DNA from: Archivesica marissinica
Taxonomy: Eukaryota > Mollusca > Bivalvia > Venerida > Vesicomyidae
Length of the DNA stretch: 64,000 nt
Assembly (NCBI GenBank): GCA_014843695.1
Contig: CM026400.1
Span: 37,556,234 to 37,620,233, forward strand
Direction of reading: 5' to 3'
Part shown: in pieces, positions 1 through 64,000 of the stretch
How the letters are laid out: every line of letters starts with the position of its first letter
How positions within the stretch are numbered: position 1 is the first letter of the stretch
The notes under the pieces: model-generated
Told to the model about the DNA's origin: nothing
Databases searched by the model: none
What the model saw: the letters and a program-made list of their open reading frames with translations, nothing else
Program-made: the position numbers and the translations under genes

Positions 1-95
1 ATATAATAGTTCTTCTCCCTATAGCAGATTAGAGATAAGCATTACATATCTCATTATCATAAAACTACATATATACAATCGCATGCAATGACAAA

Positions 96-346
96 ATACT
101 GGTAATCCAGGGATCGCAGGTTCGATCCCCCCCGTCTGACCCTAATAAAATTAATAGTCTTTCAGATGGAACGTTAAACCGAGATCTCGTGTCGGTGCTT
201 TACACCGTGCACGTAAACGAACCCGAGGAGATTCTGGAATGGGTCTCTGTCTGTATCATGCACTATCGTCCAAAAATCTAAAATAACTAATCTCTTCAGG
301 AGGCGTCGCTCATATGGGCAACCGGTAGCGACGATAAATAAACGTA
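96..346 (+). mobile_element. SINE-A copy
   Basis: This is a tRNA-derived short interspersed element. The tRNA head keeps the anticodon arm (ctggtaatccag) and a B-box-like ggttcgatccc, but the A-box end is decayed here. The body carries ctttacaccgtgcacgtaaa and ends aggcgtcgctcatatgggca then aataaacgtaaaa. The same family recurs at 8433, 25306 (-), 43114 (-), 51765, 53565 and 62484. The family is recognised by comparison within this window only. Confidence 0.85.
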
Positions 347-445
347 AAAAAAATGAAAATATAAGTTCGTATTTATGGAATATATTTCCATTTCCGATTT
401 GTGCTTACAACCTATGACCTCGTTATATTCTGCTTTAAATACTAG

Positions 446-576
446 ATGCTAACCTCAATGTTTCGGGAGGAATGGACGGGCCTGATTGCTATTCAGCTGA
501 CGGCGCCACCTATTCTGCGGTTCAAACTACTTGGCAAGGAGTATTCGATTTCATTCCCACTGTTGACGGCTGCGTT
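446..576 (+). CDS. possible upstream coding exon (uncertain)
   Basis: After a plausible acceptor (aaatactag at 437-445), a phase-1 reading gives about 43 residues with extracellular character, including GGMDGPDCYSADGATY and FIPTVDGC. It then meets TAA at 577-579, and no good GT donor precedes the stop in a phase matching the exon at 1214. It could be a decayed or alternative exon of the large membrane-protein gene, the end of another gene, or chance. The composition (Gly, Asp, Thr, paired Cys) is what makes it worth listing. Confidence 0.25.
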
Positions 577-593
577 TAATGCTGTTATTTCAG

Positions 594-858
594 TTGGAGG
601 TAGATATACATTTTCCTCAATCTATCAGTTCCATTCTATTTTACCTTCAGAGTTTTAAAATGCAAACATATGTAACATTGACCACACTGGAAGTTACTAC
701 GATAGTAGCATGTGTGGGAGATACGTTGGAGGTATATATACATTTCCCTCAATCTATCAGTTCCATTCTATTTTACCTTCAGAGTTTTAAAATGCAAACA
801 TATGTAACATTGACCACACTGGAAGTTACTACGATAGTAGCATGTGTGGGAGATACGT
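594..858 (+). repeat. 132-bp tandem duplication
   Basis: Two nearly identical 132-bp units lie head to tail (594-725 and 726-857), beginning ttggaggtagatatacattt and ttggaggtatatatacattt. The open frames across them come from the duplication. No coding signal is seen. Confidence 0.9.
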
Positions 859-1213
859 TGCTATAGTAATAATAATCACAATTATAGGAAATACTTTATG
901 TAATGCGGAGACATTGATAATACTTGATGTAATTATTTTTATTTGCTATATTGTGTTGAACCTGTTGTAATTATATACGAGTAAATATGTTGTTATATTT
1001 TTGTTTTGAACTAGATAAACAAACATAGAACATTGGTTGATAAAGTTACAATTGGTATACATATAAAACATAAAAAGGTTCCTGTGACATTGTATCAAAT
1101 GAAAGGTTTCCTGATAGTTTTATAGTATATTTATATTTGTTTAGTCTATGTACATGTAAATGATCATACCGAAACATATTTAAAGACAATATGATATTTT
1201 CTCATCCACATAG
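859..1213 (+). other. intron sequence upstream of the giant exon
   Basis: AT-rich, with no repeat or coding signal recognised. It ends with the acceptor AG at 1212-1213 (tcatccacatag), which places the next exon in phase 1. Confidence 0.6.
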
Positions 1214-4200
1214 GTTCCGACCGCCCATTGTGTGGTGATGTGTCAAACCCACCGGGTGTCTTCCTGTCCACAATGCTTGAACTGAACCCATTCAAGGGCG
1301 TTCCTATACTCGAGGATTGGGTTGTTTCAAATACACATCGTCTGTATGCATTTGTTACAAGTGATCCACGAGATCATCCATTAGACGGCATTAATGTAGA
1401 CTTAACTGAAGATGTACTGCAGCTTGGTAGTTTTCTAAAGAGTGCCATCGCAATTGTCGATAATGCTGTAAATAACATTGATATAGAATTGTCAAATACA
1501 GCAATAACAATTGTCACAGAACTACAAGAGAGCGTAATTGCCGTAAAAGATGTCATAGGCGTAAATATAACGGATATATTGTCGGGAGATTTCAATGAAT
1601 TTATGATATATCTTAGCGATATTCGACAGCATTCTCTTCAAATTAGAGCTATCGTTTATACTTTTGCAGATGAAACTGAATTCATAGTGAATGAAGCTAA
1701 AGATAATTTCTTAGATTTACTTCATACCCAAATCAACATTATTGATGAAAATATACACAGCGTGATCAACACAATAACAGTAAATGCCATAACCACTGTC
1801 GGAAACTACACTGGATTCGGTTTGAAATACACTACCGATTTAAAATTATTTGGCCTGAAGTTATTAGGTATTGATATAGAAATTGTTTATTCGGAAGGAA
1901 ATCTTTTTCAGTGCAGCCGATTTGATAAAATCCAGGAGCTTCTGAATGGACATAATGCGCTTCGATTCACGGGAAGAGCATCTACAGAATATAAAATTGG
2001 TAAATTCCTAAAATATGAAAAAGGATTTGGAATAGGAGGAGCTATTGCTATTGATTCAAAAGATGTTGTAATACAGTTGGAAGCTTTCATCAGTTTTATT
2101 GGTATGGGGGCAACATGTGACGTGTTCATCAGTAGCTCTGGAATATACACATATCTGGAAGTCAATATCTGGGATATATTTCTTGTGCAACTAGATGTTT
2201 CAGCTGAGGTTGTCGATGAGTGGTACCTACTGAAATATACGGTCCATGGTCGTTTCCTCGCAAATGCCAGGAAAAGGCGATATGATCAAACGTCCACTTC
2301 TTTAATTCATGATAGTTATTTAGATGCGTTTAAAGTTGCTAGGAAAAGACGACAGGTACAAAGAGTTAGTTCCTCATTTCAAGACAGTTATCTAGATGCG
2401 CTAAAAAGAGTGATAAGACTAATATCGGATGAAGCCCAAAAACGATTAACTCAGGTTCAAAACACACTTACTGCTGCACAAAATGGTTTGACTAAGGCTC
2501 AAAACTGGATTGATGAAAAACAATCTGAAGTTAGAAAAGCAAATGTCGCATTTGATAATGCTGTGCAAGTGCTTGATGATGTTAAAGAGAAGCTAGAGAC
2601 AGCAAAGGGGCCGCTACAAGCAGCCATAAGGAAACTCGATGAATCACAAAGGAAAGTTGATAATCTATGTAGAATTCGATCGTGTTCCAAAGTGTGCATA
2701 CCTGGACTAAAATGTAAAATTTGTTGGACAGGTGGTTGGGTTAAATTTCCGTATCCATGTTGTCGGTTTACAAACTGTATGATCAGCTTCCCCAATCCTG
2801 TTTGCGTCCTTGCTAACATAGCCTGCAGGATATTAAGAGCTCTTGCGTATGTAATTCTAGAACTAGCAAAGATATTTGTAAGAGCAGCAATGCTGACTTT
2901 TGATATAGCGCAAGCAGTAGTATCCGTTGCTCAATTTATTGTCGATAAATCACGCGTTGTTTTATTGATTGCTGAAGGTATCCTAGAATTAGCCGAAATC
3001 GGACTGGAGTTTGCCAAGGTAATACTAGAAGCAGCTAAAGTCGCATTGGAAGCGGTTAAGTTTATTATAGGTGTTGCGGTTCAAGTTCTTGAATTTGTAA
3101 TTGAATACGGTCTCAAAAGTATAATAGACGTACGGAATTGTGGATTCAATATTGAATTATCTACCACCGACTTGGCCATGTTTGAGGTATATTGTGACGT
3201 CAATGCATTTAGACTCGGGTGGACACCAATTAAGCTTAAAATCAACTTCAAGAACATATTACAAAGTTTATGGCAGGCAGCAAGGGCCACAATAGGTGCA
3301 CTTATGGACATTGTAGGGAGTATTTTCAGTGGCAGAAAACGAAGGGATATAACATTTGAGGCTTCATCTAGAATGCATGTGTTACTGCGAAAGATTAGGG
3401 AATCAAATGGTCTGAATAATTCAGACACATACTGGAACGAAACGATTGATATTGTAAACAATATCACAGGATTGCGAGACACTGATACCGATTCAGATAA
3501 CAGAATTCAATTGTACCGCGAAAAATGTAACACTATTACAGTCATACAGGATTTTATGCAGGTTGCCTTTGAATCACTACAGGACATAGCTAACGAGTCT
3601 AAAGCTTACTTGTACGAGATTGATGACGTGAAAAGCCAATTACAATCATATGGTAATAGCTCTACTGAAAATATTACTGTAGAAAGTGCAGGTATAAGTA
3701 GGGAATATGCTGCAAAAGATTACAACATGACTGATGACGATCTTGATAAGGCAATAAATGACACGAAGGCTGCAGCTATTGATGATCCTTTGCTTATCGA
3801 AATACAAGCTGCAACGAATATATCAATGGAAAGTGTCGATGCTGAAGCTAGATCAGTTGAATCGGTAGATTATGTAAGTTATTGGTTCACTTCTATGAAG
3901 AACATGACAAGAGACTTTTTCAATGAAACAGATTGTGAAGATTTTGGGGATTGTGTGTTCTATTCGATTTCAAGTTTATACAGTCTTTACGAATCAGAAG
4001 TGCTTCCAAATATAACGGATATTCAAGACTCTATACTTGACCTTGAGAATATATTGATTGAAGCTTTTCAGAATGAATCGTCGTCAATTTTAGACACATC
4101 AATCGCAATGGAATATGTTCTCACACAAATCAACAGCCTTGTAGATATGAATTTGTTTTGTTCCGAACCTCCACAGTTTTTGAAACAGTTGCAGAACCAG

Positions 4201-4429
4201 ACTGTTCTGACCGGAAGTGATGTTATATTTTATTGTCATGTTAGTGCTGATCCGGAACCGAGTTTCCTTTGGGTACGAAACGATGATGTGATTTCAGGAG
4301 AACATTCAAACATGCTTGTTATAGCAAATGTTTCGGAAGCTGATACAGTTGATAAATACAACTGTGTCGCTGGAAATGTGGTAACGAATGTAACGTCAAC
4401 AGATGCGTATATCACTGTTGTCTCAGAGG
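1214..4429 (+). CDS. giant exon of an Ig/EGF transmembrane protein (N-terminal part)
   Basis: Single 3,216-bp exon, open throughout, flanked by a phase-1 acceptor (AG at 1212-1213) and a phase-1 donor (GTAAGT at 4430). The apparent start at 1228 is a TTG codon inside the exon, so the true N-terminus lies upstream. Exon residues 1-352 are an unrecognised mix of helix and beta-like sequence. Dibasic RKRR sites of furin type sit near residues 353, 377 and 708. A strong Gln/Lys/Glu-rich coiled coil spans about 397-485. Ten cysteines cluster from 486 to about 538 (CRIRSC...PCCRFTNC). A stretch of about 100 residues rich in Ala, Leu, Ile and Val then follows. NxS/T sites are frequent in the C-terminal third. 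The exon ends in one I-set-like Ig domain (nt 4159-4425) with Cys 4234, Trp 4270 and Cys 4363. It is followed in order by EGF exons, a transmembrane exon and cytoplasmic exons, so I read it as the ectodomain of a cell-surface protein. The N-terminal two thirds match no family I can name. Confidence 0.85.
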
Positions 4430-5407
4430 GTAAGTCATAGAGGATATTTATGTTTATTAGTATAAAATAGGATTTTATTCCATCGAGTGATACCATCGAA
4501 ATATGTATTTCCACGAGTGGCATTAATATTCGTTTTCTTTTATGATTTCCAATGATTTTGGCTGATATAATATTCATTTTGTTTTCAAATTTTATTCAAT
4601 TGAACTGCCATGTCGGAGCCTCATTGTACTACAGTACACAACCGCACAACCACTTATGTTAGTGTGAATACGAAATAAGTACGGTAAAATGTTCAAGTTA
4701 GTTTCTGTTTGCTGTTAGAATTAAAAACTACAGACAAACAAATTCATTAGAATATATTACTTCACTGTTCGTGATTATCAGAAAATAGCTAATATATAAA
4801 AGTACACCAAACCGCGGAGGAATACAGTGACAGATAAAATGACATTTTTCACTGTTTCAAGTCTACCATTCATTAGAAAGCATACAGGAACTCTTTATAT
4901 ACTACCGATACAGTGCAGACTCGGTTATCAATCAAGATGGAGCAGTCATACTGTAGTAAGCAAACTACAACCACAGAAATCTAAAAGCAGATATTTTACT
5001 GAATGTCTATGGAATTCATAATTATTGATATTTATAATTATATTGAATGTGACTCGTTACATTATTCAACATAATATGATTGTAGTGACCAAATAGTGAT
5101 GAATGTGTATGGTAACTTTAATTAAACAGATGTATTCTTAAGTTTAACTGTAATATGAATAATGTCTCGTGTGTGTACAGTCAAACATGTGAGAGTGGTC
5201 ACGCCACCTCTATTAAGCAACCACACTACGTCTGTTTTAAGCGGAAACTTGCTGTGCTTCCCTTGAATGGCTGCTTAACACATTTTTCACTGTATAATGT
5301 TCTCGACGTCCTGTTTAACAGATGACGAATTCGAAAATTAACAACCAAAGCAAACAATCATATGTATAAATAATGTATGTGTACATGTTTCTGTATTTTC
5401 TGTGTAG
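4430..5407 (+). other. intron between the Ig exon and the first EGF exon
   Basis: Starts with the strong donor GTAAGT and ends with acceptor AG at 5406-5407. It is AT-rich, and I see no repeat family or second gene in it. A short open frame at 4827-5021 has no coding-like composition. Confidence 0.6.
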
Positions 5408-5530
5408 ATGATGACGAATGTGAAACAGATAATGGTAACTGCACACATGTATGTAACAATACCATCGGGTCATATGTTTGTACGTGCTACAACGGATATG
5501 GAATTGAGGAGGATGGGGTTTCTTGTTCCG
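5408..5530 (+). CDS. EGF-like domain exon 1
   Basis: This 123-bp exon in phase 1-1 encodes one calcium-binding-type EGF module: DDECETDNGNCTHVCNN, then CTCYNGYGIEEDGVSC. Six cysteines are in EGF spacing, and the leading D-x-D-E-C is the calcium-ligand motif. The acceptor is tgtgtag at 5401-5407 and the donor GT is at 5531 (ccg|gtattt, a weak consensus). Its symmetry lets it be skipped or duplicated without a frameshift. It belongs to the same gene as the giant exon and the EGF exon at 6425. Confidence 0.85.
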
Positions 5531-5611
5531 GTATTTACATAATTGACATACTTACATATTCATGTTTCTTCATTAACCCACGACGTAGAAAAGAGGGTTA
5601 ATAGAGGGCTA

Positions 5612-5659
5612 CGTCTGTCTGTCTGTCTATCTGTCTGTCTGTCTGTCTGTCTGTCTGTC
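5612..5659 (+). repeat. (TGTC)n microsatellite
   Basis: About a dozen gtct units with one variant, in an intron of the EGF gene. Confidence 0.95.
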
Positions 5660-5937
5660 CTACCAAGCTAGGATAAGGTTGTCTGTGGTAGGATATGCCT
5701 GTTTAACCATACGGAAATACAGCTAAGCGTGCACAGTGATGTCATTCTTGGGCTACTTTCAGGCTATCTATATTTAGGATGTTTAGAAGAACGAAACAAT
5801 TGCATATTTGCTATGACATTCACTATTGCACAATACATTTACAACAGTCTATATGATATACTGTCATACTGTAAAACATGTATCATAAGAACGGTATCGA
5901 AAACAGGTATATCTTTAAAGATTGCAAATACATTCGA

Positions 5938-6154
5938 TTGGAAGTCACGATAGCGCTGTTGTAGTGCGTTCGCTTCAGATGGAAAAAGCCCGAGTTCGCG
6001 CCCAGGTGGAGCCGTTACGATTGTGCCCTAAGGCAGGGCATTTAAATTCCATATCCCTCTTCTCTTTCCCTAGTGGCGATGGATTCCATCAGGAATGATG
6101 TCTCGATAGTGATTAATATAAGTTGTAGGAACTTGTTTATGCAATCGAGCTAAC
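5938..6154 (+). mobile_element. SINE-B copy
   Basis: tRNA-like head (gttcgcttcagatgg...), then ggagccgttacgattgtgcc, then a body ending ttaatataagttgtaggaac. Full-length but diverged; intronic. Confidence 0.8.
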
Positions 6155-6424
6155 AGAAATGTGTATAAACTAAATGCAATTAGAATAAAAACTTGAACAA
6201 ATGACATGTAGCATAAAAACTATTTGATATCAACTAAAAAATAAATAAGTAGAATAAGTCTATAATTATTATTGTAAATACAGTCAAATCTAGCACAGGT
6301 AGCTCATAGAGGGCACATTCATGACATATTGGGAATATGGAAACTTGCCCCTTAATGCAGGTTGTCTGCTTAATAGAAATGCCCACTGACACAGGTTAAA
6401 CTCTAATTAATATGACATTTCTAG

Positions 6425-6547
6425 ACGTTAATGAATGTGAAGAGGACAATGGTGGCTGCCATCAGCAGTGTCATAACTACATTGGTACATTCAACTGCAG
6501 CTGCCAATTTGGGTTCACCCTACACGCTGACATGCACAACTGCACAG
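6425..6547 (+). CDS. EGF-like domain exon 2
   Basis: A second 123-bp exon in phase 1-1 encodes DVNECEEDNGGCHQQCHNYI then FNCSCQFGFTLHADMHNCT, a standard six-Cys calcium-binding-type EGF. The acceptor is tttctag (AG 6423-6424). The donor is cacag|gtaggt at 6548, a good consensus. The C-x-N-x4-F-x-C pattern matches the Asn/Asp hydroxylation consensus known for this domain class. It has the same length and phase as the exon at 5408, consistent with exon duplication. Confidence 0.88.
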
Positions 6548-6854
6548 GTAGGTTTATATGGGTCATTCTCAATGTAATACACATGCGCAGTCATATTTCC
6601 GGACATTGTCATGATTGCACCGTAGGTGACCGAGTCTCTCGATAAGAAAATCACATATAGTAGGTCATATCATGGTATGATTAGGTCCCAAACGTGTTAG
6701 CAACTCGTCCAAATGTCACAAGAAGTTGTATTTTATCTAGTTCTAGCTTAGCTGTGATAACACTAGGGTTCCAAAGGGATTGTTTGATGACCCTAGGTCA
6801 TAAGTCGAATTGTTTCAGTTATATCTCTGGTTTGGCGAGATCTGTAACTGAAAC

Positions 6855-7215
6855 ATTAGTCAGTTACTGCCCCTGAATACTCTTAATAGTATATTGGTCC
6901 TCTTAATTGGTTTCCTCTGTTTTTATCGTCGTTTCCTTAGCACCACATGTTTTCCATTCCCATCCGTATTCTCATTTTATAATTATGAAATTATTAAATC
7001 TCGACAGATATCCTTTAGCATGTCCAATGGATACTCTACTGTAAAAATGGGTTCAATTAATTAACACGATTTTGATAAAATTACACGTATCATAACGACA
7101 CATATGTTTAGACAACACCATTAAAAACAAAGGATTCCAACTAAAAGGACCAATATACATTTAGGGATAAATCTGACTTTATCCATCAATAGAAAAACTA
7201 GTAATGTCTCTCATT
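6855..7215 (+). mobile_element. MITE-1 copy (diverged)
   Basis: Shares cagttactgcccctgaatac at its left and ends aatgtctctcatt, with the same internal order as the copies at 17797, 23016, 40863 and 55329. Its left inverted repeat is degraded. Confidence 0.7.
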
Positions 7216-7470
7216 ATTTCAAGTGAGGATATCTATACTGCTAGCTGGCGGAATGTGGGTGGTTCTACCCGTGTCCGAGTATGCAATACTGCTCAGATGG
7301 GCACCAGGGACCTTCATCCACCAAATATAGCTTAAGGTGTTGATACCAGTATTATTATACTGAACATACATAGTTTGCTCTTTCATTTGGGAAAATAGTT
7401 TCTCAACCGAATGTCCTGTACTAGTCTGAAGAGTATATACTTTATATACTATAGATTACTACACGGTGAA

Positions 7471-7683
7471 GCATGGCAACTAGATAGTATTATGTGGTGC
7501 GCTTCATGTGCGAAAGGTCCGGGGTTCGAGCCCCGCTGGAGCCGTTACGATTGTGCCCTTAGGCAAGGAATTTAAATTTCACGTTGCCTCTTCTCTCTCC
7601 CTCGTGGCGATGGATTCCATCAGGAATGAGGTCTCGAGAGTGATTAATATAAGTGGAAACAACTTGTTTCGCAATCGAGCTAA
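7471..7683 (+). mobile_element. SINE-B copy
   Basis: Good match to the family from gtgcgaaaggtccggggttc through ggagccgttacgattgtgcc to gcaatcgagctaa. The tRNA part is decayed at its 5' end. Confidence 0.85.
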
Positions 7684-8432
7684 GATCAATTTGTATAAAC
7701 TATATGTGGATATACGAGACCAGGAGTTGTTGAACTATTTACAGAACAGAACATGTTTTATTGCAATATCGTCAATCACTTTATATTTGGCAATGCAATG
7801 TACATACATAGTATACACAATATGGCCACCATCTAAAAATAGCACAAATTCATTTAAAAATAAACTTCTCATGAACCACCAGCCGGATTATGACGATTCT
7901 TGGTAGAACTGATCGAGGTACAATACTTTTTCAAAGTTGTTCAAATGATGTCCCTGGGATCAAAGTTGGGCGTGGCCCCGGAGGTCAAATTGAGGTCATA
8001 TTTTATGTGTGAGCAAATAGTGTGATGTCATTTATCAAATCTAAGGTATCGACGAGGCGATCGCTCTGATTTGTGTTGAGTTATCACAATCAAATGAGTT
8101 TGTCTCATCCAAGATGATTGCCGAAAGGTCAAAATATGGTTCATTTAATATTGATATCAAACTTCCTCTGTATCCAAACCACTTAGCCAATGTTGACAAA
8201 TTTCAAAATTATAGTACATTGGTGTAGCCGTTTTAGATTTGTTAAAATGGAGGTTGTCGCGAATAACATCTCACGAACCACCGCTTGGATATTGACAATA
8301 CTTCGTAGGAATGGTCTATGCATAATGCTCTTTCAAAGTTGTAAAAAATATTACCCCATGCTTAATCAGCCGAGCGATACAGGGTAATCATGACTCTCTT
8401 GTTATATTTATGCTGGTGCATCTAATATAAAT
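7684..8432 (+). other. intron sequence without recognised features
   Basis: About 750 bp of intron between two SINEs. I see no coding exon, and no tandem repeat longer than a few units. Confidence 0.5.
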
Positions 8433-8600
8433 GTGGTCTCGTGTCGGTGCTTTACACCATGCACGCAAACGAACCAGGATACTCTGGAATGGATCGCTGT
8501 CTGTATCATTGTATAATACTCCAACAATCTAGAATGTCTAATCTCTTCCGGAGACGTCGCTCATATGGGCAACCGGTAGCGACGATAAATAAACGTAAAC
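8433..8600 (+). mobile_element. SINE-A copy, 5'-truncated
   Basis: Lacks the tRNA head. It begins at the ctcgtgtcggtgctttacac block and runs to the gacgataaataaacgtaaac tail. Confidence 0.8.
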
Positions 8601-8712
8601 TACACTAATTTAAAAGCAAGTTTCAGTTAATGTGCAAATATAACATGCAAGCACTCAGTGATAACAATAGGAGGTAAAAAGGTCAATTATTTATGTTCCA
8701 TTTCTGTGCCAG

Positions 8713-9696
8713 ATATCAATGAATGCATACAAGACAATGGTGGATGTAAACAATATTGCAACAATGCAGACGGAACATTCAATTGTAGCTGCGACGATGG
8801 CTACATGCTCCAAGAGGATACCATCTCGTGCGTTGATGTTAATGAATGTAGCACTGACAATGGAGGATGTGATCATACATGCACAAACGAAAACGGTTCA
8901 TTCCAGTGTACCTGCAAAGATGGATACACGTTCCAAGATGATAGAGTATCATGTGTGGATATTAATGAATGTAACACTGACAATGCAGGATGCGAACACA
9001 CATGCACAAACGGAAATGGTTCATTCCAGTGTAGCTGCAAAGATGGATACACGCTCCAAGATGATGGAGTATCTTGTGTGGATATTAATGAATGTAACAC
9101 TGACAATGCTGGATGCGAACACACATGCACAAACGGAAACGGTTCATTCCAGTGTAGCTGCAAAGTGGGATACACGCTCCAAGATGATGAAGTATCTTGT
9201 GTCGATATTAATGAATGTAACACTGACAATGCTGGATGCGAACACACATGCACAAACGGAAACGGTTCATTCCAGTGTAGCTGCAAAGTGGGATACACGC
9301 TCCAAGATGATGAAGTATCTTGTGTCGATATTAATGAATGTAACACTGACAATGCTGGATGCGAACACACATGCACAAACGGAAACGGTTCATTCCAGTG
9401 TAGCTGCAAAGTGGGATACACGCTCCAAGATGATGAAGTATCTTGTGTCGATATTAATGAATGTAACACTGACAATGCTGGATGCGAACACACATGCACA
9501 AACGGAAACGGTTCATTCCAGTGTAGCTGCAAAGTGGGATACACGCTCCAAGATGATGAAGTATCTTGTGTCGATATTAATGAATGTAACACTGACAATG
9601 CTGGATGCGAACACACATGCACAAACGGAAACGGTTCATTCCAGTGTAGCTGCAAAGTGGGATACACGCTCCAAGATGATGAAGTATCTTGTGTCG
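8713..9696 (+). CDS. tandem EGF array exon (8 domains, open into gap)
   Basis: Exon opens in phase 1 after acceptor tgtgccag (AG 8711-8712). It encodes eight consecutive 41-residue EGF modules of exactly 123 bp each, with no introns between them. Modules start at 8713, 8836, 8959, 9082, 9205, 9328, 9451 and 9574. Each has D-I/V-N-E-C, six cysteines and C-x-N-x4-F-x-C, the calcium-binding and Asn-hydroxylation patterns. Modules 1 and 2 are diverged, module 3 is close, and modules 4-8 are essentially identical in DNA (KVGYTLQDDEVSC in each). The exon runs straight into the N gap, so its real number of modules and its donor are unknown. In a membrane protein such a rod usually extends the ectodomain or binds ligands in a calcium-dependent way. 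Confidence 0.9.
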
Positions 9697-10696
9697 NNNN
9701 NNNNNNNNNNNNNNNNNNNNNNNNNNNNNNNNNNNNNNNNNNNNNNNNNNNNNNNNNNNNNNNNNNNNNNNNNNNNNNNNNNNNNNNNNNNNNNNNNNNN
9801 NNNNNNNNNNNNNNNNNNNNNNNNNNNNNNNNNNNNNNNNNNNNNNNNNNNNNNNNNNNNNNNNNNNNNNNNNNNNNNNNNNNNNNNNNNNNNNNNNNNN
9901 NNNNNNNNNNNNNNNNNNNNNNNNNNNNNNNNNNNNNNNNNNNNNNNNNNNNNNNNNNNNNNNNNNNNNNNNNNNNNNNNNNNNNNNNNNNNNNNNNNNN
10001 NNNNNNNNNNNNNNNNNNNNNNNNNNNNNNNNNNNNNNNNNNNNNNNNNNNNNNNNNNNNNNNNNNNNNNNNNNNNNNNNNNNNNNNNNNNNNNNNNNNN
10101 NNNNNNNNNNNNNNNNNNNNNNNNNNNNNNNNNNNNNNNNNNNNNNNNNNNNNNNNNNNNNNNNNNNNNNNNNNNNNNNNNNNNNNNNNNNNNNNNNNNN
10201 NNNNNNNNNNNNNNNNNNNNNNNNNNNNNNNNNNNNNNNNNNNNNNNNNNNNNNNNNNNNNNNNNNNNNNNNNNNNNNNNNNNNNNNNNNNNNNNNNNNN
10301 NNNNNNNNNNNNNNNNNNNNNNNNNNNNNNNNNNNNNNNNNNNNNNNNNNNNNNNNNNNNNNNNNNNNNNNNNNNNNNNNNNNNNNNNNNNNNNNNNNNN
10401 NNNNNNNNNNNNNNNNNNNNNNNNNNNNNNNNNNNNNNNNNNNNNNNNNNNNNNNNNNNNNNNNNNNNNNNNNNNNNNNNNNNNNNNNNNNNNNNNNNNN
10501 NNNNNNNNNNNNNNNNNNNNNNNNNNNNNNNNNNNNNNNNNNNNNNNNNNNNNNNNNNNNNNNNNNNNNNNNNNNNNNNNNNNNNNNNNNNNNNNNNNNN
10601 NNNNNNNNNNNNNNNNNNNNNNNNNNNNNNNNNNNNNNNNNNNNNNNNNNNNNNNNNNNNNNNNNNNNNNNNNNNNNNNNNNNNNNNNNNNNNNNN
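9697..10696. other. assembly gap (1,000 N)
   Basis: Exactly 1,000 N, a placeholder length. The left edge is inside an EGF repeat and the right edge inside a 42-bp satellite, so the missing part holds the rest of the EGF array and at least one intron start. Confidence 0.99.
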
Positions 10697-12143
10697 ATTC
10701 ATTATTGCAAGATATACGCACTATCTCATCATATCTAAGTACATTACTACAAGATATAAGCACTATCTCACCAAATATACGTACATTACTACAAGATATA
10801 CACGCTGTCTCAACATATCTAAATACATTACTACAATATATACACGTTATATCACCATATCTGCATATATCACAACAATATATATCCACTATCTCACCAT
10901 ATCTACATACATTTCTACAAGATATACACACTATCTCACCATATATACATACATTGCTACTAAATTTACACACTAGCTCACCATATTTACATTCATTACA
11001 ACAAGATCTACACACTATATCACCATAATTACATTCATTACTACAAGATATATACACTATCTCACCATATCTACATACATTACTACACTAACTACACACT
11101 GTCTCACCATATCTACATACATTTCTACAAGATATGCACACTATCTCAACATATCTACATACATTACTATAAGATATACACACTCTCTCACCATATCTAC
11201 GTACATTACTACAAGATATACACACTATCTCACTATATATATATATATACGCACATTACTACAAGATATACAATCTGTCTCACCATATCTACATACACAC
11301 ACTATATCACCATATCTGCATATATTACAACACTATATATCCACTATCTCACCATATCTACATACATTTCTACAAGATATACACACTATCACACCATATA
11401 TACATACATTGATACTAAATATACACACGTTCTCACCAAATCTACATACATTACTACAAGATATATCCACTATCTCACTATATATATATATATATATACG
11501 CACATTACTACAAGATATACACGCTGTTTCACCATATATACATACCTTACTACAATATATATATATACACACTATATCACCATATCTGAATATATTACAA
11601 CAATATATATCCACTATCTCACCATATATACATACATTTCTACAAGATATACACACTATCTCAACATATATACATACATTGCTACTAAATATACACACTT
11701 TCTCACCAAATCTACATACATTACTACAAGATATACACGCTATGTCACCATATCTACAAACATTGCTACAAGATCTACACACTATATCACCATATCTACG
11801 TACATTCCTACAAGATATACACACTATCTCACCATATCTAAATACATTACTACAAGATATACGCACTATCTCACCATATCTAAGTGCATTACTACAAGAT
11901 ATACACACTATCTCACCATATATACACACATTACTACAAGATATACACGCTGTCTCACCAGATCCACATACATTACTACAATATATACACACTATATCAC
12001 CATATCTGCATATATTACAACAATATATATACACTATCTCACCATATCTACGTACATTTCTACAAGACATACACACTATCTCACCATATATACATACATT
12101 ACTACAAGATCTAAGCACTATAGCAACATATATACGTACATTA
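10697..12143. repeat. 42-bp satellite, block 1
   Basis: Tandem monomers close to tacattactacaagatata + cacactatctcaccatatctaca, about 34 copies, with variants and short (TA)n bursts at 11240 and 11485. The period is divisible by three and stops are rare in two frames, which creates long spurious open frames on both strands. Intronic with respect to the EGF gene. Confidence 0.93.
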
Positions 12144-12490
12144 TTTTTTTATGACAATGTCCCATTAATGCAAAATCTTCAAACATCAATATCTGGAAAA
12201 GTATACGTAGTACATATATAAAAGTTTACATTTTCTTAATCGAAATAATGAGAGCTATACTTTGGTAATATTTAGTGTAGATCCGTAAATGTTTGAAATT
12301 TATTTTATTTGTTATACCTCAATGTAGAATAATAAAGTATATATGTTTGAGTGTTCTGGTGGGGATGTGGTATCGCGTATTATTCAGCGTTATGGAGATG
12401 GGGTTGTAATTTATTAATTTCATTTCTACAAAACGGACATTTTTGAATATATTCAAAGCAGTCTTTACACACAAGAGATGTGCATTGACA
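12144..12490 (-). pseudogene. RING-finger gene 3' end, copy 1 (fragment)
   Basis: On the minus strand, after a possible acceptor (cataaaccag, AG at 12491-12492), 36 codons read CQCTSLVCKDC, then CPFCRNEI and a stop at 12380-12382. That is the C-terminal half of a RING zinc finger (C-x2-C ... C-P-x-C-R), the domain that recruits E2 enzymes in ubiquitin ligases. Downstream come about 235 bp with an AATAAA-type signal and a short T/A run at 12144-12150, like a 3' UTR. The first Cys pair and upstream protein are missing; satellite DNA replaces them. A near-identical copy lies at 13563-13909. It is probably a dead fragment, or the last exon of a gene whose other exons are not visible. Confidence 0.6.
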
Positions 12491-12504
12491 CTGGTTTATG
12501 AAAT

Positions 12505-13060
12505 AAGATATACGCACTATATCACCATATACACCTACATTACTACAAGATATACGCGCTATCTCACTATATATATATATATATATATATACGTACATTA
12601 CTACAAGATATACGCACTATCTCACTATATCTACGTACATTTCTACAAGATATACGCACTATCTCCCCCTATATGCGTACATTACTACAAGAAATTATTC
12701 ACTATCTCACCAAATCTACGTACATTACTACAAGATATATCCACTATCTCACCAAATCTACGTACATTACTACAAGATATATCCACTATCTCACAATATT
12801 TACGTACATTACTACAAGATATACGCAGTATCTCACTATATCTACGTACATTACTACAAGAAATTATTCACTATCTCACCATATATACGTACATTACTAC
12901 AAGATATACACGCTATCTCACGATATCTACATACATTACTACAATATATACACACTATATATACGTTCATTACTACAAGATATACGCACTATATCACCAT
13001 ATCTACGTATATTACTACAAGATATACGCACTATAGCACCATATCTACATAAATCCCGCA
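12505..13060. repeat. 42-bp satellite, block 2
   Basis: Same monomer family as block 1, with a (TA)n tract at 12570-12592 and several shortened units containing aagaaattattcac. Confidence 0.92.
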
Positions 13061-13117
13061 TCTTCCAACACAAAACATGGATCTTACCATAACATTAGGT
13101 CGTCAGAACATGTATTA

Positions 13118-13490
13118 CGCCGTAGCGTTTCAGTTTTTGTATCTAACGTTTCAATTTTTTGACATTAGCGTTTCAGTTTTTGACACTAACGTTTCAGTTT
13201 CTGACACTAGCGTTTCAGTTTCTGACACGAGCGTTTAGTTTCTGACACTAGCGTTTCAGTTTCTGACACTAGCGTTTCAGTTTTTACCCTTAAACACGTA
13301 ATTCTCCGTAGAGTCCGTTTCAGTTTTTGACACGAGAGTTTCAGTTTCTGACACTAGCGTTTCCGTTTCTGACACTAGCGTTTCCGTTTCTGACACTATC
13401 GTTTCAGTTTCTGACACTAGCGTTTCAGTATTTGTCATTGTTATTTCAGATTTTGTCATTGTCATTTCAGTTTTTGTCTCCGTCTTTTCG
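13118..13490. repeat. 21-bp minisatellite
   Basis: Monomer gtttcagtttctgacactag + c, about 17 units, with decay toward both ends. It lies between satellite block 2 and the second RING fragment. Confidence 0.92.
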
Positions 13491-13562
13491 ATATGCGACG
13501 CTACAATAGCATTTTTGTGTCGTTAATCCGATAAAAAAAATTGATGCGTCCCTTTAAAACAA

Positions 13563-13909
13563 TTTTTTTATGACAATGTCCCATTAATGCAAAATCTTCA
13601 AACATCAATATCTGGAAAAGTATACGTAGTACATATATAAAAGTTTATATTTTCTTAATCGAAATAATGAGAGCTATACTTTGGTAATATTTAGTGTAGA
13701 TCCGTAAATGTTTGAAATTTATTTTATTTGTTATACCTCAATGTAGAATAATAAAGTATATATGTTTGAGTGTTCTGGTGGGGATGTGGTATCGCGTATT
13801 ATTCAGCGTTATGGAGATGGGGTTGTAATTTATTAATTTCATTTCTACAAAACGGACATTTTTGAATATATTCAAAGCAGTCTTTACACACAAGAGATGT
13901 GCATTGACA
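13563..13909 (-). pseudogene. RING-finger gene 3' end, copy 2 (fragment)
   Basis: Near-identical to 12144-12490, displaced by 1,419 bp. The stop is at 13799-13801 and the possible acceptor AG at 13910-13911. The RING half-domain (CKDC...CPFCR) is unchanged between copies. The identity continues into the flanking satellite to about 14080, so the fragment was duplicated together with satellite DNA and not retroposed twice. Confidence 0.6.
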
Positions 13910-13923
13910 CTGGTTTATGAAAT

Positions 13924-13982
13924 AAGATATACGCACTATATCACCATATACACCTACATTACTACAAGATATACGCGCTATC

Positions 13983-14014
<32 letters not shown>

Positions 14015-15200
14015 CGTACATTACTACAAGATATACGCACTATCTCACTATATCTACGTACATTTCTACAAGATATACGCACTTTCTCACCAAATCTACA
14101 TACATTACTACAAGAATTATTCCTATCTCACCAAATCTACGTACATTACTACAAGATATATCCACTATATCACCATATCTACATACATTCCTACAAGATA
14201 TATCCACTATCTCACCATATTTACATTCATTACTACAAGATCTACACACTATATCAACATATCTACGTACATTCCTACAAGATATATCCATTAACTCACC
14301 ATATTTACATACATTACTACAATAACTACACACTGTCTCACCATATCTACATACATTACTACAAGATATATCCACTATCTCACCATATTTACGTACATTA
14401 CTACAAGATATACACATTATCTTACCATACCTACATTCATTACTACAAGATCTACACACTATTTCACCATATCTACGTTCATTACTACAAGATATACACG
14501 CTGTCTCACCATATCTACATACATTACTACAAGATCTCCACACTATTTCATCATATCTACATACATTCCTACAAGATCTACAAACTATTTCACCATATCT
14601 ACATACATTAATACAATATATACACACTATCTCACCATATCTACATATATTACAACAATATATATCCACTATCTCACCATATATACATTCATTACTACAA
14701 GACCTACACACCATATCACCATATATACGTACATTCCTACAAGATATATCCACTATCTCACCATATTTACATTCATTAATACAAGATCTACACGCTATAT
14801 CACCATATCTACGTACATTCCTACAAGATATATCCACTATCTCACCATATATACATACATTGCTACTAAATTTACGCACTATCTCACCATATCTACATTC
14901 ATTACTACAAGATCTACGCGCTATATCACCATATCTACATACATTCCTACAAGATATATCCACTATCTCACCATATTTACATATATTACTACAATAACTA
15001 CGCGCTGTCTCACCATATCTGCGTACATTTCTACAAGATAAACGCACTATCTCATCATATCTACATTCATTATTGCAAGATATACGCACTATCTCATCAT
15101 ATCTACGTACATTACTACAAGATATAAGCACTATCTCACCAAATCTACTTACATTACTACAAGATATACGCGCTGTCTCACCATATCTAAATACATTACT
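13924..15200. repeat. 42-bp satellite, block 3
   Basis: About 30 monomers of the same family as blocks 1 and 2, with (TA)n at 13986-14013. The array ends at about 15200. Confidence 0.93.
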
Positions 15201-15204
15201 CTTC

Positions 15205-15355
15205 TAATCGGTCACTATTTATAGAAGCGTTGGTTATTTATGGATAGGTTGGTAGTCTATATTTATAGAATGGTACGAGATCGCTATTTATAAAGCGGTT
15301 CGTAGTCGTTATTTATAGAAACGTACGCGCTGGCTATTTATAGAGCGGTTCGTTT
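15205..15355. repeat. short degenerate repeat (ctatttatagagcggttcg)
   Basis: Four to five diverged units containing tatttatagaa/tatttatagagcg, at roughly 35-bp spacing. Confidence 0.7.
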
Positions 15356-15488
15356 CCATTGGTCGCTGTAATAGGGTATGTAGTGTAGTGTAGTCGCTTC
15401 GTTTTCTTATACACCACTTTCACTCTGTTACTGTACAGATCGGTATATAGATGTCGTAAAAGAACGTCGTTTTTTTTATACAAATTTA

Positions 15489-15640
15489 TTTTAGCTCGAT
15501 CGCTAAACGAGTTATTCCGACTTATCGTTCCTGACGGAGAGAGAATTCAAATGGCGACGCTCGTAACGGCTCCAACGGGGCTGGAACTCCGGACCTGAAG
15601 CTGCGCTATCGCGACTTCCTGTCGTACGGAGGTGGCGACC
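15489..15640 (-). mobile_element. SINE-B copy, strongly diverged
   Basis: Minus-strand match: the tail side (gctcgatcgctaaacgag) comes first, then gtaacggctccaacggggct and a tRNA-like end with ctgcgctatcgcgacttcc. It is rich in CpG compared with other copies. Confidence 0.6.
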
Positions 15641-16330
15641 CATGATTGCGAGCTGGATTTGGTCACCATCGGGTAACCGGATATCCGTGACATCCATTCG
15701 TTGTCCCGCGACAACCACTCGCTACACGACCTCGGTACACGGTCTCACATAGCGCGTACCGTAAATGAGGGCCGATGCAGCGATAACTCTACCCCGGGCC
15801 ATCCCGGATCTGAATCCGTGTGTGGGCGGAGAATGGAGGTAACCCCCGGTACGGACCAGTTGGAAGCGGCTCTGTTCGGATGTTATTGACTAGAGAACGG
15901 ATGCGACTGGAAGCGTGAGGGTGTCATCCGGGTACGTGGCGGGGCCACCGATTATTCTGACTAGTGTCTTCGAAGAAATGCGACGACGCTCCGGATATAT
16001 AATAGAGGACATATGTCGCATTATTCGCGAATTATAAGATTATCCGATAAGCCGAGGTCATCCAAAATGGACGCCGCGTAGAGACTCGTTACTAGATACG
16101 CCTTCGTACACGGTAGTTGCGCGATACGTCATCAATAAACGCGCACGCGCGTAACCTACTTATATTAACTTATATGCAAAGAGCCGGGTTTACTAAAAAA
16201 CAAAGAGCTGGGTAGTTGCGCGATATATCATCAATAGGCTATATAGTGACGCGCACGCGCGTGACCTACTTTATATTCCCTTATATGCAAATGAGTTACT
16301 ATAAAACGTATTCAAAATGGCGCCCGTTTG
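15641..16330. promoter_or_regulatory. CpG-rich segment with duplicated module (possible regulatory element)
   Basis: Unlike the rest of the window, this stretch is GC- and CpG-rich (for example gttgcgcgata, acgcgcacgcgcgt). A module of about 75 bp occurs twice, at 16112-16180 and 16211-16291: gtagttgcgcgata, catcaata, cgcgcacgcgcgt, cctactt, tatatgcaaa. Two YY1-like words (aaaatggacgccgc near 16063, aaaatggcgcccg near 16314) and an octamer-like atgcaaat flank or end the modules. No confident coding exon is seen. A promoter or enhancer role is inference. Confidence 0.35.
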
Positions 16331-16477
16331 TTTACAGTCAAAGAGCTGCATGTACTACTCGTATTAATAACTCGTCATTAGCTCATGTTCATTTAACATA
16401 ATATATGTATTAATAATTCGATGGAGATACCCATCATTTGAGTCCAGTTTGCAAATGGCCCTTAGTTCGCACACAGC

Positions 16478-16540
16478 TCTAGCCGTTACGATTGTGCTCT
16501 TAGACAAGGCATTTAAATTCCCCGTTGCCGCTTCTCGTGT
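16478..16540 (+). mobile_element. SINE-B internal fragment
   Basis: Only the agccgttacgattgtgctct ... aggcatttaaattcc portion remains. Confidence 0.65.
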
Positions 16541-17158
16541 AACATAATGGGGTTATATGTTGATTATGTTAATTAATTACCTCCATAATTAGTTGTATAG
16601 CATGATACATATTCATGAGTATTGGTCCATTTATAATAATGCTGTATACGATCGCTATACAAGGCAATTATACATGGAACTGTACTAACTGTTTATGTTG
16701 GCAGAGAAGCAAGTACATTTGGCAGATAAACAAGTATACTTGGCGTGGACATCCCTTACATGTATGCCTGATCAGCATATTAAAGGTTTTCCCACACATG
16801 TGTGCTATTACATCAGAAATGTACGCTGATATTTTAAGTTTAAACAGTACACTTTCAAAATATTAACATGTTATTTTCCGTACAAGCATGTGTTTGCACC
16901 AAAACAATATATCCGAATTGATATATTGAATGGCAGTTATGCCAAACATGTTTACTGGAACATCTGTAGCTTGACATTTTATGGAATACATGTCCAAGCT
17001 TGCTTCTCTATAAAAGATGAGATACATTTAGATTAGGGGGAGACGAACTGGGATTATTTAAAGCGCCATATGGTGCTTGGGCACACCGTAGACATTTATT
17101 TAAATAAACACTTATAACTTGGACTTGTTTTGGAACTTATACGATTACCGTATGTACA
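16541..17158. other. intron sequence without recognised features
   Basis: AT-rich. One open frame at 16615-16866 (+) has no recognisable domain and no clear splice boundaries, so it is not called a gene. Confidence 0.45.
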
Positions 17159-17268
17159 CTCTCTCCCTTCTCACGATGTATGTCATCAGGAATGAGGTCT
17201 CGAGAGTGATTAATATATGTTGTAGGAACTTGTTTCACAATCGAGCTAAAATAAATTTGTATAAACTA
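17159..17268 (+). mobile_element. SINE-B 3' fragment
   Basis: Carries ctctcccttctcacgatg, atcaggaatgaggtctcgag and the shared ttaatat...gcttgtttc-like tail; the 5' half is absent. Confidence 0.7.
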
Positions 17269-17796
17269 AATGTAATTTTGTTGCGTCGGTTTAGATACGG
17301 TTATATCATACCACCAATTCAAATATTGTATTGCCATAAAATAATATTATAAATGCGTGTTGTATTGTCACACTACGCGTGGCACAGTGGGCTCTTTCAA
17401 TCGTAATGGTTGAAGTCACAATAACCAATCACTAAGTCACGTTGTGGTTATCGTTTTATTATACAATTGTAGTCCAGGTTATGTTATATTATATTAAAAT
17501 AGTTAATTTCTACATTAAAAACATCATCAAATTATGGTCTGCTTGATTACAAAAACTACTTTCTAGGGCACAGCGACCAGGAACCAATTCCGTCAGTGGG
17601 GTCACACGTTAAGTGCCCGCGCAGATTCTGTGATGCAGTCCGACTACGTTACCTATGCTAATTGGACTTGACAGACATTAGTCCCCCACCACCGGTGTCC
17701 ATATCAAGTGATAAGTGCCCGGTGTTATAAGGTTGCAAAACAACATATCAATTGCCTAATAAATTAAACACCAACAACAGTAATAACCTGTCTTGT

Positions 17797-18366
17797 AATG
17801 AGAGACAATGGTGAGTTACTGCCCCTGAATATGCCCTAAAAGTATGTAGGTTCTCTTAGGTGGTTTCCTCTGTTTTTATCGTTGTTTCCTTTGCACATCA
17901 TGCTATCAATTTTCTTCCACTTTCTCATATTATAATTATTATGTTACTATATCTCGACAGATATCCTACAGTATATCCAATGGGTAAAAAATCGGTATTT
18001 TTTTATCAATTAACTAACATGAATTGGGAAGTATGTGAGCTGGTACGGTGGTCGCCAGATCGGACAGGTGGGATTTCTCCGGGTACTCCGGTTTCCTCCC
18101 ACACGAATGACCACATATACGCTTTCATCCGCGCCAACGAGAGTGATTAATATAAGTTGTTAAAACTTGCTTCGCAATCTTTGTATAATAAATAAAGTTA
18201 AAAAAAAATGATTTGGATAAAATCACATTTATCATAACGCAACATCTGGTTAGGGAACAACAGTAAAAACAAATTATTCCAAATGAAAGGACCGCTTTGC
18301 GCTTAGGGATAAATCGGACTTTATCTGCCAAGGAAGGTAATAGAAAAGCCAACGAGGTCCCTCATT
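17797..18366 (+). mobile_element. MITE-1 copy split by a SINE
   Basis: Left end aatgagagacaatg at 17797, right end gaggtccctcatt ending at about 18366, with family-typical interior (cagttactgcccctgaat, atctcgacagatatcc, catctggttagggaacaaca). SINE-C is inserted at about 18021-18209, so the SINE is younger than this MITE copy. Confidence 0.8.
18021..18209 (+). mobile_element. SINE-C copy nested in MITE-1
   Basis: Contains the central block ctccgggtactccggtttcc, then gctttcatccgcgccaacga and the ttaatataagttgttaaaac tail. The central block resembles the conserved central domains described for invertebrate SINEs; I am not certain which named domain it is. The tRNA head is missing. Confidence 0.8.
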
Positions 18367-18609
18367 GATTCCATCCGCCATTGTTCCATTCCGCCATCCC
18401 GCCATGAACTTTCTCAAAGTTAATCTTTTAGTTTTAATATTTAGTCAACATTTTTGGAAAATCCCCCATACTAATAACTGTTACAGCAAACACTGTTATT
18501 GCTAAATCTCTGCCATACAGCATTCGCTTGCTCATATATGAAAGCGATGTTGTTGACTTTTGTTACGGTGTTTATCATTTTCTAATATAAAAATTGTTGT
18601 ATCTTTCAG

Positions 18610-18641
18610 TGAAATGAAAGTAGAATCTGCTCCAGACATTG
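18610..18641 (+). CDS. possible juxtamembrane linker exon
   Basis: A 32-bp segment lies between a good acceptor (gtatctttcag, AG 18608-18609) and a good donor (g|gtaaga at 18642). Only the phase-2 reading is open (EMKVESAPDI), and it leaves in phase 1, exactly the phase required by the transmembrane exon at 21323, giving a Gly codon at the junction. The upstream exon that would supply a phase-2 end is not visible and may lie in the gap. Short size makes this uncertain. Confidence 0.4.
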
Positions 18642-18850
18642 GTAAGATAGCTCATTAATCAAATGATATGATACATAGTTAGCTATTGTGCAATTGTGTT
18701 GATGAATGGCATCGTGACTTGCGGTATGACGTTAGTCTGGTCAATGGTAAGATAGCTCATTAATCAAATGGCATGATACATAAGTTAGCTATTGTGCAAT
18801 TGTGTTGATCAATGGCGTCGTGACTTGCGGTATGACGATAGTCTGTAAAT
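18641..18850. repeat. two 105-bp tandem units starting at a splice donor
   Basis: Units at 18641 and 18746 both begin ggtaagatagctcattaatc and run through gtgacttgcggtatgacg. The first unit contains the donor of the linker exon candidate. Confidence 0.85.
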
Positions 18851-19065
18851 GCAGATATATAATACCTATTGTATCACAAAACTGTGCTTGTATTCAGTGT
18901 AATACAGTCATCTCATAATTTCTTAAATGTATGCACGTGTAATAACACCTGGAATTATTCTGATTGGTTGAGAGAATAATTCTTATAATTTGTACATTAA
19001 ACTTTAAAGTATGCATATTTCTATTTGAATTGGTACATACTGTTACTGGCAAGACGCACTATGCT

Positions 19066-19848
19066 TTACACCGTACAACATTTGGGTCAACGTGTGGTAG
19101 CAATTAATTAGATACTATTGCAATCTCTAAGTACACCGTACAACATTGGGTCAGCGTATGGTAGCAATTAATTAGATACTATTGCAATCTCTAAGTACAC
19201 CGTACAACATTGGGTCAGCGTATGGTAGCAATTAATTAGATACTATTGCAATCTCTAAGTACACCGTACAACATTGGGTCAGCGTATGGTAGCAATTAAT
19301 TAGATACTATTGCAATCTCTAAGTACACCGTACAACATTGGGTCAGCGTATGGTAGCAATTAATTAGATACTATTGCAATCTCTAAGTACACCGTACAAC
19401 ATTGGGTCAGCGTGTAGTAGCAATTAATTAGATACTATTGCAATTTCTAAGTACACCGTACAACATTGGGTCAGCGTGTGGTAGCAATTAATTAGATACT
19501 ATTGCAATCTCTAAGTACACCGTACAACATTGGGTCAGCGTATGGTAGCAATTAATTAGATACTATTGCAATCTCTAGTACACCGTACAACATGGGCAAC
19601 GTGCGGTACTATTGCAATCCCTAAGTACACCGTACAACATCGGGTCAGCGTATGGTAGCAATTAATTAGATACTATTGCAATCTCTAAGTACACCGTACA
19701 ACATTGGGTCAGCGTATGGTAGAAATTAATTAGATACTATTGCAATCTCTAAGTACACCGTACAACATTGAGTCAGCGTATGGTAGAAATTAATTAGATA
19801 CTATTGCAATATATACGTGCATCGTACAACATTGGATCAAGGCGTTGG
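19066..19848. repeat. 64-bp minisatellite, copy A (about 12 units)
   Basis: Monomer taagtacaccgtacaacatt + gggtcagcgtatggtagcaa + ttaattagatactattgcaa + tctc. One unit near 19580 is shortened. The last unit runs into a LINE remnant at 19832. Copy B carries about 25 units. Confidence 0.93.
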
Positions 19849-20200
19849 AAATGTGGATATGTTCCTTACTAGTGTAAAACAAAGATCAAATGACCAATGT
19901 ATACAGAACTGGAATGCAAGATTGAATAAATCTAGTAGAGCATTGTTTTATAGGAATATATCATGTTTTGGATTCCAACCATATCTAGAGTGTTTTAATG
20001 TTAATAAGTTTTGTCAATCATTATTTAAGAGCCGTCACATGTCTAGGCATGTACGGACACCTGTGTCCGAAAGGAACTGTTTAACTTGTAATATAATTGA
20101 AGATGAGTACCATTGTATCATTGAGTGTAATATGTATGCTAATATTAGAAACTTGTATATATCTAGAAAATACTGGATCAGATCGAATATGAACTCTTGA
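19832..20200 (+). pseudogene. LINE reverse-transcriptase C-terminal remnant, copy A
   Basis: Translation gives QGVGNVDMFLTSVKQR, then SSRALFYRNI, then a Cys-rich tail CLTCNIIEDEYHCIIECNMY. This is the C-terminal region typical of mollusc-type non-LTR retrotransposon ORF2 proteins, a zinc-binding C-x2-C-x7-H-x4-C motif after the RT domain. It matches the remnant at 60078-60710 (-): QGVGDFNIFLNIVKQR and CNVCNKLEDEYHFIIECSLY. The RT core is absent. Confidence 0.75.
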
Positions 20201-21322
20201 ACTCAGAAAATAAGCAGGACATACGAAATTTAGTTCTGTATGTTAATAATGTATTCATAATTAGAAATACAGTCATGAATAGAAGTTAGTTGATTTACAA
20301 TTCTGCTTTTGCTTCGATTTCAAATGATGCTATAAACTATACGTATTTAAAACGTTATATAGGTGTGTAATATATATGATAATGTTGTACAGTATACATG
20401 TGATGCTATATACTATTGAAACATGTATTTAATAATGTGTTACATAGCCGAGGTATGTAATACATATAATAATGCTGTATGTGTATACTTGATATCCACT
20501 TGCCGAATCTTGTTTGTTTTTTTTCCGAACAAGATAGACTAATGGTGGAACAGCGTTGTAGCGTTGCATAGTATTCAGAATGTGCATATGGAGTGCACAC
20601 GTAACTCTAAATTTGGTCTTGAGATGGTATTTACCATTACGATTAAGATCAAAATGGACAATTATTTTCGCTATAATTGGGAGAATGTTTTCTATATGTT
20701 TGTGCTAGCATGCATACTATTTGTGCATTGTTAGCACAATTATATGTTATATTATGTGTGTTCTCATGTGATTGGAAAGCTGAATGGAATTTAATTCATG
20801 AATCTATGTATATGTCATGTAATATTAATCTACAATGCCGCTCTAAATAAAATAAACGGATGGTTCTGATTTACAAATATGACCACATGTAAAATTAAAT
20901 TTATAATACTTAGCATTTAGCAATGAATATGGTTACGAAGGGTTTACTGATCGGCCATGTTATACAACTTTGCAACAACTTTGTACAACAATTTTGTATG
21001 TTTGGTTTTGTATTTTGTTGCGTCTTTTGACCTTCTCCGTATTAGAAATAAATAACTGACTTGCTTTAATTATAAGACACATATCATATAAATACTACAT
21101 ATATTTACACATAGATATAAATATACATGGCTATGATTGTGGGAGCTCATTTGTATAAAATATATGCATTATGTTTGCACTGTTTGCTAACATGGGCTTG
21201 AACGCCTACTGGAATTTAATAAAATAAACTATCTAAATATTATTAATATGTCTACCTAACCGGTGCATCCCAAATTAACGGTTTTGATGACATGTGTAAA
21301 CTTGTTTGTGTTGTTCTACCAG
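20201..21322. other. intron; AT-rich, no exon recognised
   Basis: Contains AT-rich sequence probably including the 3' part of the LINE remnant. Copy B equivalent is 36213-37334, with several small indels. Ends in acceptor AG 21321-21322. Confidence 0.45.
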
Positions 21323-21443
21323 GTAACTACATCGTATTCATCACTCCTATTGTTGGAGTCGTCGTCGTCATTTGTGTGGCGGTAATGTTGCTGTTGTGTA
21401 GTATATTGATACGACGTTACCGACAGTCTGCAGTGAAAGACAG
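21323..21443 (+). CDS. transmembrane exon (copy A)
   Basis: This 121-bp exon enters in phase 1 (ttctaccag|gt) and leaves in phase 2 (gaaagacag|gtaagt). It encodes GNYIVFITPIVGVVVVICVA then VMLLLCSILIRRYRQSAVKD. That is about 24 hydrophobic residues followed by the basic stop-transfer cluster RRYR, a type I membrane anchor. It follows the EGF rod and precedes short polar exons, so it sets the cytoplasmic boundary. Copy B at 37335-37455 differs by V to I and I to L at the start of the helix. Confidence 0.85.
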
Positions 21444-21935
21444 GTAAGTGGTGTGGCGGTAATGTTGCTGTTGTGTACTTATTGATACGACGTTACCGAC
21501 AGTCTGCAGTGAAAGACAGGTCAGTGGTATGGCGGTAATGTTGCTGTTGTGTGATATTCTGATACGACGTTACCGACATTCTGCAGTGAAAGCCAGATAA
21601 GTGGTGTGGCGGTAATTATTGCTGTTGTGTGATATTCTGATACGACATACCGACATTCTGCAGTGAAAGCCAGATAAGTGGTGTGGGGGTAATATTAACG
21701 TTGTGTGCTATACTGATACGACGTTACCGACATTCTGCAGTGAAAGCCAGATAAGTGGTGTGGGGGTAATATTAACGTTGTGTGCTATACTGATACGACG
21801 TTACCGACATTCTGCAGTGAAAGCCAGATAAGTGGTGTGGCGGTAATGTTACTGTTGTGTGCTATATTGATACGACGTTACCGACAATCTGCAGTGAAAG
21901 TCAGGTAAGTTGTGTGGCGGTAATGTTGCGGTTGT
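21444..21935. repeat. tandem array derived from the TM exon's 3' half (copy A)
   Basis: About six units of roughly 78 bp (gtgtggcggtaatgttgctg ... gatacgacgttaccgac ... tctgcagtgaaagccag). They are copies of the last ~70 bp of the transmembrane exon plus its donor and start of intron. The unit after the exon keeps gacag|gtcagt, most middle units have ccag|ataagt with the donor GT lost, and the last has tcag|gtaagt. Copy B has more units and a SINE insertion. Confidence 0.9.
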
Positions 21936-22380
21936 GTGCTGTGCTGATGTTCATACGGGCACCCGGTGTCTACCTCCATCAATAATAGCTTACGAGTCGC
22001 CATATCATTCAGTATTGTACAAGACCTATCACATTGAACTATTTTCGAATCCGTTTCATTGATGTAGCCGGACTACGTTTCTCGCTATTAAATTATTTAC
22101 TTATTAAAGTGTATATTTTGAATAATATAACATTGTATGCGGGAACCATATCAATTGAACTGTTGTGATTTATTGTACGGGGAGGGCTGTAAATAATGTT
22201 GTTATAACTTGTAGCCCAACCCATTTGCTTTTTTTCCTTGACAAAACAAATGTATCGTATACTGCAATCATATAATTACATATTAATCTCTGATTTGTTC
22301 TTATTATTGTATGTATATATGTAATGTATTGTATGAAAAAATGCAATAAAATATTATTTAAAAAACAAATTATTTTGCAG
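21936..22380. other. intron, no repeat recognised
   Basis: Ordinary intron sequence ending in acceptor ttattttgcag at 22380. Confidence 0.5.
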
Positions 22381-22421
22381 ACACAGCCGAGAGACCACTA
22401 GGGATCCAACTGTACTAACGG
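22381..22421 (+). CDS. cytoplasmic exon 1 (copy A)
   Basis: A 41-bp exon entering in phase 2 and leaving in phase 1, encoding RHSRETTRDPTVLT. The acceptor tattttgcag is strong; the donor is acgg|gtatgg at 22422. The sequence is basic and hydroxyl-rich, as expected just inside the membrane. Copy B (38912-38952) is identical. Confidence 0.75.
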
Positions 22422-22550
22422 GTATGGTTTAAACATTGTCAAGCAGAAATATTACGTCTTAATAATTATAGAAACAACGCATTGCTAAAATGATTAATGA
22501 AAGGGGTTACCCGCTAGGGGCCTCAAAATAAAATAAAAAGAATAATGAAA

Positions 22551-22745
22551 GATTAGCGCATAATGCTTACAGTAATCTTGTTTTATAGATTAGCGCATAA
22601 TGCTTACATTAATCTTGTTTTAAAGATTAGCGCATAATGCTTACATTAATCTTGATTTAAACATTAGCGCATAATTTGCGCATACTGCTTACACTAATCT
22701 TATTTTAGAGATTAGCGCATAATGCTTACAGTAATCTTGTTTTAA
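22551..22745. repeat. 37-bp minisatellite, copy A (5 units)
   Basis: Monomer gattagcgcataatgcttac + agtaatcttgttttaaa. Copy B carries about 42 units (39033-40588). Confidence 0.93.
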
Positions 22746-22903
22746 AGACACTAAACACTATAGGCGTTTTGACCAACGTCTTCACGTATTTATTATTCTA
22801 AACCTTCAATAAATTACAATGCTTAAACTGCAATCAATTACACGCCTAGCTCTTCAATCAATTACCACTGTGTTCATAACAATGCAGTAATACTGTTTTA
22901 TAG

Positions 22904-22995
22904 CGGATTACCAGGAGCCGCCGTACACAATGCGCAAGAATCTCATCTGGAACTTCAACCGGAAGCAGGATGGGACGCATGCCCCGTCAATACAG
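22904..22995 (+). CDS. cytoplasmic exon 2 (copy A)
   Basis: This 92-bp exon runs from phase 1 to phase 0 between ttttatag and cag|gtcaga. It encodes ADYQEPPYTMRKNLIWNF then NRKQDGTHAPSIQ. Two tyrosines in acidic or proline contexts (DYQEP, PPYTM) could be phosphorylation or adaptor sites; that is inference. Copy B (40751-40842) has Ser for the second Pro of EPPY. Confidence 0.75.
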
Positions 22996-23015
22996 GTCAG
23001 ATTCATTGTTGTTAC

Positions 23016-23397
23016 AATGAGAGACATCGGTCAGTTACTGCCCCTGAATACTCCCTAAAAGGAGATAGGTCCTATCAAGTGTTTTCCTCTGTTTTTATCG
23101 TTGTTTCCTTTGAACAACATGCCTGCAATTTTATTCCACTATCGCTTTAAACGGTTATTAAATTACTATATCTCGACAGATCCCCTACAGTATATGCAAT
23201 GGGTACCTATTTTAAAAACAATGTTATCGGTAAATTAACACGTTTTTGATAAAATCCCATTTATCATACCGCAACATCTGGTTAGGGAACAACAGTAAAA
23301 ACAAAGGATTCTAACTATAATGACCTATTCACATTTTGGAATAAATCGGACTTTATCTGCCAAGGGAGGTAATAGAAAATTAGAGATGTCTCTCATT
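23016..23397 (+). mobile_element. MITE-1 copy with perfect inverted ends (copy A)
   Basis: 382 bp bounded by aatgagagacatc at the left and its exact reverse complement gatgtctctcatt at the right. No coding capacity. It begins 20 bp after the donor of the exon ending at 22995. Confidence 0.85.
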
Positions 23398-23605
23398 CAT
23401 ACCAGTTTCTTACATCAAACATTGTATCAACATTTAGGAGAAGAACTATATACGTTTTATTTCGTTCTAATCCCTTACATTCTACTGCTGTTAAATTGTA
23501 TGCAAAATGTTCATTTCTTGATCGTTAAAATACCGAAATAAATAATGTTTAAACTAACACTAAGCTGGTGAAGATGTTCTTCTATATTTCCTATAGAATT
23601 ATATA

Positions 23606-23802
23606 TAGTCTACATCCGTTATGTCGAATTCCGTCGGACCGAACACAATATTTCGACATAACCGAACCTTGACGTAACGAAATTCCATATATACAGATCC
23701 AGTTATATGTAAAATTATAGTGTCTGAAATGGGACTTTGAACCGACTTAGAGAAAACCGGAGAATGCGACATAACCGACTTTGACATAACAGATGTAGAC
23801 TG
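23606..23802. mobile_element. MITE-2 copy (copy A)
   Basis: Inverted ends agtctacatccgttatgtcg and ttgacataacagatgtagac, with repeated internal cgacataaccga motifs. The copy at 59096-59252 has the cleaner cagtc...gactg ends with flanking TA, typical of Tc1/mariner-pogo-type elements. Confidence 0.75.
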
Positions 23803-23932
23803 TAGTACATTCTTTAAAAATCATAAACTACAATTAACATATTTTTGAAATTTGCCATGTGGCATCATATAGTGAACCTTAACAAAATGTAAGAAGTTTC
23901 CCGCATACTAAACTATCATCCTAGTTTTCTTA

Positions 23933-24075
23933 TCGCGAACAACATGTATCAACATTAAGCTGGTGAAGCCGCGAACAACATGTATCAACATTAAGCTGGT
24001 GAAGCCGCGAACAACATGTATCAACATTAAGCTGGTGAAGCCGCGAACAACATGTATCAACATTAAGCTGGTGAA
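23933..24075. repeat. 36-bp tandem repeat, 4 units (copy A)
   Basis: Monomer gcgaacaacatgtatcaaca + ttaagctggtgaagcc. Copy B at 41741-41883 has the same number. Confidence 0.93.
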
Positions 24076-24102
24076 GTTTTTCTTCTATATTTCCTATGGT
24101 AT

Positions 24103-24290
24103 TACACATCACTCTCGAGACCTCATTCCTGATGAAATCCATCGCCACGAGGGAGAGAGAAGAGGCAATGTTGAATTTAAATGCCTTGCCTAAGAGCACA
24201 ATCGTAACTACTCCAGCGGGGCTCGAACTCCGGACCTTTCGCACCTGAAGCGAACGCGCATCGACTGCGCTATCTCGAATTCCATTGTTT
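24103..24290 (-). mobile_element. SINE-B copy, minus (copy A)
   Basis: Reads on the minus strand from a tRNA-like head (gcgcagtcgatgcgcgttcg) through the family body to ctcgagagtgat. The head shows a near-intact B box (gttcgagccccg). Copy B: 41911-42098. Confidence 0.85.
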
Positions 24291-24981
24291 ATATGTGAAG
24301 TGAATCCCACGTGTGAAGTTTAGTTTTATCATATTTTATTGCTCAATTCGTTTTACATATACATGTGAATACAAAACATGACACATTAAATAATGGCAAA
24401 CGGGTCGGGCCACAAGTTCTAGCAACATTACGTACGACCCTTCCCGACAAGATAGTAACTGAAAAGACCAGCGACCAAGCATATATAAATTTTTAAAAAA
24501 TAACAATTTTATTTTTACACAAAATCAAATTTTCTGAAAAAAGTACATGTAATAGAGTTAGGAAAATAAAATAACAAAGAATAAGAATAAGTTATGAGAG
24601 AAAGAATGAGAAAGTATGAGAACGTATATGAAGTGATTCCAGGATCCGCAATTCTACACTAAGCAGAATAACTAATTGGTATCGAAATACATTCATACAT
24701 CAATACATTTACCAATGAAACATTCAATTAATTTAACATACCTTTGACGTAGTTCTAAAAAATGTGTACATTTCCTGAACACTCACGTGTATGTTTTATA
24801 GCCCTTTGGGATTTTCAAATCGGGTGATCGATCCAGGGCCTTCATGGGCCTCTGTTTATATTAACATGTACATATGTTGTATATAGTTGGTTTTAAAGGC
24901 CTTACAGACGATCGATAGTCTCCAATGAGAGTCCTTGTTCAATAAATATTAGGATTATTATTGCAAACAATTGTTTTCCAG
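24291..24981. other. intron, no feature recognised
   Basis: AT-rich sequence between SINE-B and the next cytoplasmic exon. I see no coding or tandem structure. Copy B equivalent: 42099-42789. Confidence 0.5.
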
Positions 24982-25053
24982 TCGAATCGTGCAGGCGATA
25001 TACTCGGGTGGATCGATGTAGGGAATGCGTTCAGTTCAACCGATTCTAAGAAG
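24982..25053 (+). CDS. cytoplasmic exon 3 (copy A)
   Basis: A 72-bp, phase 0-0 exon between attgttttccag and aagaag|gtatgt, both strong sites. It encodes SNRAGDILGWIDVGNAFSST then DSKK. Only this frame is open across the segment. Copy B is 42790-42861, identical. Confidence 0.75.
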
Positions 25054-25128
25054 GTATGTACATGTGTATTTGTATCGCGCATATCTAAAGCCACAACGTT
25101 ATTACATGATTATTAAATATGCCAAAAT

Positions 25129-25296
25129 GGGTGATGTTCGATTAGCGCAGTGGTTAGCAAGCTCACATCTCACCGATGCACCCAGGGTTCGATCCCTGGA
25201 CAGATACGTATGTGAGCTGCTACTGTGATCGACAGATTGGAGATTTCTCCACATATAAGCTTTCATCCGCGCTAACGAGAGTGATTAATATAATAT
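25129..25296 (+). mobile_element. SINE-C copy with tRNA head (copy A)
   Basis: The head reads cgattagcgcagtggttagc (A-box-like) and gggttcgatccctgg (B-box-like), followed by a shortened central block and the tail tttcatccgcgctaacgaga. Copy B: 42937-43104. Confidence 0.8.
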
Positions 25297-25305
25297 ATGT
25301 GTGTG

Positions 25306-25590
25306 TTTTTACGTTTATTTATCGTCGCTACCGGTTGCCCATATGAGCGACGCCTCCTGAAGAGATTAGTTATTTTAGATTATGGAGGATAGTGCATGAT
25401 ACAGACAGAGACCCATTCCAGAATCTCCTCTGGTTCTTTTATGTGCACGGTGTAAAGCACCGACACGAGACCTCGGTTTAACATCCCATCTGAAAGACTG
25501 TTAATTTTATTAGGGTCAGACGGGGGATCGAATCTGCGAGCCTGGATTACCAGTCCAACGTGTTACCACTGGCCTACATATCCGTCTGTT
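25306..25590 (-). mobile_element. SINE-A copy, minus (copy A)
   Basis: Full-length SINE-A on the minus strand, from tail (acgtttatttatcgtcgcta) to tRNA head (accagtccaacgtgttaccactgg). A second SINE-C tail follows at 25597-25700, so SINE-A seems to have landed in or between SINE-C copies. Copy B: 43114-43398. Confidence 0.85.
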
Positions 25591-25596
25591 TTCATT

Positions 25597-25700
25597 CAAG
25601 ATATTCCGATTTCCTCTCCATATATAAGCTTTCATCCGCGCCAACGAGAGTGATTAATATAAGTTGCTAAAGCTTGTATCGCAATCATTGTGAAATAAAC
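25597..25700 (+). mobile_element. SINE-C 3' part (copy A)
   Basis: Starts within the central block (gatttcctctccatatataa) and runs through gctttcatccgcgccaacga to the AT-rich tail. Copy B: 43405-43508. Confidence 0.75.
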
Positions 25701-25844
25701 ACGTTAACAAATGTTTAAACTAAACAGTGCATGATGTCATATATACAGCAGGTGTAATGTACGCTCGTCCGCTTTGGATTATATGACCTTGTGAGATAAT
25801 AAACTTTTCAAACATATCTCCATTTTTCTTCCACTATGTTGCAG

Positions 25845-25962
25845 TCGGCTCACAGATATGCAACAGAATCGATATAGTCTTGATAGAGAATGTGGAGAAA
25901 GAATGATAACATCTGAACACTTTGATCAAGCAGGCGAAGAGGAAATGCAAAGCTTCGGTTGA
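25845..25962 (+). CDS. terminal cytoplasmic exon, two possible frames (copy A)
   Basis: The acceptor is ctatgttgcag (AG 25843-25844). Joined in phase 0 to the exon ending at 25053, it gives SAHRYATESI and stop at 25875-25877. A different frame, entered in phase 2, is open to TGA at 25960-25962 and looks more protein-like (LTDMQQNRYSLDRECGER, then FDQAGEEEMQSFG). Using it needs either a weak internal donor in the preceding exon (cgg|gtggat, phase 2) or an unseen small exon. Alternative C-termini are possible. Copy B: 43653-43770. Confidence 0.5.
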
Positions 25963-26757
25963 ACTTGGTGTTGGTTGCGTGCGTCTGTCTGCCTGTTAGC
26001 AAGATAACTCAATATGTTGTGGATGAACTTTGATGAAACTTTTGTATCTCTCCCGAGTGTTACTCTCTACTTTCTTGATTTGTCATTAGTGTGTGCTCAA
26101 ATTGTTGCTTTAAGCTTGCTTAACCCTTTCAACACCAAGGGCCTCTAAATAGGCTTACAAAAAGTGTAGATCCAGATGAGCCGGCTCGTGACAGTAATAT
26201 TACTATTTTTAGACAATATTTACACATTTTGATAAATGAACTGGTCCAAATTTAATATTCTTATTAATTTATTGGTCTAAAACTATGATACACCACCAGT
26301 CCATGTCAGTTACTTCGTGTTGAATGGGTTAATACATGTATACATATATGTGCTACTTTATCATACACCACAAGTCCATGTCAGTTACTTCGTGTTGAAT
26401 GGGTTAATACATGTATATATCTATAAAACCAGGGATCATTTTAGAGGGCGATGTGGGCGAAATAGTTGCCCTATGCACCCTGACATTTTTTTACAATTTT
26501 CATACAAAATATTGGTCAGTAAGATACACTGGCCCATTATAAAGTACTCCTTCTATTAAAATGTAGTATTTAATGGGCATAAGGTGCATTTTAACCATAT
26601 TTTGTTGATATTTATTAAATAACACCATTTAAGAACGCGACCGCGCGCTTTCTCAATTCCCCCAACAATTCTGACCTAGAATGAACCATGCAGAACAGTA
26701 GGCAAATTTGATTGTGTGTCCCGTTGTATATAAGTTCGTCTATCTGTTTCATGCTTG
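25963..26757. other. intergenic region between converging genes (copy A)
   Basis: Contains a 2-unit direct repeat (ccagtccatgtcagttactt ... aatgggttaatacatgtata) at about 26283-26425. No canonical AATAAA is obvious just after the stop, so the polyadenylation site is not placed. Copy B: 43771-44565. Confidence 0.5.
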
Positions 26758-27705
26758 TTTAAATATCAATATATTCCCATGTTTCCATGCATTATATAGT
26801 AGGCAGGTTTTAGTAAATATCAATATATTCTCATGTTTCTATACATTATCTAGTAGGCAGGTTTTAGTAAATATCAATATATTCTCATGTTTCCATACAT
26901 TATCTAGTAGGCAGGATTTAGTAAATATCAATATATTCCCATGTTTCCATACATTATCTAGTAGGCAGGTTTTAGTAAATATCAATATATTCTCATGTTT
27001 CCATGCATTATATAGTAGGCAGGTTTTAGTAAATATCAATATATTCCCATGTTTCCATACATTATATAGTAGACAGGTTTTAGTAAATATCAATATATTC
27101 TCATGTTTCCATACATTATCTAGTAGGCAGGTTTTAGTAAATATCAATATATTCTCATGTTTCCATACATTATCTAGTAGGCAGGATTTAGTAAATATCA
27201 ATATATTCTCATGTTTCAATACATTATCTAGTAGGCAGGTTTTAGTAAATATCAATATATTCGCATGTTTCCATACATTATATAGTAGGAAGGTTTTAGT
27301 AAATATCAATATATTCTCATGTTTACATGCATTATCTAGTAGGCAGGTTTTAGTAAATATCAATATATTCGCATGTTTCCATACATTATCTAGTAGGCAG
27401 GTTTTAGTAAATATCAATATATTCGCATGTTTCCATACATTATCTAGTAGGCAGGTTTTAGTAAATATCAATATATTCGCATGTTTCCATACATTATATA
27501 GTAGGAAGGTTTTAGTAAATATCAATATATTCTCATGTTTACATGCATTATCTAGTAGGCAGGTTTTAGTAAATATCAATATATTCGCATGTTTCCATAC
27601 ATTATCTAGTAGGCAGGTTTTAGTAAATATCAATATATTCTCATATTTCCATGCATTATCCAGTAGGAAGGTTTTAGTAAATATCAATATATTCTCATGT
27701 TTCCA
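26758..27705. repeat. 54-bp minisatellite, copy A (about 17 units)
   Basis: Monomer ggttttagtaaatatcaata + tattctcatgtttccataca + ttatctagtaggca. A period divisible by three gives long open frames on both strands, which are not genes. Copy B (44566-45456) lacks one unit (net 57 bp). Confidence 0.95.
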
Positions 27706-27905
27706 TATAATAATTCACATTATCTAAATATAGATATAAAATATGAAGTATCGCTTTAATTGGAATCTTTTTTATCATTATAATACTGTTGCCTGCAACA
27801 AGTCACTCTACGAGAACCGCGTTGCCGCAGTATACATGCTGCGTACTGTTTGGTAGACCCTAGCGGTACCCTTTGTTGTTTTACCTGACATATCACTACA
27901 CTAGT

Positions 27906-28085
27906 CTACTTCTCGAGAGCAGCAATGACACCGTATAATGCTTGTTCAAGGTCCTGAAATCTGGGGTCATCTCCAACTCCGTGGATCGTTAAATGGTTGG
28001 TAACATAGGTGATCCCTAATCCGTTCTTTATGTCCCCTATTGCTACCTGTCCTCCGTGACCTGTATGGCCAACAGTACGTTCTCG
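27906..28085 (-). pseudogene. hydrolase exon 8, duplicate (copy A)
   Basis: Same sequence as 45657-45836: the last exon of the beta-lactamase-like gene, with RERTVGHTGHGGQVAIGD and stop at 27906-27908. In copy A only exons 7 and 8 are present before the gap, so if this duplication is real it is a truncated gene. If it is an assembly overlap, it is simply the other allele. Confidence 0.85.
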
Positions 28086-28109
28086 CTGTGGCACAAATAG
28101 AACACACTT

Positions 28110-28630
28110 AAGTAAACTAAGAATCCGGACAGGTATGGCTCCGTGTTCGTTCAACCAAAGGAATAAATGCAACGTAAGCTAAGAATCCGGACGGGAAAGT
28201 CTCCCTGTTCGTTTAACCAAAGGAATAAATGCAAAGTAAACTAAGAATCCGGACGGGAATGTCACCCTGTTCGTTCAACCAAAGGAATAAATGCAAAGTA
28301 AAACATAAGATTCCGTACGGGTATGTCTCCTTGTTCTTTCAACAATAGGAATAGAAGCAATGTAAACTAAGAATCCGGACGGGAATGTCACCTTGTTCGT
28401 TCAACCAAAGGAATAAATGCAAAGTAAACTATAAATCCGGACGGGAATGTCTCTCTGTTTGTTCAAGCAAAGGAATAAATGCATCGTAAACTAAGAATCC
28501 GGACGGATATGTCTCCCTGTTCGTTCAACCAAAGGAATAAATGCAACGTAAACTAAGAATCCGGACGGGTAGATATCCCTGTTCGTTTAACCAAAGGAAT
28601 AAATGTAAAGTAAACTAAGAATCCGGACCT
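28110..28630. repeat. 62-bp minisatellite, copy A (about 8 units)
   Basis: Monomer aaactaagaatccggacggg + aatgtctccctgttcgttca + accaaaggaataaatgcaaa + gt, in the intron between hydrolase exons 7 and 8. Copy B: 45861-46381. Confidence 0.92.
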
Positions 28631-28756
28631 GTTAGTCTTATTGATTGCCAAGAACTGTATCTCCCTAATGAACAAACAGAACGGATGCCAGGTAAAATAA
28701 TAGGTATGCTCCGGACCGGTATGCCTGTATGTGCATTGTACCATACCAGTACAAAT

Positions 28757-29013
28757 AAGACCAGCGGGGTTTACGCCTGCATCAGCACCATTTTGAGCTA
28801 TATCGCCGGTGGGTAGTTTACTGAAGAACACATTTCCCGGACAGGCTCCAGCGGTTAACCAGCACTTCGTGCAGCAATCTCCGTAGGAAGCTGCCAACTT
28901 GTTCATATAAATGAGACACGACCTGAGCGGGGCTCGAACACGTGCCCGTCAGTAATGATGTGTTACAGTGGTATACAAGTCAACAACCTTAACCACTCGA
29001 CCACGGAGGCGGA
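28757..29013 (-). mobile_element. SINE-D copy, minus (copy A)
   Basis: The minus strand reads gcctccgtggtcgagtggtt (tRNA-Ser/Leu-like A box), a long variable-arm region, cgagccccgctcagg (B box), then the gagcctgtccgggaaatgtg body. It belongs with the insertion at 37749. Copy B: 46508-46764. Confidence 0.8.
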
Positions 29014-29075
29014 CCCAATCAATTGTAAAGTTAGTTTAAAGTTGGGATGTAGGCCTATACAATTATTGTACATAC

Positions 29076-29330
29076 CCAAGGATTTTTCCTATATAAAGTT
29101 CCTAGACCAATGACGGACTCCTCCCCGGTTAGCATCACTGAATCTCGACCAGATACCACCGGCGTAGAAAGTTGTTCTATACTGGCACGTGATAGTAGCT
29201 GGTTCCCGTCATGTTTTTCGCCATTTGAAAGAATACCGTACAATTTAGCCAATCCTCGAGCGGTACCAGTCCCAGACAATGACGAAATTGTAACCTCCCT
29301 CATGTACGGGTTATTTAATACGTCTGTTCT
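29076..29330 (-). pseudogene. hydrolase exon 7, duplicate (copy A)
   Basis: Identical in reading to 46827-47081 (RTDVLNNPYMREVTISSL ... GTGTARGLAKLYGIL). An 85-codon, phase 0-0 exon with intact splice sites (atatatttcag; ccttgg|gtatgt). Confidence 0.85.
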
Positions 29331-31717
29331 CTGAAATATATCTCAATTCCTGAGTGTTCAGATATTAAGATACGTTCCTTGTTTATGGAATTCAGTAGAA
29401 TGTCCTGAATTGCATTGATTATTTCGAATATTCACCCGAACGTCCGAATATCCGAATAGCCTACTAATCCAGTATTCGGAAACAATATTATATTTGCAAA
29501 AATGAAATAAACTGTCATAAATCAGATACGTTATTCTCTTTTGAAACCATCATACACTCTTCCATTCATTGGTTATGGTCTTACATAGCATGTTTTGACC
29601 TGTAGTTAACTCGTGTATGTGTTTGTTCCATGTATGTTCCATTAATGACAAACCCCTTGTGGGGACCTATACATATTTTCCAGGGCAGGCTGTAACAAAA
29701 TGAAAGTGACCATTTTAACTAATGTGTAGTTGGGGCCTCTTTATCAATGGATTTCAGAGCATTTTGCCGTACCATTGAAACATTTATTCAATGATTTTAT
29801 CATAAATTGGGACGAATGTATCTATACTAGATAAAGGACAGTGGTGTATTATTCTATATCACTTATAAGGGAAATTCCCGTTTATTTGATATAAATCCGA
29901 CTAGTATTAGCAGATTTGGGTTTATTCTTTTCAAATCACTGTTCCCTTTATCAGTGAAATTAACCTCCAGGGCCTGATAAGAACCCCACACAGTGCACTG
30001 ACATTGCATTCGGAACATCACAATTGACTGTTGTGAATTGTACATGCGACAGATTTGGGTATGTAACTATATATTATATTGTTCGTAGTTGTCATTAGAG
30101 GTATTTTATCTAAAACGTCGTCTAAAGCAACTGTCCGAGACGTTACCAGAAACATGTTGTAGTAAATCGTTATTAAAAGTGGTTCTAGTGATTTACGACG
30201 ATGGATATCTACTGTTCATTACATACATAATAATTACCTAATAACTACTGTTGAATCCAGTGTTGAATATATGGCTGGGGCAGAGTTGTTATCAGCTGTT
30301 GTCGAAAGGGGTGTCATGTACGCCTAAATTGCAGGAGCGGAGTAATAGGTCTCGAGTGGTTCTAAGTTTGTGTATATATATATATATATAGATATACCAT
30401 ATGATGTCATGATGGGTACGGAGTCGTTGTATATTTAGACCGTCACCATGTGTATTGATTATACATAGACGTGTGTGTATCTATGTCTAAGCATTATGGT
30501 AGCTATTGCCTTGTTGTTGTACCACAATGTTATAATATAAGGTGGTAAGAAGAGGCTAGTAGATTGACGTAGCACAAGGGTATTATATTTGTTATTGTTG
30601 TAGTCGCTTCATGCCTGAGCCGTGAGAGGTGTAGCTCAGGGGCGTAGATCCTGTTCGGAACGATCAAGATAACAAGATGGGGCACGAGCCGACTGGGATA
30701 GTTTGCCGGCGTGAGCTGGTGACGTCCATATACTGGAGAGTGTCAGCTGTTAGCGGTAGCTGTACAGCATCGAGTCCACCGTCAGTGGACAGGGTCCTTA
30801 GAACGCATGGAGTTAATGATCTTGCGTATTGTAAATCTTTAAAGTGTGCATTATAGCACTGTGACGGCAATACTTGCCAAGCTTTTAAAGTGTGCATTAT
30901 AGCACTGTGATGGCCATACGTGCCAATGTTTAAATAGTTGTATTATAGCCTAATGTTAAAGCCGAGTGTGGAACGGCAGAGATTTAGATCTCGGAACTGT
31001 GACATAAATTAACGGCATTACCAGCCGAAGACCGGGCTCTATACCGGAAGTGAAGCCATCATCTGTGAAGAGCCAAACTACGGACAAACATACGTCTCTT
31101 ACCATCCATTGTCCGTGTTGCAAGTGTTGTTTGATGTATATTAAAAATTGTAAATCTACTTAGTCTTTATGCATACACTTGATCCTTGTATCCGTGACCC
31201 TGAGATAAGCTGGCCCTCGTGTCATTCTGTGACACAGGCTTTGCCGACCTAACGGTTAACCAGTACTAAGCAATGTGTGTGAGGTGCCTTGCTCAATGAC
31301 AGTACATGCATGACCTGACAGAGTGTCGGACCTTGGGCCGTTCGATTCCAAATCCAACGCTCTACCCACAGACGCTTGGAGTCTGGACAAATGTTTGCCG
31401 GTTCAAAACCACAAAACTAAGAAACTTTGGTTTTTGTTTGGTTTTTAGGAACACTATGATACACTATAGGCTTGACACTATACATAAAAAATGTTTTACA
31501 CCATTCCAAGCAAGTTTTAAAATGACACCCCGTCATTATCAAGGCTATATATTGAAAGATAACCAGGTCGCAAATGTAAACAAACCATGTGCTACACATT
31601 TAACGGCCGTAATATGCCAGTTTCTAAACTTACTTGTAAATCCACTATTTTAGTTCTCCGCAGCAATCATTTGTCTATCAAACGATTGTCGTCTGGATGT
31701 CTACCTTTTCCTGTTTA
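29331..31717. other. hydrolase intron 6, unique part (copy A)
   Basis: About 2.4 kb without a recognised exon. It holds a short (TA)n at 30378-30391 and a two-unit repeat of about 45 bp (aaagtgtgcattatagcact) at 30836-30925. Open frames here have no family resemblance. Copy B: 47082-49468. Confidence 0.55.
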
Positions 31718-33010
31718 CGCTCAATTTTCTCATTGGCTGTGCTATTATATAGCATGCTCTCATTGGCTGTGCTATTATATAACATGCTCTCATTGGCTGT
31801 GCTATTCTATAACATGCTCTCATTGGCTGTGCTATTATATAACATGTTCTTATTGAATGTGTTATCATATAGCATGCTCTCATTTGCTGTGCTATTATAT
31901 AACATGCTCTCATTGGCTGTGTTATTATATAACATGCTCCCATTGGCTGTGCTATTATATAACATGCTCGCATTGGCTGAGCTATTATGTAACATGCTCT
32001 CATTGGCTGTGTTATCATATAGCATGCTCTCATTGGCTGTGCTATCATATAGCATGCTCTCATTGGCTGTGTTATCATATAGCATGCTCTCATTGGCTGT
32101 GCTATTATATAACATGCTCTCATTGGCTGTGTTATCATATAGCATACTCTCATTGGCTGTGCTATCATATAGCATGCTATCATTGGCTGTGATATTATAT
32201 AACATGCTCTCATTGGCTGTGCTATTATATAACATGCTCTCATTGGCTGTGCTATTATATAACATGCTCTCATTGGCTGAGCTATTATATAACATGCTCT
32301 CATTGGCTGTGCTGTTATATAACATGCTCTCATTGGCTGTGTTATCATATAACATGCTCCCATTGGCTGTGCTGTTATATAACATGGTGTAATTGGCTGT
32401 GTTATTATATAACATGCTCCCATTGGCTGTGCTAGTATATGACATGCTCGCATTGGCTGAGTTATTATGTAACATGCTCTCATTGGCTGTGTTATCATAT
32501 AGCATGCTCTCATTGGCTGTGCTATCATATAGCATGCTCTCATTGGCTGTGTTATCATATAGCATGCTCTCATTGGCTGTGCTATTATATAACATGCTCT
32601 CATTGGCTGTGTTATCATATAGCATGCTCTCATTGGCTGTGCTATCATATAGCATGCTATCATTGGCTGTGTTATCATATAGCATGCTCTCATTGGCTGT
32701 GCTATTATATAACATGCTCTCATTGGCTGTGTTATCATATAGCATGCTCTCATTGGCTGTGCTATCATATAGCATGCTATCATTGGCTGTGTTATCATAT
32801 AGCATGCTCTCATTGGCTGTGCTATTATATAACATGCTCTCATTGGCTGTGTTATCATATAGCATGCTCTCATTGGCTGTGCTATCATATAGCATGCTAT
32901 CATTGGCTGTGTTATCATATAGCATGCTCTCATTGGCTGTGCTATTATATAACATGCTCTCATTGGCTGTGTTATCATATAGCATGCTCTCATTGGCTGT
33001 GCTATCATAT
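31718..33010. repeat. 30-bp minisatellite with CCAAT/TATA-like units, copy A
   Basis: Monomer tcattggctgtgctattata + taacatgctc, about 43 units up to the gap. From about 32580 a four-monomer, 120-bp higher-order unit repeats. Every monomer carries ATTGG (inverse CCAAT) and most carry a TATATA-like core. Long open frames on both strands arise from the 30-bp period. Copy B: 49469-51157. Confidence 0.95.
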
Positions 33011-34010
33011 NNNNNNNNNNNNNNNNNNNNNNNNNNNNNNNNNNNNNNNNNNNNNNNNNNNNNNNNNNNNNNNNNNNNNNNNNNNNNNNNNNNNNNNNNN
33101 NNNNNNNNNNNNNNNNNNNNNNNNNNNNNNNNNNNNNNNNNNNNNNNNNNNNNNNNNNNNNNNNNNNNNNNNNNNNNNNNNNNNNNNNNNNNNNNNNNNN
33201 NNNNNNNNNNNNNNNNNNNNNNNNNNNNNNNNNNNNNNNNNNNNNNNNNNNNNNNNNNNNNNNNNNNNNNNNNNNNNNNNNNNNNNNNNNNNNNNNNNNN
33301 NNNNNNNNNNNNNNNNNNNNNNNNNNNNNNNNNNNNNNNNNNNNNNNNNNNNNNNNNNNNNNNNNNNNNNNNNNNNNNNNNNNNNNNNNNNNNNNNNNNN
33401 NNNNNNNNNNNNNNNNNNNNNNNNNNNNNNNNNNNNNNNNNNNNNNNNNNNNNNNNNNNNNNNNNNNNNNNNNNNNNNNNNNNNNNNNNNNNNNNNNNNN
33501 NNNNNNNNNNNNNNNNNNNNNNNNNNNNNNNNNNNNNNNNNNNNNNNNNNNNNNNNNNNNNNNNNNNNNNNNNNNNNNNNNNNNNNNNNNNNNNNNNNNN
33601 NNNNNNNNNNNNNNNNNNNNNNNNNNNNNNNNNNNNNNNNNNNNNNNNNNNNNNNNNNNNNNNNNNNNNNNNNNNNNNNNNNNNNNNNNNNNNNNNNNNN
33701 NNNNNNNNNNNNNNNNNNNNNNNNNNNNNNNNNNNNNNNNNNNNNNNNNNNNNNNNNNNNNNNNNNNNNNNNNNNNNNNNNNNNNNNNNNNNNNNNNNNN
33801 NNNNNNNNNNNNNNNNNNNNNNNNNNNNNNNNNNNNNNNNNNNNNNNNNNNNNNNNNNNNNNNNNNNNNNNNNNNNNNNNNNNNNNNNNNNNNNNNNNNN
33901 NNNNNNNNNNNNNNNNNNNNNNNNNNNNNNNNNNNNNNNNNNNNNNNNNNNNNNNNNNNNNNNNNNNNNNNNNNNNNNNNNNNNNNNNNNNNNNNNNNNN
34001 NNNNNNNNNN
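33011..34010. other. assembly gap (1,000 N)
   Basis: Exactly 1,000 N. The left side ends inside the 30-bp array. The right side starts at the sequence equivalent to position 18839. Confidence 0.99.
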
Positions 34011-34239
34011 GCTAGTCTGTAAATGCAGACATATAATACCTATTGTATCACAAAACTTTGCTTGTATTCAGTGTAATACAGTCATCTCATAATTTCTTAA
34101 ATGTATGCACATGTAATAACACCTGGAATTATTCTGATTGGTTGAGAGAATAATTCTTATAATTTGTACATTAAACTTTAAAGTATGCATATTTCTATTT
34201 GAATTGGTACATACTGTTACTGGCAAGACGCACTATGCT

Positions 34240-35857
34240 TTACACCGTACACCATTTGGGTCAACGTGCGGTAGCAATTAATTAGATACTATTGCAATAT
34301 TTACGTGCACCGTACAACATTGGGTCAACGTGCGGTAGCAATTAATTAGATAATATTGCAATCTCTAAGTACACCGTACAACATTGGGTCAGCGTGCGGT
34401 AGCAATTAATTAGATACTATTGCAATCTCTAAGTACACCGTACAACATTGGGTCAACGTGCGGTAGCAATTAATTAGATACTATTGCAATCTCTAAGTAC
34501 ACCGTACAACATTGGGTCAGCGTGCGGTAGCAATTAATTAGATACTATTGCAATCTCTAAGTACACCGTACAACATTGGGTCAGCGTATGGTAGCAATTA
34601 ATTAGATACTATTGCAATCTCTAAGTACACGGTACAACATTTGGTCAACGTACGGTAGCAATTAATTAGATACTATTGCAATCTCTAAGTACACGGTACA
34701 ACATTTGGTCAACGTACGGTAGCAATTAATGGATAATATTGCAATCTCTAAGTACACCGTACAACATTGGGTCAACGTGCGGTAGCAATTAATTAGATAC
34801 TATTTAAATCTCTAAGTACACCGTACAACATTGGGTCAGCGTGTGGTAGCAATTAATGGATACTATTGCAATCTCTAAGTACACCGTACAACATTGGGTC
34901 AACGTACGGTAGCAATTAATTAGATACTATTGCAATCTCTAAGTACACCGTACAACATTGGGTCAACGTGCGGTAGCAATTAATTAGATACTATTTCAAT
35001 CTCTAAGTACACCGTACAACATTGGGTCAGCGTGTGGTAGCAATTAATGGATACTATTGCAATCTCTAAGTACACCGTACAACATTGGGTCAACGTGCGG
35101 TAGCAATTAATTAGATACTATTGCAATCTCTAAGTACACCGTACAACATTTGGTCAACGTGCGGTAGCAATTAATTAGATACTATTGCAATCTCTAAGTA
35201 CACCGTACAACATTGGGTCAACGTGCAGTAGCAATTAATTAGATACTATTGCAATCTCTAAGTACACCGTACAACATTGGGTCAGCGTATGGTAGCAATT
35301 AATTAGATACTATTGCAATCTCTAAGTACACCGTACAACATTGGGTCAACGTGCGGTAGCAATTAATTAGATACTATTGCAATCTCTAAGTACACCGTAC
35401 AACATTGGGTCAGCGTGTGGTAGCAATTAATGGATAATATTGCAATCTCTAAGTACACCGTACAGCATTGGGTCAGCGTGCGGTAGCAATTAATGGATAC
35501 TATTGCAATCACTAAGTACACCGTACAACATTGGGTCAGCGTATTGTAGAAATTAATTAGATACTATTGCAATCTCTAAGTACACCGTACAACAGTGGGT
35601 CAGCGTATGGTAGAAATTAATTAGATACTATTGCAATATATACGTGCATCGTACAACATTGGGTCAGCGTATGGTAGAAATTAATTAGATACTATTGCAA
35701 TATATACGTGCATCGTACAACAGTGGGTCAGCGTATGGTAGAAATTAATTAGATACTATTGCAATATATACGTGCATCGTACAACATTGGGTCAGCGTAT
35801 GGTAGAAATTAATTAGATACTATTGCAATATCTACGTGCATCGTACAACATTGGGTC
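34240..35857. repeat. 64-bp minisatellite, copy B (about 25 units)
   Basis: Same monomer as 19066-19848 with about twice the units. A sub-variant lacking ttag (caattaatggata) occurs in several units and is absent from copy A. Confidence 0.93.
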
Positions 35858-36212
35858 AAGGCGTTGGAAATGTGGATATGTTCCTTACTAGTGTAAAACA
35901 AAGATTAAATGGCCAATTTATACAGAACTGGAATGCAAGATTGAATAATTCTAGTAGAGCATTGTTTTATAGGAATGTCTTGGATTCCAACCATATCTAG
36001 AGTGTTTTAATGTTAATAAGTTTTGTCAATCATTATTTAAGAGCCGTCACATGTCTAGGCATGTACGGACACCTGTGTCCGAAAGGAAATGTTTAACTTG
36101 TAATATAATTGAAGATGAGTACCATTTTATCATTGAGTGTAATATGTATGCTAATATTAGAAACTTGTATATATCTAGAAAATACTGGATCAGACCAAAT
36201 ATGAACTTTTGA
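35855..36212 (+). pseudogene. LINE reverse-transcriptase remnant, copy B
   Basis: Homologous to 19832-20200, with a small deletion (aggaatgtcttggattcc) that breaks the reading frame kept in copy A. Confidence 0.75.
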
Positions 36213-37334
36213 ACTCAGAAAATAAGCAGGACATATGAAATTTAGTTCTGTATGTTAATAATGTATTCATAATTAGAAATACAGTCATTAGAAGTTAGTT
36301 GAATTACAATTCTGCTTTTGCTTCGATTTCAAATGATGCTATAAACTATACGTATTTAAAACGTTATATAGGTGTGTAATATATATCATAATGTTGTACA
36401 GGTATACATGTGATGCTATAATTATACTATTGAAAAATGTATTTAATAATGTGTTACATAGCCGAGGTATGTAATACATACAATAATGCTGTATGTGTAT
36501 ACTTGTTATCCACTTGCCGAATCTTGTTATATTTTTTTTTCGAACAAGATAGACTGATGGTGGAACAGCGTTGTAGCGTTGCATATTATTCAGAATGTGC
36601 ATATGTAACTCTAAATTTGGTCTTGAGATGGTATTTACCATTACGATTAAGATCAAAATGGACAATTATTTTCGCTATAATTGGGAGAATGTTTTCTATA
36701 TGTTTGTGCTAGCATGCATACTATTTGTGCATTGTTAGCAAACTTATATGCTATATTATGTGTGTTCTCATGTGATTGGAAAGCTGAATGGAATTTAATT
36801 AATGAATCTATGTATATGTCATGTAATATTAATCTACCATGCCGCTCTAAATTAAATAAGCGGATGCGTTCTGATTTACAAATATGACCACATGTAAAAT
36901 TAAATTTATAATACTTAGCATTTAGCAATGAATATGGTTACGAAGGGTTTACTGATCGGCCATGAGATACAAATTTGCAACAACTTTGTACAACAATTTT
37001 GTATGTTTGGTTTTGTATTTTGTTGCGTCTTTTGACCTTCTCCGTGTTAGAAATAAAGAACTGACTTTAATTATAAGACACATATCATATAAATACTACA
37101 TATATTTACAAATATATATAAATATACATGGCTATGATTGTGGGAGCTCATTTGTATAAAATATATGCATTATGTTTGCACTGTTTGCTAACATGGGCTT
37201 GAACGCCTACTGGAATTTAATAAAATAAACTACCCAACTATCTAAATATAATTAATATGTCTACCTAACCGGTGCATCCCAAATTAACGGTTTTGATGAC
37301 ATGTGTAAACTTGTTTGTGTTGTTGTTCTACCAG
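36213..37334. other. intron, copy B
   Basis: Counterpart of 20201-21322 with scattered substitutions and indels. No exon recognised. Confidence 0.45.
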
Positions 37335-37455
37335 GTAACTACATCATATTCCTCACTCCTATTGTTGGAGTCGTCGTCGTCATTTGTGTGGCGGTAATGT
37401 TGCTGTTGTGTAGTATATTGATACGACGTTACCGACAGTCTGCAGTGAAAGACAG
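37335..37455 (+). CDS. transmembrane exon (copy B)
   Basis: Same 121-bp exon as 21323-21443, encoding GNYIIFLTPIVGVVVVICVA then the same basic anchor. Two substitutions relative to copy A are both conservative amino-acid changes. Splice sites are intact (ttctaccag; gacag|gtaagt). Confidence 0.85.
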
Positions 37456-38450
37456 GTAAGTGATGTGGCGGTAATGTTGCTGTTGTGTGATATTCTGATA
37501 CGACGTTACCGACATTCTGCAGTGAAAGCCAGATAAGTGGTGTGGCGGTAATGTTGCTGTTGTGTGATATTCTGATACGTATTCTGATACGACGTACCGA
37601 CATTCTGCAGTGAAAGCCAGATAAGTGGTGTGGCGGTAATGTTGCTGTTGTGTGATATTCTGATACGACGTTACCGACATTCTGCAGTGAAAGCCAGATA
37701 AGTGGTGTGGCGGTAATGTTGCTGTTGTGTGATATTCTGATACGACGTGTCCGCCTCCGTGGTCGAGTGGTTAAGGTCGCTGACTTGTATACCACTGTAA
37801 CCTATCATCACTGATGGTCACGGGTTCGAGCCCCGCTCAGACCGTGTCTCATTTATATGAAAAAGTTGGCAGTTTCTTACGGAGGTTGGTGCACCCAAGT
37901 ACTGGTTAACCGCTGGAGCCTGCCCAGGAAAGGTGCTGTTAAGTAAACTGCCCGCCGGCGATATAGCCCGAAAGTGTGCTGATGCAGGCGTAAAACCCGA
38001 AATATAACATAACATAACTGATACGACGTACCGACATTCTGCAGTGAAAGCCAGATAAGTGGTGTGGCGGTAATGTTGCTGTTGTGTGATATTCTGATAC
38101 GACGTACCGACATTCTGCAGTGAAAGCCAGATAAGTGGTGTGGGGGTAATATTAACGTTGTGTGCTATACTGATACGACGTTACCGACAATCTGCAGTGA
38201 AAGACAGATAAGTGGTGTGGGGGTAATATTAACGTTGTGTGCTATACTGATACGACGTTACCGACAATCTGCAGTGAAAGACAGGTAGGTGGTGTGGTTG
38301 TAATATTAACGTTGTGTGCTATACTGATACGACGTTACCGACAATCTGCAGTGAAAGAAAGGTAAGTTGTGTGGTTGTAATAATAACGTTGTGTGCTATA
38401 CTGATACGACGTTACCGACATTCTGCAGTGAAAGTCAGGTAAGTTATGTG
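37456..38450. repeat. tandem array derived from the TM exon's 3' half (copy B)
   Basis: Roughly nine to ten units of about 78 bp, interrupted by SINE-D at 37749-38018. Unit junctions show ccag|ataagt, acag|ataagt, acag|gtaggt, aaag|gtaagt and tcag|gtaagt variants, so donor-like sites are lost in some units and kept in others. Confidence 0.9.
37749..38018 (+). mobile_element. SINE-D insertion with 11-bp target duplication
   Basis: A 270-bp element: tRNA-like head (cctccgtggtcgagtggtta ... gggttcgagccccgctcag), body (ggttaaccgctggagcctgc) and an (ATAAC)n tail. It is flanked on both sides by tgatacgacgt (37738-37748 and 38019-38029). It is absent from the same array in copy A. Confidence 0.9.
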
Positions 38451-38911
38451 GCGGTAATGTTGCGGTTGTGTGCTGTGCTGACATACGGGCACCCGGTGTC
38501 TACCTCCATCAATAATAGCTTACGAGTCGCCATATCATTCAGCATAGTACAAGACCTATCACATTGAACTATTTCCGAATCAGTTTCATAGATGTAGCCG
38601 GACTACATTTCTCGCTATTAAATTATTTACTTATTAAAGTGTATATTTTGAATAATATAACATTGTATGCGGGAACCATATCAATTGAACTGTTGTGATT
38701 TATTTTACGGGGAGGGCTGTAAATAATGTTGTTATAACTTGTAGCCCAACCCATTTGCTTTTTTCCCCTTGACAAAACAAATGTATCGTATACTGCAATC
38801 ATATAATTACATATTAATCTCTGATTTGTTCTTATTATTGTATGTATATATGTAATGTATTGTATGAAAAAATGCAATAAAATATTATTTAAAAAACAAT
38901 TTATTTTGCAG
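38451..38911. other. intron, copy B
   Basis: Counterpart of 21936-22380, with few differences; ends in acceptor ttattttgcag. Confidence 0.5.
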
Positions 38912-38952
38912 ACACAGCCGAGAGACCACTAGGGATCCAACTGTACTAACGG
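38912..38952 (+). CDS. cytoplasmic exon 1 (copy B)
   Basis: Identical to 22381-22421 in sequence, phase and splice sites. Confidence 0.75.
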
Positions 38953-39032
38953 GTATGGTTTAAACATTGTCAAGCAGAAATATTACGTCTTAATAATTAT
39001 AGAAACAACGCATTGTTAAAATGATTAATGAA

Positions 39033-40588
39033 AGATTAGCGCATAATGCTTACAGTAATCTTGTTTTAAAGATTAGCGCATAATGCTTACAATAATCTTG
39101 TTTTAAAGATTAGCGCATAATGCTTACAATAATCTTGTTTTAAAGATTAGCGCATAATGCTTACAGTAATCTTGTTTTATAGATTAGCGCATAATGCCTA
39201 CAATAATCTTGTTTTAAAGATTAGCGCATAATGCTTACAATAATCTTGTTTTAAAGATTAGCGCATAATGCTTACAGTAATCTTGTTTTAAAGATTAGCG
39301 CATAATGCTTACAGTAATCTTGTTTTATAGATAGCCTATGCTACATAATCTTGTTTTAAAGATTAGCGCATAATGCTTACAGTAATCTTGTTTTATAGAT
39401 TAGCACATAATGCCTACAATAATCTTGTTTTATAGATTAGCGCATAATGTTTACACTAATCTTGTTTTATAGATTAGAGCATAATGCCTACAATAATCTT
39501 GTTTTATAGATTAGCGCCTAATGCCTACAATAATCTTGTTTTATAGATTAGCGCATAATGCTTACACTAATCTTGTTTTATAGATTAGTGCATAATGCTT
39601 ACAGTAATCTTGTTTTATAGATTAGCACATAATGCTTACACTAATCTTGTTTTAAAGATTAGCACATAATGCCTACACTAATCTTGTTTTATAGATTAGC
39701 ACATAATGCTTACATTAAGCTTGTTTTATAGATTAGCGCATAATGCCTACATTAATCTTGTTTTATAGATTAGCGCATAATGCTTACAGTAATCTTGTTT
39801 TATAGATTAGCGCATAATGCTTACAGTAATCTTGTTTTATAGATTAGCGCATAATTTTTTGTTTTTGTTGCACATAATGCTTACATTAATCTTGTTTTAT
39901 AGATTAGCGCATAATGCCTACATTAATCTTGTTTTATAGATTAGCGCATAATGCTTACATTAATCTTGTTTTATAGATTAGCGCATAATGCTTACAGTAA
40001 TCTTGTTTTATAGATTAGCGCATAATGCCTACATTAATCTTGTTTTATAGATTAGCGCATAATGCTTACAATTATCTTGTTTTATAGATTAGTGCATAAT
40101 GCCTACAGTAATCTTGTTTTATAGATTAGCGCATAATGCTTACAATAATCTTGTTTTATAGATTAGCGCATAATGCTTACAGTAATCTTGTTTTATAGAT
40201 TAGCGCATAATGCTTACAATTATCTTGTTTTAAAGATTAGCGCATAATGCTTACAGTAATCTTGTTTTATAGATTAGCGCATAATGCTTACAATTATCTT
40301 GTTTTATAGATTAGCGCATACTGCTTACAGTAATCTTGTTTTATAGATTAGCGTATAATACTTACAGTAATCTTGTTTTATAGATTAGCGCATAATGCCC
40401 ACAATTAACTTGTTTTATAGATTAGCGCATAATTTGCGCATAATGCTTACAATAATCTTGTTTTAAAGATTAGCGCATAATTTGCGCATAATGCTTACAA
40501 TAATCTTGTTTTAAAGATTAGCGCATAATGCTTACAATAATCTTGTTTTAAAGATTAGCGCATAATGCTTACAGTAATCTTGTTTTAA
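39033..40588. repeat. 37-bp minisatellite, copy B (about 42 units)
   Basis: Same monomer as at 22551-22745 but about eight times longer. Most units vary only in the last A/T of ttttaaa/ttttata and in acagtaatc/acaataatc/acattaatc. Confidence 0.93.
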
Positions 40589-40750
40589 AGACACTAAACA
40601 CTATAGGCGTTTTGACCAACGTCTTCACGTACTCATTTATTATTCTAAACCTTCAATAAATTACAATGCTTAAACTGCAATCAATTACACGCCTAGCTCT
40701 TCAATCAATTACCTCTGTGTTCATAACAATGCAGTAATACTGTTTTATAG

Positions 40751-40842
40751 CGGATTACCAGGAGCCGTCGTACACAATGCGCAAGAATCTCATCTGGAAC
40801 TTCAACCGGAAGCAGGATGGGACGCATGCCCCGTCAATACAG
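40751..40842 (+). CDS. cytoplasmic exon 2 (copy B)
   Basis: Counterpart of 22904-22995. One substitution (ccg to tcg) changes EPPYTM to EPSYTM. Confidence 0.75.
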
Positions 40843-40862
40843 GTCAGATTCATTGTTGTTAC

Positions 40863-41205
40863 AATGAGAGACATCGGTCAGTTACTGCCCCTGAATACTC
40901 CCTAAAAGTTGTTTCCTTTGAATAACATGCCTGCAATTTTATTCCACTATCGCTTTAAACGGTTATTAAATTACTATATCTCGACAGATCCCCTACAGTA
41001 TATGCAATGGGTACCTATTTTAAAAACAATGTTATCAGTTAATTAACACGTTTTTGATAAAATCCCATTTATCATACCGCAACATCTGGTTAGGGAACAA
41101 CAGTAAAAACAAAGGATTCTAACTATAATGACCTATTCACATTTTGTAATAAATCGGACTTTATCTGCCAAGGGAGGTAATAGAAAATTAGAGATGTCTC
41201 TCATT
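40863..41205 (+). mobile_element. MITE-1 copy (copy B)
   Basis: Same element as 23016-23397 with both inverted ends intact and an internal deletion of about 40 bp. Confidence 0.85.
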
Positions 41206-41413
41206 CATACCAGTTTCTTATATCAAACATTGTATCAACATTTAGGAGAAGAACTATATACGTTTTATTTCGTTCTAATCCCTTACATTCTACTGCTGTT
41301 AAATTGTATGCAAAATGTTCATTTCTTGATCGTTAAAATACCGAAATAAATAATGTTTAAACTAACACTAAGCTGGTGAAGATGATCTTCTATATTTCCT
41401 ATAGAATTATATA

Positions 41414-41610
41414 TAGTCTACATCCGTTATGTCGAATTTCGTCGGACCGAACACAATATTTCGACATAACCGAACCTTGACGTAACGAAATTCCATATAT
41501 ACAGATCCAGTTATATGTAAAATTATAGTGTCTGAAATGGGACTTTGAACCGACTTAGAGAAAACCGGAGAATGCGACATAACCGACTTTGACATAACAG
41601 ATGTAGACTG
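41414..41610. mobile_element. MITE-2 copy (copy B)
   Basis: Counterpart of 23606-23802 with one visible substitution. Confidence 0.75.
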
Positions 41611-41740
41611 TAGTACATTCTTTAAAAATCATAAACTACAATTAACATATTTTTGAAATTTGCCATGTGGCATCATATAGTGAACCTTAACAAAATGTAA
41701 GAAGTTTCCCGCATACTAAACTATCATCCTAGTTTTCTTA

Positions 41741-41883
41741 TCGCGAACAACATGTATCAACATTAAGCTGGTGAAGCCGCGAACAACATGTATCAACATT
41801 AAGCTGGTGAAGCCGCGAACAACATGTATCAACATTAAGCTGGTGAAGCCGCGAACAACATGTATCAACATTAAGCTGGTGAA
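41741..41883. repeat. 36-bp tandem repeat, 4 units (copy B)
   Basis: Counterpart of 23933-24075, with the same unit number. Confidence 0.93.
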
Positions 41884-41910
41884 GTTTTTCTTCTATATTT
41901 CCTATGGTAT

Positions 41911-42098
41911 TACACATCACTCTCGAGACCTCATTCCTGATGAAATCCATCGCCACGAGGGAGAGAGAAGAGGCAATGTTGAATTTAAATGCCTTGCCTA
42001 AGAGCACAATCGTAACTACTCCAGCGGGGCTCGAACTCCGGACCTTTCGCACCTGAAGCGAACGCGCATCGACTGCGCTATCTCGAATTCCATTGTTT
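41911..42098 (-). mobile_element. SINE-B copy, minus (copy B)
   Basis: Counterpart of 24103-24290. Confidence 0.85.
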
Positions 42099-42789
42099 AT
42101 ATGTGAAGTGAATCCCACGTGTGAAGTTTAGTTTTATCATATTTTATTGCTCAATTCGTTTTACATATACATGTGAATACAAAACATGACACATTAAATA
42201 ATGGCAAACGGGTCGGGCCACAAGTTCTAGCAACATTACGTACGACCCTTCCCGACAAGATAGTAACTGAAAAGACCAGCGACCAAGCATATATAAATTT
42301 TTAAAAAATAACAATTTTATTTTTACACAAAATCAAATTTTCTGAAAAAAGTACATGTAATAGAGTTAGGAAAATAAAATAACAAAGAATAAGAATAAGT
42401 TATGAGAGAAAGAATGAGAAAGTATGAGAACGTATATGAAGTGATTCCAGGATCCGCAATTCTACACTAAGCAGAATAACTAATTGGTATCGAAATACAT
42501 TCATACATCAATACATTTACCAATGAAACATTCAATTAATTTAACATACCTTTGACGTAGTTCTAAAAAATGTGTACATTTCCTGAACACTCACGTGTAT
42601 GTTTTATAGCCCTTTGGGATTTTCAAATCGGGTGATCGATCCAGGGCCTTCATGGGCCTCTGTTTATATTAACATGTACATATGTTGTATATAGTTGGTT
42701 TTAAAGGCCTTACAGACGATCGATAGTCTCCAATGAGAGTCCTTGTTCAATAAATATTAGGATTATTATTGCAAACAATTGTTTTCCAG

Positions 42790-42861
42790 TCGAATCGTGC
42801 AGGCGATATACTCGGGTGGATCGATGTAGGGAATGCGTTCAGTTCAACCGATTCTAAGAAG
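42790..42861 (+). CDS. cytoplasmic exon 3 (copy B)
   Basis: Identical to 24982-25053 in sequence and splice sites. Confidence 0.75.
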
Positions 42862-42936
42862 GTATGTACATGTGTATTTGTATCGCGCATATCTAAAGCC
42901 ACAACGTTATTACATGATTATTAAATATGCCAAAAT

Positions 42937-43508
42937 GGGTGATGTTCGATTAGCGCAGTGGTTAGCAAGCTCACATCTCACCGATGCACCCAGGGTTCGA
43001 TCCCTGGACAGATACGTATGTGAGCTGCTACTGTGATCGACAGATTGGAGATTTCTCCACATATAAGCTTTCATCCGCGCTAACGAGAGTGATTAATATA
43101 ATATATGTGTGTGTTTTTACGTTTATTTATCGTCGCTACCGGTTGCCCATATGAGCGACGCCTCCTGAAGAGATTAGTTATTTTAGATTATGGAGGATAG
43201 TGCATGATACAGACAGAGACCCATTCCAGAATCTCCTCTGGTTCTTTTATGTGCACGGTGTAAAGCACCGACACGAGACCTCGGTTTAACATCCCATCTG
43301 AAAGACTGTTAATTTTATTAGGGTCAGACGGGGGATCGAATCTGCGAGCCTGGATTACCAGTCCAACGTGTTACCACTGGCCTACATATCCGTCTGTTTT
43401 CATTCAAGATATTCCGATTTCCTCTCCATATATAAGCTTTCATCCGCGCCAACGAGAGTGATTAATATAAGATGCTAAAGCTTGTATTGCAATCATTGTG
43501 AAATAAAC
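42937..43508. mobile_element. SINE-C / SINE-A (-) / SINE-C cluster (copy B)
   Basis: Counterpart of the cluster at 25129-25700: SINE-C 42937-43104 (+), SINE-A 43114-43398 (-), SINE-C tail 43405-43508 (+). Confidence 0.8.
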
Positions 43509-43652
43509 ACGTTAACAAATGTTTAAACTAAACAGTGCATGATGTCATATATACAGCAGGTGTAATGTACGCTCGTCCGCTTTGGATTATATGACCTTGT
43601 GAGATAATAAACTTTTCAAACATATCTCCATTTTTCTTCCACTATGTTGCAG

Positions 43653-43770
43653 TCGGCTCACAGATATGCAACAGAATCGATATAGTCTTGATAGAGAATG
43701 TGGAGAAAGAATGATAACATCTGAACACTTTGATCAAGCAGGCGAAGAGGAAATGCAAAGCTTCGGTTGA
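43653..43770 (+). CDS. terminal cytoplasmic exon, two possible frames (copy B)
   Basis: Identical to 25845-25962. The phase-0 stop is at 43683-43685 and the alternative-frame TGA at 43768-43770. Confidence 0.5.
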
Positions 43771-44565
43771 ACTTGGTGTTGGTTGCGTGCGTCTGTCTGC
43801 CTGTTAGCAAGATAACTCAATATGTTGTGGATGAACTTTGATGAAACTTTTGTATCTCTCCCGAGTGTTACTCTCTACTTTCTTGATTTGTCATTAGTGT
43901 GTGCTCAAATTGTTGCTTTAAGCTTGCTTAACCCTTTCAACACCAAGGGCCTCTAAATAGGCTTACAAAAAGTGTAGATCCAGATGAGCCGGCTCGTGAC
44001 AGTAATATTACTATTTTTAGACAATATTTACACATTTTGATAAATGAACTGGTCCAAATTTAATATTCTTATTAATTTATTGGTCTAAAACTATGATACA
44101 CCACCAGTCCATGTCAGTTACTTCGTGTTGAATGGGTTAATACATGTATACATATATGTGCTACTTTATCATACACCACAAGTCCATGTCAGTTACTTCG
44201 TGTTGAATGGGTTAATACATGTATATATCTATAAAACCAGGGATCATTTTAGAGGGCGATGTGGGCGAAATAGTTGCCCTATGCACCCTGACATTTTTTT
44301 ACAATTTTCATACAAAATATTGGTCAGTAAGATACACTGGCCCATTATAAAGTACTCCTTCTATTAAAATGTAGTATTTAATGGGCATAAGGTGCATTTT
44401 AACCATATTTTGTTGATATTTATTAAATAACACCATTTAAGAACGCGACCGCGCGCTTTCTCAATTCCCCCAACAATTCTGACCTAGAATGAACCATGCA
44501 GAACAGTAGGCAAATTTGATTGTGTGTCCCGTTGTATATAAGTTCGTCTATCTGTTTCATGCTTG
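43771..44565. other. intergenic region between converging genes (copy B)
   Basis: Counterpart of 25963-26757, with no visible differences of note. Confidence 0.5.
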
Positions 44566-45456
44566 TTTAAATATCAATATATTCCCATGTTTCCATGCAT
44601 TATATAGTAGGCAGGTTTTAGTAAATATCAATATATTCTCATGTTTCTATACATTATCTAGTAGGCAGGTTTTAGTAAATATCAATATATTCTCATGTTT
44701 CCATACATTATCTAGTAGGCAGGATTTAGTAAATATCAATATATTCCCATGTTTCCATACATTATCTAGTAGGCAGGTTTTAGTAAATATCAATATATTC
44801 TCATGTTTCCATGCATTATATAGTAGGCAGGTTTTAGTAAATATCAATATATTCCCATGTTTCCATACATTATATAGTAGACAGGTTTTAGTAAATATCA
44901 ATATATTCTCATGTTTCCATACATTATCTAGTAGGCAGGTTTTAGTAAATATCAATATATTCTCATGTTTCCATACATTATCTAGTAGGCAGGATTTAGT
45001 AAATATCAATATATTCTCATGTTTCAATACATTATCTAGTAGGCAGGTTTTAGTAAATATCAATATATTCGCATGTTTCCATACATTATATAGTAGGAAG
45101 GTTTTAGTAAATATCAATATATTCTCATGTTTACATGCATTATCTAGTAGGCAGGTGGTGTATATCAATATATTCGCATGTTTCCATACATTATCTAGTA
45201 GGCAGGTTTTAGTAAATATCAATATATTCGCATGTTTCCATACATTATATAGTAGGAAGGTTTTAGTAAATATCAATATATTCTCATGTTTACATGCATT
45301 ATCTAGTAGGCAGGTTTTAGTAAATATCAATATATTCGCATGTTTCCATACATTATCTAGTAGGCAGGTTTTAGTAAATATCAATATATTCTCATATTTC
45401 CATGCATTATCCAGTAGGAAGGTTTTAGTAAATATCAATATATTCTCATGTTTCCA
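44566..45456. repeat. 54-bp minisatellite, copy B (about 16 units)
   Basis: One unit fewer than copy A. The deletion scar reads aggcaggtggtgtatatc near 45153. Confidence 0.95.
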
Positions 45457-45656
45457 TATAATAATTCACATTATCTAAATATAGATATAAAATATGAAGT
45501 ATCGCTTTAATTGGAATCTTTTTTATCATTATAATACTGTTGCCTGCAACAAGTCACTCTACGAGAACCGCGTTGCCGCAGTATACATGCTGCGTACTGT
45601 TTGGTAGACCCTAGCGGTACCCTTTGTTGTTTTACCTGACATATCACTACACTAGT

Positions 45657-45836
45657 CTACTTCTCGAGAGCAGCAATGACACCGTATAATGCTTGTTCAA
45701 GGTCCTGAAATCTGGGGTCATCTCCAACTCCGTGGATCGTTAAATGGTTGGTAACATAGGTGATCCCTAATCCGTTCTTTATGTCCCCTATTGCTACCTG
45801 TCCTCCGTGACCTGTATGGCCAACAGTACGTTCTCG
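45657..45836 (-). CDS. hydrolase exon 8 (C-terminus)
   Basis: A 59-codon terminal exon, phase 0, after acceptor tgtgccacag. It encodes RERTVGHTGHGGQVAIGD ... FQDLEQALYGVIAALEK and stop. HTGHGG is the third conserved motif of the family. Confidence 0.88.
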   Translation of the reverse strand, partial: RERTVGHTGHGGQVAIGDIKNGLGITYVTNHLTIHGVGDDPRFQDLEQALYGVIAALEK

Positions 45837-48800
45837 CTGTGGCACAAATAGAACACACTTAAGTAAACTAAGAATCCGGACAGGTATGGCTCCGTGTTCG
45901 TTCAACCAAAGGAATAAATGCAACGTAAGCTAAGAATCCGGACGGGAAAGTCTCCCTGTTCGTTTAACCAAAGGAATAAATGCAAAGTAAACTAAGAATC
46001 CGGACGGGAATGTCACCCTGTTCGTTCAACCAAAGGAATAAATGCAAAGTAAAACATAAGATTCCGTACGGGTATGTCTCCTTGTTCTTTCAACAATAGG
46101 AATAGAAGCAATGTAAACTAAGAATCCGGACGGGAATGTCACCTTGTTCGTTCAACCAAAGGAATAAATGCAAAGTAAACTATAAATCCGGACGGGAATG
46201 TCTCTCTGTTTGTTCAAGCAAAGGAATAAATGCATCGTAAACTAAGAATCCGGACGGATATGTCTCCCTGTTCGTTCAACCAAAGGAATAAATGCAACGT
46301 AAACTAAGAATCCGGACGGGTAGATATCCCTGTTCGTTTAACCAAAGGAATAAATGTAAAGTAAACTAAGAATCCGGACCTGTTAGTCTTATTGATTGCC
46401 AAGAACTGTATCTCCCTAATGAACAAACAGAACGGATGCCAGGTAAAATAATAGGTATGCTCCGGACCGGTATGCCTGTATGTGCATTGTACCATACCAG
46501 TACAAATAAGACCAGCGGGGTTTACGCCTGCATCAGCACCATTTTGAGCTATATCGCCGGTGGGTAGTTTACTGAAGAACACATTTCCCGGACAGGCTCC
46601 AGCGGTTAACCAGCACTTCGTGCAGCAATCTCCGTAGGAAGCTGCCAACTTGTTCATATAAATGAGACACGACCTGAGCGGGGCTCGAACACGTGCCCGT
46701 CAGTAATGATGTGTTACAGTGGTATACAAGTCAACAACCTTAACCACTCGACCACGGAGGCGGACCCAATCAATTGTAAAGTTAGTTTAAAGTTGGGATG
46801 TAGGCCTATACAATTATTGTACATACCCAAGGATTTTTCCTATATAAAGTTCCTAGACCAATGACGGACTCCTCCCCGGTTAGCATCACTGAATCTCGAC
46901 CAGATACCACCGGCGTAGAAAGTTGTTCTATACTGGCACGTGATAGTAGCTGGTTCCCGTCATGTTTTTCGCCATTTGAAAGAATACCGTACAATTTAGC
47001 CAATCCTCGAGCGGTACCAGTCCCAGACAATGACGAAATTGTAACCTCCCTCATGTACGGGTTATTTAATACGTCTGTTCTCTGAAATATATCTCAATTC
47101 CTGAGTGTTCAGATATTAAGATACGTTCCTTGTTTATGGAATTCAGTAGAATGTCCTGAATTGCATTGATTATTTCGAATATTCACCCGAACGTCCGAAT
47201 ATCCGAATAGCCTACTAATCCAGTATTCGGAAACAATATTATATTTGCAAAAATGAAATAAACTGTCATAAATCAGATACGTTATTCTCTTTTGAAACCA
47301 TCATACACTCTTCCATTCATTGGTTATGGTCTTACATAGCATGTTTTGACCTGTAGTTAACTCGTGTATGTGTTTGTTCCATGTATGTTCCATTAATGAC
47401 AAACCCCTTGTGGGGACCTATACATATTTTCCAGGGCAGGCTGTAACAAAATGAAAGTGACCATTTTAACTAATGTGTAGTTGGGGCCTCTTTATCAATG
47501 GATTTCAGAGCATTTTGCCGTACCATTGAAACATTTATTCAATGATTTTATCATAAATTGGGACGAATGTATCTATACTAGATAAAGGACAGTGGTGTAT
47601 TATTCTATATCACTTATAAGGGAAATTCCCGTTTATTTGATATAAATCCGACTAGTATTAGCAGATTTGGGTTTATTCTTTTCAAATCACTGTTCCCTTT
47701 ATCAGTGAAATTAACCTCCAGGGCCTGATAAGAACCCCACACAGTGCACTGACATTGCATTCGGAACATCACAATTGACTGTTGTGAATTGTACATGCGA
47801 CAGATTTGGGTATGTAACTATATATTATATTGTTCGTAGTTGTCATTAGAGGTATTTTATCTAAAACGTCGTCTAAAGCAACTGTCCGAGACGTTACCAG
47901 AAACATGTTGTAGTAAATCGTTATTAAAAGTGGTTCTAGTGATTTACGACGATGGATATCTACTGTTCATTACATACATAATAATTACCTAATAACTACT
48001 GTTGAATCCAGTGTTGAATATATGGCTGGGGCAGAGTTGTTATCAGCTGTTGTCGAAAGGGGTGTCATGTACGCCTAAATTGCAGGAGCGGAGTAATAGG
48101 TCTCGAGTGGTTCTAAGTTTGTGTATATATATATATATATAGATATACCATATGATGTCATGATGGGTACGGAGTCGTTGTATATTTAGACCGTCACCAT
48201 GTGTATTGATTATACATAGACGTGTGTGTATCTATGTCTAAGCATTATGGTAGCTATTGCCTTGTTGTTGTACCACAATGTTATAATATAAGGTGGTAAG
48301 AAGAGGCTAGTAGATTGACGTAGCACAAGGGTATTATATTTGTTATTGTTGTAGTCGCTTCATGCCTGAGCCGTGAGAGGTGTAGCTCAGGGGCGTAGAT
48401 CCTGTTCGGAACGATCAAGATAACAAGATGGGGCACGAGCCGACTGGGATAGTTTGCCGGCGTGAGCTGGTGACGTCCATATACTGGAGAGTGTCAGCTG
48501 TTAGCGGTAGCTGTACAGCATCGAGTCCACCGTCAGTGGACAGGGTCCTTAGAACGCATGGAGTTAATGATCTTGCGTATTGTAAATCTTTAAAGTGTGC
48601 ATTATAGCACTGTGACGGCAATACTTGCCAAGCTTTTAAAGTGTGCATTATAGCACTGTGATGGCCATACGTGCCAATGTTTAAATAGTTGTATTATAGC
48701 CTAATGTTAAAGCCGAGTGTGGAACGGCAGAGATTTAGATCTCGGAACTGTGACATAAATTAACGGCATTACCAGCCGAAGACCGGGCTCTATACCGGAA

Positions 48801-51800
48801 GTGAAGCCATCATCTGTGAAGAGCCAAACTACGGACAAACATACGTCTCTTACCATCCATTGTCCGTGTTGCAAGTGTTGTTTGATGTATATTAAAAATT
48901 GTAAATCTACTTAGTCTTTATGCATACACTTGATCCTTGTATCCGTGACCCTGAGATAAGCTGGCCCTCGTGTCATTCTGTGACACAGGCTTTGCCGACC
49001 TAACGGTTAACCAGTACTAAGCAATGTGTGTGAGGTGCCTTGCTCAATGACAGTACATGCATGACCTGACAGAGTGTCGGACCTTGGGCCGTTCGATTCC
49101 AAATCCAACGCTCTACCCACAGACGCTTGGAGTCTGGACAAATGTTTGCCGGTTCAAAACCACAAAACTAAGAAACTTTGGTTTTTGTTTGGTTTTTAGG
49201 AACACTATGATACACTATAGGCTTGACACTATACATAAAAAATGTTTTACACCATTCCAAGCAAGTTTTAAAATGACACCCCGTCATTATCAAGGCTATA
49301 TATTGAAAGATAACCAGGTCGCAAATGTAAACAAACCATGTGCTACACATTTAACGGCCGTAATATGCCAGTTTCTAAACTTACTTGTAAATCCACTATT
49401 TTAGTTCTCCGCAGCAATCATTTGTCTATCAAACGATTGTCGTCTGGATGTCTACCTTTTCCTGTTTACGCTCAATTTTCTCATTGGCTGTGCTATTATA
49501 TAGCATGCTCTCATTGGCTGTGCTATTATATAACATGCTCTCATTGGCTGTGCTATTCTATAACATGCTCTCATTGGCTGTGCTATTATATAACATGTTC
49601 TTATTGAATGTGTTATCATATAGCATGCTCTCATTTGCTGTGCTATTATATAACATGCTCTCATTGGCTGTGTTATTATATAACATGCTCCCATTGGCTG
49701 TGCTATTATATAACATGCTCGCATTGGCTGAGCTATTATGTAACATGCTCTCATTGGCTGTGTTATCATATAGCATGCTCTCATTGGCTGTGCTATCATA
49801 TAGCATGCTCTCATTGGCTGTGTTATCATATAGCATGCTCTCATTGGCTGTGCTATTATATAACATGCTCTCATTGGCTGTGTTATCATATAGCATACTC
49901 TCATTGGCTGTGCTATCATATAGCATGCTATCATTGGCTGTGATATTATATAACATGCTCTCATTGGCTGTGCTATTATATAACATGCTCTCATTGGCTG
50001 TGCTATTATATAACATGCTCTCATTGGCTGAGCTATTATATAACATGCTCTCATTGGCTGTGCTGTTATATAACATGCTCTCATTGGCTGTGTTATCATA
50101 TAACATGCTCCCATTGGCTGTGCTGTTATATAACATGGTGTAATTGGCTGTGTTATTATATAACATGCTCCCATTGGCTGTGCTAGTATATGACATGCTC
50201 GCATTGGCTGAGTTATTATGTAACATGCTCTCATTGGCTGTGTTATCATATAGCATGCTCTCATTGGCTGTGCTATCATATAGCATGCTCTCATTGGCTG
50301 TGTTATCATATAGCATGCTCTCATTGGCTGTGCTATTATATAACATGCTCTCATTGGCTGTGTTATCATATAGCATGCTCTCATTGGCTGTGCTATCATA
50401 TAGCATGCTATCATTGGCTGTGTTATCATATAGCATGCTCTCATTGGCTGTGCTATTATATAACATGCTCTCATTGGCTGTGTTATCATATAGCATGCTC
50501 TCATTGGCTGTGCTATTATATAACATGCTCTCATTGGCTGTGTTATCATATAGCATGCTCTCATTGGCTGTGCTATCATATAGCATGCTATCATTGGCTG
50601 TGTTATCATATAGCATGCTCTCATTGGCTGTGCTATTATATAACATGCTCTCATTGGCTGTGTTATCATATAGCATGCTCTCATTGGCTGTGCTATCATA
50701 TAGCATGCTATCATTGGCTGTGTTATCATATAGCATGCTCTCATTGGCTGTGCTATTATATAACATGCTCTCATTGGCTGTGCTATTATGTAACATGCTC
50801 TCATTGGCTGTGCTATTATATAACATGCTCTCATTGGCTGTGCTATTATATAACATGTTCGCATTGGCTGTGTTATTATATAACATGCTCCCATTGGCTG
50901 TGCTGTTATATAACATGGTGTAATTGGCTGTGCTATTATATAACATGTTCGCATTGGCTGAGCTATTATATAACATGGTGTAATTGGCTGTGCTAGTATA
51001 TAACATGCTCTCATTGGCTGTGCTATTATATAGCATGCTCTCATTGGCTGTGCTCTTATATAGCATGCTCTCATTGGCTGTGCTATTATATAGCATGCTC
51101 TCATTGGCTGTGCTATTATATAGCATGCTCTCATTGGCTGAGCTATTATATAACATATTCTCACCTGAATTAATTCCTTGACTGGTGAAACAGATCTTGC
51201 AATGAACGACTCTGGGTGAAACACAATCTGGTACATTGGCGTTAGATACCGACGGTACTGGAACGCATCGAAAAACAACTGGTACTTAGAACGGGTTACC
51301 AACCGAGCTGTACGGTGAACATCGGCAAGTGGCGAATTCATATGGAAATCTATGCCTGAAATGAGTAAATATCATTAGTGAAACATCTGATAACGTAACC
51401 GAACTATCTTCTATTTTATTCTCGTCCGCAATTTCTACACCAGAAGTTTTCTACAGCTCGTGATGGGATCCAACTCGACGCTACGTTGGTGTTGTGGTGT
51501 ACTTATATTGCGTAAATGCTATGTAATATGGTTTATTTGGACATTCTGTACATCCCAGTACTTCCGTCTGAACAGCGTTTGACGTTTGTGTTGAATTCGC
51601 CGACCCGCTCAGCTGCACCAGGTTGTATAATATAAGAACAAGAGATCTCGGGTCCAAGACTTACACGTTTAATGTGGACGACAGAACGATCCTGTAATTG
51701 CATACGTCATCATATACACAGCATTCTTATTACACACAATACATGAATATTTAACACCAATACAGATGGATCTGTTACAGTGGTATCACGCTGGACTGGT

Positions 51801-54800
51801 AATCCAGGGATCGCAGGTTCGATGCCTGACTGATCATAATAAAATTAACAGTCTTTCAAACCGAGGTCTCATGTCGGTGCTTTACACCGGGTACATAAAA
51901 GAACCAGAGGAGATTCTGGAATGGGTCTCCGTCTGTATCATTGCACTATCCTCCAACAATCTAAAATGACCAATCTCTTCAGGAGGCGTCGCTCATGCTT
52001 TCAAACTTAGAGCACAAATAACGTAATATATATTACTATGAAGTTTCATACCATGCAGCATTATTTGATTATGACTGGTATATAATGAGTTCTTCCTTGC
52101 TAATGCTAGTTATACTTGCGAATTTGTGTTTCATCATATCGATTGATGTTTAAGGCTATAAACATGTAAATGTTTTATGCAAATAAACTTTATGTTATGT
52201 TATATGGGCAACCGGTAGCGACGATAAATAAACGTAAAACACACACACAGAGCGATAGCAAACAAAGCAATACACTACAGCACAATGGATTCATGATTTA
52301 CCTGAGGGAATCTAAATGAATATCCAGAAGGATGGTTTATTTTAGTTGAGCAGTTAAATGGCTCGTTGTTTACAATATTTCCCAAGATGGCCGATCTCGA
52401 TTTCCCCCGTGTGATTTGTGTGACCACGTGTAGTGTATTAGTCAAGGGACGTAATTAATCTGGAAATAAGTTACATGGTATATGGGAAATCAATCTACTT
52501 ATATATATATATATTAACTTAAGGATCTGCCGCACTACTCGACTACAATATATATATTAACTTACGGATCTGCCACACTACTCGACTACAATATATATAT
52601 ATTAACTTAAGGATCTGCCGCACTACTCGACTACAATATATATATATTAACTTACGGATCTGCCGAACTACTCGACTACAATATATATATTAACTTAAGG
52701 ATCTGCCGCACTACTCGACTACAATATATATATATTAACTTACGCATCTGCCGAACTACTCGACTACAATATATATATTAACTTAAGGATCTGCCGCACT
52801 ACTCGACTACAATATATATATTAACTTAATGATCTGCCGCACTACTCGACTACAATATATATATTAACTTAAGGATCTGCCGCACTACTCGACTACAATA
52901 TATATATTAACTTACGGATCTGCCACACTACTCGACTACAATATATATATATTAACTTAAGGATCTGCCGCACTACTCGACTACAATATATATATATTAA
53001 CTTACGGATCTGCCGAACTACTCGACTACAATATATATATTAACTTAAGGATCTGCCGCACTACTCGACTACAATATATATATATTAACTTACGCATCTG
53101 CCGAACTACTCGACTACAATATATATATTAACTTACGGATCTGCCACACTACTCGACTACAATATATATATATTAACTTAAGGATCTGCCGCACTACTCG
53201 ACTACAATATATATATTAACTTAATGATCTGCCGCACTACTCGACTACAGCAACCTAAATTGACGGTAAGATGTAATATACACTGGTATTATTTCTCGAA
53301 TGTCACTTAATAAAAATACAAATCACAAGAAACGCGTGTAAAATATTTTATTTCAGAGTATCAATACGCCAAAAGACAGAAAGTATTCGAACCGATGACA
53401 TTGGGGTTACCTCATCATTAGATGCGGAATAAACCCACTGCCTTATAGCACACAAACTTCCGTGACTGCTTATTCGCTCTAATAATTATATTTAGAGGGA
53501 GGGCTTTATTGCAGCAAAACGTCATGTCCGGAGGGCTTTCCGCAATCAACCGCCTTGTGAACGCACACGCTAATAAAATTAACAGTCTTTCAGCTGGGAC
53601 TTTAATCCGAGATCTGGTGTCGGAGCTTTGCACCGTGAATGTAAAAGAACCCGAGGAGACGCTGTGATGTGTCTCTGTCTGTATCATTCCACTAGCATCC
53701 ACATATCTAAAATGACCAATCTCTTCAGGAGGCGTCGCTCATATTGGGCAACCAGTAGCGACGATAAATAAACGTAAAACACACACGCATGCGCTCAGTA
53801 GACCGTCCAAAACAGAGAACGAATGCTCATTAAGCAATTAATGGTAACTGCTAATGCATTTACTATTGTGACATTATTTAAACACGTACCTTTAACTGAA
53901 CTGGTAGTGGAGATACGCAAATGGTTAATATTAGTGGAAATATATGCCGGAAAGGACACAATGGTGAAACATTAATATATTAGCTGCTGCCCTGCCTGCC
54001 CTGCCAAATGTCAGTGCCGTAGCCAGAATCTGAAAATAACCGAGGCGAACCGCCCCCCCCCAATCATGTTTGTGTATGCTTTTCTGTGCATTCTGAAGGC
54101 AGTTTTATCAGTGTTCCTATATACCTGTCGTTACTTGCCAACTTCTAACCGAGGCGAGCCCCTCATTTACCTGGGTGTGGCTAATGGCTTGAATGTATTA
54201 GAATAAATACCTAAAGGTTTTGCTATTTCATCCTGGAAAATTGTATCTGTATCCCTATGTTTGGGATCGGCGTGTTGAAGCAATTCGTCAACATACAGAC
54301 CAAACGTGAGTGCATGATAGCCAAATGCTTTTCCTGGAAATAAAACAAACAAAGGAGTTCTGGTTATTTTCGAAGCAAACAAGTCGAAATGGGACTTATG
54401 TAATATACTTGAGGCCATTAATTATGCATATTATATGTAGCGGTCTCATTAGCGTATCTGTCCCGCGGAAATCATTGCATTACCATGTACATGTCCGATT
54501 AGCACAGTGGTTAGCGCACTCGCTTCTCACCAATGCAACCTGGGTTCGATCCTCGGATCGGGAAGTATGTGAGATGGTACGGTGGTCGCCACATCGTGCA
54601 GGTGGGTTTACTCCAGGTACTCCGATTTCCTCCCACATGAATGATCACATATACGCTTTCATCCGCGCCAGCGAGAGTGATTAATATAAGTTGTTAAAAC
54701 TTGTTTCGCAATCGTTGTAATATAAATAACGTTTAAACTCTACAATGTATACTAGAAGACATAGAAAATGCCTACATTATATGATTATTATTACATATAA

Positions 54801-57800
54801 ACGAAATACGAAGGATTCCATCAAATATATATCACATATTTGTTACAAAACACAAACTGAACAACTAACACTATTCCAAATTGCTTAAAACTATGTATTT
54901 ATATAGTTATTGTTTTTCATGTAAAAATACACTCACCTGAAGTGTGCGTTTTCTATGTCCTCTAGTATAAATGTGGGGTAAACATTCTAGTACACTCGTG
55001 AAAAGCATGCACCCGTGGTTTGTGTGCACCAAATGACATTCAACTGCCGATTTAGTGAAAACCATGGTCTAATTAGTGTACTTAGTGGCTTCAAGTATAT
55101 TATATTAGCCTGGGTTCCAGTCTGTCAATTTTTAACTTCTGGCAAAATGACATATTATCAGAAACTCAATACGGCCCAATTAATAGTATCGGTGTTTAAA
55201 TATATTTATTTGACTGACCAGGCAAAATATATCCAACGCCTGTTCTCAGGTTTATATTATATGAACAAGAACGAGAAGCGGTGACAACGATTGTAGATGT
55301 ACAGTGTGTGTTCTGATTATCTGCATGTAATGAGAGACATCGGTCAGTTACTGCCCTTGAATACTACCTAAAAGTACATGTAGATAGGCCATGTTACGTG
55401 TTTTCCTCTGTTTATCGTTGTTTCCTTTGCACAACATGCTAGCATGTTATCCCACTATCGCTTCTTATCGTTATTAAATTACTATATCTCAACAGATCTC
55501 CCACACAGTATATGCAATGGGTACTTATTTGTAAAATAATGTGATCACTTAATTAACAAGTATTTGTTAAAATCACATTTATCATACCGCAACATCTGGT
55601 TAGGGCACAACAGTAAAAACAAAGGATTCTAACTAAAAGGACCTATTCGCATATTGGAATAAATCGGAATGTATCTGCCAAGGGAGGTAATAGAACATTA
55701 CAGATGTCTCTCATTGCGTTAATCAGTGTTTCCGAGAAAGACAAAGTAAAACCTGCAAGTTGTGCGTCGCAGTCTCACCTGCAGGCCATGCGGTCAGTTG
55801 TTTTGCCAGAATGTTTTGCCATTTCTGTCGGTTGTTTTTATAGTCAAATATTGAGAGTTGTTCGTCCAGATACACAAGTCCTCCCTGAAATGGCGGCAAC
55901 GGTCCCATAGAGCGTACAAGCATTTTATTTCAAGTTTCAAGTTTATTTTCATATTCCCAGGAAGCAGATTTTCAACAACATGGAATACTCATAACATAAC
56001 AAATATATATACAGTACATACATCACCGTGATACATGGCATTTATATATATATAGAGTACATACATCGACGTGATACATGGCATTTATATATATATACAG
56101 TACATACATCACCGTGATACATGGCATTTATATATATATAGAGTACATACATCACCGTGATGCATGGCATTTATATATATATAGAGTACATACATCGACG
56201 TGATACATGGCATTTATATATATATACAGTACATACATCACCGTGATACATGGCATTTATATATATATACAGTACATACATCACCGTGATACATGGCATT
56301 TATATATATATACAGTACATACATCACCGTGATACATGGCATTTATATATATATACAGTACATACATCACCGTGATGCATGGCATTTATATATACAGTAC
56401 ATACATCGACGTGATACATGGCATTTATATATATATACAGTACATACATCACCGTGATGCATGGCATTTATATATACAGTACATACATCGACGTGATACA
56501 TGGCATTTATATATATATAGAGTACATACATCACCGTGATGCATGGCATTTATATATATATATACAGTACATACATCACCGTGATACATGGCATTTATAT
56601 ATATATACAGTACATACATCGACGTGATACACGGCATTTATATATATATACAGTACATACATCGACGTGATACATGGCATTTATATATATATACAGTACA
56701 TACATCGACGTGATACATGGCATTTATATATATATACAGTACATACATCACCGTGATACATGGCATTTATATATATATACAGTACATACATCACCGTGAT
56801 ACATGGCATTTAAATATATACATGATAGTCAAACGTTTCTGAAATATTGAAAAATTGTACATTAAGTAGGTTTAACTAAGATATAGAAGTATAATTTTAT
56901 CTACACAAGATGCGAACGTTGTGTGTACTTTGATTTGCCTTGATTTAACTCGGAAGCTTAGTTTATACAAATATAGTTTAGTTCGAGTGCGAAACAAGTT
57001 CTTACAACTTATATTAATCACTCCAGAGACCTTATTCGTGATGGAATCCATTGCCACCAGGGTGAGAGACGAGGCAACGTACGTGGAATTTAAATCCCTT
57101 GCAAAAGGGTACACTCCAGCGCTACCGTTACTCCTGATCATTCGCACCTGAAGCGAAAGCGCTATCACTGCGCTATCACGTCTCACGGTATGCGAGTTTT
57201 GGTAGAACTGTGTCATGCTGGTAGAACTGTGTCATGCTGGTAGAACTGTGTCATGCTGGTAGAAATTATTCCAAAGAGTTTATAGTGCTGATAGCAGCCA
57301 GGAAGAGTGTATATATTATATATAGTAGAAATGTTTATGAACCTAGAGTCTAACGTCACAGAGTGTGATTACTTTGTTTTGTAAAATGTTTATTAAGCAA
57401 GTCATTCGGATATGTATTTCATTCGGATATGCGTTTCATTCGGATATGTATTTCATTCGGATATGTGTGTTTCATTCGGATATGTGTTCTTTCTGGATTT
57501 AACTTTGTAATATGGCTTTCTGTTCCATGTGTTATTCTGAGAAGGTACGATATACGCTACTTCACTTCTAGTATATATGCAACGACACATACAGACAGCC
57601 CCCCCCAACCCACACACACTCGTCACATCAAACTCAGTATTTAGGGTGGTACAATAAACAATGGCCAACAAAAACAAAACACACATTATTGTTTTTGCTT
57701 AAAATTAAATGTTAATAACCTGCCGACTGTTCTATATTTTACTTCTGGCAAAACGATTTGTATATATTATCAGAAAATCATTGAGGTTCAATTAACGGTT

Positions 57801-60800
57801 TTGGTGTTCAATATATATATATACAATATGACGGACAAGGCAAAACATATATTTCCCAGGCTACAACTGTTCCCAGGCTACGACTGTTACTAGTAACGAC
57901 CGTTACTAGGCCACGACTGTTCCCTTGCTACGACCGTTACTAGGCCACGACTGTTCCCAAGCTACGACTGTTACTAGGCTACGACCGTTACTATGCTACG
58001 ATTGTTCCCAGGCTACGACTGTTACTAGGCTAAAACCGTTACTAGGCTACGACTGTTTCTGGGCTACGACTGTTACTAGGCTACGACTGTTACTAGGCTA
58101 TGACTGTTACTAGGCTACGGTTGTTCCCATGCTACGACTGTTACTAGGCTAAAACCGTTACTAGGCTACGGCTGTTCCCATGCTACGACTGTTACTAGGC
58201 TACGACCATTACTAGGCTACGACCGTTACTAGGCTACAACCGTTACTAGGCTACAGCCGTTACTAGGTTACGACCGTTCCCAGGCTACGACTGTTCCCAG
58301 GCTACGACCGTTACTAGGCTACGACCGTTACTAGGCTATGGCCGTTACTAGGCTACGACCGTTACTAGGCTACAACCGTTACTAGGCTACGACCGTTCCC
58401 AGGCTACGACTATTCCCAGGCTATGAGTGTTCCCAGGCTACGACTGTTACTAGGCTATGCTAATTACACAAAGTACGGTTACCTGGTGGCTTATAAGCAT
58501 CTCGACTGTAATGTTGTCTTTCTCGCCATGTGCAAATTCTGGCCAGTAATAGCGGACAGGCTTTGAGTAGTCTAGAATGCCTCTTAATATAAAATAGTAT
58601 ATGAGTATAAACATATAGTATTCTCCGCAATAATCTGACATACTTCCGAGAAATTAATACTTTCTCATACGTTAATATATGACATATAGTGGATAACAGA
58701 CTTCTTGAGGTCAATACTTCCAAATACTATATAACCATTCACATGTGTGTACCATTTAGTGAATAACAGACAAACCATCCCGATGGAGACGAATGTTTAC
58801 ACTCGATTCGTTGTTTATATATATATATACATGCTAATACATTTACCCACTTCACTTTTAATGCATTTTGGCCTCGTCTTTGGAACAGCGTAAATTGTAA
58901 TACACACCTTTTCTTGCGAGGAACCCTTGCCAACATTGCAAATGCGCATGCCCCGTATCGTCGCGTCTGCATATCAGATGCATACATTATTAGTGAGGAC
59001 ATTCATACGAAAATAGATACAAACAGGGCATATACGTTCATCGGAGAAATGCAATAGCGAAGTAAATATTAAGAAATAAGATACTATTCCATCTACAGTC
59101 TGCGCCCGTTATGTCGCATTCCGTCGGACCGAACAAAATACTTCGACATAACCGAAGTTTGACATGATAGTGTCTGAAATGGGACTTTGATCTGACTTCG
59201 AGATAACCGGTGAATTCGACATAACCGACTTTGACATAACGGATGTAGACTGTAACTGCATACTTCTCCACCAGTTTAGCCATTAATATCGCAGCAATTC
59301 CCTTGGAGCACGAGAACACGAGCGTGGTCGTTTCTTCCTTCCATGGTCTCTGGCTCTCTATATCAGCATATCCACCCCATAGATCTAGCACAGGTTTCCC
59401 CTAGTAATATACAGAGAATGCCGCACCTTGTTCCTTGCCATTCTCCACATTTCTCCTGTTAAAATGTGTTAATAGTTTAGTTCAATCATATTTTATTGTA
59501 TATGTATACACAAACACAATCATACAAGTATTACATATAATGGATTGGACAACAAGTCATAACAACATTAGATTAGTTCATACACACTTATATTAGCTCG
59601 ATTGCGAAACAAGTTCTTACAACTTATATTAATCACTCTCGAGACCTCATTCCTGATGGAATCCATCGCCACGAGGGAGAGAGAAGAGGCAACATGGAAT
59701 TTAAATGCCTTGCCTAAGGACACAATCGTAACGGCTCCAGAGGGGGCTCGAACTCCAGACCTTTCGCACCTGAAACGAACGCGCATCCACTGCGCTATCA
59801 TGACTTCCACTCCATGCAATTAGATTCGGTCCTCCCATTAACCCGTAACCTGCCTATCAAAACTAATGTCGTGTGAGCAACGCATACATACAAAACATTA
59901 CAAAGTGAAACATGTATGGTAATATGGTGACGGACACTAATCTCAACGAACAAGTATGGGAGAGACATATATTCTTATAAACAAACACAACGCACACAAA
60001 AAAAAAAAAAAACAAGAATTGAGTATTAATCATTGAAAACAATATTAACTATTAAGATCTGTTTAGATATTGACAAATCACCTACGATGTTCAAATGCTT
60101 TAAAAACGTATACAGATAATTGCCGAACTGCATTTTCATTTTGTAATTGCATTATCTTAGCAAATTTAACCATATTATGTATATGCCAATAATATGTATT
60201 GATGTACAGTGTTCTTAAATCAGTATAAAGTGAGCATTCAATAATAAAGTGATATTCATCCTCCAACTTGTTACATACATTGCATTTCCTTTCAATGAAA
60301 GGTGTACTTTGTGGTTTTTCCCATCTACCACATTCAATTTCTAGTCTAGGTGATGACATTTGTATCCTAGACAAAGCAATTTGATATTTTTTTTACATTT
60401 GGTAACTCGAGATATGGTTGAAATTAAGACTAGTAATCGATTTATAAAACAATGTCCTGGACGAATTCTCTAAACTAGCATGCCAACCGTGTACATAATT
60501 GTCTTTAAAACGTTGCTTAACAATATTAAGGAATATATTAAAATCGCCCACACCTTGGCTTAGCCATACCTCATAAAAACCTAATCTGGAAAGTAAATCC
60601 TTAATTTCAAAGACCCAGTTTACTTTCTCCGGGTGTAATTCCAAGTCACATATTAACATATTGTATGCTATTTTGATGTACCTCTTATCTTCTGATCTGC
60701 ATATAATCAACCAGTATTATATGAGAATGAAAACCCATTTAAAAACATATCGACCATTTCACCATATACGAAACTATGTTGTGTGCACATCTTTTAAAGG

Positions 60801-63788
60801 CCTGCAGGTTGACCTATATTTGACCTTAAAGGCCTGCAGGTTGACCTATATTTGACCTTAAACACACGAGGAATAGCGGTACAAATCTGACGGTCGACGC
60901 ACTAAACACACGAGGAATAGCGGTACAAATCTGACGGTCGACGCACATCGTATTTGCCACATGCGAGGCCCTGCATGGTATACATCTAATACATGAGCAC
61001 CACTTATATCTATTATGACCCACGTACATATCAGAGGTTATAAATTGCTGAAATTGAAGTTCTGTATTTTTATAGTACTTACAACTGGTATAAACAATTC
61101 AACTCCACTTATGGCCCAAATAAGGCTGGTTGCGCGGGTTAGGCAGCCAGTTCCTGCATTGCTGTACCACACATTCAGGCATCAGTTCCCTCTTATGCCA
61201 AGTACAGTCTCCTCTTCTAGCCGCTACTTTTCTCTCTATATATCTGACATCTTTCCATGCGCCACAATTATATAGCATTGCCCAAAACCTCCTGTATAGA
61301 AGCTTTCTCTCATGTGAATTTAGATTATGCGGTGGACGATTATTAGCAGGCCACCAAAGTTGTTTGTTCTGTTCATTTATTATGCAAGGGGAACACAAGC
61401 ACAGTGGACACTCAGCAACACCTTCAGCATGCTGAGGCATAGGGGGAGGTACGTAAGCAGCCTCTGCAACGGGCATGGCGGTGGCTGTTTCTTCTATTTC
61501 CATCTCTACGTCCCAGTTCTTATTTTGCAAGAAAGTCAGCAATTCTTTTCTCTGCTCATCAGTTACATACATTGTTATTTTACTCAATGGCATCTTGTAG
61601 AAATCGGCAGAATATGTGTAATACTCGTATGGTCAAGAGATTATAATAGTATACATGTACTCATAGCATTCACTGTGATTATTATGTAGCATCAATATCG
61701 GTAAACACACACTGACACAGAGAAATATTTAAATATAACAGAAAACTTGCGAATAATACTGTAGATATATAATTAAATGAAGTATGAAGGTTACCATATA
61801 ACGAACACATATAGTTTATTCATATAAATACATACATATTATATACATGCATACAAATTATCAGTCTCAGTGATTACGCTACGGCTGATGAGGCACCTAC
61901 ATAACATGTAATCTATGTCCCTGGGCTGATCTGGATTATGTAGTTTGAATACTCATAACTATCAATTTTCTTTACAATCAATAATATACGTTTACTTAAA
62001 TTGTCAGGGCCTCATTTTGACTAATTCTCAGCTCACAGAGTGATCGTGCATATTAACCGTTAGAAAATACCTACATACGCCAAATTATACTGAATGTACT
62101 GTTACATTGTTGATACAAGCCACTAATCACATGGAACAGGTAGTAAAGTATAAATCTTTACAATTGGACGGGGTCAAACTGCAGGCCTTTAAATACACCC
62201 AATATTCTTTTACAAAGATTTACATGCACTCGTTCCATATTTCTACCTGTTAAAACCACACACTTCTGATGCATACTTTAGAATATGTGTTATCAATTTG
62301 TCGAAAGGTTCCATCATATGTTTTGGCGATAATGGTGTAAATTTATACACACAATTTATTCAACTGGAAACTAGCCTTAAGGGCCTTGACTGCTAACATG
62401 CTATCCGTTTCGTTGTATGCACCACTAGTCGTGAAAGTCACGTCAATATATTTAAATGTCTTAACAACTTCTATCTGCTGAACAGACGGATCTATAGTCC
62501 AGTGGTAACACGCTGGACTGGTAATCCAGGGATCGCAGGTTCGATCCCCCGTCTGACCCTAATAAAATTAACAGTCTTTCCGATGGGACGTTAAATCGAG
62601 GTCTGTGTTTTACACTGTACACGTACACGTAAACGAACCAGAGGGGACTCTGGAATGGGTCTCTGTCTGTATCATTACTATCATCCAATAAATCTAAAAT
62701 GACTAATCTCTTCAGGAGGCGTCGCTCATATGGGCAACCGGTAGCGACGATAAATAAACGTAAAACACACACTATCTGCTGATTAGTATAGTAAAACTGC
62801 CAATTTTGGGATCGTCTTCCACTTCTGCTAAATCACAATTTTTGTATTGGTAGCAATGTTGGTACACATTCTAACATTATACTTTGTATGCTTATGTTCA
62901 TTTGGTAAACAGTGTTTTTTTGCGATAAAACAAACGCGAAACCGAAAGTAGGACTTTCCGAGTCGATCGGTCATGCACTTGTTTACAACCGGAACGCATC
63001 GTCCGCACTTGTTTACACTCGGAATGCATCGTCCCCATTTGTCCCATGTAGTCTTTTTTAATTAAATTACTTGATATGTTGATTCATACCTCTGTTAGCT
63101 AAGTCTTTTAGGGACATTTCTACATCCCCGTGAGGGGTTCGACATTAGAGGAAGATAGATAGATAGTCTTTCATGTTCAAAATATATACGTTGTTTTCTA
63201 CATCCTCTGTTGACGCATGCACGCTGTGCGTTGTTTACATTTCGTGCGTTGATAAACAAAGTCGCGTATACGCCGGTTTAAATGTATTGGAATGTTATCG
63301 TTTCTGAGGGACCATTTCTATTTTTGTAAACACACACACATTAGTATTTATATTTTACCCTAACCATCCTTTATTACGATGTAATGCTGCTTTAATAGTT
63401 AGTCTTAACTCCCCTGACACCGCTATCGCTAGGGAAACAAATGATGTAAGAAAGTTGTAGAGTCGATTACGGAGGTTGGAAACTTGAGTACTGGTTCTTA
63501 TCGAGAAAATACGAGTGGTCTACCCTTCCCTTCTACAGCATTATCTCCCAGTAATAGTCCGAGAAAATGATTGATGGGCAGTAATAGAAAAGTGAATACT
63601 TCATTAGGTATATTCACTCTAAAATGTTACAACAAAAACACTTACTTGAAAATGTCAGCGACATTCTTGAAATCTGGGTGCCACGTTCCTCCAAAATTAA
63701 CAGGTAATTTCTTCTCAAATAAACGCGACAATCTCGTGACCACAACGAAAATGACACAAAGAACAGCTGCTTGTTTTAAGACCCCCAT
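45657..63788 (-). CDS. beta-lactamase-like serine hydrolase, 8 exons, with an in-frame stop
   Basis: Whole-gene entry. Eight minus-strand exons, all with GT-AG sites and matching phases: 63646-63788, 59264-59455, 58483-58582, 55779-55884, 54211-54333, 51165-51355, 46827-47081 and 45657-45836. They total 1,290 bp, or 429 residues plus stop. Residues 8-20 form a hydrophobic signal anchor (AAVLCVIFVVVT). The rest follows the beta-lactamase/transpeptidase-like family as in animal LACTB-type proteins and bacterial family VIII esterases: DLWGGYAD near 72, SCSK (SxxK nucleophile/base) at 96-99, GYHALTFG (catalytic Tyr 186), GTARGLAKLYGIL in exon 7, and HTGHGG (the KTG-equivalent) at 377-382. Such enzymes hydrolyse esters or peptides; the substrate here is unknown. 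Codon 66 is TAG where the family usually has a short polar residue before GKPVLDLWGG, so this allele is a pseudogene or contains a sequence error. Exons 7-8 are also present in copy A. Introns are packed with arrays and mobile elements. Confidence 0.85.
45861..46381. repeat. 62-bp minisatellite, copy B
   Basis: Counterpart of 28110-28630. Confidence 0.92.
46508..46764 (-). mobile_element. SINE-D copy, minus (copy B)
   Basis: Counterpart of 28757-29013. Confidence 0.8.
46827..47081 (-). CDS. hydrolase exon 7
   Basis: A phase 0-0 exon of 85 codons: RTDVLNNPYMREVTISSL, then SGTGTARGLAKLYGIL, then LLSRASIEQLSTPVVSG, and GLGTLYRKNPW at the donor. The G-T-A-R-G-L-A stretch is characteristic of the family. 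Confidence 0.88.
47082..49468. other. hydrolase intron 6, unique part (copy B)
   Basis: Counterpart of 29331-31717, essentially identical; no exon recognised. Confidence 0.55.
49469..51157. repeat. 30-bp minisatellite with CCAAT/TATA-like units, copy B
   Basis: About 56 units, complete on its right side. It ends 7 bp before the donor of hydrolase exon 6 (on the minus strand it begins just after that donor). The 120-bp higher-order unit is seen at about 50330-50760; simpler units follow. Confidence 0.95.
51165..51355 (-). CDS. hydrolase exon 6
   Basis: 191 bp, phase 1 to 0, acceptor tactcatttcag and donor ttcag|gtgaga. It encodes GIDFHMNSPLADVHRTARLV, then a Tyr/Phe-rich segment (YQLFFDAFQYRRYLTPMYQI) ending SVSPVKELIQ. 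Present only once in the window, because copy A stops in the array beside it. Confidence 0.85.
51765..52240 (+). mobile_element. SINE-A copy split by a LINE 3'-end insertion
   Basis: Complete tRNA head (cagtggtatcacgctggact) and body to cgtcgctcat at about 51996, then about 205 bp of foreign sequence, then the rest of the SINE (atgggcaaccggtagcgacg). Confidence 0.85.
51997..52203 (+). mobile_element. LINE-like 3' tail nested in SINE-A
   Basis: Ends atgcaaataaactttatgtt then atgttat, a short pentanucleotide-type tail as found at the 3' ends of CR1/L2-like LINEs. The identity of the LINE is inferred only from this tail. Confidence 0.5.
52495..53250. repeat. about 43-bp minisatellite (18 units)
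   Basis: Monomer ttaacttaaggatctgccgc + actactcgactacaatatat + ata. The TA run length varies, and a block of several units is itself repeated (52500-52800 resembles 52860-53110). In hydrolase intron 5. Confidence 0.93.
53565..53785 (+). mobile_element. SINE-A copy, 5'-truncated
   Basis: Starts at gctaataaaattaacagtct and runs to the gacgataaataaacgtaaaa tail plus (CA)n. Confidence 0.8.
53786..54210. other. hydrolase intron 5, remainder
   Basis: No repeat family recognised except a C-run at about 54051-54060. Confidence 0.5.
54211..54333 (-). CDS. hydrolase exon 5 (catalytic Tyr)
   Basis: 123 bp, phase 1-1, acceptor gttttatttccag and donor tttag|gtattt. It encodes GKAFGYHALTFGLYVDELLQ, then IFQDEIAKPLG. 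GYHALTFG is the conserved tyrosine motif. Confidence 0.87.
54487..54735 (+). mobile_element. SINE-C, full-length
   Basis: The best SINE-C copy in the window: A-box-like attagcacagtggttagcgc, B-box-like gggttcgatcctcgg, central ctccaggtactccgatttcc, gctttcatccgcgccagcga, and an AATAA-rich end. Confidence 0.88.
54736..55328. other. hydrolase intron 4, no feature recognised
   Basis: AT-rich; an open frame at 55015-55284 (+) has no recognisable domain. Confidence 0.45.
55329..55715 (+). mobile_element. MITE-1 copy with perfect inverted ends
   Basis: 387 bp, aatgagagacatc to gatgtctctcatt. It lies in hydrolase intron 4, 63 bp from exon 4. Confidence 0.87.
55779..55884 (-). CDS. hydrolase exon 4
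   Basis: 106 bp, phase 0 to 1. It encodes GGLVYLDEQLSIFDYKNN, then WQNILAKQLTAWPAG, the segment expected between the SHQ and GYHA motifs. Acceptor ccatttcag, donor ctgcag|gtgaga. Confidence 0.85.
56030..56815. repeat. about 42-bp minisatellite (about 18 units)
   Basis: Monomer tacagtacatacatcaccgt + gatacatggcatttatatat + ata, with alternating caccgtg and cgacgtg variants. Confidence 0.93.
56985..57182 (-). mobile_element. SINE-B copy, minus, diverged
   Basis: Minus-strand tail (cgaaacaagttcttacaact), body and tRNA-like end (cgctatcactgcgctatcac). Confidence 0.78.
57188..57490. repeat. two short minisatellites (19 bp and 17 bp)
   Basis: ggtagaactgtgtcatgct, three to four units at 57200-57262; and attcggatatgtgtttc, about five units at 57405-57490. 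Confidence 0.85.
57491..57854. other. hydrolase intron 3, no feature recognised
   Basis: Contains a C-run/CA-rich patch near 57599-57622 and a (TA)n near 57814; otherwise unremarkable. Confidence 0.5.
57855..58458. repeat. 17-bp minisatellite (about 35 units)
   Basis: Monomer ggctacgactgttacta, with cccagg / actagg and gac / gcc alternates. It ends about 25 bp from the donor of hydrolase exon 3, so it occupies the start of intron 3. Confidence 0.94.
58483..58582 (-). CDS. hydrolase exon 3
   Basis: 100 bp, phase 2 to 0. It encodes GILDYSKPVRYYWPEFAHGE, then ITVEMLISHQ, the family's block after the SxxK helix. The acceptor tatattaag is weak; the donor ccaccag|gtaacc is good. Confidence 0.87.
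59096..59252. mobile_element. MITE-2 copy with TA target duplication
   Basis: 157 bp: TA at 59094-59095, ends cagtctgcgcccgttatgtc and gacataacggatgtagactg, TA at 59253-59254. TA targets and CAGT-type ends fit a pogo/Tc1-mariner-derived MITE. It lies 11 bp from the donor side of hydrolase exon 2. Confidence 0.82.
59264..59455 (-). CDS. hydrolase exon 2 (SxxK) with in-frame TAG
   Basis: 192 bp, phase 2-2, acceptor cattttaacag (AG 59456-59457), donor gagaa|gtatgc. It encodes NVENGKEQGAAFSVYY, then TAG at 59401-59403, then GKPVLDLWGGYADIESQRPW and LVFSCSKGIAAILMAKLVE. Protein-like sequence in the same frame on both sides of the stop shows the exon is one unit with a nonsense change. Starting at the second half after tattactag would put it out of frame with exon 1. 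Confidence 0.87.
59590..59815 (-). mobile_element. SINE-B, full-length, minus
   Basis: Best SINE-B copy: the minus strand has a tRNA-like head (gatagcgcagtggatgcgcg, gttcgagccccctctgg), body and tail (cgcaatcgagctaatataag). Confidence 0.88.
60072..60793 (-). pseudogene. LINE reverse-transcriptase remnant, 3' part
   Basis: On the minus strand, QHSFVYGEMVDM appears next to the TTAA at 60794. Then follow NWVFEIKDLLSRLGFYEVWL, SQGVGDFNIFLNIVKQR, SSRTLFYKSI and the zinc-binding tail CNVCNKLEDEYHFIIECSLY, with frameshifts between segments. This is the C-terminal half of a mollusc-type LINE ORF2 and continues the remnant at 62193-62477. Confidence 0.8.
60794..60946. repeat. subterminal tandem duplications of the TTAA element
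   Basis: A 32-bp unit starting ttaaaggcctgcaggttgac occurs twice (60794 and 60826). A 44-bp unit starting taaacacacgaggaatagcg occurs twice (60859 and 60903). Confidence 0.88.
60798..62188. mobile_element. TTAA-flanked, TIR-bounded element carrying a P2X7-ballast-like gene
   Basis: The left end aggcctgcaggttgacc (60798-60814) and the reverse complement of the right end, aggcctgcagtttgacc (62172-62188), match at 16 of 17 positions. TTAA lies directly outside on both sides (60794-60797, 62189-62192). The flanks are two consecutive pieces of one LINE ORF: ...CKRILGV on the right, QHSFVYGE... on the left. The 1,391-bp unit therefore looks like an insertion into the LINE with a 4-bp target duplication. 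TTAA targets are known for piggyBac and Kolobok superfamilies. The end does not start with the CC usual for piggyBac, so class is undecided. No transposase fits in this length; the only gene is the minus-strand ORF at 61099-61593. Confidence 0.65.
61099..61593 (-). CDS. P2X7 C-terminal 'ballast'-like domain protein, intronless
   Basis: A 164-codon ORF, intact from ATG (61593) to TGA (61099). Residues 1-60 are a short polar N-terminus (MPLSKITMYVTDEQRKELLT...). From 61 on the protein resembles the cytoplasmic ballast region of vertebrate P2X7 receptors, which also exists as a free-standing domain in many invertebrates. A Cys cluster lies at 62, 65, 67 and 70 (CPLCLCSPC), then SHERKLLYRRFWAMLYNCGA, then RRGDCTWHKRELMPECVVQQ and CRNWLPNP...PYLGHKW near the end. 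Eight Cys in all (also 110, 130, 141, 146) suit zinc binding. No transmembrane or P2X channel segment is present. It lies inside the TTAA element and within an intron of the hydrolase gene on the same strand. Function unknown; the similarity call is from remembered family features. Confidence 0.7.
   Translation of the reverse strand: MPLSKITMYVTDEQRKELLTFLQNKNWDVEMEIEETATAMPVAEAAYVPPPMPQHAEGVAECPLCLCSPCIINEQNKQLWWPANNRPPHNLNSHERKLLYRRFWAMLYNCGAWKDVRYIERKVAARRGDCTWHKRELMPECVVQQCRNWLPNPRNQPYLGHKWS
62193..62477 (-). pseudogene. LINE reverse-transcriptase remnant, 5' part
   Basis: Minus strand: VVKTFKYIDVTFTTSGAYNE, LAVKALKASFQLNKL, then frame-shifted FDKLITHILKYASEVCGF and ERVHVNLCKRILGV up to the TTAA at 62189. 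These are the thumb-side motifs following the LINE RT domain. The next piece resumes at 60793 beyond the TTAA element. Confidence 0.78.
62484..62775 (+). mobile_element. SINE-A, full-length
   Basis: Best SINE-A copy: A-box-like tagtccagtggtaacacgct, anticodon arm ctggactggtaatccag, B-box ggttcgatcccc, body, and aataaacgtaaaacacacac end. The anticodon loop reads CTGGTAA. Confidence 0.9.
62776..63645. other. hydrolase intron 1, proximal part
   Basis: No recognised repeat family beyond a short gatagata run near 63150-63165 and a (CA)n near 63330. No exon recognised. Confidence 0.5.
63646..63788 (-). CDS. hydrolase exon 1 (start, signal anchor)
   Basis: ATG at 63786-63788, followed by MGVLKQAAVLCVIFVVVTRL, then FGGTWHPDFKNVADIF, leaving in phase 2 at donor aa|gtaagt (63644-63645). 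G at +4 supports this start. The frame is open farther upstream only because a 57-bp tandem repeat lies there. The W/VHP-x-F motif before the catalytic domain is typical of the family. Confidence 0.82.
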
Positions 63789-63825
63789 ATCCTTCAAGTC
63801 GGATATGTATATGTATATGTATATA

Positions 63826-64000
63826 TGCTGAGCTATCACGATCGCTTGACCTATGCTGTTATGTACACCTGTCTGATCTGTATGCTGAGCTATCACGATC
63901 GCTTGAACTATGCTGCTATGCACACCTGTCTGAACAATATGCTGAGCTATCACGATCGCTTGAACTATGCTGCTATGCACACCTGTCTGAACTATAAGCT
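63826..64000. repeat. 57-bp tandem repeat at window end (3 units)
   Basis: Monomer tatgctgagctatcacgatc + gcttgaactatgctgctatg + cacacctgtctgaacaa. It starts about 40 bp upstream of the hydrolase start codon and continues beyond the window. Confidence 0.92.

Follow-up and report, generated by a model that had tools for sequence, protein, structure and literature searches.

The window, by which we mean the whole 64,000-nucleotide stretch of Archivesica marissinica DNA analysed here, contains an element of 1,391 bp between two TTAA sites, inserted in a decayed LINE (Table 1). Its ends read AG...CT, and with TTTAAA included the inverted repeat reaches 22 nt at 95%. The sole protein encoded by this short form is a 164-aa open reading frame (ORF). 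We call its product KolX-like after KolX, which is encoded together with a transposase by the Kolobok elements Kol0 (Kojima & Bao, 2022; PMC9587614).

Table 1. Features of the inserted element and its surroundings (window positions), and loci elsewhere in the genome with transposase pieces.
Feature	Position or locus	Strand	Basis or remark
Decayed LINE, downstream of insertion, reading from KMCTQHSFVYGE...	60078..60793	-	related copies in window
Left TTAA target-site copy	60794..60797	.	read in sequence
Two exact 32-bp terminal units	60794..60857	.	TTAA at each start
Left 17-bp terminal inverted repeat	60798..60814	+	17-mer shared by fetched copies at their left ends
Two exact 44-bp subterminal units	60859..60946	.	
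KolX-like ORF, intact, 164 aa	61102..61593	-	stop codon 61099-61101
Deletion junction, AT-rich repeat	61828..61853 (approximate)	.	~2.2 kb with transposase gene absent relative to L079
Right 17-bp terminal inverted repeat	62172..62188	-	pairs with left end at 16 of 17 positions (60798-60814 against 62188-62172)
Right TTAA target-site copy	62189..62192	.	read in sequence
Decayed LINE, upstream of insertion, reading to ...CKRILGV	62193..62480 (outer border approximate)	-	by reading
Loci with transposase pieces	L010, L016, L019, L023, L024, L025, L034		
Loci with transposase pieces, continued	L035, L040, L050, L055, L062, L070		

We compared all 10,695 pairs of TTAA sites that lie 100-3000 bp apart in the whole window. 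Pairing at 16 of 17 positions was reached only by the two pairs belonging to this element (60794 or 60826 with 62192), and the next-best pair in the window reached 15/17. The sequence-only reading of this DNA had described 17-bp inverted ends with TTAA outside both and an intact ORF between them. Both descriptions are confirmed: the pairing is unmatched in five block shuffles of the window (maxima 11-13/17), and the 164-aa frame is open from 61593 to 61102 on the minus strand.

The LINE reading is interrupted at one TTAA and continues at the other. The left flank has relatives at 19820-20191 and 35839-36203, both of them LINE copies in the window; the right flank is identified as LINE by reading only. 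That the LINE stops at one TTAA and resumes at the other had been noticed from the sequence alone, and the break and the continuation are borne out, but the two parts are out of frame: when a single TTAA is retained, the V of ...CKRILGV and the frame of KMCTQHSFVYGE are 5 nt apart. The LINE is decayed and has frame shifts at other places too. By eye, LINE ORFs at L034 and L075 have LGV, nine residues, and then YGD or SGE; in the window LINE, nine residues (KMCTQHSFV) lie past the 5 nt and before YGE. No relative of the LINE-flank protein was found in viral_contigs.

The window has several other repeated features. A large direct duplication (18839-33010 versus 34013-51163) has a core (23100-33010 versus 40908-50761) at 99.2-99.3% and a preceding part at ~92-93%, with a 1,000-base assembly gap (33011-34010) between the copies; it is either true or an assembly artefact. 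Seven 123-bp repeats encoding EGF-like units (8835-9696) run into another assembly gap (9697-10696). A further TTAA-bounded stretch (54681-57017) has inverted ends pairing at 15/17 and a 43-bp tandem array inside. Each copy of the duplication also holds one TTAA-bounded 0.28-kb stretch with CCC-type inverted ends pairing at 14/17 (26120-26407 and 43928-44215), which could be a piggyBac-type miniature element. The tRNA-Thr-like heads of a SINE-like repeat were identified at 62488-62560 and 51769-51836.

Copies and unoccupied sites in the genome

Copies were sought in G000, the genome from which the window comes (2,808 contigs, 1.54 Gb). Scoring of the best 40 of 433 candidates gave at least 48 matches to the 109-bp left end, several of them within repeat arrays of a single copy. 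At least nine of the matches reach 100%; they come from nine contigs, one of which is the window's own. The right end has at least 18 matches. For the 164-aa protein, all 150 of the best 150 of 1,482 candidates are identical, full-length and stop-free, and they sit on contigs C1 to C6; this count is a lower bound for a search in which the best candidates were ranked first.

Nearly all fetched copies have AG...CT ends. Among 54 non-redundant copies that retain both ends and 60 bp or more of flanking sequence on either side, TTAA stands on both sides in 51, and one side is without TTAA in the other three. The number of 32-bp units in these copies is one in 40, two in 11, three in one and nine in two. 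Ends were paired automatically, and nested copies may be mispaired (e.g., L067, 446 bp). The left ends at L001 (1277-1568) and L009 (1277-1568) have nine 32-bp units, nearly all of them started by TTAA.

Unoccupied relatives of the insertion sites were compared in seven chosen pairs. In four of these (L014, L015, L016 and L068) the relative has a single TTAA and is base-exact at the insertion point; in the other three (L038, L057 and L076) it is continuous and the tetramer has diverged. Matches that span a junction within a locus's own arrays or neighbours (L022, L027, L030, L040 and L054) were left out. At L016 the element has inserted into a second copy of itself, and window positions 61850-62147 are the unoccupied counterpart of this site. 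A search with the ends for other TTAA-flanked copies had been suggested by the sequence-only reading as a check on insertion; it yielded many such copies with differing flanks, and the unoccupied sites besides. SINE-like repeats of the window align across insertion sites of other element copies. At L014 and L057, apparently the same TTAA was hit in two copies of one repeat, which looks like independent reuse of one target.

Copies often lie close together. Those that abut have one TTAA in common (L030, L035, L040). Among the 76 copies listed on C2 and C5, eight neighbour gaps are below 4 kb, versus an approximate expectation of ~0.11 under uniform placement, and in six of the eight close KolX pairs the orientation is opposite. 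Self-insertion and local hopping are alternative explanations for the close pairs. A scan of viral_contigs and genome_contigs for KolX-like DNA gave nothing confirmed by tblastn, and the pattern of the terminal inverted repeats had no exact match in either set.

The 3.5-kb relative and its broken transposase gene

The locus L079 (C1:65188300-65193100) holds an element of 3,552 bp with TTAA on both sides, each end of which is one mismatch off the corresponding end of the window element. Its KolX ORF differs from that of the window at 0 of 492 nt and reads toward the left end. A transposase gene reads toward the right end on the opposite strand, in two readable pieces broken between ~3168 and ~3452. 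The transposase was spotted among the ORFs that adjoin element ends in the fetched loci, and pieces of 35-360 residues are present near element ends in 13 more loci (Table 1; among the fetched loci, L043 and L044 overlap L079, and L047 overlaps L035). No uninterrupted full-length transposase was found in the fetched loci, the longest open piece being 360 aa (L050). The longer relative with a transposase and the same ORF that the sequence-only reading had envisaged is thus present, with its transposase gene broken.

Two pieces score above the cutoff of Pfam PF20700 (26.5 bits), and their matches follow one another along the profile: that of L079 with 30.1 bits at profile positions 3-200, and that of L050 with 29.9 bits at positions 238-355. 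By eye, the motifs TDARHS, HDRNTS, DTWH, a Cys/His cluster and then SSVESFNN can be recognised, in agreement with the signature published for Kolobok (PMC9587614).

Alignment of the window form with L079 runs to element position ~1060 and picks up again at ~1035, across the AT-rich repeat. The longer form at L011 tracks L079 for 55 bp beyond the window form. As these two part from L079 at different points, at least two deletion forms exist, and KolX is kept in both. Given the transposase gene, the nearly identical ends and the shared ORF of L079, we conclude that the window copy is a non-autonomous deletion derivative.

The short form codes for this protein alone, as would be expected if a host ballast-domain gene had been captured by a transposon. 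We reject this explanation, which we regard as extremely improbable, on the ground that the same ORF adjoins the transposase gene in L079; moreover, Kolobok Kol0 is reported to have KolX as its second gene (PMC9587614).

The ends, the TTAA sites, the copies, the unoccupied sites, the longer relative and the deletion are directly observed. The 3.5-kb relative has both the KolX-like gene and the transposase gene, flanked by almost identical ends. From such an element the transposase gene was lost through an internal deletion at a short, AT-rich direct repeat, with KolX and the two ends retained. The short form inserts at TTAA and would be mobilised in trans by an intact sibling of that transposase. 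KolX itself may serve transposition as a metal-binding accessory or regulatory protein. In favour of such a role, the chances of which we consider evenly balanced, are its Cys cluster and its position in the longer element.

Sequence variation among the copies

Differences of ~1% between copies indicate a recent burst, and this level of divergence points to recent multiplication of the element. For codon analysis we used young copies only and dropped the overlapping loci L033, L044, L047 and L048. Across 44 places, the distinct codon variants comprise 11 synonymous, 39 non-synonymous and five nonsense changes; with 98 synonymous and 394 non-synonymous sites behind these counts, dN/dS is ~1. 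The ORF is gapped in five of the 44 copies, and codon position 3 is the least variable among copies. The copies differ pairwise by 0.0067 within the ORF, as against 0.0098, 0.0072 and 0.0093 for three stretches of non-coding DNA. The copies seem to drift neutrally after insertion. Because the codon changes look neutral, KolX is probably carried along.

KolX might instead be needed in cis, such that a copy is mobilised, or is spared silencing, only if it makes its own KolX. Among loci fetched by ends (L001-L048, overlaps removed), 29 ORF alignments are full-length and stop-free, and 19 of these, counting that of the window itself, have the same sequence as the window ORF; another six are full-length with a stop, and the rest are partial. 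These ORFs, and the retention of KolX in each of the two deletion forms, are what a cis requirement would lead one to expect. Against it are the dN/dS of ~1, the gapped ORFs and the low variability of codon position 3; the ORF is slightly less variable than the non-coding stretches, yet has no pattern of purifying selection. We consider a cis requirement unlikely. It is likewise doubtful that KolX, acting in cis or as a dosage factor (e.g., by protecting or recruiting its own DNA), lets deletions that keep it outcompete both the parent and deletions that lack it. If true, such dosage or cis action would account for two KolX-keeping forms and many identical ORFs; the neutral codon changes, seen in young copies, count against it.

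The KolX-like protein and the P2X7 ballast

KolX has been likened to residues 476-595 of P2X7, seven Cys being conserved, and the origin of P2X7 by fusion with KolX was published in 2022 (Kojima & Bao, 2022; PMC9587614). No function is assigned to KolX in the portions of that paper on which we rely. Ballast domains, with their zinc-coordinating Cys, have been described across animals (Rump et al., 2020; PMC7016195); the term "transpos" is absent from the main text of that article.

With the ORF alone as query, we recovered the protein itself and two relatives. An alignment of these three found 45 proteins (E up to 10), and a further alignment found 54. In total, 91 distinct proteins of the KolX-like family were collected, including one from the tick Ixodes scapularis. 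The alignments took in 40 of the 45 and 78 of the 91 proteins, those left out being mostly short or truncated. At least 90% of the 78 members retain Cys 62, 65, 70 and 141 as well as Pro 69. The Cys pattern of the family consists of a CxxCxCxPC cluster and the Cys of MPxC. Relative to the published description of the ballast domain (PMC9587614), the Cys set in the window ORF is incomplete.

Of the Pfam families, P2RX7_C is matched by the largest number of members (nine of the 78, with E up to 1), but the best E is 0.064 and the cutoff is not reached. Seven of these matches, inspected singly, all fall at positions 157-191 of the 192 in the profile. The window's own protein did not match P2RX7_C even at E up to 10, and the ORF alone had no credible match in Pfam, PDB or NCBIfam. 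Profile searches of PDB sequences from the 40 and the 78 members did not find P2X7, nor did a fold search (Foldseek, VIA-align) with the predicted structure of the window protein (mean pLDDT 88.6). Comparisons with one P2X7 fragment gave E 15 with hmmsearch, where 41 of 2,000 shuffles scored higher, and in hhalign 51 of 600 shuffles were equal or better; we do not count either as evidence.

We use the name KolX-like on account of the sub-threshold P2RX7_C matches and the lack of a PDB or fold match; a distant relation to the ballast is possible. The sequence-only reading had called the gene P2X7-ballast-like. This fared less well than its description of the insertion: the sub-threshold matches of nine in 78 relatives agree with it, but the window protein, the PDB sequences and the fold search gave none. 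Its broader idea, that a transposon spreads this domain, is upheld for the transposon and only faintly for the ballast, and was already published with KolX (PMC9587614). Among the transposon papers listed in a literature search, none uses the term "P2X purinoceptor 7-like".

Classification and comparison with known systems

In the published description, Kolobok termini are RR...YY and differ from those of piggyBac, and the Kolobok transposase has C/DxxH, with a zinc finger before the last E in most lineages (PMC9587614). The window element has the 4-bp TTAA target-site duplication and the termini 5'-RR and YY-3' (AG...CT). A DDD/E transposase with C/DxxH is present in the longer relatives and absent from the window copy, the motifs having been recognised by eye; DTWH agrees with C/DxxH by the same means. 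PF20700 is named Mutator-like, and its tie to Kolobok is drawn from the motifs and termini. We are highly confident that the window element is a non-autonomous, cut-and-paste DNA transposon of the Kolobok superfamily.

A piggyBac-type element would share the TTAA duplication, and a few piggyBac families do encode a protein resembling the KolX C-terminus without most of the seven Cys (PMC9587614), much as the ORF here is without the full ballast Cys set. However, the termini here are RR...YY, which those of piggyBac are reported not to be (PMC9587614), and the two transposase pieces, which exceed the PF20700 cutoff, have no match to a piggyBac family at E up to 1. We regard a piggyBac identity as very unlikely.

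The Kolobok element in the window is a further example of a published kind, and the idea of a ballast-carrying transposon is not new. It provides a young, natural, many-copy system within a single genome for the kind of protein that has been proposed as the source of the P2X7 C-terminal domain (PMC9587614). Intact KolX genes, forms with and without the transposase gene, and base-exact unoccupied sites occur in this one genome, and make the role of KolX testable. If the Cys-poor KolX-like protein is a true relative, a wider family stands behind the domain of P2X7.

The protein resembles the cytoplasmic ballast of P2X7 (PMC7016195; P2RX7_C) in the C-terminal motif (L/M)P.C...R...(F/Y)P...Y.G, but the family is below the Pfam cutoff, has no PDB sequence or fold match and has another Cys pattern. 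The piggyBac elements with a protein like the KolX C-terminus (PMC9587614) are alike in TTAA and in a protein poor in conserved Cys, and differ in termini and transposase family. KolobokP (PMC9587614) is of the same superfamily and has TTAA and multimers of copies, but its terminal direct repeats are ~450 or 660 bp, whereas the direct repeats in and around the window element are 14 to 44 bp, and it has a His-Me finger nuclease, whereas none was recognised in the transposase piece of L079 that was scanned.

Kolobok Kol0 (PMC9587614) differs from the window copy in having a transposase. Seven Cys are reported for its KolX, whereas the present family has CxxCxCxPC and the Cys of MPxC; the P2RX7_C match of this family is sub-threshold and covers the tail only, the Kol0 KolX being compared here by its description. 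The TTAA duplication and RR...YY termini are shared with Kol0, as are, in the longer relative, a C/DxxH-type transposase and a second small ORF.
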